Both the position numbers and the translations under genes were made by a program. A stretch of DNA of 40,764 nucleotides from Gammaproteobacteria bacterium (GTDB lineage: Bacteria; Pseudomonadota; Gammaproteobacteria; HK1): NCBI GenBank assembly GCA_011775625.1, contig JAABYT010000042.1, positions 9,860-50,623 of the forward strand. The letters run 5' to 3'. How positions within the stretch are numbered: the stretch's first letter is position 1; each line of letters begins with the position of its first letter. The notes beneath the pieces were generated by a model, which ran no database searches, was not told where the DNA came from, and saw only the letters and a program-made list of their open reading frames with translations. Positions 1 through 40,764 of this stretch are shown one piece after another.

Positions 1-899
1 GCGGCGGCCTTCTCGTGCACTGCGGGCCACAGCAAGGCCGCGAACAGGAAAGACGGCGTGACGGGCTTTTCCTCTTCGAGTCGCCGGTCGGTATTCTCCA
101 GCGCCTGCACAAGGAGGCGACCGGCCGGGTCCATGGGCTCCTGCTCGAAGCGCTCGGCGCTCTGGCTGAAAAGATACTTGAACAGGTCGAAGTGGTTGAG
201 GAGCTCGAAGGTCTGCACCGCCGCTCCGCCGAGAAACAGCTTCAGCACTTCCTCGTATAGGCGTGCCGGCGGGATGTCGGCCAGCATTGGTGCGCATTCC
301 GGGATCGCCGCCGCCGTTTCCTCGCCCAGCCGGAAACCGAGCTTGGCCGCGAAGCGCACGGCGCGCAGCATTCTCACCGGATCCTCGCGATAGCGGCGCA
401 CGGGATCACCAATGATGCGAAGAATGCCGGCTTCCAGATCCGCCATGCCGCCGGTGTAGTCGAGAACCGAGAAGTCGCGTATGTCGTAGTAGAGGCTGTT
501 GACGGAGAAGTCGCGCCGCCAGACGTCCTCCTCCACCGTGGTGCCGTAGACGTTGTCGCGCACGATACGGCCGTTGACGCTGACGTGGTCCTCTTCCTCT
601 TCGGTGTCCTCGATGGCGCCACGAAAGGTGGCGACCTCGATTACCTCGGGGCCGAAACGCACGTGGGCGAGTCGAAAGCGGCGTCCGATGAGACGAGCGC
701 TGCGGAACAGTCGCTTGACCTCCTCCGGCTCGGCGTCGGTGACCACGTCGAAGTCCTTGGGCTCGCGACCGAGCAGGAGGTCTCGTACGCCGCCGCCCAC
801 CAGGTACGCCTCGAAGCCCGCCTTCTTAAGCGTGTAGAGGACCTTCAAGGCGCCGCCGCTGATGTTGGCGCGAGAGATGGAGTGCTCGGAGCGGGGAAT
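1..899 (-). CDS. pcnB: Poly(A) polymerase I, 3' end cut by window edge
   Basis: Polynucleotide adenylyltransferase adds poly(A) tails to RNA 3' ends and so promotes decay of mRNAs and small RNAs. Reading leftwards, the protein begins IPRSEHSISRANISGGALK and continues with the nucleotidyltransferase signature LVGGGVRDLLLG, the metal-binding KDFDVVTD, then RRFRLAHVRFGPEVIEVATF, RRDFSVNSLYYD and REDPVRMLRAVRFAAKLGF, all typical of PcnB rather than of CCA-adding enzyme. About 299 residues are present; the C-terminal RNA-binding part lies outside the window. The frame upstream of the conserved N-terminus has no ATG, GTG or TTG before a TAG near position 1005. I place the start at the ATT at 899-897, which has AGG 8 nt upstream (910-908). 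E. coli pcnB is known to start at AUU. A second ATT lies at 917-915. Identity is near certain, the exact start less so. Confidence 0.93.
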   Translation of the reverse strand, partial: MPRSEHSISRANISGGALKVLYTLKKAGFEAYLVGGGVRDLLLGREPKDFDVVTDAEPEEVKRLFRSARLIGRRFRLAHVRFGPEVIEVATFRGAIEDTEEEEDHVSVNGRIVRDNVYGTTVEEDVWRRDFSVNSLYYDIRDFSVLDYTGGMADLEAGILRIIGDPVRRYREDPVRMLRAVRFAAKLGFRLGEETAAAIPECAPMLADIPPARLYEEVLKLFLGGAAVQTFELLNHFDLFKYLFSQSAERFEQEPMDPAGRLLVQALENTDRRLEEEKPVTPSFLFAALLWPAVHEKAA

Positions 900-955
900 A
901 CGGATGGCCTGGGAAATGGCGTCTGAACCTACGGCACCAAACGCGCCTGGTGCGG

Positions 956-983
956 TTGAGCGGGCTAATCGGCGGCGTATAAT
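956..983 (+). promoter_or_regulatory. Sigma-70 promoter of the tRNA-Glu gene
   Basis: TTGAGC (956-961), a 16-nt spacer and a perfect TATAAT (978-983). Transcription would start near 990, about 32 nt before the mature tRNA 5' end. pcnB diverges on the other strand, so its own promoter must share this roughly 120-bp interval. Confidence 0.75.
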
Positions 984-1021
984 ACCACCGCACTCGATAC
1001 CGTACAGCTATCGGTCACTGC

Positions 1022-1097
1022 GCTCCCTTCGTCTAGCGGTCCAGGATACCGCCCTCTCACGGCGGGGACAGGGGTTCGATTCCCCTAGGGAGCGCCA
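1022..1097 (+). tRNA. tRNA-Glu, anticodon CTC
   Basis: A 76-nt cloverleaf. The acceptor arm GCTCCCT (1022-1028) pairs perfectly with AGGGAGC (1087-1093), followed by discriminator G and an encoded CCA (1095-1097). The anticodon stem CCGCC/GGCGG encloses the loop CTCTCAC, giving anticodon CTC, which reads GAG. The T arm carries GGTTCGATTCC, and the body closely resembles bacterial tRNA-Glu. A strong promoter lies just upstream. The roughly 90 bp after it, before the convergent photolyase, contain only a short CCGCA-TCG-TGCGG hairpin without a T run. Confidence 0.96.
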
Positions 1098-1189
1098 ATC
1101 GATTCGCGGCCCGCGCCGTCGCATCTTCCCCGAAGCGAGTGCCTGGCCCGAGGTCGGCAGCGGTGTGGCCCGCATCGTGCGGACCGCGC

Positions 1190-2557
1190 TCAAGGCTCGA
1201 GGCTTTCCACCCATTCGACGTAGCGCTGAATCTCGAATTTCCGCTCGAGGCCCGCGGCATTCATGTAGCGAATCGTGCCGAAAACAGCCCGCTCGGTCCA
1301 CGGACGATCGTGCAGGCCAAACAACCAGGCGACGCTCGTGTAGGAGTTCGCATCCCTTCCGTCGATGAAATACTTGTTGTTGAGACCCAGGATGCGCCGG
1401 TAAGCGGCTTCGGGCGACGGTGACCACTCGATGATCTTCTTGCCCCAGTACATGCGCATGTAATTGTGCATGTAGCCTGTCTTGACCATCTCCTTCATGG
1501 CCGCATTCCAGTATGGATCGTGGGTGTTGGCAGCCTCGAGCTTTGCAAGCGAGTAACGATAGGGACGCTCGTCGTCGGCGTGCGCGCGCAGCGTGCGGCG
1601 CGCCCAGTCGGGCAGCGCCGCGAACCGGTCGTAGCGGGGCGTGTGCAGCACGAAGTTGATCGACAGCTCACGACGAACGATGAGCTGCTCGAGAAACGCT
1701 TCACGGTCCGCAGGAGAGCAGCTCTCGGTGCGGGCGACCTTCAAGCCGGCCTCCACCGCAGAGATCTGGCCGAAATGCAGGTAGGGGCTCAGGCATGAGC
1801 AGCGCGGCTCGGCCGGGTCGCTGCGCGTCTCGGAGTACTCCACCAGCCCGCGGCGCGTAAATCGTCCCAGATGCTTGCGCGCTTCGGCCGTGCCGCCGTT
1901 GAATCGCGTCACCATCGGAACGTCACGGTCGACGCCCAGGGCCGCCAGCGTCGCCGCAGGCTTGCGCGCATCGAACTCGCTCGCGATTCCGATCGATTTC
2001 ACCGGCCGCTTGAGCCGGGTCCTCGCAAGCGGGCGCAGGAATTGATCACGAATTCTGAGAATCTTCGGTCGAATGGTGCGGGCAGCGAACTCCGCACGGT
2101 CGGAAACCAGATCGACGGGAACCACCACGTCGCCCTCCACCTGCACCACCGGACAGCGCGCCTGGCGGGAAAGCGCGGCGCGCCAGTCGCGCTGGTGGCG
2201 GAGATATCCGCGGTCACAGACGAGCGTCGATGCCCCTCGCGCCAGCTCGAGAACGCTGTCGACCGGCTCGCCACGCCGGGTGACGAATGCGATGCCCCGC
2301 TTTTTCAGCGCCGCCGCGACCTCCTCGAGGCCCTGCAGCATGAATGCAAAATGCCGCTCGTTGGCCTCCGGATAGTCTTCCATCAGCACGAATACCACCA
2401 CCACCGGCTGAGCGTGACGATTGGCTTCGCTGACGGCGAACTCGAGCGCCGGATTGTGGGCTTCGCGCTGCGACTGCTGCATCCAGTAAAGCACGTATCG
2501 CCCACGTTCGTTCGCCTTGGCGTCGTTGAGCTGCCTGATACGCTCGGGCTCTATCAT
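1190..2557 (-). CDS. phrB: Class II CPD photolyase (deoxyribodipyrimidine photo-lyase)
   Basis: A flavoenzyme that uses blue light to split UV-induced cyclobutane pyrimidine dimers in DNA. Class II features are clear: an N-terminal YVLYWMQQSQR, the antenna-fold core with VVVVFVLMEDYPEAN, then in the FAD domain SPYLHFGQIS, THDPYWNAAMKEM, NYMRMYWGKKIIEW, NNKYFIDGRDANSY and FGLHDRPW. Length is 455 residues, normal for the class. I chose the ATG at 2557 because MIEPERIRQLNDAK aligns with the usual class II N-terminus; an in-frame GTG at 2626 would add 23 residues of unlikely sequence. It stands alone, convergent with the tRNA gene and downstream of a same-strand SDR gene. The 150 bp upstream hold no gene. 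Confidence 0.94.
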   Translation of the reverse strand: MIEPERIRQLNDAKANERGRYVLYWMQQSQREAHNPALEFAVSEANRHAQPVVVVFVLMEDYPEANERHFAFMLQGLEEVAAALKKRGIAFVTRRGEPVDSVLELARGASTLVCDRGYLRHQRDWRAALSRQARCPVVQVEGDVVVPVDLVSDRAEFAARTIRPKILRIRDQFLRPLARTRLKRPVKSIGIASEFDARKPAATLAALGVDRDVPMVTRFNGGTAEARKHLGRFTRRGLVEYSETRSDPAEPRCSCLSPYLHFGQISAVEAGLKVARTESCSPADREAFLEQLIVRRELSINFVLHTPRYDRFAALPDWARRTLRAHADDERPYRYSLAKLEAANTHDPYWNAAMKEMVKTGYMHNYMRMYWGKKIIEWSPSPEAAYRRILGLNNKYFIDGRDANSYTSVAWLFGLHDRPWTERAVFGTIRYMNAAGLERKFEIQRYVEWVESLEP

Positions 2558-2711
2558 CGACGTCGAATGCCCCGCTCGAGCTTGCCGATCAACCGCTGCC
2601 TCGAAGTCACGGCGCGGCGGTGCCACGCGATCGAGGAACCATCCGATTCAGCCCGTGACATCGAGTGAGCTTCTTCGCGGGATCCGGCGCGCAGCATCGT
2701 TGCAGCGTTTC

Positions 2712-3461
2712 TCAACTCTGCGCGCTCGGAACCACGACCAGCTGCGAGACGACCACATTGGCAGGCTGCTGCACCGCAAACAGCACGCTGCGGGCAATGT
2801 CTTCCGGCACCAGGCATTCGCCGAAGTCGTCGTAAAAGCGCTCGGCGCGCGCCTCGTCGTGCCAGCGGTTGAGCGCGAAGCTGGTACGAACCATGCCGGG
2901 CAGAATCTCCGTCACCCGAATGCCGGTGCCGGCGAAGTCGAGCCGCAAGGCTTCGCTGAAGCCGTGCACGGCGTGCTTGCTCGCCGAATAGATGGTGCCG
3001 GTGGCGTAGGGGGAGATGCCGGCGATGGAGCCGATATTCACGACGTGGCCCCGGTCGCGCGCGATCATCCCCGGGATGACGGCGCGTGTCGCGCGGATCA
3101 GGCCGATGACGTTCGTCTCGATGATGTGCGCCCAGGTCTGCGCGCTGCCTTCGTCGAAACGCCGACGCCCGCCCTCGTCGTGTCCGGCGTTGTTGACCAG
3201 GATGTCGATCGCACGCCAGTCCTCGGGAAGCCGTGACAGCAGGCCCTCTACCGATGAGGCATCGGTGACGTCGAGCACCAGCGGCCGGGCGGCGCCGCCG
3301 ATGCGCTCGCACAGCTCCGCCAGCCTGTCTTCGCTGCGGGCGGCACATACGACCCGGTAACCGTTTTCCGCCAGGGTGACGGCGGTGGCTTCGCCAATGC
3401 CGCTGCTGGCACCCGTAACGAGAGCGGTACGCCCGCCCGGCTCTGCTGACTCGCTGCCCAT
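2712..3461 (-). CDS. Short-chain dehydrogenase/reductase, YdfG-like
   Basis: A 249-residue classical SDR with a single Rossmann domain. The NAD(P)-binding TGASSGIGEA lies near residues 15-24, followed by NNAG, the catalytic serine region VVNIGSIAGISPY and the YSASK catalytic Tyr/Lys motif. The overall pattern (ILVNNAG, ETNVIGLIRATRAVIPGM, GTGIRVTEILPGMVRTSF) is closest to the YdfG type, NADP-dependent 3-hydroxy acid or serine dehydrogenases, but the substrate cannot be read from sequence. The ATG at 3461 is favoured by a near-perfect GGAGGAG 5 nt upstream. It diverges from cysG with about 110 bp between the two starts. Confidence 0.88.
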   Translation of the reverse strand: MGSESAEPGGRTALVTGASSGIGEATAVTLAENGYRVVCAARSEDRLAELCERIGGAARPLVLDVTDASSVEGLLSRLPEDWRAIDILVNNAGHDEGGRRRFDEGSAQTWAHIIETNVIGLIRATRAVIPGMIARDRGHVVNIGSIAGISPYATGTIYSASKHAVHGFSEALRLDFAGTGIRVTEILPGMVRTSFALNRWHDEARAERFYDDFGECLVPEDIARSVLFAVQQPANVVVSQLVVVPSAQS

Positions 3462-3573
3462 CGATGCTCCTCCCCGCTGACCGCTCGACCGTACCCGACA
3501 TCCCCGTGCATTGCGACCCGCGCCGGCGATCGGCCTCGCGCGGCGCGGGCCATCAGGGTACCCTGAAGCGAGC

Positions 3574-5013
3574 ATGGATTACCTGCCCATTTTCCTCGAC
3601 CTGCGCGCGAGACGCTGCCTCATCGTCGGCGGTGGCGAGGTGGCGGCACGCAAGACCGATCTGCTGCTGCAGGCCGGGGCCGACGTGCACGCCGTGGCGC
3701 CGCGGCTCGCGAGCGCCATGCAATCGCTGCTCGACGAGGGGCGCATCGCGTATCGCGAAGGCGTCTTCCGGGAGTCCGACCTGGACGGCGCACAGCTGGT
3801 CATCGCCGCCACCGACGATCGCGACGTGAATGCCCGCGTCGCGGCGCTGGCCGATGCGCGCGGCTTGCCCGTTAACGTCGTTGACGACCCTGCCCTGTGC
3901 CGCTTCATCATGCCCGCCATCGTGGATCGGTCTCCGGTGGTGGCGGCCATCTCCACCGGTGGCGTGTCGCCGGTGCTGGCGCGGCTCATTCGCGGGCGCC
4001 TCGAAGCGCTCATCCCGGCCGCCTTCGGGCGTCTTGCGGCGCTCGCCGGTGAGTATCGCGACCGGGTCAAGAATCGCATCGTCGATGCGAATGAGCGGCG
4101 AAAATTCTGGGAGCGGGTCCTGACCGGCCCCACCGCTGAGCTGATCTACGCGGGACGCGACGCCGACGCGCGCGCATCACTCGACGCGGCGCTCGATTCG
4201 GGGGGCAAAGCCGGTGCGCAGACGGGCGAGGTTTATCTCGTCGGCGCCGGCCCGGGGGATCCCGACATGCTGACCTTTCGCGCGTTGCGGCTCATGCAGC
4301 AGGCGGATGTCGTCGTTCACGACCGCCTCGTTTCTCAACGCGTCCTCGACCTCACCCGCCGGGACGCCGAGCGCATCTACGCGGGAAAGGAACGCGCCAG
4401 TCACACGCTCAGCCAGGAGACCATCAACGCGCTGCTGGTGCGTCTTGCCCGCGAGGGCAAGCGGGTGCTGCGCTTGAAAGGAGGCGATCCGTTCATATTC
4501 GGCCGCGGCGGCGAGGAGATCGAGACCCTCGCGGACGAGGGCATCCCCTTTCAGGTCGTTCCCGGCATTACCGCCGCGTCGGGCTGCGCCGCCTATGCGG
4601 GAATACCTCTAACCCATCGCGACCACGCGCACAGCTGCGTGTTCGTAACCGGACACCTGAAGGACGGCACCGTTACCCTCGACTGGCAAAGTCTGGTTCA
4701 GCCCTACCAGACCATCGTCATCTACATGGGTCTCATCGGGCTGCCGATTATATGCCGTGAGCTCATCGGCCACGGCATGCCGCCGGACACGCCGGCAGCG
4801 CTGGTCGAGCACGGCACGACTGAGAAACAGAGGGTGTTTACCGCGACGCTCGAAAAACTCTCAGAGACGGTGGCGCAAGCGGAAGTGCGTGCGCCGACGC
4901 TCATCATCATCGGCGGCGTCGTGACGCTGCGCGACAAGCTCGAATGGTTCGAGTCGGCGGCCGAACGCGCCGCGGGACTCGATCCGCACTTTCTCGCCGA
5001 CGCCTCGGACTAG
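3574..5013 (+). CDS. cysG: Siroheme synthase, fused dehydrogenase/ferrochelatase and uroporphyrinogen-III methyltransferase
   Basis: A 479-residue bifunctional enzyme converting uroporphyrinogen III to siroheme, the cofactor of sulfite and nitrite reductases. The N-terminal CysG-B half (to about residue 205) starts [20 protein letters not shown] with the NAD-binding GGGEVAARK, and has the [14 protein letters not shown] segment typical of precorrin-2 dehydrogenase/ferrochelatase. The C-terminal SUMT half starts near residue 220 ([20 protein letters not shown]) and shows [47 protein letters not shown] and an IYMGL motif. The start ATG at 3574 matches the usual CysG N-terminus. No sulfite reductase genes are in the window. 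Confidence 0.97.
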
Positions 5014-5243
5014 AAAACCGGACTGCCTTCGGTCCGGGCCAGTTTCTCCTGCTGCCGGCGAAGCGCGGCGTGCAGCCTGTCAATCTCCTCGTCGCGCTCT
5101 CTCACGGCATCGAGAAGCCTGTCGATGAGCGCGCAACCCTGCGCAAAGTGACGGCCCGCCTCCGAGGTGCTGGTCGAGATGGCGGCGGCATCGTCCGCCC
5201 ATACGATGGACAGCTGCCTCAGACTCTGACGACTGTGCATCAT
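5010..5243 (-). CDS. Small coiled-coil protein, unknown function
   Basis: I do not recognise this 77-residue protein. The C-terminal half ([31 protein letters not shown]) has a heptad-like pattern and should form a helical coiled coil; there is no signal peptide or membrane segment. GGAGG precedes two adjacent ATG codons (5243 and 5240), and spacing favours the second. Its last codons overlap the 3' end of cysG on the opposite strand and contain a terminator hairpin. An upstream extension to position 5336 is open but has no ribosome binding site. Confidence 0.6.
5014..5037 (-). terminator. Rho-independent terminator inside the end of the small coiled-coil gene
   Basis: On the minus strand CCGGAC (5037-5032) pairs with GTCCGG (5023-5018) around an 8-nt loop, followed directly by TTTT (5017-5014). 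It would end transcription of the minus-strand small gene and overlaps its last codons. Read in the plus direction the T run is missing, so it is probably one-directional. Confidence 0.5.
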
Positions 5244-5345
5244 GCCCCTCCAGGTATGCGTAATCGCTATCCGGCAATGTAACGCGATCGAGCGGCGCAA
5301 TCCATCTTTGCAGAATAGGAATTTAACGAAGGCCAATTGTCGCCA

Positions 5346-6533
5346 TCAGGCCCGGCGCGCCTCCTCGGCGAGCAGCGGCCGCATGGCGCTGAGCCCGGCG
5401 ATCGGACCTAGCGCCAGCAGCACGAAAAGCCATCGGGTGTCGATGAAGTGCGCTACGTAGCTGAGCAGCTGGATGCTGACGACGGTGATGGAAAAGCCGA
5501 TGCAGTTCACGATGGTCAGCGCCGAGCCCACCAGCGACTCGGGGGCATTGAGGGCGTTCAGCGCCGAGAACTGCGGCGAGTCGCCGGCGACGGTGATGCC
5601 CCAGATGACGAGAAAAACCAGAAACGCAGCGGTCGGTGCGGCAAACAGCAACGGCGAGATCAGGCAGCAGATGCCGGAAAGAGCAAGCTGCGCTGATGCA
5701 ATACGCGCGCTCCCGAATCTCACGGCGAGCAGTCCTCCCGCCGCACAGCCAATGCTGCCCACGCCGATGATGATAAAAGCCCACAGTGGAATGTTGATGC
5801 TGACCACCATGCCGGTGCCCACGTGCGATGCGAGGATCACCGGCACGAAGGCCCAGAAAGCATAGAGCTCCCACATGTGCCCGAAATAACCAAAAGCCGA
5901 GGAGCGTAACTTCCTTGATTGAAATATCAGTCTGAGTGCGCCCGGATCGAATTTCGCACCGTGCCTGAGATAGGGTCCGTCCGGCACGAGCGCATACATG
6001 AGCAGACCGCCGAAGGCGGCGATGGCCGAAACGCTGACAACCACGCCGGTCCACGGCAGGCTCTTTCCGATACTTGCGAGCAGGTGCGGGAAAGCCGTTC
6101 CGAGCACCAGCGCGCCGACCAGGTAACCGAGCGCTCTGCCGAGACCCTGCTGGTACCATCCGGCGGCGATCTTCATTCCGATAGGATAGATTCCGGCAAG
6201 GAAGAAACCTGTCAGGAATCGAAACAGCATCAGCGAACCGAGACCGTCGGCGAGCAGATAAACGCTCGCGTTGCACAGCGCGCCGGCGAGCGAGCAAGCC
6301 AGAAAGATTCTGCGCGGTGAGAATCTGTCCGAGATTGCCATCACCGCAAACACCAGCGTGCCGCTTATGAAGCCGATCTGCACCGATGACGTCATGTATC
6401 CCAGTGCATCGGCTGACAGTTGCCAGAGTCGTTGCAGATCGGGGAGCACGGCGTTTCCCGCGAACCAAAGCGAGGTTGCGGTGAACTGAGAAAAGATAAT
6501 CGCGGGAAGAATGCGCCGGGGAGGCTTACCCAT
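5346..6533 (-). CDS. Major facilitator superfamily transporter
   Basis: A 395-residue polytopic inner-membrane protein with about 12 hydrophobic segments in two halves and the MFS A-like motif (SDRFSPRR, near residues 68-75) between helices 2 and 3. The N-terminus (FSQFTATSLWFAGNAVLPDL) resembles the NarK/CynX-like group of MFS carriers, but the substrate cannot be told. The start overlaps the end of the upstream regulator gene by 8 nt (ATGGGTAA), so the two are almost surely co-transcribed and translationally coupled. This makes the transporter the likely output of, or ligand supplier to, that regulator. Confidence 0.88.
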   Translation of the reverse strand: MGKPPRRILPAIIFSQFTATSLWFAGNAVLPDLQRLWQLSADALGYMTSSVQIGFISGTLVFAVMAISDRFSPRRIFLACSLAGALCNASVYLLADGLGSLMLFRFLTGFFLAGIYPIGMKIAAGWYQQGLGRALGYLVGALVLGTAFPHLLASIGKSLPWTGVVVSVSAIAAFGGLLMYALVPDGPYLRHGAKFDPGALRLIFQSRKLRSSAFGYFGHMWELYAFWAFVPVILASHVGTGMVVSINIPLWAFIIIGVGSIGCAAGGLLAVRFGSARIASAQLALSGICCLISPLLFAAPTAAFLVFLVIWGITVAGDSPQFSALNALNAPESLVGSALTIVNCIGFSITVVSIQLLSYVAHFIDTRWLFVLLALGPIAGLSAMRPLLAEEARRA

Positions 6534-9500
6534 AGCGTCGCACTTTCGAGGTCGCGCTCAATGCCTCGACCACGCTTCGATAGATAGCAGTGGTCTCCGG
6601 GGAGGGTGTCGTCTCGCACTGCGCCATCAGCGCGCGGCGGCAGCTGTCGTACACGTCGACCGCCTCGGCATGGCGTCCGAGCTGACCGCAACAGAGCATC
6701 AGGCGTCTGTAGAATCCTTCAGCGAGAGCATCAGCCTCGAGTCCACGGCGGTAAAGACGCGCTGCCTCATCCCAGCGCTCCTCGCCCTCCCAGAAACGGG
6801 CGAGCTCACCGACGGCGCGTATGAACTTGTTGCGATATGCCTCGCGCGCGTTCTCGTAACGCGGAGTCTTGCCCTCGTACGACATGAATGCCCCACGATA
6901 GATGTCGAAGAGTCTGTCGGTGAGCTCATGCACGCGGGATTGCGCCGGGTGCGACCGCATGAACGAAACACACGAGCGGATATCGTCCACGATGCAATCG
7001 AGCGCAGTGACGTCCAGCCAGCAGCAGCTCGCGTCGAGACTCAATCGGCCGTGTTTGAGAACGATGACCTTGTCATGCGCGAGAACCTTGCGAAGACGGT
7101 GCAATGCCGTCGTCAGCGATCGATGGGCGCACTCGGCATCGATGCGCGGCCACAGATCGGCAGCCAAGTCTCGTTCCCTGACGTCGTTAGCGCCGAAAGC
7201 AATGAGCGCCTTCAACAATTCGATTGGTTTCTGCTGTGGCTTGACAACCGTTTCCAGCGCTTCGTCGTTCTTGAGAATCTGGAACTCCCCCAAAGTGCGA
7301 ATTCTGATCGGCCATGGCCAGTCTTCAACGCCGAGCGGCGCCTTGTCGGGTATCAATTGCCTGCATCGAATGAGGCTCCTTACATAGTCGACCTCGATTC
7401 CCGCTTTGAGCGCGTGCACGCAGAGCTCGGACATGACGCGGGGCTGCCACCAGAGAAAGTGCGTAAAGCCGTATTCACGGCCGAGACCAAACGCGTAACG
7501 GAGCGCATTCAAGCCCGCGCGTCTACGCCCGTGCGAGAGCGCGATATGCGCGTAGATCGAGAACGCCGTGAATTCCATCAATCGGTTGTCGATTCCGCGC
7601 GCGAGCCTGCGCACGCGGCGCAGATTCGTCACTGTCCGCCGCTCGTCTCCGAGCTCGTGAAAAATCTGCGCCTGCGCCAGCCGGCACAGCAGCTCGTAAT
7701 ACGGACAGCCCGTCTCTACAGCGAGCCGCAAAGCGGTCTTCTGCTCCTGATAGGCATCGACGATGTCTCTGCGAAGCATCGCCAGCCAGGATCGATAATA
7801 ATGGTAGCTGCAACGATCGAGCCTTCGCGCACCCTCTCGATGCTGGTGCATCTTACCGAGTAGCTCCTCCGCGGATTCCAGATCACCTGCTCCGAGCGCC
7901 GCCGCAGCGCCGTTTGAAAGCAGATGATAACGCCACAGATTGACCCCGCTCGCCTGGCCGATCTCGACACCGTCGTAAACTGCCTCGAGACACCGATCAT
8001 GATTCGCCGTCAGCATGTAGTACATCGACTCGACGTCTTTCAGCACCGCCAGGGCCAGTGGTGTGACGTCGGGTGAGCGGCAGGTGGCGCGCATCTCGTC
8101 GATCAGCTCGCGCACGCGCCCGAAACGACCCGTATAGTTGAGCGTGATAGACATGAGAAGCTGAGCCGAGAGGCGCGCATTGGTATCGCTCAGCGCAGCC
8201 ACGCAACCGAAAGCCTGCTCAGCCCATCCTTTCATGTCGGGATGCTGAGGTTGGCGGAATACGAGCGCCACGAACAAGCTCACCGAAGCGCGAGCAACCG
8301 CTACCCTGTCGCTTCCGTCCGGCACGTTGGATAGCAGATTCACGGTCCGCTCGATCCACGGGTCGAGCAAGGACAGGTCGTCGAGCTCGTGAATGATTGC
8401 ATCGATGGCGCCTGCGCAGGCGAGCAGCCGCCCGCCTCCTTCTGCTCCAGCGCCCTGCTCGAAACCGCGGAAAACACGCTCGTAGAGCAGACGACTCTCG
8501 CGGGGTGCGGACGCGAATCGGCAGGCAGCTTTGCAGTAAAAGCACCACGGATCCGCTTCCAGAATCTCGTCGGGGATCTCCTCGAACCAGGTCTCGAGTG
8601 TTCCTGCCCGACCGTGGGCGAGCATGTCCTCGGCGTGCTCCAGGGCAAGGCGCTTCAAGCCGTGAAAATCGCCGTCCTCACGCAGCAGCACGGCGGCCTC
8701 CTCGGCCTCGCCTGCCGCCTCGAGCACCTCGACCGACAGCCGCCGCAGGCGCCTGTAGTCGCTCGCAGAGCACGATTGCTTGGCACGGGCACGCAGGAAT
8801 TCGCGCAGCAGAGGATGGTATTGGTAGATGGCCTCCCTGCCACCCGCCTTCAGGGACACGAAATGATGCTCGCGGTGCAGCGTCGGGAGAATCTCACCGG
8901 CCTGCGGATCGCCGGTGATGCGCACCGCCATCTCGGCAGTGAGCTCCGGGACATATGCGGTTTCGAGCAGAAGCCGTCGCGTGCGCTCGTCGAAGTTCTG
9001 AAAGATTTCTCCAGCCAGATAATCGAACACCACCTGGGGTGCCCGCGAGTTCGGCATCAGGTCGATATTCCCGTTTGCGAGCGAGTGCTCGAGCAACAGC
9101 ACCAGGCCCGCGGCCCATCCCTCTGTCTTTTGATAGAGCTCGTCGAGCTCGGCCTCGCTGAGTGTTCGTCCCCAAAGGGATACGAGGGCATCGGATTCAC
9201 AGCGCGTGAGCCGAAGATCCTGCCAGCCGAGCACCTGCAAGGCCCGATTTGCGCGCAGCCGCACCATTTCGGGAGGCGGCTCACCCCGACTGATGATGAC
9301 GATGCAGCCATCGGGCGGCAGCTCGGCGAGGGCATCGAGAACGACGGCATGAAACGCCGATTGCGAGGAAACGTCCTGGTAGTTGTCCAGGACAATCACG
9401 AATGGCGAGTGCAGATGGGCGTATAGAGTTCGGAAATAGCGCCGGGCGAAGGCCGACAGATCGGCGTGATACTCGGTTGTGAACAACGGCAGCGCGCCCG

Positions 9501-9768
9501 CGGCGGCAGTCTGCGCCATGTAGTAGAAGAACGTCGCGACATCGGAATCGCCGCAATCGAGCTGATACCAACACGACTCGGGGCCGCGCTGCTCGAGGTA
9601 GCTCGCGACGAGTGTCGTCTTTCCCGAGCCCGGCGGGCCGGTCACCCATACAACGGCGCTGCGATCGCGCTGATCGAGGACCGAGAACAGGCGCTCGCGG
9701 CCAAGCACGCCGGCGAGGCTCGGTCGCGTGATCTTCGCGCGCGAGGCTGGACGCGGATTCGACGCCAC
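6526..9768 (-). CDS. MalT-like STAND ATPase transcriptional regulator with C-terminal BTAD domain
   Basis: A 1080-residue regulator. The N-terminal NTPase has Walker A GPPGSGKT (residues 44-51) and a Walker B-like FVIVLDNY, followed by the QKTEGWAAGL segment seen in MalT/LuxR-type STAND proteins. A long middle region is helical and TPR-like. Instead of a LuxR helix-turn-helix, the C-terminus has an OmpR-type winged helix (from about residue 815: IRIRTLGEFQILKND, HRSLTTALHRLRKVL) and a BTAD helical-repeat domain (YRRLMLCCGQLGRHAEAVDVY). The start is the GTG at 9768, with GGGGGA 6 nt upstream; the reading frame continues to 10182, but that extension overlaps another gene and looks non-coding. 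It is coupled to the downstream MFS gene. The ligand is unknown. Confidence 0.88.
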   Translation of the reverse strand: MASNPRPASRAKITRPSLAGVLGRERLFSVLDQRDRSAVVWVTGPPGSGKTTLVASYLEQRGPESCWYQLDCGDSDVATFFYYMAQTAAAGALPLFTTEYHADLSAFARRYFRTLYAHLHSPFVIVLDNYQDVSSQSAFHAVVLDALAELPPDGCIVIISRGEPPPEMVRLRANRALQVLGWQDLRLTRCESDALVSLWGRTLSEAELDELYQKTEGWAAGLVLLLEHSLANGNIDLMPNSRAPQVVFDYLAGEIFQNFDERTRRLLLETAYVPELTAEMAVRITGDPQAGEILPTLHREHHFVSLKAGGREAIYQYHPLLREFLRARAKQSCSASDYRRLRRLSVEVLEAAGEAEEAAVLLREDGDFHGLKRLALEHAEDMLAHGRAGTLETWFEEIPDEILEADPWCFYCKAACRFASAPRESRLLYERVFRGFEQGAGAEGGGRLLACAGAIDAIIHELDDLSLLDPWIERTVNLLSNVPDGSDRVAVARASVSLFVALVFRQPQHPDMKGWAEQAFGCVAALSDTNARLSAQLLMSITLNYTGRFGRVRELIDEMRATCRSPDVTPLALAVLKDVESMYYMLTANHDRCLEAVYDGVEIGQASGVNLWRYHLLSNGAAAALGAGDLESAEELLGKMHQHREGARRLDRCSYHYYRSWLAMLRRDIVDAYQEQKTALRLAVETGCPYYELLCRLAQAQIFHELGDERRTVTNLRRVRRLARGIDNRLMEFTAFSIYAHIALSHGRRRAGLNALRYAFGLGREYGFTHFLWWQPRVMSELCVHALKAGIEVDYVRSLIRCRQLIPDKAPLGVEDWPWPIRIRTLGEFQILKNDEALETVVKPQQKPIELLKALIAFGANDVRERDLAADLWPRIDAECAHRSLTTALHRLRKVLAHDKVIVLKHGRLSLDASCCWLDVTALDCIVDDIRSCVSFMRSHPAQSRVHELTDRLFDIYRGAFMSYEGKTPRYENAREAYRNKFIRAVGELARFWEGEERWDEAARLYRRGLEADALAEGFYRRLMLCCGQLGRHAEAVDVYDSCRRALMAQCETTPSPETTAIYRSVVEALSATSKVRRYG

Positions 9769-9905
9769 GGACTTTCCCCCTTTCCGCAACGGCCATTTTA
9801 AGACGCCGGACGCGCTTGGCCAGCGATTTCGCCGCTTTGTAAGTTTCTGGTAAGGGCGACCAGCCGAGCGATCGGGCGCCGCCGCCGCAACCGGCGCCGG
9901 GGTGC

Positions 9906-10532
9906 TCAGCCCGACGCGAGCACCAGGACGCGAATTTCCGTCGGCGTCCCGCCGTTGCAGGGATTGTTGACCTGCGGACAGTTGGAGATAACGGCGAGGG
10001 CGTCCATCTCGGCGCGCAGCTCGACGAAGCCGCCCGCCCTCGAAGGGCTTTCGACGAATACCGTGTCCGCCAGCCGCACCTCGTCGTGGACGGGCACGTT
10101 GCAGAAGAAGTTGATGTTGGGAACGATGTCCTTGCGGCCGAGGCCGAATCGGGCGAGCGCGCTCAGAAAGTTCTCGCGGCACCCCGGGCAGTCCTGCACG
10201 CCATAGAGCATCTCGTTACTCGGTGCGCTGCAGCAGCCGGCGATGGTGTCGTGGGTGCCGCAGGTGTCCTCGGTGATCGTGAATATCGCCCGCGCAACGT
10301 CTGAATAAAGCACGTGCCCCTTCGTCAGGCGCAGCGTGCGCGCGGCCTTGAGCGTGTTGGGGGCGTGGTAGCGCTCCTCCGGCGCGTGAGCGTTGTAGCA
10401 GAGAAAATCGACACCCTGATTGCCGTGGACGTCGATTATGCGCAGGGATTGACCTTTTTCGATGACCCGCGCCCAGGGCGCGCCCGCCGGCACCGGCTCA
10501 TCGACGACCGCTCGTGCTGACTGATCACCCAT
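9906..10532 (-). CDS. Urea carboxylase-associated family protein (DUF1989)
   Basis: A 208-residue cytosolic protein of the DUF1989/urea-carboxylase-associated family. Diagnostic segments are HGNQGVDFLCYNA, the cysteine cluster GTHDTIAGCCSAPSNEMLYG, CPGCRENFLSAL, the PNINFFCNVPV stretch and the terminal CPQVNNPCNGGTPTEIRV. The conserved Cys and His residues suggest metal binding. Family members usually sit beside urea carboxylase/allophanate hydrolase or in riboswitch-controlled guanidine operons; neither partner is here, so this one is an orphan. The ATG at 10532 has GGGGAGAG 5 nt upstream. It diverges from hslR. Its exact biochemical role is not established. The 137 bp between its end and the regulator start show nothing recognisable. 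Confidence 0.85.
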   Translation of the reverse strand: MGDQSARAVVDEPVPAGAPWARVIEKGQSLRIIDVHGNQGVDFLCYNAHAPEERYHAPNTLKAARTLRLTKGHVLYSDVARAIFTITEDTCGTHDTIAGCCSAPSNEMLYGVQDCPGCRENFLSALARFGLGRKDIVPNINFFCNVPVHDEVRLADTVFVESPSRAGGFVELRAEMDALAVISNCPQVNNPCNGGTPTEIRVLVLASG

Positions 10533-10601
10533 GACATCTCTCCCCGCTTCGGCGTTTATACTGCGCCATCCGGCGAGCTGACGGCAAATCACGCGCACTC
10601 T

Positions 10602-11012
10602 ATGGCCGAACCCGAAATACCAACCGAAGCGCAGACCCAGCGCCTCGACAAGTGGCTGTGGGTCGCACGCTTCTTCAAAACCCGTGCTCAGGCGGCCGCC
10701 GCCATCACGGGCGGAAAAGTGCAGGTCGCCGGCGAGCGCGTGAAGCCGTCGCGCCGCGTGGGCCCCGGGACCCGCCTCGAGATCCGTCGCGGACCGGTGC
10801 GATGGCTGATCGTTGTGCGCGCCGTCGCCGCGCAGCGACGCCCGGCCGAGGAGGCTGCGCGTCTTTACGCGGAGACCGAGGAGAGCATCGCTCACCGGGA
10901 GCAGGAAGCCGCACGGCGCAGGCTCGAGGCGGGGGCGCGCCGCGAACGCCTCGGCAAGCCCTCGAAACACGCGCGCCGCGACGCGACCCGGCTCAAATCC
11001 CGCGGCACCTAG
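10602..11012 (+). CDS. hslR: Hsp15 ribosome-associated heat shock protein (S4 domain)
   Basis: A 136-residue RNA-binding protein. In E. coli, Hsp15 binds free 50S subunits carrying a stalled nascent peptidyl-tRNA and helps rescue them. The N-terminal S4 domain is clear (RLDKWLWVARFFKTRAQAAA, then GGKVQVAGERVKPSRRVGPG), followed by a very basic Arg-rich C-terminal tail. The length matches the family. There is no good ribosome binding site before the ATG at 10602. It is the only plus-strand gene before the TetR operon, and the 85 bp after it carry that operon's promoter. Confidence 0.93.
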   Translation: MAEPEIPTEAQTQRLDKWLWVARFFKTRAQAAAAITGGKVQVAGERVKPSRRVGPGTRLEIRRGPVRWLIVVRAVAAQRRPAEEAARLYAETEESIAHREQEAARRRLEAGARRERLGKPSKHARRDATRLKSRGT

Positions 11013-11035
11013 ACGCAGCGGCGCCTGCCTGGCGC

Positions 11036-11066
11036 TTGACCGGCGCCGGCGGTGGTGGCGTAATAC
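11036..11066 (+). promoter_or_regulatory. Candidate promoter of the tetR-mutase operon
   Basis: TTGACC (11036-11041) and TAATAC (11061-11066) are good -35 and -10 matches, though the 19-nt spacer is long. The operator at 11067-11080 begins directly after the -10 box and would cover the transcription start, a geometry that suits autorepression. Confidence 0.45.
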
Positions 11067-11080
11067 CAAACAACCGTTTG
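11067..11080 (+). promoter_or_regulatory. PsrA-like operator CAAAC-N4-GTTTG upstream of tetR
   Basis: The inverted repeat CAAAC AACC GTTTG lies 17 nt before the tetR start codon. An overlapping arrangement, AAACAA-CCGT-TTGTTT, gives 6-nt arms. The first form matches the remembered binding pattern of PsrA, a TetR-family fatty-acid-responsive repressor (G/C-AAAC, 2-4 nt, GTTT-G/C). It is the only AT-rich island in a very GC-rich stretch. Confidence 0.65.
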
Positions 11081-11097
11081 TTTTTTGATTTGAGCGT

Positions 11098-11691
11098 ATG
11101 CCAGTCGCCGCACCCGCAGGCACACCCCGGCACGACAACCGGCGTCGGGACGTTCTCGATGCCGCCGCCGGTCTCATCTCCCGGCACGGGTATCACGCCA
11201 CCTCCATGCGCGACATTGCCCGCGCCACCGGCATGCTGCCAGGGTCCATCTACTATCACTTCGCTTCCAAGGACGCGCTGCTGGTGGCGGTGTACGCCGA
11301 GGGCGTGCAGCGCATCGCCGGGCGCGTGGATCGCGTCGTGGCTGCACAGACGACACCCTTGAAGCGTCTGGAGGCAGCCTGCGTCGCGCACCTGGAGATG
11401 CTGCTCGCCGACAGCGACTACGCGCAGGTCGTCGTGCGCGTTCTGCCGCAGGACGTGCCGGCGGCGAGCGCACGCCTCACGGCGCTGCGCGACGACTACG
11501 AGGCGCGTTTCCGCCGTCTCATTGCCGCGCTCGGGCTGCCGCGCGCCCGCCGGCGCTACGCGCGCCTCACCCTGCTCGGTGCCTTGAACGCTGCCCAGTC
11601 CTGGTACCGGCCGGGCGGCGACGCGCCGGCGCGCATCGCGCGGGGCATTCTCGCGTGCCTGCGCGAGCCGCTCGAGGCCGCGAAGCGATGA
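11098..11691 (+). CDS. TetR-family transcriptional regulator of the mutase operon
   Basis: A 197-residue one-component regulator. The N-terminal DNA-binding domain has the TetR helix-turn-helix (HATSMRDIARATGMLPGSIYYHFASKDALL, about residues 38-67); the C-terminal helical domain would bind a ligand and dimerise. Its own promoter carries a PsrA-like operator, so it most likely autorepresses the operon and is released by an acyl-CoA related to the mutase substrate; that is inference. Its stop overlaps the start of the B12-binding subunit by 4 nt (ATGA), so the operon is translationally coupled from the first gene. The ligand is unknown. Confidence 0.9.
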   Translation: MPVAAPAGTPRHDNRRRDVLDAAAGLISRHGYHATSMRDIARATGMLPGSIYYHFASKDALLVAVYAEGVQRIAGRVDRVVAAQTTPLKRLEAACVAHLEMLLADSDYAQVVVRVLPQDVPAASARLTALRDDYEARFRRLIAALGLPRARRRYARLTLLGALNAAQSWYRPGGDAPARIARGILACLREPLEAAKR

Positions 11692-12116
11692 TATCGCGAC
11701 GCGCGGAGCCGGTGCGCGTGCTCGTCACCAAGCTCGGCCTCGACGGACACGACCGGGGCAGCCGTGTTGTCGCGGCCTTTCTGCGCGATGCCGGCATGGA
11801 GGTGATCTACACGAGCCCCTGGCAGGACGTCACCGCGGTCGTGCAGCTCGCGCTCCAGGAGGACGTCGACGTCGTCGGCGTCAGCTCGCTCGCCACCGAC
11901 CATCTGCTCGTGCCGAAGCTCACCGAGGCCCTCGCGCAAGCGGGACTGGGACACATACGCGTCGTGGTCGGCGGCATCGTGCCCGACGAGGACGAGAGCA
12001 TGTTGAAGAGATCGGGGGTGAGTCACGTCTTCCACCCGGGAAGCACCCGCGAAGAGATCGTCGCGGAAGTCGACGCACTCGCACGCGCCGCGCGTCGAGA
12101 ACGTGATGGCGATTGA
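11688..12116 (+). CDS. Acyl-CoA mutase, small cobalamin-binding subunit
   Basis: A 142-residue stand-alone B12-binding domain. It has the base-off cobalamin motif D-x-H-x-x-G as LDGHDRGS (D19, H21, G24), with His21 the predicted lower axial ligand of cobalt, followed by VDVVGVSSLATDH and VVVGGIVPDED, the conserved loops around the nucleotide tail. It pairs with the next gene as a split adenosylcobalamin mutase, as in isobutyryl-CoA and 2-hydroxyisobutyryl-CoA mutases. Starts at the ATG at 11688, overlapping tetR by 4 nt. An earlier ATG at 11655 lies inside tetR and would add 11 unlikely residues. Confidence 0.92.
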   Translation: MISRRAEPVRVLVTKLGLDGHDRGSRVVAAFLRDAGMEVIYTSPWQDVTAVVQLALQEDVDVVGVSSLATDHLLVPKLTEALAQAGLGHIRVVVGGIVPDEDESMLKRSGVSHVFHPGSTREEIVAEVDALARAARRERDGD

Positions 12117-12134
12117 ACGCCAGCGGAGGATCAC

Positions 12135-13817
12135 ATGAGTCAGCGACCGATTCAGTTGCCGTTGCCGGGATTCGACACCGCCCGGGCGCGTTGGCAGGAC
12201 GCCTACAACCAGCAGATGCCTGGAGAGAAAACCCGGCGCAATCGCTCGGGCATCGAGATCCGGCCGCTGTACACCCCGCAGGACTGGCGCGGCGAACGCT
12301 ATCTCGAGCAACTGGGTTTCCCGGGCGAGGTGCCGATGACCCGCGGTATCTACCCGAGCATGCACCGCGGCCGAACGTGGAGCCAGCGCCAGCTCATCGG
12401 GCTCGGGACACCACAGGATTACAACGCGCGGCTCGAGCGAATCCTTGCGGCGGGCGGATCGGCGCTGAGTCTGATTCCATGCAACTCGGTCTACCGCGGC
12501 TACGACGCCGACGAGGTGGACGCGGTTCTGCTCGGCACCTGCGGCGCGGTGGTAAACACCGTCGAAGACATGCAAGCCTGCTTCGAGGGCGTCGACATCG
12601 GATCGATCTCGACAGCCATGAACGACCCCCTGCCCTTCACGCTGCTGGCACTGCTGCTCGCGGTAGCGAAGCAGCGCGGCGTGCCCTGGTGCAAGGTGAC
12701 CGGCACCTCGAACCAGAGCGACTACATCTCCCACTTCGTCGCCAACCACATGTTTTTTCGCATCGCGCTGCCGGGCTCGCGCCGGATTCTCGTCGATCAC
12801 ATCGATTTTGCCGCACGCAACCTGCCGGGCTGGAACCCGCTCTCGGTGGTCGGTCAGCACATGCAGCAGGCCGGTGCCACACCCGCCGAGGCCATGGGCC
12901 TGACGCTGTCGACCGCGGTGCAGTACGCCGAGGATTGCATCGCGCGGGGCATGGAGCCGGATGTGTTCCTGCCGCGCTTCACTTTCTTCTTCGATATTTC
13001 CATGAGCTTCTTCGAGGAGATCGCGAAGATGCGCGCCGGGCGGCGCATCTGGTGCCGGCTCACACGCGAGCGCTTCGGCGCGCGCGATCCGCGTGCCTGG
13101 CGTTTCAAGTTTCACGGCCAGACCTCGGGCGTCGACCTGACCCGCCAGCAGCCATTGAACAACATCGCGCGAGTCACGACCCAGGCAATGGCCGGAATTT
13201 TCGCAGGACTTCAGTCGCTGCACACCGACTCGTACGACGAGGTGCTGAGCGTGCCCACCGAAGACGCCGCACGTATCGCCGTCAGCACCCAGAACATTCT
13301 GCGCGAGGAGGCGCACCTCACCGATGTCATCGATCCGCTCGGTGGCTCGTACTACGTGGAGAGGCTCACCGACGACATGGAGGAGGCGATCATCGCGGTC
13401 ATGCAGCGCATCGAGGAGGCGGGCGGCATGTACCACGCGGCCGAATCCGGGCTCGTGCAATCGATGATCGGCACCTCCGCGCTCGCCTTTCAGGAGCAGG
13501 TCGAGAGCGGCGAGCAGACGATCGTCGGCGTGAATGCCTACCGGGTTGAAGAAAACTCCGACGCGCACGCGCCGCTCGCGCGCCCGCGAGCCGAGGCCAT
13601 GCAGGCGCAGCTCGACGCCCTCGCCCGCTACAAGCGCGGGCGATCCATGGGCGAGGTGCGAGCCGCGCTCGACAGGCTCGCCCGCAGCGTCGCCGACGAA
13701 GGCGACAACGTCTTCGAAAAGGTCGTCGATGCGGCGATTGCCGGCGCTACCCACGGCGAGATCGTCGCAAAGCTGCGCGAGGAGATGGGATTCGGCGAGC
13801 CCCTGGTGCAGGTGTGA
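12135..13817 (+). CDS. Adenosylcobalamin-dependent acyl-CoA mutase, large catalytic subunit with non-canonical substrate pocket
   Basis: A 560-residue TIM-barrel subunit of the methylmalonyl-CoA mutase superfamily, lacking the C-terminal B12 domain, which is the preceding gene. Family landmarks are [31 protein letters not shown] (catalytic His242), [25 protein letters not shown] and [10 protein letters not shown]. Aligned by eye to Propionibacterium MCM, R80, R85, S112, Q194 and H242 match Arg82, Arg87, Ser114, Gln197 and His244. However, Tyr89 is Leu87, the DLPT loop after Phe117 is replaced (IPCNSVYRG), and Arg207, which holds the substrate carboxylate, becomes Asn204 (Ala203 or His205 if gaps shift). 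It is therefore unlikely to act on methylmalonyl-CoA. GGAGG lies 5 nt before the ATG. No epimerase or propionyl-CoA carboxylase is nearby. Confidence 0.9.
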
Positions 13818-14764
13818 GCCAGGCCCTCTCCCGGACCGAGCGCATCGCCGCGCTGATGAACGGCGACCCGGCCGCGCTGGCCCGCGCCATCAGCGACGTC
13901 GAACGCCAGCGACCGGCCGCGCGCAGCACGCTCGAGGCCATCCAGCCCCATCTCGGCCGTGCCCGGGTCATTGGCGTCACGGGCGTGCCCGGTGCCGGTA
14001 AGTCGACGCTGATATCGCGCTATGTCACCGAGCTCAGGCGTGCCGGGCGGCGCGTCGGCGTCGTCGCGGTCGACCCCAGCAGCCCGATCTCCGGCGGCGC
14101 GGTGCTCGGCGATCGCATTCGCATGGCCGAGCACGCGACCGACCCCGGAGTCTTCGTCCGCTCGCTCGCCTCGCGCGGTCACGCCGGCGGGCTTTCGCCG
14201 ACAGCGACCCATGTCGTGGATCTCATGGATGCCGCCGGATGGGACCGCATCATCGTCGAGACCGTCGGCGCCGGACAGGGCGAGGTCGACATCGCGGACG
14301 CCGCCGACGTGCGCATCGTGGTGTCCGCTCCCGGACTCGGCGACGACGTGCAGGCGCTCAAGGCGGGCATTCTGGAGATCGCCGACGTTCTCGTGGTCAA
14401 CAAAGCCGATCTCGCCGGCGCGGATCAGACCGCAGCACAGCTCGCGTCCATGCTTGCGCTGCGCGCCGAGCACGCCCGGGACGTGAGCATCTGCAAAACG
14501 ACGGCGACCACCGGCCAAGGCGTCGCCGAGCTTGCCGTCATCGTCGAGACCCGGCTTGCCGCGGGCGATTCGCGACGCGGCTGCGCCGCACAACGCGCGC
14601 GCCGCATGGTGGCGACGGCCGCCGGGAATCTGCTCACCAGGGAGCTGCGCGAGCTCGAAGCGCCATGGCTGCAGGAGATCTGCGAGAGGCTGCAGCGTGG
14701 GCAAAGCGATCTGGAGAGCGCCGCGCGGGCCGTGCTGCGCTCGGCAAAGCTCGTCGATGAATGA
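13814..14764 (+). CDS. meaB: MeaB/ArgK-family GTPase chaperone of the B12 mutase
   Basis: A 316-residue SIMIBI G protein that gates adenosylcobalamin delivery to acyl-CoA mutases and protects them from inactivation. Visible motifs are the P-loop [12 protein letters not shown], the switch regions [22 protein letters not shown] and [33 protein letters not shown], and the base-recognition NKAD. The family-typical VETVGVGQSE reads [10 protein letters not shown] here, a mild variation. Starts at a GTG overlapping the mutase stop by 4 nt (GTGA). Placement directly after the mutase subunits implies a dedicated partner. Confidence 0.93.
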
Positions 14765-15167
14765 CATCGGCAAGCGCGTGAAGGGTTTGGCGGCTCGCGA
14801 CGCCTTCGTCGCGTATCTCGGGGCGGAGTGCGTGGACGCGGGGCCGGGGATGGCCGTCGTGCGCATGACGGTCGGCGAGCAGCACGTGAACTTCAACGGC
14901 ACCTGCCACGGCGGCGTGCTCTTCTCGCTCGCCGACACCGCCTTCGGCCTGGCGTCCAACTCCCACGGCCGGGTCGCCGCGGCCGTCGGTGCTCATATCG
15001 GCTTCACCGCGCCGGTGCGCGTGGGCGACACGCTGATCGCCACCGCAACCGAGCTGAGCCGCAGCAATCGCATCGGCACTTACCGCGTGGACGTGCGCAC
15101 GAGCGACGACGCCACGGTGGCGACATTCACGGGAACGGTCTACATCGCTGAGCGCGAGCACCCCTAG
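14757..15167 (+). CDS. PaaI-type hotdog-fold acyl-CoA thioesterase
   Basis: A 136-residue single-domain hotdog thioesterase. The active-site helix shows VNFNGTCHGGVLFSLADTAF, matching the PaaI pattern N-x-x-x-x-C-H-G-G with a downstream Asp (the LAD motif), then GAHIGFTAPVRVGDTLIATA. PaaI enzymes hydrolyse aromatic or bulky acyl-CoAs and often act as a safety valve that frees CoA. Its ATG overlaps the meaB stop by 8 nt (ATGAATGA), making it the last gene of the coupled operon. Together with the altered mutase pocket it suggests that the pathway handles an acyl-CoA that can accumulate. Confidence 0.88.
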   Translation: MNDIGKRVKGLAARDAFVAYLGAECVDAGPGMAVVRMTVGEQHVNFNGTCHGGVLFSLADTAFGLASNSHGRVAAAVGAHIGFTAPVRVGDTLIATATELSRSNRIGTYRVDVRTSDDATVATFTGTVYIAEREHP

Positions 15168-15182
15168 GGGGAGCCCGGGCAG

Positions 15183-15198
15183 GCGCGCTCTGGCGCGC
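15183..15198. terminator. GC hairpin between convergent genes
   Basis: GCGCGC-TCTG-GCGCGC, a perfect 6-bp stem with a 4-nt loop, sits between the end of the thioesterase gene and the end of the convergent coiled-coil gene. No T run follows on either side, so it is only a possible bidirectional transcription barrier. Confidence 0.35.
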
Positions 15199-15201
15199 GT
15201 C

Positions 15202-15636
15202 TCACGTGTCCGCTTCGAGATCCCGCGCGAACGCCATCGCCGAAGCGGCCATCTGGGAGGCCCGGCTCTGCAGCGCCAGAGCTTCCCGTCGAAGCGCTTC
15301 CCACTTGGGCTTCAACGCTTGTTCGCGCGCCTCGAGCTCCCGCTCGCGCTCCCGAAGCGCCTCGGCGCGGGCTTCGAGCGCCTTGCTCTGCAGCCGGACC
15401 GCGGCCTTCGCCTCGGCAATCTCATCGCGCACGCGCTCCGATTCGACTTGCGCCGCCTTTGCGGCCGCGATCGCCTTCTCCGCCTCTTCCCGGGCGGCGC
15501 GAAATTCCGCGGTGTGTTTTTTGAGCTTATCCAGCTGCTTGCGAAGCGTTCTGTCGTCGCCGAGCATCTCGAGGAGCTGCTTCGCTTCGGACAATGCAGC
15601 CAGGGACGGCGGGATCTTGTTGGCTACCCCTATCAT
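15202..15636 (-). CDS. Coiled-coil protein, unknown function
   Basis: I do not recognise a family. The 144-residue protein is almost entirely charged helix rich in Ala, Glu, Arg and Lys. After a short N-terminus (MIGVANKIPPSLAAL) it forms a predicted long coiled coil from about residue 15 to 130 (LRKQLDKLKKHTAEFRAARE, ALRERERELEAREQALKPKW). There is no signal peptide or membrane segment. I chose the ATG at 15636 because GGGGGA lies about 7 nt upstream; earlier ATGs (15663 and 15681) add up to 15 residues. It follows the YigI-like gene on the same strand by 23 bp. Confidence 0.65.
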   Translation of the reverse strand: MIGVANKIPPSLAALSEAKQLLEMLGDDRTLRKQLDKLKKHTAEFRAAREEAEKAIAAAKAAQVESERVRDEIAEAKAAVRLQSKALEARAEALRERERELEAREQALKPKWEALRREALALQSRASQMAASAMAFARDLEADT

Positions 15637-15659
15637 CCGGTTCCCCCTTTCCAGGGGAT

Positions 15660-16121
15660 TCATCCTACGAGATATGTGCACGTCGCGGAAGCCACCCGCT
15701 CGTCTCTGTCGTTGTGCAGCTCCGCGTAGATGACGGCAATGCGATTTCCCGAGCGAATCACCCGCGCGGTGGCAACGAACGACTCTCCGGATCCCGGCAG
15801 CAGATAGTCGACGCGCATGTCGATGGTGCCCAGCCGCGAGAAGCGCTCCATCTTGTCCTCGAGGCTGCTGCTGCGGATACGCTTGGCGACGCCGAGAAAG
15901 GCCATCAATCCGGCGGTCACATCGAGGGTCGCCGAGATCACCCCGCCGTGAAGAATATTGCGCATGTAGTTGCCGACCAGATCGTCGCGCATTTTGAAAC
16001 CGAGCCGCACCTGCTCGTCGGCGAGCTCCTTGATTTCCAGGCCAAGTAGCTGATTGAAGGGAATTTTCGAGAACAGATCGCGCACGACGCGATAGACGTC
16101 GGCGTGATCCCTGTGCGTCAT
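15660..16121 (-). CDS. YigI-like hotdog-fold thioesterase
   Basis: A 153-residue hotdog protein of the YigI type. Characteristic segments are FNQLLGLEIKELADEQVRLGF, NILHGGVISATLDVTAGLMA (the active-site helix with HGGV and Asp) and IDMRVDYLLPGSGESFVATA. The E. coli homologue has been described as a medium- and long-chain acyl-CoA thioesterase. It is cytosolic. The start ATG at 16121 has only a weak ribosome binding site. It is followed by the coiled-coil gene and preceded by a small membrane protein gene, all on the minus strand with short gaps, so possibly one transcript. Confidence 0.88.
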   Translation of the reverse strand: MTHRDHADVYRVVRDLFSKIPFNQLLGLEIKELADEQVRLGFKMRDDLVGNYMRNILHGGVISATLDVTAGLMAFLGVAKRIRSSSLEDKMERFSRLGTIDMRVDYLLPGSGESFVATARVIRSGNRIAVIYAELHNDRDERVASATCTYLVG

Positions 16122-16149
16122 ACGCGGAGCAGTCGCCCGTGCCGGAGCC

Positions 16150-16473
16150 TCAGGCTCCGATCATCAGGGACTTGAGGTTGGCGGCTGCCAGAAGACCGAC
16201 GAGGATGATCAGGCTGGAAACGACCAGCACCGACAACCCCAGCACCACCACCGAGGCGAGCGTGCGCGGCGCGCGGTCGAACACGATGCCCTTGTTGACC
16301 CAGGTGAGAACGGCGACCAGCAGGGGAATGGAAAGGAAGAACAGACCGCCGATGACGAGATTCGAACCGACGGCCACCTCGGCGACGACCAGCACCAGGC
16401 AGGCGCCCCAGAACGCCGTCGCCACCGAAAGGTTCTGTCGACAGCTGCGCATGATTGGGTCACTGCTGCTCAT
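16150..16473 (-). CDS. Small inner-membrane protein, unknown function
   Basis: A 107-residue protein with three or four hydrophobic helices (roughly residues 17-35, 40-58 and 71-97) and a polar N-terminus. I cannot assign a family with confidence; the arrangement recalls DUF485 or DUF4212-like small membrane partners, but no diagnostic motif is seen. GGGAGG lies 5 nt before the ATG at 16473, so it is very likely translated. It ends 28 bp before the YigI-like gene. Confidence 0.7.
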   Translation of the reverse strand: MSSSDPIMRSCRQNLSVATAFWGACLVLVVAEVAVGSNLVIGGLFFLSIPLLVAVLTWVNKGIVFDRAPRTLASVVVLGLSVLVVSSLIILVGLLAAANLKSLMIGA

Positions 16474-16613
16474 CGCTGCCTCCCGGGGCTAACTCTAGAT
16501 GACCGCGTCCGGCCGGGCAATCGGCACCTCCACAGCTTGCATCCCGTCACCCCGCGGTTATAGTAGCGCTCCCCCGGATGCTGCACGCCGGGGTGCCCCC
16601 GAGGGAGACAGCC

Positions 16614-17033
16614 GTGCACCCCAAGCCTCTGACCGCCAAGGAAGCCTGGCAGCTGCTCCGGGACGAGCCGCGCGCGGTGCTGGTGGACATCCGCTCGACC
16701 ATGGAGTTTCTTTTCGTCGGTCACCCCCGCGGCGCCCTGCACGTCGCCTGGATCGACGAGCCCGAGTGGACCGTCAATGCGCACTTCGTCACCGACGTGC
16801 GCAAGGTGATGCTCGGCGGCGCTACCGCCCACGGGGAGATTGCCGGCGCGCCGGTGATCCTCATCTGTCGCAGCGGCAAGCGCTCAATCGATGCCGGCAT
16901 CGCTCTTCTGGAGGCCGGCTTCAGCGCCGTGTACCACGTCGATGAAGGCTTCGAGGGCGACCTCGACGAGCACCACCAACGCAGCTCGCTCGGTGGCTGG
17001 CGCTATCACGGCTTGCCGTGGGAGCAGTGCTGA
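16614..17033 (+). CDS. Rhodanese-domain sulfurtransferase
   Basis: A 139-residue single-domain rhodanese. The active-site loop is ICRSGKRS with catalytic Cys85, and the fold motifs VLVDIRSTMEF and AVYHVDEGFEGDLDE are present. Such proteins carry persulfide sulfur or detoxify cyanide and sulfide; the physiological partner is not shown by context. I chose the GTG at 16614 because GGGAG lies 6 nt upstream; an in-frame ATG at 16578 has no site and would add 12 residues. It converges on the ROK kinase gene with 46 bp between stops. Confidence 0.88.
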   Translation: MHPKPLTAKEAWQLLRDEPRAVLVDIRSTMEFLFVGHPRGALHVAWIDEPEWTVNAHFVTDVRKVMLGGATAHGEIAGAPVILICRSGKRSIDAGIALLEAGFSAVYHVDEGFEGDLDEHHQRSSLGGWRYHGLPWEQC

Positions 17034-17079
17034 CGATCTGAACGGCTGGAACGCCGTCCTCTGCGGTGTGGACCCGGAT

Positions 17080-17982
17080 CTACGCACCCCGTGGCCAGAG
17101 CCACGCGGCGCCGCGCACGCCGCTCGCATCGCCGTGGACCGGTGGACGCAGGGGCGTATCCACCCGGTCGGAGAATACGAACTCGCCCCACAGACGGGGC
17201 ACGCTCTCGTAGAGGCGCGTGATCGCCGACAGCCCGCCGCCGAGCACGATGACGTCCGGGTCGAGGATATTGATGACGTGCGCGAGGCCGCGCGCGAGGC
17301 GATGCTCGTAGCGAATCAGGCAGGCCTCGGCCCGCTGCTCGCCGGACGCGGCAAGGCGCACGATCTCCGCGGCGCTCGACGCTGCCTCCGATCCCTCCCG
17401 GTAGTCTCTCTCGAGACCCGGTCCGGACAGAAAGGTCTCGATGCAGCCGTGGCGTCCACAGTAGCAGCGCAGCCCCGGCAGCTCGCTCGCCCGGGGCCAG
17501 GGCAACGGATTGTGTCCCCATTCCCCGGCAATGGCCTGGCGCCCGGCAATCACCCGGCCCTCGATGACGATACCGCCGCCAACGCCCGTGCCCAGAATCA
17601 CACCGAAGACTGTCCGCGCGCCTTTCGCGGCTCCGTCCACGGCCTCGGAGAGCGCAAAGCAGTTGGCATCGTTGGCGACACGGATGCGGCGATCGAGGGC
17701 ATCGCTCAGATCCGCGTCGAGGCGCTCGCCGATGAGGCGCGTGGAGTTGGCGTTCTTGACGAGCCCCGTGTGCGGAGAGATCGCGCCCGGGGTCGCAACG
17801 CCGACCGATGCGCGTTCTCCAACCTCTGATTCCAGGTCCTCGACCAGCTCCACGATCGCGCGCAGCAGGTCCGCGTAGCTCTCCCGGGGCGTCGGGCGGC
17901 GGCGGCGCGTGACAATCTCGCCCTCATCGCCGAGAACGACCGCTTCTATCTTGGTGCCGCCGAGATCGACGCCGATGCGCAT
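17080..17982 (-). CDS. ROK-family sugar kinase, fructokinase (Mak)-like
   Basis: A 300-residue sugar kinase. It shows the N-terminal phosphate motif GVDLGGTKIE, VANDANCFALSEA, the ATP-site GVILGTGVGGGIV and the ROK zinc signature GHNPLPW...CYCGRHGCIE with its His and Cys ligands. The sequence around the zinc motif, including the SGPGLERDY that follows, is closest to Mak-type fructokinases or N-acetyl-sugar kinases; the substrate is inferred only at that level. Starts at the ATG at 17982 with a weak GGGG upstream. The divergent membrane-protein gene begins about 50 bp away. No sugar transporter is adjacent. Confidence 0.9.
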   Translation of the reverse strand: MRIGVDLGGTKIEAVVLGDEGEIVTRRRRPTPRESYADLLRAIVELVEDLESEVGERASVGVATPGAISPHTGLVKNANSTRLIGERLDADLSDALDRRIRVANDANCFALSEAVDGAAKGARTVFGVILGTGVGGGIVIEGRVIAGRQAIAGEWGHNPLPWPRASELPGLRCYCGRHGCIETFLSGPGLERDYREGSEAASSAAEIVRLAASGEQRAEACLIRYEHRLARGLAHVINILDPDVIVLGGGLSAITRLYESVPRLWGEFVFSDRVDTPLRPPVHGDASGVRGAAWLWPRGA

Positions 17983-18033
17983 CTCAGACCCCGACGTTGA
18001 GTATGCGGCTCATGCGGTCCAGAATCATTGAGA

Positions 18034-18570
18034 ATGCTGAGTCAATTCCAGTCCTTGCGCGTGATCGTCCAGCCCTTCGTGCAGATCTGTCTGCTGCGAC
18101 AGGGGCCCCAGGACCTGCCTACCTCGGGCATTTTACTGGCCATCACACTGAGCGCCTACACGTTACTGACGGCGCTGCTCTCCAACGTGTCCATGAGCGC
18201 GGCCAACGCCGTCGTCTGGGGACTGATCAGCACGGTGCTGATGGTGGCCTTCACGGTGATACTTCTGTCCGTGCAACGTCGCCCCGCACGGCTCGTGCAG
18301 ACCCTTGCGGCGCTCGCCGGCACGGGTGCCCTGTTGACGCTCATCGCGCTGCCCGTGTTCGGCTGGCTGCATGGCGCCGATCTGAAGGCCGGCGAAGGCG
18401 CCCTCGCGTGGCTCATCGTTGTCGTGCTCACGCTCTGGAGCCTGGCGGTCACCGGACACATCCTCCGACACGCGCTTTCCGTCCCGTACTTTGTCGGCTT
18501 GGTGCTCGCGGTGGTGTTCTATCTTATATCCGTCTCGGTATTCAGAACGCTGTTTCCCGCCGCCGCCTGA
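18034..18570 (+). CDS. Four-helix membrane protein upstream of mpl, unknown function
   Basis: A 178-residue integral membrane protein with a short cytosolic N-terminus and four or five hydrophobic helices (LLAITLSAYTLLTALL, VVWGLISTVLMVAFTVILL, LAALAGTGALLTLIALPVFG, ALAWLIVVVLTLWSLAV, FVGLVLAVVFYLISV). It resembles Yip1-type or uncharacterised gammaproteobacterial membrane proteins but has no catalytic motif that I can name. A TTG six nt upstream (18028) is an alternative start. It ends 11 bp before mpl, so it is probably co-transcribed with that gene. Confidence 0.7.
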   Translation: MLSQFQSLRVIVQPFVQICLLRQGPQDLPTSGILLAITLSAYTLLTALLSNVSMSAANAVVWGLISTVLMVAFTVILLSVQRRPARLVQTLAALAGTGALLTLIALPVFGWLHGADLKAGEGALAWLIVVVLTLWSLAVTGHILRHALSVPYFVGLVLAVVFYLISVSVFRTLFPAAA

Positions 18571-18581
18571 TCCGCTCCGCC

Positions 18582-19949
18582 ATGCGCATCCACATCCTCG
18601 GCATCTGCGGCACGTTCATGGCCGGCATCGCGCGCCTCGCGCGCGAGCTCGGTTTCTCGGTGACCGGCTCCGATGCCAACGCCTACCCGCCCATGAGCGA
18701 GCAGCTGGCGGCGCTCGGCATCGACGTCATGGAGGGCTACGACCCGGCCCACCTGGACCCGGTACCGGACTGCGTCGTCATCGGCAATGCAATGACCCGC
18801 GGTAACCCGGCGGTCGAGCACGTCCTCGATCACGCTCTGCCGTTCACCTCCGGGCCCGCCTGGCTCGCCGAGCACGTGCTCGCGGGTCGCTGGGTGCTGG
18901 CGGTCGCCGGGACGCACGGCAAGACCACCGGCGCCAGCATGCTCGCCTGGATCCTCGAGCACGCCGGACTCGCCCCGGGATTCCTCATCGGCGGCGTTCC
19001 GGAGAACTTCGGCGTGTCCTCGCGCATGGGCGAGCGCTATTTCGTTGTCGAGGCGGACGAGTACGACAGCGCCTTTTTCGACAAGCGCTCGAAGTTCGTC
19101 CACTACCTGCCGAGGACGCTGGTGGTGAATAATCTCGAATTCGACCATGCCGACATCTTCGAGGATCTCGCCGCGATAAGCCGGCAGTTCCACCATCTGG
19201 TGAGAACGGTGCCTTCGAACGGACGCATTCTGCGCCCGATTCCCGATGCCGAAATCGATCGACTCATGGACATGGGTTGCTGGACGCCCCTCGAGACGTT
19301 CACGACGAGCGCCGCCTCAGCCGACTGGCGGGCGAACATGACCAGTGCCGACGGCGCCACCTTCGAGGTGGCGCGCAGCGGCGTCACCCTCGGCTCGGTG
19401 AGCTGGCCGCTGATAGGCCGGCACAACGTGTGCAACGCGTTGGCGGCGATCGGCGCAGCCGCGCACGCGGGCGTTGATCCGGCCGACGCCTGCGCGGCGC
19501 TCGCGACCTTTCGCAATGTCAAGCGGCGCCTCGAGGTGCGCGGCATGATCGATGGTGTGACCGTCTACGACGATTTCGCCCATCACCCGACCGCCATCGG
19601 TGCGACGCTCGCGGCGCTTCGCAGCCACATCGGCGCCGGGCGTATCATCGCCGTGCTCGACCCGGCGTCCAACACCATGCGCAGCGGCGCGCACAAGGAC
19701 ACACTTGGCGCTGCCCTCGCCGCCGCCGACACGGCCTGGATCTACCGCTCCCCGTCCATCGCGTGGAACATCGAGACGCTCGAGCAGACGCCCGGCGCCG
19801 ATATTCGCTTGCGCGACGACGTCGAGGCGTTGGTTCACGCAGTGAGCGAGCAGGCAACGAGCGACGATCACGTACTCGTCATGAGCAACAGCGGATTCCA
19901 GGGCTTCCATCAGCGCCTGATGAACGCACTCAGCGAGCGGCATCGATGA
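18582..19949 (+). CDS. mpl: UDP-N-acetylmuramate:L-Ala-gamma-D-Glu-meso-DAP ligase
   Basis: A 455-residue cytosolic Mur-ligase-family enzyme that attaches recycled murein tripeptide directly to UDP-MurNAc. The N-terminus MRIHILGICGTFMAGIARLA and SDANAYPPMSEQL are diagnostic of Mpl. The ATP-binding AGTHGKTTGAS, the FLIGGVPENFG substrate loop, VEADEYDSAFFDKRSKF, NNLEFDHADIF and DDFAHHPTAI follow in order. The length matches the family. Its stop overlaps the next gene by 4 nt (ATGA). Presence of Mpl implies a meso-DAP peptidoglycan and cell-wall recycling. Confidence 0.96.
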   Translation: MRIHILGICGTFMAGIARLARELGFSVTGSDANAYPPMSEQLAALGIDVMEGYDPAHLDPVPDCVVIGNAMTRGNPAVEHVLDHALPFTSGPAWLAEHVLAGRWVLAVAGTHGKTTGASMLAWILEHAGLAPGFLIGGVPENFGVSSRMGERYFVVEADEYDSAFFDKRSKFVHYLPRTLVVNNLEFDHADIFEDLAAISRQFHHLVRTVPSNGRILRPIPDAEIDRLMDMGCWTPLETFTTSAASADWRANMTSADGATFEVARSGVTLGSVSWPLIGRHNVCNALAAIGAAAHAGVDPADACAALATFRNVKRRLEVRGMIDGVTVYDDFAHHPTAIGATLAALRSHIGAGRIIAVLDPASNTMRSGAHKDTLGAALAAADTAWIYRSPSIAWNIETLEQTPGADIRLRDDVEALVHAVSEQATSDDHVLVMSNSGFQGFHQRLMNALSERHR

Positions 19950-20560
19950 CCATCGCGCAGGAAAACCTGGACGTCGCCCTTTTCCCGGTGCACACGGTCC
20001 TGTTTCCCGGCGGACCGGTTTCTTTGCGTATCTTCGAGCCGCGCTACCTCGATCTGGTGAGCGCGTGCCTTCGCAACGACGAGCCCTTCGGAGTCTGCCT
20101 CATCCAGAGCGGCCAGGAAGCGGGCGATGCGGCCATGCCGCACCTCACCGGGACCTTTGCCCAAATCGTCGACTGGAATCGCGGCGACGACGGGCTGCTC
20201 TCGATCAGCGCGCGCGGCGGGCAGCGTTTTCGCGTGCAGGAAACGCGCATCGAGCCCAACCAGCTGCTGCGCGGCACCGTTCAGCCGCTGCCTGCCGAAC
20301 CCGAGAAACCGCTTCCCGACGACTGCCGTTACATGACCGACGTGCTCGAACAGATTTTCGAACATGCCTCCGAGATCTACAAAGATCTGCCCAGACGGCC
20401 CGACGACGCGTCGTGGGTAGGCTACCGCCTGGCGGAGATCCTCTCGCTGCCGCTGGTGCGCCGTCAGTACTTTCTCGAGCTCGAGGATCCGCTCCTGCGG
20501 CTCAGCCAGCTCGACCAGATCATGCGCGCCATGTCGGAGTCGGCCGACGACGACGACTGA
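19946..20560 (+). CDS. Lon N-terminal (substrate-binding) domain protein
   Basis: A 204-residue stand-alone Lon substrate-binding domain without the ATPase or protease parts. It begins with the typical VALFPVHTVLFPGGPVSLRIFEPRYLDLV and contains FGVCLIQSG and GQRFRVQE. Such proteins are common in proteobacteria, but their role, possibly in protein quality control, is not settled. The ATG at 19946 overlaps the mpl stop, so the two are translationally coupled. Confidence 0.9.
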   Translation: MTIAQENLDVALFPVHTVLFPGGPVSLRIFEPRYLDLVSACLRNDEPFGVCLIQSGQEAGDAAMPHLTGTFAQIVDWNRGDDGLLSISARGGQRFRVQETRIEPNQLLRGTVQPLPAEPEKPLPDDCRYMTDVLEQIFEHASEIYKDLPRRPDDASWVGYRLAEILSLPLVRRQYFLELEDPLLRLSQLDQIMRAMSESADDDD

Positions 20561-20647
20561 AGGAGTCTGAGCCAATCGGCAGCGCATCTGTTAAGCTCCG
20601 CGCTCGGGCTGTTTGCACCGCAAACCGCCCCGAAAGGAAGTCATCGA

Positions 20648-22600
20648 GTGAGCAACGAGAAACGCCGCCACAACGCATTGCCTGAAGGTTACAGGCTGCA
20701 TTGGTACGAGATTCACACGATTCTCGGCCGCGGCGGCTTCGGCATCACGTATCTCGCCCTCGATACAAACCTCAATCACGAGGTGGCCATCAAGGAGTTT
20801 CTGCCGACGGATCTTGCAATGAGGGCATCGGACAGCTCCATTCACCCGATATCCGACGAGCACACCGAGATTTTCGAGTGGGGGCTCAACCGTTTCATCA
20901 ATGAGGCGCAGACGCTCGCCCAGTTTCGCCATCCCAACATCGTTCTCGTGCACAGTGTTTTCGAGGCCAACGGCACGGCCTACATGGTCATGGAGTACGA
21001 GAAGGGTGAGAGCCTCGAGGAGGCCTTCAACCAGAGACGCCTGACAACCGAGAAGGAGTTGCTCGGCATCCTGTTTCCGCTCATGGACGGCCTGCAGCGG
21101 ATCCACGAGTCGGGCTTCGTGCACCGCGATATCAAGCCGAAAAACATTTATCTTCGCGCAGACGGCCGGCCCATCCTGCTCGATTTCGGCTCTGCGCGTC
21201 AGGCACTTGGCGTCGAGACACGCACGCTGACGACACTGGTCTCACCCGGTTACGCGCCGTTCGAGCAGTACAACGCCACCCGAGAGAGCGACAAGCAGGG
21301 TCCCTGGACGGACATTTACGCTCTCGGCGCGACCATCTACCGGGGCATGTCCGGTAAGTCGCCGGTCGATGCCCTGGCTCGAGCCAACGCAAAGCTCGAG
21401 AACAATCGGGACATCCTCGAGCCGGCGGTCGACCTCGGCCGGGACAAGTTCTCACACCGGTTTCTCGAGGCTATCGACAGGGCGCTCTGCTTTACTCCCG
21501 AAGAGCGGCCGCAATCCATTGCCGAATGGCGCGCCATGTTCCCGGACTCCGGTGGTGACAACGTCCAGGTGGCGCCGGCGGGCGTCGGAACAGCGAACAG
21601 GCCCCGCCAGCCAATCGATCGTGACGCGCCCACGCAAGTCTCGCCGGATACCGCAGCGCAGACTCGATTCACCGAGGATGGCACGCTCATCGTCGGCGGC
21701 GCAGCTGCGCCTCCCTCCGCTGCAGCCACGGCCAAATCACCGCTGAGAAGCCCGATCGTTATCCTCGTCGCGCTGGTTGCCGTCATAGGTATCGCCATCG
21801 GCGTGTGGCGGTTGCAGCCGACTACCCCCACCGCGCCGGACATGGAGGCGAAACCGACAACGCCAGAGGTCGAATCTCGCCCGACGGCCGTCACCGCCCC
21901 GAAAGCCGCGTCTGCGAAACCCTCGATGGCGGAGGTGACCGCCATCCTCGGCTCCATACCGTGCTCGATTCTGCAAGCGTCGATCAACGACCGAAGCGTG
22001 TTGCTACGGGGTTATGTCGCAGGCTCGGCCTTCATGCAGCGTGTGGTGACGAGCCTCAACAGCCTCGAGGGTGTCGCCGAGGTCAAGAGCACGGTGGAGG
22101 AAGTTCCAACGGTTTTCTGTCAAACGCTCGAGCTCTATGCCCCGCTTATCGAAGCGAACCGGGACGCCGGCCACGGGACGGCGATCAGCACGCCGAATGC
22201 CGACAATGTTTTCGTGGAGGGAGAAAGGCTCATTGCCAATCTCAAAGCACCAACCTTCAAGTCATGGCTCTATATCGACTACTTCGCACATGACGGCAGC
22301 GTCGTGCACATGATGCCGAGCCCCGGAGAAGAATTTAACGAGGCCGATCCGCGCGAATCTTTTCAGATCGGGGAACCCGGCGATATCGGACTGTGGGAGG
22401 TGGCCCCTCCGTTCGGCACCGAGATCGTCGTGATGCTGGCGACATCGGCGCCCGTGTTCGAGGGTGCGCGCGGACAGCTGGAGGAAGCTGCAGATTATCG
22501 GGCGGCGCTGCGAAAACGGCTGGCAGCCCTCGAATCGGCGTCGAACGCCGCCAGGATCTCAGCGGACCTGGTGGTCATCAGGACCACGCCGAAGTCCTGA
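20648..22600 (+). CDS. Transmembrane serine/threonine protein kinase with DUF4384-like sensor domain
   Basis: A 650-residue Hanks-type kinase. The N-terminal domain (about 15-300) has the glycine loop LGRGGFG (26-32), catalytic Lys49, Glu86, HRDIKPKN (159-166), DFG (179-181) and an activation segment SPGYAPFEQY, so it should be active. A Pro/Ala-rich linker leads to one membrane helix (about 369-388), then a BON-like segment (SIPCSILQASINDRSVLLRG) and a C-terminal DUF4384-like domain (LYIDYFAHDGSVVHMMPSP) placed in the periplasm. Starts at a GTG with AAGGAAG 7 nt upstream. It converges on an exported SH3/FGE-fold protein with only 10 bp between stops, a combination seen in kinase-linked envelope systems. 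Substrate unknown. Confidence 0.92.
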   Translation: MSNEKRRHNALPEGYRLHWYEIHTILGRGGFGITYLALDTNLNHEVAIKEFLPTDLAMRASDSSIHPISDEHTEIFEWGLNRFINEAQTLAQFRHPNIVLVHSVFEANGTAYMVMEYEKGESLEEAFNQRRLTTEKELLGILFPLMDGLQRIHESGFVHRDIKPKNIYLRADGRPILLDFGSARQALGVETRTLTTLVSPGYAPFEQYNATRESDKQGPWTDIYALGATIYRGMSGKSPVDALARANAKLENNRDILEPAVDLGRDKFSHRFLEAIDRALCFTPEERPQSIAEWRAMFPDSGGDNVQVAPAGVGTANRPRQPIDRDAPTQVSPDTAAQTRFTEDGTLIVGGAAAPPSAAATAKSPLRSPIVILVALVAVIGIAIGVWRLQPTTPTAPDMEAKPTTPEVESRPTAVTAPKAASAKPSMAEVTAILGSIPCSILQASINDRSVLLRGYVAGSAFMQRVVTSLNSLEGVAEVKSTVEEVPTVFCQTLELYAPLIEANRDAGHGTAISTPNADNVFVEGERLIANLKAPTFKSWLYIDYFAHDGSVVHMMPSPGEEFNEADPRESFQIGEPGDIGLWEVAPPFGTEIVVMLATSAPVFEGARGQLEEAADYRAALRKRLAALESASNAARISADLVVIRTTPKS

Positions 22601-22610
22601 AAGTAAAAAC

Positions 22611-24263
22611 CTATTTCATGGCGCGCGCGACGCGGAAACCGTTCAGCACGTAGCGCACGTCGTGGTCGTAGGTGAAGCGGCTTGCCGATCGGGCATAGTC
22701 CGGATCATTGCGCCAGGAACCGCCCCTCAGAACCCGCGACTGGCAATTGGATTTGCCGCGCGCGCTGCCGTCCTGCGGTGCGCCTCTATAGGAGTCGAAC
22801 CAGCAATCGGCCACCCATTCCCAGACGCTGCCGTTCATGCCCTGCAAGCCGAAAGCGTTCGCCGCGAATGTGTCCACCGCAGCCGGTCTCTTCTTGTTCC
22901 ACTCGCCGCCGCAGTTCTTGCAGTTGGCCCGTCCCTTGCCGACGTCGTCACCCCACCAGTACTCGGACGTAGTGCCTGCCCGCGCCGCGTATTCCCACTC
23001 GGCTTCCGACGGCAGACGGTACTGCTTGCCCGTTTTCTGACTCAGCCATTTCACGTACTGCTCAGCGTCGAGCCAGCTCAGGTTGTATACCGGTGAAGTG
23101 TCGGTCATCCCCTTGCGCGTAGGCAGATACTTGCAGCCGCCCGCCGCGTGGCAGGCCTTCCACTCGGCAACCGTCACTTCGAAGCGCCCGATGGCGAACG
23201 GGTAGTCGATGCTGACCTTGTGTGCGGGCTGCTCGCTGATGTCGCCCTTTCGGCTGCCCATGGTGAAGCTGCCGGCGGGCAGCGCGATCATCTCGGGGCA
23301 CGCGTCGCAATCCCTGAATGTCTCGACCGCGGATGGCTTGGTGCCGGCGACCTTGGCCTCTGCTGCACGGCGCGCCGCTTCCGCTGCTGCAGCCGCCGCG
23401 GCCGCCTGCTCTGCCTCGCGGCGCGCTTTCTCCGCCGCCGCGGCCTCGGCGGCCGCCTTTCGCTCGGCCTCCCGCGCGGCTGCCTGGCGGGCGGCCTCCT
23501 CGGCCGCCGCCTTCTCGGCCGCTCGGCGGGCAGCCTCCTCGGCTGCCGCCTGCTCCTTGGCTCGGCGCGCGGCCTCCTCGGCCTGCGCTCTCTCGGCCGC
23601 GAGGCGGGCAGCCTCCTCGGCGGCGGCCTTCTCCTGCGCCCTGCGCTCGGCCTCTGCCGCAGCCGCCTTCCTTTCCGCCTCTCGGGCCGCGGCCTCGGCC
23701 GCCGCAGCGGCAGCCGCTTTCTCGGCGGCGGCCTTCTCGGCGGCGGCGCGCTCGGCGGCGGCGCGCTCGGCGCCGCGTTTGACCTCCTCGATCAGCTCAC
23801 CGAACACGAAGCCGCTCCTGCCGTCCGTGGTCTCGATGCGGTACCAGTCACTGTCGGTGACCTTGCCGGTAACGATGATTCGATTGCCGGCGTTGAGGGT
23901 GCCGAGATTCTTGCTCGTCGCGTCCGGCTGCTCGCGCAGTCGCGCGTTCTTGAGCACCTTGTACTCCGCATCCATGTCCTCGACCGACGGCCCCGCGTCC
24001 TCGCGCTCCTGGCTCTGCTGCTCGCGCAGGCTTCTGGCACGCGCCCTTGCCAGCGGCGCGAAGCGCCCGTTCGGATACGCCTCGAGGTAGGCCTCGTAAT
24101 CGGCCGCGTTGTCGCTGTCCTTGATGGAGTCCCAGAACAGGAGCTCGAAGCGCTCCGGACTCTCCTTGGGGACGATGGCGGCACGCACCGGATCGGACAA
24201 CGAGACGCCGCCCGCGATAAACACGGTCGCAATGGCTGCGAGTAAGGTTGCGCGCACGATCAC
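22611..24263 (-). CDS. Exported SH3 / long-helix / FGE-fold (SUMF1-like) protein lacking the FGE cysteines
   Basis: A 550-residue protein. Residues 1-28 look like a signal peptide (LLAAIATVFIAGGVSL, VRAA). An SH3_3-type domain follows at about 100-165 (ARLREQPDATSKNLGTLNAG, WYRIETTDGRSGFVFG), then some 150 residues of Ala/Glu/Arg helix (165-315), then a formylglycine-generating-enzyme fold (320-550: PAGSFTMGSRKG, YRLPSEAEWEYAAR, GSVWEWVADCWFDSY, RVLRGGSWRND, NGFRVAR). True FGEs carry two cysteines just after GGS; here the stretch WRNDPDYARSASR has none, so sulfatase activation is unlikely and a binding or structural role is more plausible. Starts at GTG 24263; a second GTG lies at 24257. Confidence 0.88.
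   Translation of the reverse strand: MIVRATLLAAIATVFIAGGVSLSDPVRAAIVPKESPERFELLFWDSIKDSDNAADYEAYLEAYPNGRFAPLARARARSLREQQSQEREDAGPSVEDMDAEYKVLKNARLREQPDATSKNLGTLNAGNRIIVTGKVTDSDWYRIETTDGRSGFVFGELIEEVKRGAERAAAERAAAEKAAAEKAAAAAAAEAAAREAERKAAAAEAERRAQEKAAAEEAARLAAERAQAEEAARRAKEQAAAEEAARRAAEKAAAEEAARQAAAREAERKAAAEAAAAEKARREAEQAAAAAAAAEAARRAAEAKVAGTKPSAVETFRDCDACPEMIALPAGSFTMGSRKGDISEQPAHKVSIDYPFAIGRFEVTVAEWKACHAAGGCKYLPTRKGMTDTSPVYNLSWLDAEQYVKWLSQKTGKQYRLPSEAEWEYAARAGTTSEYWWGDDVGKGRANCKNCGGEWNKKRPAAVDTFAANAFGLQGMNGSVWEWVADCWFDSYRGAPQDGSARGKSNCQSRVLRGGSWRNDPDYARSASRFTYDHDVRYVLNGFRVARAMK
23340..23775 (-). repeat. Ala/Glu/Arg-coding low-complexity tract inside the FGE-fold gene
   Basis: Irregular repeats built from units like GCGGCCTCCTCGGC encode AAEEAARRA-type peptide repeats, giving a predicted rigid single helix or coiled coil of about 145 residues. 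The same bias keeps other frames open for long stretches, which explains large spurious reading frames here. Repeat number may vary between strains. Confidence 0.7.
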
Positions 24264-24347
24264 CGCAGATAGCCGGAGAGAAGATAGACGTTAAACATCG
24301 CACCCCCGATGCAATGCTCGGCTCGAATACGCATTCGTAAAGGCTTG

Positions 24348-24375
24348 ATTATAGCGCCTTTGGTATACCCCGCAA
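24348..24375 (-). promoter_or_regulatory. Promoter of the FGE-fold gene
   Basis: On the minus strand TTGCGG (24375-24370), a 16-nt spacer and a perfect TATAAT (24353-24348). Transcription would start near 24341, leaving a leader of about 78 nt before the GTG. Confidence 0.5.
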
Positions 24376-24441
24376 CGCGGCGCCGCGCAATCGACGTCCT
24401 CCACGCGCTTTCAGCGAGCGCTCGATCTGCGCACCCGCCGC

Positions 24442-24469
24442 TTGCCGCGAAGTCGTTTGAGAGTATGCT
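24442..24469 (+). promoter_or_regulatory. Promoter of the tandem DUF4399 genes
   Basis: TTGCCG (24442-24447), a 16-nt spacer and TATGCT (24464-24469), 44 nt before the ATG of the first DUF4399 gene. It lies in the 250-bp divergent gap shared with the FGE-fold promoter, about 70 bp from it. Confidence 0.5.
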
Positions 24470-24513
24470 AAGGTCTCGCGTGAGAGCAAGCAGAGCAGGG
24501 AGAGGAGGGGCAG

Positions 24514-24942
24514 ATGAAAAGAAGCATTTTGGTAGCAACGATGCTGACTGCGCTGATACCCGGTCTCGCAGTTGCCGGAGACACACCCGCACCAGCCGGT
24601 GCAAAGGTCTACTTTATCTGGCCAAAAGACGGCCAGACGATAAAGGGCGGAAAGTTCTGGGCGCGATTCGGACTACGCGAAATGGGCGTTGCGCCGGCCG
24701 GCGTCGAGAAGCGATTCACCGGGCACCACCACCTGATCATCGATGCGGATCTCCCACCTTTCGACGAGGAGATACCGGCGAGCAAAAATCACGTGCATTA
24801 CGGCAAAGGTTATTCAGAGGCCCGCGTGGAGCTTCCGCCGGGCAAGCACACGCTGCAGCTGCTGTTCGCGGACCACAACCACATTCCCCACAACCCGCCC
24901 GTGTATTCGGAGAAGATCACAGTTTACGTCCCCGCTGATTGA
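24514..24942 (+). CDS. Periplasmic DUF4399 protein, copy 1
   Basis: A 142-residue exported protein. The signal peptide MKRSILVATMLTALIPGLAVA should be cleaved before GDTPAP. The mature part is a single DUF4399 beta domain with conserved VYFIWPKDGQTI, FGLREMGVAPAGV, a histidine cluster GHHHLIID, PASKNHVHYGKG, LPPGKHTLQLL and DHNHIPHNPPV. At least eight conserved histidines suggest metal binding, but no function is established. A very strong GGAGAGGAGGGG site precedes the ATG, so expression may be high. A paralogue follows 29 bp later. Confidence 0.88.
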   Translation: MKRSILVATMLTALIPGLAVAGDTPAPAGAKVYFIWPKDGQTIKGGKFWARFGLREMGVAPAGVEKRFTGHHHLIIDADLPPFDEEIPASKNHVHYGKGYSEARVELPPGKHTLQLLFADHNHIPHNPPVYSEKITVYVPAD

Positions 24943-24971
24943 GGGGGGCCGGTAAAGCGAGGCATTTGACG

Positions 24972-25394
24972 ATGAAAACGATGAAGATTTCGATCGCACT
25001 GGCCGCTCTGATCGCCAGCGGCGTAGCCGTGGCCGGGGACTCGCCAGCACCCACGAACGCCTACCTGTATATCGGCTGGCCAAACGACGGCGAAGTCATT
25101 CGCGCCGAGTCGTTCCGAGTGTGGTTCGGACTGCGCAAGATGGGAGTGGCCCCAGCCGGTGTCGAAAAATCCATGACAGGACACCACCACCTGCTTGTCG
25201 ACGCTCCACTGCCGCCAATGGACGAAGAGATCCCGGCGAGCAAGAATTATGTTCACTTCGGCAAGGGTCAGACGGAGACTCGGCTCTCACTGCCGCCCGG
25301 CAAGCATACGCTGCAGCTATTGATGGGCGACTACAATCACGTGCCGCATAATCCGCCGGTCATGTCGAGGAAGATCACCATCACCGTAAAATAA
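24972..25394 (+). CDS. Periplasmic DUF4399 protein, copy 2
   Basis: A 140-residue paralogue of the preceding gene, with the same layout: signal peptide (MKISIALAALIASGVAVA, cleavage before GDSPAP), FGLRKMGVAPAGV, GHHHLLVD, PASKNYVHFGKG, LPPGKHTLQLL and DYNHVPHNPPV. Several histidines of copy 1 differ (KNHVHY to KNYVHF, DHNHI to DYNHV), while the central GHHH is kept. The ATG at 24972 has AGG 10 nt upstream; the ATG at 24981 is an alternative. It is probably in one transcript with copy 1 and converges on an SDR gene 9 bp away. Confidence 0.86.
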   Translation: MKTMKISIALAALIASGVAVAGDSPAPTNAYLYIGWPNDGEVIRAESFRVWFGLRKMGVAPAGVEKSMTGHHHLLVDAPLPPMDEEIPASKNYVHFGKGQTETRLSLPPGKHTLQLLMGDYNHVPHNPPVMSRKITITVK

Positions 25395-25403
25395 TCAAAA
25401 TAA

Positions 25404-26279
25404 TCAGGGCGCATCAATCCGGCGGTGCTCGCCGCCGGATACGCTCTGCAGTGCTGCGTCGAGCCAGCGCGTCGGCAGCACGCGACGCAGGAACCCGAAC
25501 GCATAAGTCGGCACGGTGACGTAGTAGCGCGGCCTGGGTCGTCTGCTCTCGAGCGCGCGAACGACCTTGTCGAGCACCGCCTCGCCCGGGAGCGTAAACG
25601 GCTCGGAGGAGTCCTGCTTCGCGAGCCTGGCCTCCACCCTCCGATACGATTCCCGATGGACGCTGTTCTCAACGTCGATATTCGCCTTGAAAGCAGCATA
25701 GGAATTCTGCCGGAAGCGGCTCTCGATGGGACCTGGCTCGATCAACGATACGTAGACACCGCTGCCGCTGAGCTCCATTCGCAGCGTGTCGGTGAGTCCC
25801 TCGAGCGCGAACTTGCTCGCGTTGTAGGCGCCGCGCCATTTCAGCGCCACCAGACCCAGCACCGAGCTGTTCTGGATGATGCGTCCGTATCCCTGGCGTC
25901 GCATGACCGGCAGCACGCCGCAGGTGAGCTCGTGCCAGCCGAAGAAGTTGGTCTCGAAAACGTCCCGCAGCACGTCGGTCGCGAGATCCTCGACCGCGCC
26001 AGGCTGGCCGTAGGCGCCGTTGTTGAACAAGGCGTACAGCGTCCCGCCGGTACGCTCGAGCACCGTCTCCAACGCGGCTCTCATGGATTCCGAGTCGCGC
26101 AGATCGAGCCTCACGGCCTCGAAGCCTTCGTCGGCGAGGCGGGCTACGTCGACGTCTGCGCGCGCGCTCGCGAACACCCGGTAACCCCGCGCCTTCAACC
26201 CGCGCGCCACGCATTCGCCGATGCCGCTCGAGCATCCCGTGATGAGTACCGCCTTGTCGTAATTGCTGCCGGCCATCAT
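25404..26279 (-). CDS. Short-chain dehydrogenase/reductase
   Basis: A 291-residue SDR. The cofactor site is LITGCSSGIGE (residues 12-22), with NNGAYG in place of NNAG, the catalytic serine in QNSSVLGL and YNASK as the Tyr/Lys pair. The C-terminal extension (RPRPRYYVTVPTYAFGFLRRVLP) is typical of the YbbO-like long SDRs that reduce aldehydes or ketones. The substrate is not determined. Two adjacent ATGs start the gene (26279 and 26276), directly after the yjbQ stop codon, so the two genes form an operon. Confidence 0.88.
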   Translation of the reverse strand: MMAGSNYDKAVLITGCSSGIGECVARGLKARGYRVFASARADVDVARLADEGFEAVRLDLRDSESMRAALETVLERTGGTLYALFNNGAYGQPGAVEDLATDVLRDVFETNFFGWHELTCGVLPVMRRQGYGRIIQNSSVLGLVALKWRGAYNASKFALEGLTDTLRMELSGSGVYVSLIEPGPIESRFRQNSYAAFKANIDVENSVHRESYRRVEARLAKQDSSEPFTLPGEAVLDKVVRALESRRPRPRYYVTVPTYAFGFLRRVLPTRWLDAALQSVSGGEHRRIDAP

Positions 26280-26696
26280 TCACTCGCCCTGCACGGTGAC
26301 GGTAACGCGGCGACGGAACGGCGAGTTGCGATGCTCCCACAGGTAGACGCCCTGCCAGGAGCCGAGGGCGCAACGCCCGGCGACGACGGGGATGCTCAAC
26401 GCCGAGTGAGTCAGCACCGATCGCACGTGGGCCGGCATATCATCGGGGCCTTCGGTCGTGTGCGTGAACATCGGATCGCCATCCGGAACAGCGCGGGCCA
26501 TGAACGTTTCGAGATCCCTGCGCACCGCCGGATCGGCATTCTCGCAGAGCATCAGCGACGCGCTGGTGTGGTGAATGAACACGTGGCAGAGCCCCCGCTC
26601 GATGCCGCCGGCGGCGACCACGCGTCGCACCTCCCCGGTCACGTCGTAGGTCCCCCGCCCGGAAGTGGCGACCTCGAAGCTGTCCTGATGCAGCAT
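26280..26696 (-). CDS. yjbQ: YjbQ family protein (UPF0047, secondary thiamine-phosphate synthase-like)
   Basis: A 138-residue small protein of the UPF0047 family. Diagnostic parts are GLCHVFIHHTSASLMLCENADPAV with its histidine pair, VLTHSALSIPVVAGR and ALGSWQGVYLWEHRN. E. coli YjbQ can supply weak thiamine-phosphate synthase activity when overproduced, but its real role is unclear. I chose the ATG at 26696 from the family N-terminus; the ribosome binding site is weak. Its stop abuts the ATG of the downstream SDR. It diverges from trmH. Confidence 0.9.
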   Translation of the reverse strand: MLHQDSFEVATSGRGTYDVTGEVRRVVAAGGIERGLCHVFIHHTSASLMLCENADPAVRRDLETFMARAVPDGDPMFTHTTEGPDDMPAHVRSVLTHSALSIPVVAGRCALGSWQGVYLWEHRNSPFRRRVTVTVQGE

Positions 26697-26825
26697 TTTC
26701 GTCGTCTCTAAAGATGCTCGCGCCGCCGCGTAGCCTGCATCCTTCACCGTGCATTGGCAAGGGCCGCCTCCTGCGAGCACCTGCGCGCGGGACGCTCACG
26801 GCATACAATGGCCTCGGCAAAAACC

Positions 26826-27488
26826 ATGACACCGCAACGCTTCAAAAAGCTCCGGCGCGTGCTCGACAGCCGCCAGCCCGATCTCACGGTGCTGCTCGAC
26901 AACGTGCACAAAGCCCACAATTTCTCCGCCATCCTGAGAAGCTGCGACGCTGTCGGTGTATTCGAGGCACACGCCGTGTGGCCGGACCCGACGCTGCGCC
27001 CCAGTCACCTGACCTCCGGCGGCACCCGCAAATGGGTTGGCATCCGTACTCACCCGGATATCGACTCTGCGCTCGCCGAACTGCGCGAGCGCGGATTTCA
27101 GCTAATCGCTGCGCACCCCGCGGAAAACGCACGCGATTATCGCGACGTCGATTACACCCGCCCGACTGCGCTCGTTCTCGGCGCCGAGCTCGAGGGACTC
27201 GGCGGCGCTGCGCTCGCGGGCTCGGATCTGCAGATATGCGTGCCCATGATGGGGATGGTGGAATCGCTGAACGTCTCGGTTGCCGCCGCGACCATTCTCT
27301 TCGAGGCCCAGCGCCAGCGTGCGAGCGCCAACCTGTATGCAGAGAGTCGTCTGAAACCCGAGGTCTACGCGAGCACGCTGTTCGAATGGGCTCACCCCGC
27401 CGTCGCCCGCTACTGCCGCCGGCGCGGCTTCGCCTATCCGGAGCTCGACGAAGACGGCGAAATCTCGGGCCCGATACCGACGCGATGA
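26826..27488 (+). CDS. trmH: tRNA (guanosine-18-2'-O)-methyltransferase
   Basis: A 220-residue SPOUT methyltransferase that methylates the 2'-OH of G18 in the tRNA D loop. The N-terminus MTPQRFKKLRRVLDSRQPDL corresponds to E. coli TrmH, followed by NVHKAHNFSAILRSCDAVGV, the knot motifs ALVLGAELEGLG and ICVPMMGMVESLNVSVAAA, and a basic C-terminal extension. I chose the ATG at 26826; an ATG at 26808 would add six residues. No strong ribosome binding site is seen. Confidence 0.93.
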   Translation: MTPQRFKKLRRVLDSRQPDLTVLLDNVHKAHNFSAILRSCDAVGVFEAHAVWPDPTLRPSHLTSGGTRKWVGIRTHPDIDSALAELRERGFQLIAAHPAENARDYRDVDYTRPTALVLGAELEGLGGAALAGSDLQICVPMMGMVESLNVSVAAATILFEAQRQRASANLYAESRLKPEVYASTLFEWAHPAVARYCRRRGFAYPELDEDGEISGPIPTR

Positions 27489-27817
27489 TCGTGCATGTCG
27501 GGAACGCGACGTCTCGACACGGCCATCTCTGAAAATTCTAAGCGAGACCTCGTCGCACGAAGGCGTTGTGAGTCCCGCGCAACATTGTCGACACCGATTA
27601 ATGGGGATCACCATTGAGCAGCGCCGAAGATTGGGCACGTCCCACCGCCCGCGGCCCGGTCGGAGTGATAGATGCTCGCAGCACATTGCACACCCGGACA
27701 CGATGTGCCCCCGGCGTCGATATCCTTTATGATGGCCACCGCGCTGATAATGACGACCGCGCGGCAGCACCCGCGGGACTTCGCCTGATTACGCCTGAGG
27801 AATTCGAGAGGACAGCA
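27489..27817. other. 329-bp intergenic region between trmH and the DUF1059 gene
   Basis: No convincing gene. It contains an inverted repeat AATGG-GGATCA-CCATT (27600-27615) and a TATGAT -10-like box (27728-27733) that could serve the DUF1059 gene, although no good -35 is present at the right distance. An open frame leading into the DUF1059 gene from 27614 looks non-coding. Confidence 0.4.
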
Positions 27818-28015
27818 ATGAAAACGACTTACTCCTACGCCTGCAAGGACTATCCCGGCATGGAAGAATGTCCGGGACGATTCTACGCCGAGACAGTCGA
27901 CGAGGTGTGGAAACTCATGGAATTACACGCTTCGGTCGCGCACGGAGAAGATCCCTCCACCTGGTCCGAGGAAGACAGAGCGCAGCTGAGAACGCTCATC
28001 AAAGCCGAAACCTGA
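27818..28015 (+). CDS. DUF1059 small protein
   Basis: A 65-residue protein, MKTTYSYACKDYPGMEECPG, followed by ETVDEVWKLMELHASVAHGE, the usual DUF1059 pattern with two conserved cysteines in a C-x8-C arrangement and a His in the helical part. Function unknown. AGAGGA 5-6 nt before the ATG at 27818 sets the start. It stands alone and converges on the aminopeptidase gene, with 47 bp between the two stops. Confidence 0.85.
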   Translation: MKTTYSYACKDYPGMEECPGRFYAETVDEVWKLMELHASVAHGEDPSTWSEEDRAQLRTLIKAET

Positions 28016-28062
28016 GCACCTGTTCCAGCAGCTGCACGCCTCGAGCAGGCGCAGGGCCGGGG

Positions 28063-29145
28063 TCAGGACGCTTCGGCCGCGAGCCGCGCGAGCGCTGCGT
28101 CACGCTCCTCTCTGGACAACCGGGAAAGCGCCTCGGCTGCCTGGTGGAACTTGCCCATGTCGCCATGCTGCTCAGCGAGCAACCGCTCGAATGCGGGCAC
28201 GTGCACGTTGTATGCAGTCAAAAGCGCAAGCTTTGCATTGTTCAGGCCGTTGGCGAACCATTCGTCGTAGCCGGCGTAGCCCCCCCACGAGGCCTTGAGC
28301 TGCGCGTAACCGTCGCGTAGAGCGCCGAACAGGCGCTCTTTCTCGCGGACTTTCATGGCATCGTCCATCTGCGAAGCGTAGAGCGCTTCGAGCTTATCCC
28401 GAGTCGAGAGAACGAGCGTGAGAAAACCCTCTTGCCGCTCGTGCTCCACCGCGTAGGCCTCCAGCATCGCCGGCGTGCCGTTGCGTGCGAGCCACCGCCG
28501 CACGCCCTCGCGTTCGACCGCGACGGCATAGGACTCGTTGAACGCGGTGTCACCGGTTACGAACAGACGCTGGTGAGCGAGCTCATGGAAGAGTGTGCCG
28601 GCAAAACGATACTCTGAATCGAAAAGAATCGTGTTGAGAATCGGATCATCGAACCAGCCCAGGGTCGAGTAGGCACGCGCACCCGCGATGGCGACATCCA
28701 TACCCTCGGCTGCAAGCTGCTCGCCATATCTGCGCGCCTCGGACTCGTCGAAGTACCCGCGGTAGGCGACGCAGCCGACGACGACGAAGCACCACGTTTT
28801 CGCCGTCAGGGACAGAGCCGGAGTCGCCACCACGTTCCAGGTGACGTAGGGCTTTCCAACATCCACATAACTTCGATAGCTTCCGTTGTCGGGTAATGCG
28901 AGCTCTTCGGTCGCATACTCTCGAATGGCTTTGGCGCGCTCGAGCTTGGACTTCAGCTCGGGCGGCGTCGATGCGTCCTCGACGAGCGAGCCGATGTCTT
29001 TTCGCTTCGACATCAGGTCGAGATGACCGCCGATGGATTGCGCGTAGTAGCCGGCTGTCGTGCAGCCTCCAAGCAACGCCAGCGTACCCGCCACCAGCGC
29101 AGCGAGTGCCATCCGCGATCGATTTCCGACCTTCCCGGCAGTCAT
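28063..29145 (-). CDS. Predicted zinc aminopeptidase lipoprotein (COG4324-like)
   Basis: A 360-residue predicted aminopeptidase anchored in the envelope. The N-terminus has a hydrophobic stretch and lipobox LLGGC with lipidated Cys28. The zinc site is HELAHQ (His187, Glu188, His191) with a downstream NESYA Glu204 as the likely third ligand, giving HExxH...E. Flanking segments GWFDDPILNTILF and YDEWFANGLNNAKLA are typical of the family. It is the last gene of the minus-strand operon, starting 3 nt after the tesA stop, so it may release amino acids from peptides for the upstream enzymes. Substrate preference is unknown. Confidence 0.87.
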   Translation of the reverse strand: MTAGKVGNRSRMALAALVAGTLALLGGCTTAGYYAQSIGGHLDLMSKRKDIGSLVEDASTPPELKSKLERAKAIREYATEELALPDNGSYRSYVDVGKPYVTWNVVATPALSLTAKTWCFVVVGCVAYRGYFDESEARRYGEQLAAEGMDVAIAGARAYSTLGWFDDPILNTILFDSEYRFAGTLFHELAHQRLFVTGDTAFNESYAVAVEREGVRRWLARNGTPAMLEAYAVEHERQEGFLTLVLSTRDKLEALYASQMDDAMKVREKERLFGALRDGYAQLKASWGGYAGYDEWFANGLNNAKLALLTAYNVHVPAFERLLAEQHGDMGKFHQAAEALSRLSREERDAALARLAAEAS

Positions 29146-29148
29146 TAT

Positions 29149-29802
29149 TCAGAGCAACGGCTCAAGATGCGGCCAGACGTTGTCCAGCATCAGCGGCTGC
29201 GCTTCCGCGCGCGGGTGCACGCCGTCGTCCTGCATCAGCGCGTCGACGCCGCCCACGCCTTCGAGGAGAAAAGGGACCCAGGGCACGCTGTGGCGATCGG
29301 CAAGGTCTGCGTATATCGCGTGGAATGCATTGTTGTAAGCGGGACCGTAATTCGGCGGCAAGCGCATGCCGAGCAGCAGCACGCGTGCTCCGGAGCTTCG
29401 CGATTCGACAATTATCCGCTCGAGATTCCGCCGCGTCACCGAGAGCGGCAGTCCGCGCAATCCGTCGTTACCACCGAGCTCGACCACGACGACGTCGGGC
29501 CGGTGCTTGGCGAGCGCTGCGGGTAGGCGCGTCGCGCCGCCCTCGGTGGTGTCGCCGCTGATGCTCGCGTTGACCACGCGATAGCCTTCGCTCTGCTCGT
29601 CCAGGCGATTCTGCAGCAGCTGCACCCAGCCGCTCTGCACGTCGAAACCGTAAGCGCTGCTCAGGCTGTCGCCGAGCACGAGAATGACGCCGCCCGCGGC
29701 ATGTGCGGGAACACCCTGCACGGCCGCCAGCAGCGTAAGCAGAACCAGACGACCGGCGAGCCCTCTCGGGCGCCGCGACCGGCCCTCCGGCCGCTCAGTC
29801 AC
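29149..29802 (-). CDS. tesA: TesA-type multifunctional esterase / acyl-CoA thioesterase I
   Basis: A 217-residue SGNH/GDSL hydrolase. A signal peptide (about residues 15-36, ending AHAA) predicts a periplasmic location. Block I is LVLGDSLSSAYG with Ser46, block II has SGDTTEGG, block III GGNDGLRG and block V DDGVHPRAEA with the catalytic Asp-His. TesA (also called protease I or lysophospholipase L1) cleaves fatty acyl-CoAs, esters and amino acid esters. Starts at a GTG overlapping the upstream racemase-family gene by 8 nt (GTGACTGA). In many gammaproteobacteria tesA lies divergent to ybbA; here they are about 8.6 kb apart. Confidence 0.92.
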   Translation of the reverse strand: MTERPEGRSRRPRGLAGRLVLLTLLAAVQGVPAHAAGGVILVLGDSLSSAYGFDVQSGWVQLLQNRLDEQSEGYRVVNASISGDTTEGGATRLPAALAKHRPDVVVVELGGNDGLRGLPLSVTRRNLERIIVESRSSGARVLLLGMRLPPNYGPAYNNAFHAIYADLADRHSVPWVPFLLEGVGGVDALMQDDGVHPRAEAQPLMLDNVWPHLEPLL

Positions 29803-30613
29803 CCGGCGCGAGCGGCCTGCGGAACAGCTCACCGAAACCCGGCACCGCGTCCCCGTATCCGGCGAGCCGCAGGCAGTGCCATGCGGTGGCGATATTGCTG
29901 GACAGGACGGGCTTACCGATGGTCCGCTCGAGCTCCTCGACGGATTCCGCGAGCCGAATGCTCGTGCACGAGACGAACACGGCGTCCACGTCGTCTCCGC
30001 TCGCGAGCTCGATGGCCGCCTTGCAGGTCGTCTCGCTGGTGATGCGGGCCACCTTGGCATCGTCGGAAATGTTCCAGGAACCCATGATCGGCACCTGAAA
30101 CCCCAGCCCGATGATGTAGTCGCGCATGCGACGATTGATCTCGTCTAGATAGGGCGCGATCAGGCATATGCGCTCAGCTCCGAGCGCGCGAAACGCCGCG
30201 GCTGCCGCCTCCATGGGCGACGTGCAGGCAACACCCGGACGGGCTTCGTGAATGCGCGCGTGCACGTTCTCGGGGCCGATCACCATGGCACCCGACGTGC
30301 AGCCGTATGCCACCACATCCATGGGGTCTTCGGGCAGAACGACGCGCGTGCACTCGGCGATGCGCCCTTCCATCGCCGCCAGCGTCTCCGGCGTGACCTC
30401 CGCGTCGTTGTGGATGCGGCTCTCGTAGAATGCGACGCCGGGGATATCGAGCATCTTGCGAAACTCGTGCTCGATGGTCCGATCGGAGCCGAGCACGATG
30501 AGGGCGATCCGGCAGCGGTAGCCGATCTCGTCGGCGAGCTCGTAGGGCATGTTCTGCCTGTCGACGAGCAGCGGCGACTCGACCTGGCCTCTGGCAGCAG
30601 ATTGCGTGCTCAT
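29795..30613 (-). CDS. Asp/Glu racemase superfamily enzyme (maleate isomerase / arylmalonate decarboxylase-like)
   Basis: A 272-residue enzyme. The two catalytic cysteines of the superfamily are both present, Cys105 in YGCTSGAM and Cys216 in VSCTSIRL, in the sequence style of maleate cis-trans isomerases and arylmalonate decarboxylases (EDPMDVVAYGCTSGAM, KPVLSSNIATAWHCLRLAG). The second cysteine makes an isomerase or racemase more likely than a single-Cys decarboxylase. The start is the ATG at 30613, 7 nt after GGGAGGA; the ATG at 30619 is too close. It lies 24 bp after dadA and overlaps tesA, within an apparent D-amino acid operon, which fits racemisation or isomerisation of a substrate used there. 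Confidence 0.87.
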   Translation of the reverse strand: MSTQSAARGQVESPLLVDRQNMPYELADEIGYRCRIALIVLGSDRTIEHEFRKMLDIPGVAFYESRIHNDAEVTPETLAAMEGRIAECTRVVLPEDPMDVVAYGCTSGAMVIGPENVHARIHEARPGVACTSPMEAAAAAFRALGAERICLIAPYLDEINRRMRDYIIGLGFQVPIMGSWNISDDAKVARITSETTCKAAIELASGDDVDAVFVSCTSIRLAESVEELERTIGKPVLSSNIATAWHCLRLAGYGDAVPGFGELFRRPLAPGD

Positions 30614-30637
30614 GCGCATTCCTCCCGGGGCGGGCGT

Positions 30638-31885
30638 CTACGAATAACGCATCCCCTCAAGATCAATACCGGCATCACGGCCTGCGATGAGGTTGGCCGT
30701 GATCTTGGCCGAGCCGCAGGACATGGTCCAACCAATATGCCCGTGGCCCGTATTGAGGTACAGATTACGGTAGCGGGCAGGCCCCAGGAAAGGGGTGCCC
30801 TCCGGGGTCATGGGACGCAGCCCCGCCCAGTAGTCGGGCTGGTCGTAGTCGGCGACGCTCGGGAAGAGCTCCCGCCCGAGGCGCAGCATGGCGCGGAAGT
30901 CCCGTGGACGGTGGCTCGTGTCGTAGCCGCTGAACTCGGCGGTCGAGGTCAAGCGCAGCCGCCTGCCCATCGGGCAGTAGGCGATGAGGGCGTCGTCGTC
31001 GACGCCGCCCATGGCCGGCGCGAGGTTGCTTTCACGCATCGGCACCGTCACCGAGTAGCCCTTGACCGGATAGATCGGCAGTTTCAATCCGATCGTGCGG
31101 CCGATGATCGCACTGTCGCACCCGAGCGCCATGACGTAGACATCGGCGTCGAGTTTGCCGCCATCGGTAAGTACGCCCTCGACCCGGTCACCGGCGGTAG
31201 CGATCCCGCGAATCGCCGTATCGAACGCGAACTTTACCGACAGGCGCTCGGCGCAGTAAGCGGCCAGGGCGCGGGTGAACATGCGCGCATCACCGCTCGC
31301 GTCACCGGGCGTGTACACGGCGCCGGCGATGGTGTCCCGATGCGGCGCGAGCGCCGGCTCCACCTCGGCCACCCGCTCCCGCTCGAGAACCTGCATCTCG
31401 AGACCGTGCTCGCGCAGGATGCCGGTGTGTGCAACCCCCTTCTCGAACGTCGCGTCGGTTCGATAGAAGTACAGATTGCCGCCGTTCAGTCCGTCGTACT
31501 CGACCTCGGTATCGGCGACGACCTCGCGCAGCGCGTCGACGGAGTACACGCACAGCCCGAGCTTTCGGATGGTGTTGATGCGCGCGCGCTCCGAGGTGCA
31601 CTGGAGCAGGAACAGCCATACCCAGGACCACAGGCGCGGATCGGCGCTGAGCTTCAGCCGCAGGGCCTGATCGTCGTTGAAAAGCGATTTCAACAGGATG
31701 CCGGGCGCCTTCGGTGACGCCCAGGCGTAGGCATGACCGGGTGCGAGCAGTCCCGCGTTGGCGTAGCTCGTCTCCGACGCCGCCTCGGGCTGCCGATCGA
31801 CGAGCGTCACCGCGTGGCCGTCCCGCGCCAGGTAGTAGGCGGTGGTGACTCCGATTACCCCACCGCCGAGGACCAGGATTTTCAT
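30638..31885 (-). CDS. dadA: D-amino acid dehydrogenase (DadA-like FAD oxidoreductase)
   Basis: A 415-residue FAD-dependent enzyme that oxidises D-amino acids to imino acids and passes electrons to the respiratory chain. The N-terminus KILVLGGGVIGVTTAYYLAR is the FAD-binding fold, then SYANAGLLAPGHAYAWASP and LRLSADPRLW-like sequence seen in DadA, and the C-terminal GLRPMTPEGTPFLGPAR and NTGHGHIGWTMSCGS. Starts at the ATG at 31885, sharing one base with the ridA stop (TGATG). The pairing with ridA makes sense because the enzyme's imine product is the RidA substrate. Confidence 0.93.
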   Translation of the reverse strand: MKILVLGGGVIGVTTAYYLARDGHAVTLVDRQPEAASETSYANAGLLAPGHAYAWASPKAPGILLKSLFNDDQALRLKLSADPRLWSWVWLFLLQCTSERARINTIRKLGLCVYSVDALREVVADTEVEYDGLNGGNLYFYRTDATFEKGVAHTGILREHGLEMQVLERERVAEVEPALAPHRDTIAGAVYTPGDASGDARMFTRALAAYCAERLSVKFAFDTAIRGIATAGDRVEGVLTDGGKLDADVYVMALGCDSAIIGRTIGLKLPIYPVKGYSVTVPMRESNLAPAMGGVDDDALIAYCPMGRRLRLTSTAEFSGYDTSHRPRDFRAMLRLGRELFPSVADYDQPDYWAGLRPMTPEGTPFLGPARYRNLYLNTGHGHIGWTMSCGSAKITANLIAGRDAGIDLEGMRYS

Positions 31886-32235
31886 CAAACCGCGGCCGTC
31901 ACCATGATCTCCACGGTGAACTGCGGCGCCGCCAGACGCGCTTCCACGCATGCGCGGGCCGGTGGGTTATCGGCATCGATCCAGGCGTCCCACACTTCGT
32001 TCATCTCGTTGAAGGTGTCCATGTCGGCGAGCCAGATGGTTGCCGCCAACGCCTTCGACTTGCTGCTGCCGGCCTCGGCGAGAAACTGATCGATGCGCTG
32101 CAGAATGTCGCGGGTCTGGTCCGCCACCGAGGCCCCCGGCGCATCCAGCGCCACCTGCCCCGCCAGATACACGGTATCGCCGTGCACGACGATCTGGCTC
32201 ATGCGCGGTCCACTGTGCTTGCGCGTCACACTCAT
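31885..32235 (-). CDS. ridA: RidA-family imine/enamine deaminase
   Basis: A 116-residue RidA/YjgF protein that speeds hydrolysis of reactive imines and enamines to 2-oxo acids. The catalytic arginine is Arg100 in CVEARLAAP. VYLAGQVALD and the TRDILQRIDQFLAEAG helix are family-typical. A strong AGGAGG lies 7 nt before the ATG at 32235. It follows the oxidoreductase gene by 44 bp without a terminator and is coupled to dadA by a 1-nt overlap. Confidence 0.93.
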   Translation of the reverse strand: MSVTRKHSGPRMSQIVVHGDTVYLAGQVALDAPGASVADQTRDILQRIDQFLAEAGSSKSKALAATIWLADMDTFNEMNEVWDAWIDADNPPARACVEARLAAPQFTVEIMVTAAV

Positions 32236-32279
32236 TTCCTGTCCTCCTCGTGATTTAGCTGCAAAACGTTATCGAAACT

Positions 32280-35200
32280 TCAAGCCGCCTGCGAAGGCGC
32301 AAGCCCCGCGCTGAGCGCCTGCAGCAGTTCCGCCTCCTTCTCCCTCGCGGCTTCCGCGTGGGCGCGTTTTACGTGGCCGTAACCGCGAATGTCCTCGGGG
32401 ATCGACGCAATCGCCACCGCGAGAGGTTGGTTCTCGGCGTTGAGCTTGCCGAGGAGCTCCTCCATGCGCGCCTCGTAGGCGCGAATGAGCGCGCGCTCCA
32501 GACGCCGATCGGCACTGTAGCCGAACGGATCGAACAGCGTCCCCCGCAGGCCCCGCAAGCGCGCCAGAATTCGCAACACCGAAAGCATCCACTGACCGAA
32601 GCGCCGCTTGCGCGGCCGCTCTCCCGGATTCCTGTTGCCCCCCAGCCACGGCGGCGCCAGGTGGAACTCGATGCGGTAATCGCCGCTGAACTGGCGTTCG
32701 AGCGCTGCGGCGAAGCTCGCATCGGTGTATAGCCGCGCCACCTCGTACTCGTCCTTGTAGGCAAGCAGCTTGTAGTAGTAGCGCGCAACCGCCTCGGCGA
32801 ACCCCGTGCAGCCCTTCGCCCGCTCGCTCTCCGCCTCGCGCGCGCGTTCGACGAGCGACCTGTAGCGATCGGCGAGCGCCGCGTTCTGATAGGCGACGAG
32901 CCGCTCGGCGCGCTCAGCGATGAGGTCGTCGAGCGTCTGCGGCGTCTTTACCTCGACGGCTCCCGCTGCGTGCACGCCGCACACCTGAGCCACGCGCTCC
33001 GGCCACTCGGCTGCGCGTCGTCCCCACACGAAGGCCTGCTTGTTCATCTCGACGGCGACGCCGTTGAGCTCGATGGCGCGCTCGATAGCCTGCGCGCCGA
33101 CCGGCACCAGCCCGCCCTGGTAGGCATACCCGAGCAGGAACAGGTTACCGCCGATGCTGTCTCCGAGAAGCGTCGCCGCGAAGTTCGACGCGTTGACGAA
33201 TTGCGCCCGCTCGTCACCGACCGCCGTGGTGATGGCTTTGCGAAGCGATGCCGCCGGAAATGCCAGGTCACTCGCGCGCGTGAAATCGCCCGGCATGGTC
33301 TCGTGGGTGTTGATGACCGCGCGGGTTTCACCCTCCGCGGCCGTCGACAGCGCGTCGCTGCCTCCCGCAACCACGATGTCGCAACCGAGAAGCAGCCTGG
33401 CTCCGCCCGGTGCGATGCGAATCGCCGTGATGTCCTCCGGCCGCGCCGCCAGCCTCAGGTGGGTCATCACCGCACCGCCTTTCTGGGCGAGCCCAATCAT
33501 GTCGAGAATGCCGCATCCCTTCCCCTCGAGGTGCGCCGCCATGCCGAGCAATGCACCCACGGTGACGACGCCCGTGCCGCCGACACCCGTGATGACGACG
33601 CCGTAGGCCTTGTCGAGAGGCGGAAGCACCGGCTCGGGGAGACTCTCGAACTCCGTTTCGACCGCCGAGCCGGCGACCGCGCGCCGCCGCACCTCACCCC
33701 CGTAGACGCTCACGAAGCTCGGGCAGAACCCCGCCACGCACGAGTAGTCCTTGTTGCAGGCGGACTGGTCGATGGCGCGCTTGCGCCCGAGCGGCGTCTC
33801 GCGCGGAACGATGGCCACGCAGTTCGAGGCGATACCGCAGTCACCGCATCCTTCGCACACCGCCTCGTTGATGAAGATGCGCCGATCGGGATCCGGATAT
33901 GTGCCGCGCTTGCGCCGGCGGCGCTTCTCTGCGGCACACGTCTGGTCGTAGACGAGCACCGTGGTCCCGGCGATCTCGCGGAGCTCGCGTTGCACGGCAT
34001 CGAGGTCGTCGCGGTGATAGACGCTGACGCCGGGCGCAAATCCTGCATCGGAAGGATATTTGTCCGGCTCATCGGTAACCACGGCGACGCGCTTCACGCC
34101 CTCGGCGTGCACCTGCTGCGTGATCATCGGCACGGTCAATGGACCGTCCATCGGCTGGCCACCGGTCATCGCGACGGCGTCGTTGTAGAGGATCTTGAAG
34201 GTGATATCCGTGCCTGCCGCGACCGCCGCGCGAATGGGAAGGATCCCCGAATGAAAGTAGGTGCCATCACCGATGTTCTGGAACATGTGCCTGCGCGTGC
34301 TGAAGGGGGCCTCTCCGATCCAGCTTGCGCCCTCGGCGCCCATCTGCGTGTACCGCGCCGTATCGCGATCCATCCACTGCGCCATGTAATGACAACCGAT
34401 ACCCGCGAGCGCCCGACTGCCCTCCGGGACGCGCGTCGACGTGTTGTGCGGGCAGCCCGGGCAGAAGTAAGGCAGACGCTGCATGATCGCGGGCGCATTC
34501 GAGACCTGCTCGTTGAACGCGCGCAGCGCCGCCACCCGGGCCTCTAGCGAAGCATCCGCGTGGCGCGCGAGCAGCTGATCGCCGATGACGACGGCAATTT
34601 GATTGCTGTCGAGCCGGCCGGCGGACGGCAACTGCATGCGCCCGTGTGCGCCGCGCTTGCCGACGATCGCCGGCGCGCCGGCTCGACCGTAGAGAAGATC
34701 CTTGACCTGCGTCTCGAGCAGCGGCCTTTTCTCCTCGACGACGACGATCGAATCGAGACCTTCGGCGAAACGAATCAATCCCTCGGGCTCGAGCGGCCAT
34801 GACATGGCCACCTTGTAAAGCCGCAGACCCAGGCGCTCGGCCGCCGGCTCGTCGATGCCGAGATCGACGAGCGCCTGCCGGACATCCAGATACGACTTGC
34901 CCGTCGTGACGACGCCGACCCGCGCGCCGGCGCCGCCCAGTATCACGCGGTCCAGATGGTTGGCTCGGCAGAACGCGCGCGCCGCATCCATCTTGTGGTC
35001 GTGCAGCCGCGCTTCCTGCTCGAGCGGCGTATCGGGCCAGCGGATGTTCAGCCCGTCCTCCGGCAGCACGTGATCTTCCGGGACCCGCATCTGGACCCGC
35101 GCGGGATCCACCTCGACCGATGCCGTCGACTCCACGGTGTCGTGCATGCACTTCAGCGCAACCCAGCAGCCCGCGTAACGCGACATGGCGATGCCGATGA

Positions 35201-35750
35201 GACCGTAGTCGAGGATCTCCTGCACGCCCGCCGGATTGAGCACCGGAATCATCGCGTCGACCATGGCGAATTCGCTCTGATGCGCGGTCGTCGATGACTC
35301 GCAGCTGTGATCGTCGCCCAGCAGGGCCAGCACACCGCCCAGCGGGGCGGTGCCCGCGAGGTTGGCGTGTCGCAGCGCGTCGCCGGAGCGGTCGACGCCC
35401 GGACCCTTGGCGTACCACATGCCGAAGACGCCGTCGTAGGCCGCCTCGCCGTCCAGGTGCGCCTGCTGAGTGCCCCACAGAGCCGTGGCGGCGAGGTCCT
35501 CGTTGACCGCGGGATTGAAGCGCACGTGATGGGCATCCAGGTGCGAGGCCGCGCGCAGCAGCTGCTGGTCCAGTGCCCCCAGCGGCGAGCCCCGGTAACC
35601 GGAAACGTAGCCTGCGGTGTTTCGGCCCGCCGCCAGATCCCGCCGCCGCTGCTCCATGGGCAGCCGCACGAGCGCCTGAATGCCGGTGAGAAATACGCGC
35701 CCCGATAGAAGCGTGTACTTGTCATCGAGCTTTACGTCGGTCAGCGGCAT
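32280..35750 (-). CDS. Fused indolepyruvate-type 2-oxoacid:ferredoxin oxidoreductase
   Basis: About 1156 residues, joining IorA-like and IorB-like parts in one chain. It oxidatively decarboxylates aryl or branched 2-oxo acids to acyl-CoA using thiamine diphosphate and ferredoxin. Seen in order: an N-terminal pyrimidine-binding domain (GYRGSPLGALDQQLL), PYFCPGCPHN, the thiamine site NIGDGTYFHSGI to LYNDAVAMTGGQP, cysteine clusters CEGCGDCGIASNC and CNKDYSCVAGFC for Fe-S centres, then the gamma-type domain GVVITGVGGTGVVTVG. The start at ATG 35750 (MPLTDVKLDDKYTLLSGRV) fits the family; 35792 and 35837 are alternatives. It probably reads through into ridA and dadA, which would supply its 2-oxo acid. 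Confidence 0.92.
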   Translation of the reverse strand: MPLTDVKLDDKYTLLSGRVFLTGIQALVRLPMEQRRRDLAAGRNTAGYVSGYRGSPLGALDQQLLRAASHLDAHHVRFNPAVNEDLAATALWGTQQAHLDGEAAYDGVFGMWYAKGPGVDRSGDALRHANLAGTAPLGGVLALLGDDHSCESSTTAHQSEFAMVDAMIPVLNPAGVQEILDYGLIGIAMSRYAGCWVALKCMHDTVESTASVEVDPARVQMRVPEDHVLPEDGLNIRWPDTPLEQEARLHDHKMDAARAFCRANHLDRVILGGAGARVGVVTTGKSYLDVRQALVDLGIDEPAAERLGLRLYKVAMSWPLEPEGLIRFAEGLDSIVVVEEKRPLLETQVKDLLYGRAGAPAIVGKRGAHGRMQLPSAGRLDSNQIAVVIGDQLLARHADASLEARVAALRAFNEQVSNAPAIMQRLPYFCPGCPHNTSTRVPEGSRALAGIGCHYMAQWMDRDTARYTQMGAEGASWIGEAPFSTRRHMFQNIGDGTYFHSGILPIRAAVAAGTDITFKILYNDAVAMTGGQPMDGPLTVPMITQQVHAEGVKRVAVVTDEPDKYPSDAGFAPGVSVYHRDDLDAVQRELREIAGTTVLVYDQTCAAEKRRRRKRGTYPDPDRRIFINEAVCEGCGDCGIASNCVAIVPRETPLGRKRAIDQSACNKDYSCVAGFCPSFVSVYGGEVRRRAVAGSAVETEFESLPEPVLPPLDKAYGVVITGVGGTGVVTVGALLGMAAHLEGKGCGILDMIGLAQKGGAVMTHLRLAARPEDITAIRIAPGGARLLLGCDIVVAGGSDALSTAAEGETRAVINTHETMPGDFTRASDLAFPAASLRKAITTAVGDERAQFVNASNFAATLLGDSIGGNLFLLGYAYQGGLVPVGAQAIERAIELNGVAVEMNKQAFVWGRRAAEWPERVAQVCGVHAAGAVEVKTPQTLDDLIAERAERLVAYQNAALADRYRSLVERAREAESERAKGCTGFAEAVARYYYKLLAYKDEYEVARLYTDASFAAALERQFSGDYRIEFHLAPPWLGGNRNPGERPRKRRFGQWMLSVLRILARLRGLRGTLFDPFGYSADRRLERALIRAYEARMEELLGKLNAENQPLAVAIASIPEDIRGYGHVKRAHAEAAREKEAELLQALSAGLAPSQAA

Positions 35751-35912
35751 GACATCCAGGTGCGGGCTCTCGATCGAAGCCAATAATGTCATCCGCCCGG
35801 CGCTTCGGCTACCCCGGGAATACCGGCACGATTCCATCGCGCCCGTGACAACGAGGCGCGGCCTTGCGCTCGCTTGCAGGTGGTTGCAGACAGCAAGCAG
35901 CCCGTCCCCTGC

Positions 35913-35935
35913 GTCGGCGCAAGCGGCGCGCCGAC
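35913..35935 (-). terminator. GC-rich hairpin just after the DUF6285 gene
   Basis: GTCGGCGC (35913-35920) pairs perfectly with GCGCCGAC (35928-35935) around a 7-nt loop, 1 nt past the DUF6285 stop codon. No T run follows on the minus strand, so it may only slow transcription or protect the 3' end. It is the best candidate boundary between the phosphotransferase transcript and the oxidoreductase operon; the 162 bp from here to the oxidoreductase start hold no gene. Confidence 0.4.
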
Positions 35936-35936
35936 C

Positions 35937-36335
35937 TCAGTCCAATCCCGATGCTTCGAGGTATTTCGGATTGCTGATTTGCAGGCGGGCGCAAACTTGA
36001 TCCATCAGCAACGCCTGCACGCCCTGCGCGCAGGCGCCGTCGAAAATTCCGTCGCGGATGTCCCGCGCGAAGCGCTTGTTCATCTTCGCGATGCGCTCGC
36101 GCAGGCTCGCGCCGGCGGCCTGCACCACGTCCTCGCCGTAGAGCTCGCTCAGCAGGCGCAGCTCCTTGACCAGATCGGCATCGCCCGATTCCGCTTCTCT
36201 CGCCGCCATGGCGAGCGCATTCGCTGCCATGCGCATCGCGTAATGACGCTCCTCCGGCAAGGCGTCCAGCAGCTCGTTCAACAGCGTGTCGCGGGCGATG
36301 CGCAGCAGACCGGCGGCGTCGGGACTATTGCGCAT
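35937..36335 (-). CDS. DUF6285 domain protein
   Basis: A 132-residue all-helical cytosolic protein of the DUF6285 type, judged from LLRIARDTLLNELLDALPEE, YAMRMAANALAMAARE and the C-terminal CARLQISNPKYLE. These proteins usually follow an APH-fold phosphotransferase and an acyl-CoA dehydrogenase and are presumed to act in acyl-CoA metabolism, but no activity is known. Its ATG overlaps the phosphotransferase stop by 11 nt. Confidence 0.8.
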   Translation of the reverse strand: MRNSPDAAGLLRIARDTLLNELLDALPEERHYAMRMAANALAMAAREAESGDADLVKELRLLSELYGEDVVQAAGASLRERIAKMNKRFARDIRDGIFDGACAQGVQALLMDQVCARLQISNPKYLEASGLD

Positions 36336-37398
36336 GGCTGAACAGCTTTCCTTTCATGGCCTCGACCTGCATGAGGATGTCGAGCTCCATCTCCGGCACC
36401 ATGCGGCCCGTCAAAGCGAGCTCGAGGGAGGATTCCTCGCCGGAGGTGTGGCGGTAGCCTTGCTGCAGCGCGATGACCGCCCAGCGTACCGTTGCCATGA
36501 TCTCCCAGTAAGGTACGAGCTCGCGGTTGACGGTCTTTCCCGAGATGCGCTCGTAGCCCCTGTAGAACGCCTCGCGGCTTGCCATTCCGCCGGCTTCCTG
36601 GCTCCACTGGCCGAAGCGCCAGCAGCGCGCGCAGAACCACCCGAGATCTTCGTGCGGGTCGCTCCACGAGGCGAATTCCCAATCGAGAATACCGCTGAGC
36701 TCGCCCTGATCGACGAGATAGTTTCCAGTGCGATAGTCGCAGTGGCACAGAACGACGTCGTCGCTGACCGGCGCTTTTCGTTCCAGCCAGCGCAAGCCCC
36801 ATTCGATCGTCGGCTGGGGATCGGGCAGCGCGTCCAGGTAACCACGGTACTCCTGGATGCGTGCGTGGGCGGGCGAGAGCGGCGGCTGCGGAAGCCCCGC
36901 GAGCGCCGGGTGTGGCGGTGCAATCGCGTGCAGGCGAGCAAGCTCCTCGCCGAGTCTCTCCACCAGCGGCTCGCGCACCGTGTCGAAACGGCTGTCGCGC
37001 ACCAGGCGGCGCGCCGCGGCCTCTCCCGGCAACCTTCGCATGATGTAGAACGCCCGCCCGATGTGTGACTCGTCCGTGCACAGCCACAGGGGCTCCGGAA
37101 CCTTGAGTCCCGCCTCCCATACCACCTTGAGCACTGCGAACTCGTCGGCACGCGATCGGCTCGCAGCGACGCCGGAGGGAGCGTCGGCGCGCAGCACGAG
37201 CGACTGGCGTCCGCTCATGACGCCGCCGCTGAAGTTCACCTCGAGGGCGTAGTTGTGCTGCACCGCGCCGCCGCTCAGGCGATCGAGCGCGACGATCTCG
37301 AGCGAATCGCAGTCGCTCACCTCGGAGAGAAAGTCGCCGAGCCCGTGACTGAGCTCCTCCCCGACCGGCACCGAGCCGTTGCCGCCGTTCATCCCCAT
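36325..37398 (-). CDS. APH-fold phosphotransferase linked to acyl-CoA dehydrogenase (ACAD10/FadE36-like)
   Basis: A 357-residue kinase of the aminoglycoside-phosphotransferase fold. The catalytic loop is LCHCDYRTGNYLVD (H-x-D-x4-N) and the metal site GILDWEFASWSDPHEDLG; YIMRRLPGEAA and LARLHAI are typical of the acyl-CoA-linked subgroup. In human ACAD10/11 such a domain phosphorylates a 4-hydroxyacyl-CoA before the dehydrogenase domain acts. Antibiotic resistance is not suggested. Starts at 37398 (or 37392), overlapping by 10 nt a short frame that may be a decayed acyl-CoA dehydrogenase. No intact dehydrogenase is in the window. Confidence 0.87.
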   Translation of the reverse strand: MGMNGGNGSVPVGEELSHGLGDFLSEVSDCDSLEIVALDRLSGGAVQHNYALEVNFSGGVMSGRQSLVLRADAPSGVAASRSRADEFAVLKVVWEAGLKVPEPLWLCTDESHIGRAFYIMRRLPGEAAARRLVRDSRFDTVREPLVERLGEELARLHAIAPPHPALAGLPQPPLSPAHARIQEYRGYLDALPDPQPTIEWGLRWLERKAPVSDDVVLCHCDYRTGNYLVDQGELSGILDWEFASWSDPHEDLGWFCARCWRFGQWSQEAGGMASREAFYRGYERISGKTVNRELVPYWEIMATVRWAVIALQQGYRHTSGEESSLELALTGRMVPEMELDILMQVEAMKGKLFSHAQ

Positions 37399-37523
37399 GA
37401 GCGGAAATCCGAGCCGAGCGCCATCAGGTTGCCGTCGTCGGGCGGCGCGCACCACGGCCCGGCCTCGCGCGCCCGCGCGCGCAACGCAAACGCGTCGACC
37501 TCGGGGGAAATGCTGACATTCAT
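37389..37523 (-). pseudogene. Possible remnant of an acyl-CoA dehydrogenase gene
   Basis: A 44-codon frame starting MNVSISPEVDAFALRARARE. The first residues look like the N-terminus of an acyl-CoA dehydrogenase, and the later WCAPPDDGNLMALG resembles the family's CSAPDTGNMEVL stretch, as though the segment between and everything after had been lost. It overlaps the phosphotransferase start by 10 nt (ATGGGGATGA), the coupling expected if a full dehydrogenase gene once preceded it. No ribosome binding site is seen. It could equally be a short leader or chance frame. Confidence 0.35.
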
Positions 37524-37649
37524 GGACGGGTTCGGGACTCCGGTTGGCGGGGCGGGCGCCGCACCGGCAATCTTACACCGGGGCGGCAGCGCCCACGTAT
37601 AGAAACGCGCGCGCACCGGCACGCCGATGCGTCGGCCGCACCGCCGGGT

Positions 37650-38042
37650 CTAGTCGGCCCAGTAGAGCGCCACGTCGTAAGCGGCGAGTGCCCGGTCCGC
37701 GCTCAGGATCGGCAGCCCCTCGACCTGCGCCTGCGCGATCAGCAGGCGGTCGAAGGGATCGCGGTGATGCCACGGCAGGCTGGCAACCTGAAGCGCGTGG
37801 CTGTGCTGAAGCGGCAGCGCGTCGACGCCGCTGCTCTTCATGCGGCTCGGCACGTACTCGGCCGGCGGGACCGGCAGGGTCAGCTTGCCGGCGGCGTGCT
37901 TGCTGGCGATCTCCCAGGCGCTCACCGGCGAGAGCAGCAGGACGTTGTCCGGATCGTCGACGATGGCGCGGGCCGCCTCGGAGAAGCGCTCCGGCGTGGC
38001 CTGCATCCACAGCCAGCAGCGCGTATCGAGCAGCAGCTTCAA
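37650..38042 (-). CDS. vapC: PIN-domain toxin of a type II toxin-antitoxin pair
   Basis: A 130-residue PIN-domain ribonuclease. The acidic active site is visible as LLLDTRCWLW (first Asp), SAWEIASKHAAGKL (Glu), HHRDPFDRLLIAQAQ (two Asp) and LSADRALAAY (last Asp). This is the VapC subgroup with the DTHxxLW-like start that usually pairs with a Phd/YefM-type antitoxin. Here the usual DTH is DTR. The start overlaps the antitoxin stop by 4 nt. Confidence 0.92.
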   Translation of the reverse strand: MKLLLDTRCWLWMQATPERFSEAARAIVDDPDNVLLLSPVSAWEIASKHAAGKLTLPVPPAEYVPSRMKSSGVDALPLQHSHALQVASLPWHHRDPFDRLLIAQAQVEGLPILSADRALAAYDVALYWAD

Positions 38043-38257
38043 GCGCCTTCCCCGGCGCTCACGGGCGCGTCGAAATCGTCGCCGAAGGTGACCGTCCCGC
38101 CGTCGCGGCCGAGCGCGCGCCGGGCACGTGAGTGAATGGGCACTAATCGCGCCAGCGGCACCCCGCCTTTGGCGATGACGATGATCTCGCCGGCGGCGAC
38201 GCGGCGCAGAAGGCGCGAGAGGTGCGTCTTGGCCTCGTGGATGCCCACCTGGGTCAT
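38039..38257 (-). CDS. vapB: Phd/YefM-family antitoxin
   Basis: A 72-residue antitoxin. The N-terminal MTQVGIHEAKTHLSRLLRRVAAGEIIVIAKGG is a Phd/YefM DNA-binding domain followed by VPLARLVPI; the C-terminal tail (GRDGGTVTFGDDFDAP) should wrap the toxin. No Shine-Dalgarno sequence precedes the ATG at 38257, and the -10 box ends only 6 nt upstream, so the mRNA may be leaderless. It should autorepress through the palindrome at 38270-38290. Confidence 0.92.
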   Translation of the reverse strand: MTQVGIHEAKTHLSRLLRRVAAGEIIVIAKGGVPLARLVPIHSRARRALGRDGGTVTFGDDFDAPVSAGEGA

Positions 38258-38263
38258 GGCATC

Positions 38264-38292
38264 AATATAGACTAAGTCGTCGACTAAGTCAT
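38264..38292 (-). promoter_or_regulatory. vapBC promoter with operator between -35 and -10
   Basis: On the minus strand ATGACT (38292-38287), a 17-nt spacer and TATATT (38269-38264). The spacer is almost exactly filled by the 21-bp palindrome, so bound antitoxin would exclude RNA polymerase. The predicted start falls on or next to the A of the vapB ATG. Confidence 0.6.
38270..38290. promoter_or_regulatory. 21-bp palindromic operator of vapBC
   Basis: GACTAAGTCG-T-CGACTAAGTC: nine of ten base pairs are symmetric about the central T (mismatch at the fifth position from each end), and the half-sites also read as a direct repeat of GACTAAGTC. It sits 13 bp upstream of the antitoxin ATG in an AT-rich island, the expected place for the autoregulatory site. 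Confidence 0.7.
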
Positions 38293-38395
38293 TATTAGAT
38301 TACCCGTGGGCCAAACGCGCCCGGCGATCCCGGGCAGGCCATCGCCGGCCCGCGGCACCGACGCCGTCCGGCGCGGTCTACTAGACTCTGGACGC

Positions 38396-38423
38396 TTGCA
38401 CCGTCACGCCAAGCACATACCAT
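38396..38423 (+). promoter_or_regulatory. Candidate promoter of ybbA
   Basis: TTGCAC (38396-38401), a 16-nt spacer and TACCAT (38418-38423), about 30 nt before the ybbA ATG. Confidence 0.4.
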
Positions 38424-38452
38424 ACGCGCCTCTCCCGACAACTGGACGGCCC

Positions 38453-39145
38453 ATGACCGACGAACAACGCTCGCCCTATCTGCGCACCGAAGCGCTCGGC
38501 AAGCAGGTGCCGAGCCCCGAAGGGCGGCTCGTCATCCTGGAAGACATCAATCTCAGCGTGGCACCGGGGGAGAGCCTCGCCATCGTCGGCGCGTCGGGCT
38601 CCGGCAAGTCCACCCTGCTCGGGCTGATGGCCGGTCTCGACACCGCCACCGACGGCCGGGTGTTTCTCGACGGGCATGACCTGGGGCGCCTGGATGAGGA
38701 TGGCCGGGCGGCCCTGCGGGCAAGCCGCGTGGGGTTCGTCTTCCAGTCCTTCCAGCTGCTGCCCAGCCTGACGGCGCTCGAAAACGTCATGCTGCCGCTC
38801 GAGCTCGCCGCCCGGCCCGATGCGCGCCGCGGCGCCGAGATCATCCTCGAACGCGTCGGCCTCGGCGATCGCCTGCATCACTACCCCAAGCAGCTCTCCG
38901 GCGGCGAGCAGCAGCGCGTCGCCATCGCGCGCGCCTACGCGGGCGAGCCGATGATCCTTTTTGCCGATGAGCCGACGGGTAACCTGGACCGCAAAACCGG
39001 AGAGCGCGTCGGCGAGCTGCTCTTCAGCCTGAACCAGGAGCACGGCACGACGCTGGTGCTGGTCACCCACGACGTGCGCCTCGCGGAGCGCTGTGACCGC
39101 GTGGTCGAGCTCGATGGTGGACGCATCGTCAACGGACGCGCCTGA
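38453..39145 (+). CDS. ybbA: ABC transporter ATP-binding protein, YbbA-type
   Basis: A 230-residue MacB/LolD-type ATPase. Walker A is GASGSGKST (about residues 46-54), the Q-loop is in VFQSFQLLP, the signature is LSGGEQQR, Walker B is MILFADEP with the following TGNLD D-loop, and the H-loop is LVTHD. It powers the FtsX-type permease encoded next. YbbA/YbbP systems are mechanotransmission-type transporters rather than classic importers; the cargo is unknown. The ATG at 38453 fits the family N-terminus; the ribosome binding site is weak. Confidence 0.92.
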   Translation: MTDEQRSPYLRTEALGKQVPSPEGRLVILEDINLSVAPGESLAIVGASGSGKSTLLGLMAGLDTATDGRVFLDGHDLGRLDEDGRAALRASRVGFVFQSFQLLPSLTALENVMLPLELAARPDARRGAEIILERVGLGDRLHHYPKQLSGGEQQRVAIARAYAGEPMILFADEPTGNLDRKTGERVGELLFSLNQEHGTTLVLVTHDVRLAERCDRVVELDGGRIVNGRA

Positions 39146-39170
39146 CGAGCACGCTCGAGCAACGACAGCC

Positions 39171-40764
39171 ATGACGATGCCCGCGACGACCGATCAGAGT
39201 TTGAGCAACGCCGCTCGCCTTTCCTACCGCCTTCTCAAGCGCGAGTGGCGCGCCGGAGAGCTGCGCGTGCTGCTCGCGGCATTGATTGTCACGGTCGCCA
39301 GCATCACCGCGGTGAGCCTGTTCACCGATCGCATGGAACGCGCCATGGAGGTGGGCGCGAACGAGCTCCTCGCGGGCGACATGCTGGTCATCTCGAGCGA
39401 GCCCATCGCCGCCGATATCGAGGACGAGGCGATTCGCCGAGGTCTCGCGACTGCGCGCTTGCTGAGCTTTCGAAGCGTGACCGTAGTCGGCGATCGCTTC
39501 CAGCTCGCGGCGGTCAAGGCGGTCGACGAGCGCTATCCGCTGCGCGGCGCGCTGCGCATCGGCGATGCACCCTTCACCGCCGGTGAGCCGACAAAGGACG
39601 TGCCGGCGCCGGGTGACGTCTGGATCGACGCGCGCTTGCTCGCCATCCTCGGCGTCTCGGTCGGTGACAGCCTCGAGCTCGGCGTGCGGCGCTTGCGCAT
39701 CTCCAAGGTGCTGAGCTACGAGCCTGACAGAGGCGGCGATCTCTTCAGCATCGCGCCGCGGCTGCTGATGAATATCGCCGACGTGCCCTCCACCGAGCTG
39801 GTGCAGCGGGGCAGTCGCGTGCGACACCGTCTGGTATTCGCCGGCGCGCCACGCGAGATTGACGCCTTCCGAGCCTGGCTGTCGCCGCGACTCGGGATCG
39901 CCGAGCGCATCCAGGGCGTGCGCGATGCGCGGCCGGAGCTTCGCACCGCTCTCGAGCGCGCCAATCAGTTTCTCGGCCTCGCCGCCCTGGTGAGCGTTCT
40001 GCTCGCCGGAATCGCCATCGCGGTGGCAGCCCGCCGCCACGCGGAGCGCCATCTCGACGGCGCCGCGCTGCTTCGCTGCCTGGGCGCGAGTCAGGCAACC
40101 GTGGTGCGCGTGTACGCCCTGGAGGTCCTGGGTCTCGGACTCGCGGGCAGCGCCATCGGCTGCCTGCTCGGCTTCGGCGCGCAGGCGCTCATCTCCGGCG
40201 TGCTCGGCAGCATGATTCTGACCGAGCTGCCGCTGCCCTCGTGGCTGCCGCTGGCGACCGGCAGCGCCACGGGACTCGCCGTGCTCGCGGCGTTCGCGCT
40301 GCCGCCCCTGCTCAGATTGCGCAAAGTCTCACCGGCACGCGTGCTGCGCCGCGATCTCGGTCCGTTGCCCGCAGCAACCATCGGCACTTATGCGATTGCC
40401 GTGCTCCTGTGCGTCGGCTTGATAGCCTGGCACGCCGGCGATGCACGCCTCGCCGCCTACGTGCTCGGCGCCGGCGCCGGCACGGTGCTGGCGCTGTGCG
40501 CCGTCGCATACGCGCTGATTCGTTTCCTCAATCGCCTGCGACAACGAGTCGGCACGGCATGGCGTTTCGGTCTCGCCAACATCACCCGGCGTGCCCGCGG
40601 CAGCGTCACGCAGATGGTCGCCTTCGGCCTCGGCATCATGATGCTGCTGCTCATCAGCCTGGTGCGCGGCGATCTGCTCGCCGAGTGGCGCGATCAGCTG
40701 CCGCCGGATGCGCCGAACTACTTCCTCATCAACGTGCAGCCCGACGAGGTCGAAGCCCTGCAGG
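39171..40764 (+). CDS. ybbP: FtsX-like ABC transporter permease, YbbP-type, cut by window edge
   Basis: The first 531 residues of a large permease (full members are about 800). A first membrane helix (LLAALIVTVASITAVSLF, about 35-52) is followed by a large periplasmic MacB-like domain (to about 260), then an FtsX-type membrane block (LAALVSVLLAGIAIAVAARR, YALEVLGLGLAGSAIGCLLG) and further helices (IGTYAIAVLLCVGLIAW). The frame is still open at the last base. It starts 25 bp after ybbA, and the two encode one transporter. An ATG two codons later (39177) is an alternative start. Confidence 0.9.
   Translation, partial: MTMPATTDQSLSNAARLSYRLLKREWRAGELRVLLAALIVTVASITAVSLFTDRMERAMEVGANELLAGDMLVISSEPIAADIEDEAIRRGLATARLLSFRSVTVVGDRFQLAAVKAVDERYPLRGALRIGDAPFTAGEPTKDVPAPGDVWIDARLLAILGVSVGDSLELGVRRLRISKVLSYEPDRGGDLFSIAPRLLMNIADVPSTELVQRGSRVRHRLVFAGAPREIDAFRAWLSPRLGIAERIQGVRDARPELRTALERANQFLGLAALVSVLLAGIAIAVAARRHAERHLDGAALLRCLGASQATVVRVYALEVLGLGLAGSAIGCLLGFGAQALISGVLGSMILTELPLPSWLPLATGSATGLAVLAAFALPPLLRLRKVSPARVLRRDLGPLPAATIGTYAIAVLLCVGLIAWHAGDARLAAYVLGAGAGTVLALCAVAYALIRFLNRLRQRVGTAWRFGLANITRRARGSVTQMVAFGLGIMMLLLISLVRGDLLAEWRDQLPPDAPNYFLINVQPDEVEALQ

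Follow-up and report, generated by a model that had tools for sequence, protein, structure and literature searches.

Operon structure and candidate operator

The window studied here, that is, the whole 40,764-nt stretch of DNA that was analysed, corresponds to positions 9,860-50,623 of the forward strand of contig JAABYT010000042.1 (assembly GCA_011775625.1, Gammaproteobacteria bacterium). Positions 11098-15167 of the window are occupied by an operon of five overlapping or abutting genes, encoding a TetR regulator, the B12 subunit and the catalytic subunit of a mutase, MeaB, and a PaaI-type thioesterase. The features of the locus are as follows.

11036-11041 and 11061-11066: promoter-like pair TTGACC / TAATAC with 19-bp spacing, longer than ideal; the palindrome lies just downstream
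11067-11080, no strand: palindrome CAAACAACCGTTTG, candidate TetR operator with the core AAC-N4-GTT, just upstream of tetR
11098-11691, plus strand: TetR-family regulator, 197 aa (Pfam TetR_N and TetR_C_24)
11688-12116, plus strand: cobalamin-binding small subunit of the mutase, 142 aa (TIGR00640, 134 bits against a cut-off of 57; His-on motif DGHDRG)
12135-13817, plus strand: catalytic large subunit, 560 aa (TIGR00641, 484 bits)
13814-14764, plus strand: MeaB-type G-protein chaperone, 316 aa, GTG start (TIGR00750, 300 bits against a cut-off of 241)
14757-15167, plus strand: PaaI-type hotdog acyl-CoA thioesterase, 136 aa (TIGR02286, 119.2 bits, barely above the cut-off of 118.9)

The rechecked coordinates, together with the Pfam and NCBIfam assignments (TetR, B12-binding, MM_CoA_mutase, MeaB, and 4HBT/PaaI), are in agreement with the initial annotation, which had described the same five genes and the same junctions: 4-nt overlaps between tetR and the B12 subunit and between the large subunit and meaB, an 18-nt gap between the two mutase subunits, and an 8-nt overlap between meaB and the thioesterase gene. 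A separate B12 subunit and MeaB are encoded within one operon, one of the features by which the clade of isovaleryl-CoA/pivalyl-CoA mutases (PCM) is recognized. The palindrome is likely the operator of the TetR regulator, as judged from its sequence and place; its position directly after the promoter-like pair fits an autoregulated TetR repressor. The AAC-N4-GTT core recurs in 43 of 76 loci, where it precedes the mutase gene by approximately 1.0-1.2 kb; by shuffling, 4.0 such loci would be expected. A search for a cobalamin riboswitch in the window found none.

Extension of the operon beyond these five genes was considered and rejected, the neighbours being conserved with it no further than in the closest kin. 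These non-operon neighbours are a DUF1989 gene, a BTAD-type regulator, an S4-type protein, and the minus-strand genes after 15167. Upstream of the operon and on the opposite strand lie the large BTAD/AAA-type regulator (6526-10182, minus strand, up to 1218 codons) and the DUF1989 gene (9906-11177, minus strand); no link of either to the operon was found.

Substrate-site residues of the catalytic subunit

The large subunit was aligned with methylmalonyl-CoA mutase (MCM; human 2xij, M. tuberculosis 6oxc, and Propionibacterium 5req), 2-hydroxyisobutyryl-CoA mutase (HCM; 4r3u and Xaut_5021), and the fused isobutyryl-CoA mutase IcmF. Residues R80, R85, S112, Q194, and H242 correspond to R82, R87, S114, Q197, and H244 of MCM, so that the conserved CoA, thioester, and B12-handling residues are retained in the catalytic chain. 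At the two specificity sites, Leu87 is found in place of MCM Tyr89 and Asn204 in place of Arg207 (Propionibacterium numbering), the latter assignment being anchored by the correspondence of DYISHF to DILKEF. The initial annotation had proposed both the five retained residues and the replacement of Tyr89, and had named an Arg at position 207 as the finding that would speak against it; the alignment upholds the former, and Asn, not Arg, aligns at the latter position. The loop after Ser112 has the form SLIPCNSV(F/Y)RG, compared with VAFDLPTHRG in MCM. Ile114 occupies the site of Asp117 in HCM. In that enzyme Asp117 contacts the substrate hydroxyl, and contact of the window loop with substrate or cofactor is thus likely.

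All 86 aligned orthologues, Xaut_5043 among them, have Leu87 and Asn204, and the operon is found again in many phyla; neither chance nor a sequencing error can therefore account for this pair. The position of Ile114 is Ile or Leu in all but a few of the 86. Loss of Tyr89, of the carboxylate-binding Arg207, and of the HCM Asp117 makes the charged and hydroxylated substrates known for these enzymes less likely. An AlphaFold model of the large subunit (pLDDT 77, pTM 0.83) matches the solved HCM (4r3u) and MCM structures with TM 0.85-0.89; its confidence is low near residues 60-81 and 366-398, and for this reason pocket geometry was not read from it. PDB searches found no solved PCM structure.

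Distribution and phylogeny

A scan of 84,980 species yielded 280 confirmed relatives, of which 80 were kept. The latter come mostly from Alpha-, Beta-, and Gammaproteobacteria, and also from Nocardioides, Prescottella, Acidimicrobiales, Myxococcota, and SAR324. The 86 orthologues, 61-84% identical, span Proteobacteria, Actinobacteria, Myxococcota, and SAR324. Within the window's own class a high-similarity gene occurs in 5 of 369 genomes, and within its family in 3 of 17.

The 32 PCM-type sequences in the tree, including the window protein and Xaut_5043, form one clade on a long stem (branch support 100/100), distinct from MCM and HCM; the places of the long-branched IcmF, L020, L028, L137, and L138 are unsure. 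The window protein thus falls outside true MCM, clustering with which the initial annotation had named as a finding that would speak against it. Membership in MCM is rejected on the tree and on Leu87/Asn204 instead of Tyr89/Arg207, and membership in HCM on the tree and on Ile114 and Leu87 instead of Asp117 and Ile90; ICM/IcmF is rejected on residues (Leu/Asn instead of Phe/Gln), a true IcmF being encoded elsewhere in the genome. Assignment to ethylmalonyl-CoA mutase (ECM), whose characterised members are not among the sequences compared, is disfavoured by the missing carboxylate-binding Arg.

Here we describe two pocket subtypes within the clade, which, together with the promoter palindrome common to many loci, are new in this study. 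The form SLIPCNSV(F/Y)RG, found in the window, is the commoner one and covers most of the sampled clade; SLLPC(C/N)SGFRG characterises the sub-clade of the Xanthobacter enzyme, outside which the window protein lies. The subtypes differ in V119 and Y/F120 of the former versus G119 and F120 of the latter.

Several loci deserve mention in their own right. A plasmid of Sphingobium sp. YC-XJ3 (L117) carries two copies, at 5744-12621 and 14449-21617, of a unit in which the PCM-type operon is accompanied by divergent thiolase and AMP-ligase genes; they lie among the IS elements IS6100 and ISSp1, as if recently duplicated. Strongly diverged two-subunit acyl-CoA mutases, accompanied by meaB, are found in Sphingobium sp. 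TomTYG72 (L137:4938-8052; VTGFGK/LEYDLATTNG), near a P450 gene, and in Paraburkholderia sp. PGU19 (L138:4857-7934; IVGFGA/VVDTLGQEAI), after acyl-CoA dehydrogenase and enoyl-CoA hydratase genes; the specificity motifs of these two match no class compared.

The closest named relative and the gene neighbourhood

The closest named relative is Xaut_5043 from plasmid pXAUT01 of Xanthobacter autotrophicus Py2, with a 68% identical large subunit. The Xanthobacter genes Xaut_5045-5044-5043-5042-5041 represent the same five types in the same order (tetR, B12 subunit, large subunit, meaB, PaaI), and Xaut_5043 has the same Leu/Asn pair at MCM positions 89 and 207; its loop, SLLPCCSGFRG, is that of the other subtype. 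We take Xaut_5043/5044, with the MeaB protein Xaut_5042, to be the authentic, assayed PCM; the assays are reportedly those of Kitanishi, Cracan, and Banerjee in a 2015 J Biol Chem paper. A second large subunit on pXAUT01, Xaut_5021, has HCM residues and lies beside GntR, PaaK-like ligase, and meaB genes; with such residues and HCM-type neighbours it is HCM, not PCM.

Among loci with enough flanking sequence, the mutase gene is accompanied by the B12 subunit in 76 of 78, by tetR in 63 of 75, by meaB in 64 of 79, and by the thioesterase in 36 of 77. An AMP-forming ligase is found near the operon in 16 loci, most of them also with a Liv-type ABC transporter, and it occurs with both loop subtypes. 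In Sulfitobacter the operon is followed directly by a run of genes for carboxyltransferase, crotonase, biotin carboxylase, and acyl-CoA dehydrogenase, in that order.

In Xanthobacter the ligase and ABC transporter genes directly follow the operon (Xaut_5040-5034), whereas in the window's own genome they reside on a separate contig, C58. There (L145:7808-14961), a ligase-ATPase-two permeases-binding protein-ATPase cassette, in the order of Xaut_5039-5034, lies beside a fused IcmF (1870 bits against an equivalog cut-off of 1500) and not beside the PCM-type operon. Also next to the cassette is a series of genes of the kind typical for leucine degradation, encoding acyl-CoA dehydrogenase, thiolase, carboxyltransferase, crotonase, and biotin carboxylase.

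Contig C58, 46245-47822 and about 50600-57900 (L132): fused IcmF and the leucine/isovalerate-type degradation run

An orthologue of the ligase is present in 5 of 5 operon-bearing genomes versus 19 of 364 other genomes of the class (Fisher p = 8e-7; by genus, p = 1e-5), values that are indications only, since the genomes are related. Genomes of the window's family often have the ligase near IcmF, and this ligase may therefore serve both mutases. The genome also encodes an AdoCbl adenosyltransferase.

Proposed function and alternative substrates

Taken together, the operon probably encodes an AdoCbl-dependent acyl-CoA mutase of the PCM clade that converts pivalyl-CoA to isovaleryl-CoA; judged from residues and relatives, interconversion of these two thioesters is the most likely activity of the window enzyme. 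The initial annotation had proposed a bulky or uncharged acyl-CoA, possibly of the pivalyl/isovaleryl type, and this view gains support from Xaut_5043/5044 being closest, with five genes shared in order. The 100/100 branch, the loss of Tyr89, Arg207, and Asp117, the ligase and Liv-type transporter genes near some relatives' operons and on C58, the ligase co-occurrence, the Sulfitobacter gene order, and the AdoCbl adenosyltransferase gene also count in favour of PCM. Of the two options that it left, a pivalyl/isovaleryl-type or a novel substrate, the first is supported and the second is not needed, with the reservation that the window and Xanthobacter enzymes do not have the same loop. Because of this difference specificity may differ too, and the exact substrate of the window enzyme is one that we infer.

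In the proposed mechanism, MeaB from the operon would load and repair a mutase made up of the catalytic TIM-barrel subunit and a B12 subunit on its own chain. Homolytic cleavage of the Co-C bond would give a 5'-deoxyadenosyl radical, which would abstract a methyl hydrogen of pivalyl-CoA; the CoA-thioester group would then move to the neighbouring carbon, and the resulting isovaleryl-CoA could be consumed by the leucine-degradation enzymes. TetR would hold the operon off through the promoter palindrome as long as no acyl-CoA or acid of the pathway is available, and the thioesterase probably releases CoA from stalled acyl-CoAs. We infer, rather than observe, the substrate, the direction, the TetR ligand, and the thioesterase role. 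Several observations count against the assignment to PCM. The window operon itself is devoid of an acyl-CoA ligase or dehydrogenase gene; the MCC-beta (carboxyltransferase) gene of this genome reads in two frames, being either a pseudogene or an assembly error; and the clade is widespread, although we do not know pivalate to be abundant in nature.

The wide distribution with no obvious pivalate source would also suit a PCM relative for which pivalyl-CoA is a side substrate. Its natural substrate would then be some other monocarboxylic acyl-CoA, quaternary or bulky and branched, such as a longer 2,2-dimethylacyl-CoA derived from terpenoids. V119 and Y/F120 of the window loop, set against G119 and F120 in Xanthobacter, point the same way, and the Liv-type transporter and ligase are not substrate-specific. 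However, the ligase/transporter cassette is common to both loop subtypes, which suggests one substrate class, and this genome has the cassette beside IcmF and leucine degradation; we thus regard another natural substrate as possible but rather unlikely. Similarly tentative is the proposal that the SLIPCNSV(F/Y)RG subtype is a separate mutase with its own quaternary-carbon acyl-CoA, not pivalyl-CoA, serving the breakdown of gem-dimethyl compounds in many bacteria.

A two-subunit isobutyryl-CoA/n-butyryl-CoA mutase would likewise have an uncharged pocket, and IcmF handles both isobutyryl- and pivalyl-CoA (PMC10481361, PMC9974510). Nevertheless, IcmF has Phe/Gln at the two specificity sites where the window enzyme has Leu/Asn, and a second isobutyryl-CoA mutase activity would be redundant in a genome that already has IcmF, making this assignment improbable. 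Least probable is a divergent methylmalonyl-CoA mutase standing in for the missing canonical MCM: automatic family models do label the large subunit MCM-like, and a search of the assembly, which is 95% complete, found no true MCM, but Tyr89 and Arg207 are both lost in 86 of 86 orthologues, the clade lies outside MCM, and the orthologue-bearing genomes G007 and G001 have a separate canonical MCM.

The pivalyl-CoA mutase assignment has a wider meaning. Quaternary-carbon acids block ordinary beta-oxidation, and a B12 mutase turning them into isovaleryl-CoA would open them to leucine degradation. That so many lineages carry the clade, and that its members share an operator and, in part, an uptake and activation cassette, makes its natural role testable.

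Comparison with known mutases

MCM (1req, 2xij, and 6oxc) has in common with the window enzyme the fold, the B12 handling, and the five retained residues; identity is below 40%, and the window enzyme lacks Tyr89/Arg207 and has its B12 domain on a separate chain. IcmF (4xc6 and 5cjw) acts, as the window enzyme would, on uncharged branched acyl-CoA and also converts pivalyl-CoA (PMC10481361), but it is one fused chain with the Phe/Gln pair, whereas the window enzyme has two subunits and IcmF is a separate gene in the same genome. HCM (HcmAB; 4r3u, Xaut_5021), the best solved-structure match to the large subunit by sequence (about 37% identity), is likewise a two-subunit enzyme with a dedicated MeaB-type chaperone; Ile90, Asp117, Gln at the Arg207 position, and an operon with genes for a GntR regulator and a PaaK-like ligase are its own. 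Overall, the kind of enzyme is already known, although little studied, and the window operon is a new member of the PCM clade, with a pocket of the uncharacterised subtype.

Follow-up and report, generated by a model that had tools for sequence, protein, structure and literature searches.

The palindrome CAAAC-AACC-GTTTG at positions 11067–11080 of the 40,764-nucleotide stretch of DNA analysed here (the window) is very probably the operator of the TetR protein encoded immediately downstream. This reading follows from the conservation of the box, its dependence on the presence of tetR, its place behind a TTGAC promoter and the match between the type of box and the recognition helix of the regulator. 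With good confidence, comparison of orthologous loci points to a dedicated autorepressor that would control its own five-gene operon through this site.

The initial annotation had read CAAAC, AACC and GTTTG at this place, and all three are there letter for letter: the half-sites occupy 11067–11071 and 11076–11080 on the plus strand, the spacer lies at 11072–11075 and the box stands 17 nt ahead of the tetR start codon (11098). Upstream of this predicted TetR-dimer operator we find, on the same strand, a putative −35 element, TTGACC (11036–11041), of which TTGAC recurs upstream of the box at orthologous sites. A putative weak −10 element, CGTAAT (11059–11064), is the best fit (four of six positions) 17 nt past the −35 and is separated from the operator by 2 nt. 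A strict σ70 promoter scan of the window called no promoter. Thus, the −10 box that had been placed directly before the palindrome is weak in the window itself; its position is nevertheless backed by orthologous sites that carry TTGACC-N17-TATAAA with the same geometry of promoter and box.

Five genes follow head to tail on the plus strand. The first, tetR (11098–11691), encodes a TetR_N + TetR_C_24 regulator of 197 amino acids with the recognition helix MLPGSIYYHF (residues 46–55); both PF00440 (the TetR_N HTH) and PF17932 (the ligand domain) score above their gathering thresholds. Its stop codon forms an ATGA overlap with the start, chosen by eye, of the gene for the B12-binding small subunit of a mutase (11688–12116; PF02310 and TIGR00640 above cut-off). 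Next come the 560-residue large subunit of the acyl-CoA mutase (12135–13817; PF01642 and TIGR00641 above cut-off) and a MeaB-type G-protein chaperone (13814–14764; TIGR00750, 299.8 bits against a cut-off of 240.75), whose GTG start overlaps the mutase stop codon. The operon ends with a PaaI-type hotdog thioesterase (14757–15167) that matches PF03061 and, marginally, TIGR02286 (119.2 versus 118.9 bits). Overlaps at three of the four junctions, with start codons partly chosen by eye, suggest that the genes from tetR to the thioesterase form a single transcript.

One can imagine that the TetR on the box activates transcription, or that it mainly regulates itself while the mutase genes use a separate promoter. 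Some TetR proteins do act as activators; however, the operator lies just past the −10 element, the usual position for repression, and the overlapping genes suggest one transcript, so that we regard this possibility as quite unlikely. Autorepression of the operon is the reading that we pursue below.

The initial annotation had named a lack of conservation ahead of orthologous operons as one result that would refute its reading of the box; the comparison made here did not refute it. In a scan for related mutases, of which the best 80 of 308 loci were retained, a TetR with at least 45% identity was found in 58 of the 80, its gene preceding that of the mutase everywhere but in L056. Altogether there were 65 loci with a TetR match; exclusion of L004–L006 and L080 (identity below 45%) left 61 tetR genes, including three from the window's own taxonomic family, and removal of L061 (upstream region too short) and of the near-identical upstream regions L007, L011, L041, L045, L049 and L051 left 54, a set that still includes L056 with its tetR downstream of the mutase. 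The strict form CAAACN4GTTTG is present within 220 nt upstream of 27 of these 54 non-redundant tetR genes, and the core AAACN4GTTT upstream of 30. Outside these upstream regions, the loci (443,029 bases) contain no strict match and two core matches.

With spacers of 0–3 and 5–7 nt, both forms are absent from all 54 upstream regions. A spacer of 8 nt yields 2 strict and 26 core matches; we interpret the 26 as one and the same site where another GTTT follows (AAACN4GTTTGTTT). The variant GAAAC...GTTTC, with spacers of 0–8 nt, is found in none of the 54. With a refined matrix, 44 upstream regions contain a site scoring 14 bits or more, and low-scoring sites in L023, L027, L038 and L082 may be due to chance. 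In 33 of the 44 (window included), TTGAC precedes the box by 26–38 nt, a placement seen in 11 of 699 control windows. Among −10 elements with spacers of 15–19 nt, the best-fitting one mostly lies 17–18 nt past TTGAC, and the box begins −1 to 8 nt after it, so the box covers the expected transcription start.

The box also follows the regulator. Mutase operons that lack this tetR were found at 22 loci, of which 18 had a readable upstream region after L014, L029, L047 and L054 (upstream region too short) were left out; for L053, where the small subunit was not found, the stretch upstream of the large subunit was taken. The strict box is present in none of the 18 and a loose match in one. Of 17 genomes of the window's family, 3 contain the mutase ortholog (identity of 73% or more), and the same three contain the tetR ortholog (68% or more).

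In the 3,084,059-base genome from which the window comes, the exact form CAAACRNNYGTTTG occurs once, at the window site, and with at most one mismatch it has 9 sites versus 10 for the control. The bare core AAACN2-4GTTT gives 25 matches versus 27 for the reversed control pattern; it is at chance level and by itself meaningless. On the strength of the core count one might take the palindrome for a functionless chance inverted repeat, but conservation in distant bacteria and the lack of strict matches elsewhere in the loci contradict this idea and leave it a negligible probability. G001, a genome of the same genus, has a single exact site, at the orthologous tetR; sites with at most one mismatch number 22 versus 16 for the control, so there may be further sites beyond tetR in that genome. 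In G007 (32 versus 31 control sites at the same tolerance) the orthologous site deviates from the exact form at one position, and that genome has an exact site at a different place. For the 24 core matches other than the window site, the surrounding DNA was inspected over as much as about 2 kb to either side, or less near contig ends: 23 fall within an open frame of 100 amino acids or more in a mechanical two-strand list, and the one in L087 lies outside. Several shortly precede another open frame, by 27 nt in L087 and L094, 24 nt in L097 and 12 nt in L111; weak additional sites may exist in this genome. The genome-wide set of boxes ahead of fatty-acid genes that the initial annotation envisaged is not supported by these counts, and the repressor probably controls little outside its own cluster.

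We next consider how the type of box relates to the recognition helix of the adjacent regulator. A palindrome of the form ..AACN4GTT.. is present in 46 of the 54 upstream regions and was not seen in the other 8, some of which have near versions; in L036, L043, L046 and L048 the palindrome used overlaps the CAAAC site of the matrix in a different register. With helices of the M-x-x-G-S type (n = 41), position 1 of the box is C in 40 cases and A in one. With helices that carry Thr47 and Ala50 (for example, VTVGAIYVHF; n = 5), it is T in every case, as in TGAACGAACGTTCA. This T is thus seen in 5/5 Thr47/Ala50 loci versus 0/41 others (Fisher p = 7e-7, not corrected for kinship). These five TetRs (L016, L027, L028, L031 and L079) have TGAAC- or TAAAC-type boxes and appear to represent a natural change of operator type inside one TetR family. 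A third type, CTAAC...GTTAG, accompanies the helix MKAGSMYYYF in three TetRs and MLAGSVYHHF in one; L003 and L066 have CTAAC in one half-site only.

In a phylogeny from which the helix was left out, the helix type changes three times and the box type three times. Well-supported branches provide two independent pairs, both in the same direction, and the kinship-corrected p is 0.5, a value that reflects the inability of the test to reach significance with just two pairs. Six plasmid loci found later, outside the derivation of the motif, all fit the pairing of helix and box types; four of their boxes were retrieved by the pattern and two by eye. L152, L155 and L156 combine MLPGS helices with CAAACN4GTTTG, and L151 combines the helix VTPGAVYFHV with the palindrome TAAACGATCGTTTA (pattern in all four cases). 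L154 has the helix MLPGSLYYHF and CAAGCAATCGTTTG at the same place, and L153 has VTPAAVYFHV and TAAATGGTCGTTCA, again at the same place; both of these boxes were missed by the pattern and seen by eye.

The top sequence match of the window TetR among solved structures is DarR (about 36% identity). A study of DarR (PMC10636190) gives its operator as ATACT(N)4AGTAT, present also at darR's own promoter, with the same 5-4-5 layout as the window box, and describes base contacts of Lys44 and Gly45 in the crystal structure. In our alignment, the helix positions that differ between box types map around these two residues, and the base-reading Lys44 corresponds to Pro48 of the window TetR. DarR has c-di-AMP/cAMP as its ligand and reads other bases.

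The palindrome had been likened to the site of PsrA, and the pattern given for that site proved correct: the literature (PMC13104628; PMC10304680) gives the PsrA site as C/GAAACN2-4GTTTG/C, which the window box matches, and the first of these sources gives the site at rpoS as TTCAAACN4GTTTGAA. The same source places an autoregulatory PsrA site near the start of its own gene, a second likeness to the arrangement in the window. The TT...AA flanks of the rpoS-type site are missing at the window box, and, as reported above, its genome has no excess of boxes over the control.

The regulator itself differs from PsrA. Against the PsrA model NF053516 (Vibrio-based, judging by its name) the window TetR scores 32 bits, the cut-off being 300; this cut-off is narrow, as a single one of 18 strong matches in the class exceeds it while all 18 score 145–316 bits. 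These 18 matches (E of 1e-40 or better) come from 274 genomes of the class. The helix VNLAAVNYHF or a near form is found at 16 of the 18 loci, the other two giving no helix match, and we adopted it here as a hallmark of PsrA, a criterion derived in the present analysis; the window helix is not of this type. A tblastn search with the window TetR returned significant matches at 16 of the 18 loci, with 27–45% identity and a best E of 5e-10. Eight of the 16 extend past residue 130 and the remainder end in the first half, up to residue 101; L144 gave a chance-level match only, and L127, the locus above the cut-off of 300, gave none. We consider this similarity to the PsrA-model proteins weak.

Of the two options offered in the initial annotation, a PsrA-related autoregulator and a global fatty-acid regulator acting at this site, the first holds in part. 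The comparative evidence favours autoregulation, and the model score and the helix speak against a PsrA identity. The second is not supported, as the window TetR is the only match to the PsrA model (E of 0.001 or better) in a genome that is 94.8% complete. The alternative that a PsrA-type repressor owns the box in trans, the local TetR using another site, does draw on a likeness of boxes that is real, given that the core AAACN4GTTT, common to PsrA sites including that of rpoS, is present upstream of 11 of 16 PsrA-model relatives (for example, TTCAAACGAACGTTTGAA at L133), the full C/G-flanked form being present in 5 and neither form in 5. Yet no second PsrA-model protein is there to act, a single exact box is present genome-wide, and the box tracks both the presence of this tetR and the type of its recognition helix. 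We rejected PsrA acting in trans as a candidate on the first two of these grounds and give it a very low probability. The low PsrA score, the different helix, the weak similarity and the single model match lead us to read the box in this genome as the mark of a repressor with a local role, and a fatty-acid regulon has left no trace here. A PsrA-like box alone is then no proof of PsrA or of a fatty-acid regulon, as a different TetR clade appears to use the same core.

One further part of the initial reading is supported: the box precedes the operon of an acyl-CoA mutase. Leu87, Asn204 and Gln241-His242 of the large subunit are present at 83 of 83 loci (chosen by similarity, at least 63% identity, window and near-duplicates included). 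The positions of Tyr/Ile/Leu and of Arg/Gln/Asn have active-site roles in mutases of this kind. The window mutase has neither the motifs RQYAG (Tyr) and MVR (Arg) of methylmalonyl-CoA mutase (MCM), in place of which it has Leu87 and Asn204, nor the motif RQIAG (Ile) with Gln of 2-hydroxyisobutyryl-CoA mutase (HCM). Among canonical mutases of relatives, L168 shows both the Tyr and the Arg motif and L163 the Arg motif; the HCM motif and Gln are seen in the solved HCM 4r3u and in Xaut_5021. The only other MM_CoA_mutase match in the window's own genome is L146 (C58:46260–47813), in a 1083-residue open frame that, from QADILKEDQGQNT and its length, looks like the fused IcmF type; a canonical methylmalonyl-CoA mutase was not found in this genome (94.8% complete).

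Among 426 matching records of a plasmid collection, the best is Xaut_5043 of Xanthobacter autotrophicus Py2, with 68.1% identity to the window mutase and the same Leu, Asn and GlnHis. Its cluster, Xaut_5045–5041 on pXAUT01, has the gene order of the window (tetR, B12 subunit, mutase, MeaB and a PaaD/PaaI thioesterase), and TAAACGATCGTTTA begins 31 nt ahead of its tetR. By identity, gene order and signature, the window mutase appears to group with this enzyme. The Xanthobacter TetR differs from that of the window (49% identical, helix VTPGAVYFHV, a T-type box in place of CAAAC), and so does the operon, which has CoA ligase and ABC transporter genes downstream. We take Xaut_5043 to be the pivalyl-CoA mutase, an enzyme with a C5 acyl-CoA substrate; Kitanishi and colleagues reportedly characterised a pivalyl-CoA mutase from X. 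autotrophicus in JBC in 2015, and a search for pivalyl together with Xanthobacter retrieved no article from the open-access literature. By analogy, interconversion of pivalyl-CoA and isovaleryl-CoA, reportedly catalysed by an X. autotrophicus enzyme, may be an activity of the window mutase. Besides Xaut_5043 (Leu/Asn), the same plasmid (L159 and L151) encodes another split B12 mutase, Xaut_5021 (Ile/Gln), and each of the two has a MeaB-like ATPase gene of its own.

The genes near the mutase, though each kind is present in a minority of the best 80 loci, agree with acyl-CoA catabolism: AMP-forming CoA ligases form two clusters (14 and 7 loci), branched-chain-type ABC-transporter ATPases and short-chain dehydrogenases are present at 10 loci each and acyl-CoA dehydrogenases at 8, the clusters being named from one scanned representative each. 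In the plasmid loci L151, L152 and L155, the operon is followed by genes for a CoA ligase and a branched-chain-type ABC transporter. In L154 (Sulfitobacter) and L156 (Pseudosulfitobacter) the operon is followed by genes for a carboxyltransferase, a crotonase, a biotin carboxylase and an acyl-CoA dehydrogenase, of which the crotonase alone scores above its family cut-off, and by a second TetR gene whose product shares 39% identity with the window TetR across 157 residues. Such a set of enzymes resembles those of leucine/isovaleryl-CoA or acyclic-terpene breakdown, and the data fit both. In L153, a plasmid of Sphingobium sp. YC-XJ3, tetR and a thiolase gene are present twice with identical protein accessions, with IS6100 and ISSp1 between the copies, and a CoA-ligase gene is present twice in slightly different forms, which suggests a duplication of the mutase cluster. 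In some Burkholderiales a BadI gene lies near the mutase operon (L036:8073–8861, 468.4 bits against a cut-off of 467.6). A BadH-like dehydrogenase in L045 is below its cut-off (213 versus 431), and BadI and BadH-like clusters are also near the mutase in L043, L045 and L046. This neighbourhood points elsewhere, hinting at alicyclic acid breakdown.

An AlphaFold model of the window TetR (mean pLDDT 91) was compared with solved structures, Z values being recomputed for the entries of Foldseek's list and differences within 1 counted as ties. The closest structural neighbours are 3ccy (Z 19.9), AibR with isovaleryl-CoA and DNA (19.4), DarR (19.2) and Bacillus FadR with stearoyl-CoA (18.8). AibR (PDB 5k7z/5k7h), which responds to the C5 acyl-CoA isovaleryl-CoA, superposes with an rmsd of 2.7 over 178 residues and is 24% identical to the window TetR, the regulator proteins alone being compared. 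TetRs without acyl-CoA binding, DarR for one, reach comparable Z values. From the model, an acyl-CoA ligand is plausible for the window TetR. Because the mutase groups with Xaut_5043 and the model resembles acyl-CoA-binding TetRs, with AibR among the closest, isovaleryl-CoA, pivalyl-CoA or a similar short branched acyl-CoA may be the ligand.

The inducer could instead be long-chain, either a fatty acid or an acyl-CoA, which would parallel PsrA and FadR. FadR with stearoyl-CoA is indeed among the structural neighbours, and the AMP-forming ligases near the mutase could be read in the same direction. We nevertheless think it unlikely, for AibR with isovaleryl-CoA matches no less closely (a tie), the mutase groups with an enzyme taken to act on C5 acyl-CoA, and the genome has no excess of boxes; nothing here singles out a long-chain fatty acid as the signal.

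The proposed autorepression by the local TetR would work as follows. A TetR dimer would occupy the 14-bp palindrome just past the −10 element, where transcription is expected to start, and would keep RNA polymerase off the operon. When the acyl-CoA handled by the mutase accumulates, it would bind the C-terminal domain of the TetR, and the ligand-bound repressor would leave the operator and allow the operon to be read. The site, its conservation, the promoter geometry at orthologs, the dependence of the box on tetR, the pairing of helix and box types and the single exact copy in the genome come from the sequence; the binding, the sign of the regulation, the single transcript and the ligand are inferred.

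The mechanism is the standard loop of a TetR autorepressor. The novelty lies in linking it to this clade of mutases and in the pairing of helix types with box types. We found no description of the regulation of this clade in the open-access literature, with subscription papers mostly outside the search. A broader proposal is tentative, and we think it less likely than not to hold: that this TetR family is a dedicated sensor of C5-branched acyl-CoA for a pivalyl-/isovaleryl-CoA mutase pathway, carried with the operon, on plasmids too, across Proteobacteria and, judging by the titles of the records, a few other phyla; that it reads a PsrA-like operator through a different helix; and that changes at helix positions 47, 48 and 50 switch it between CAAAC-, CTAAC- and TGAAC/TAAAC-type boxes. 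If the autorepressor reading is true, a clade of B12-dependent acyl-CoA mutases would have an operator and a regulator assigned to it, and the TetR would become a candidate sensor for branched short acyl-CoA.
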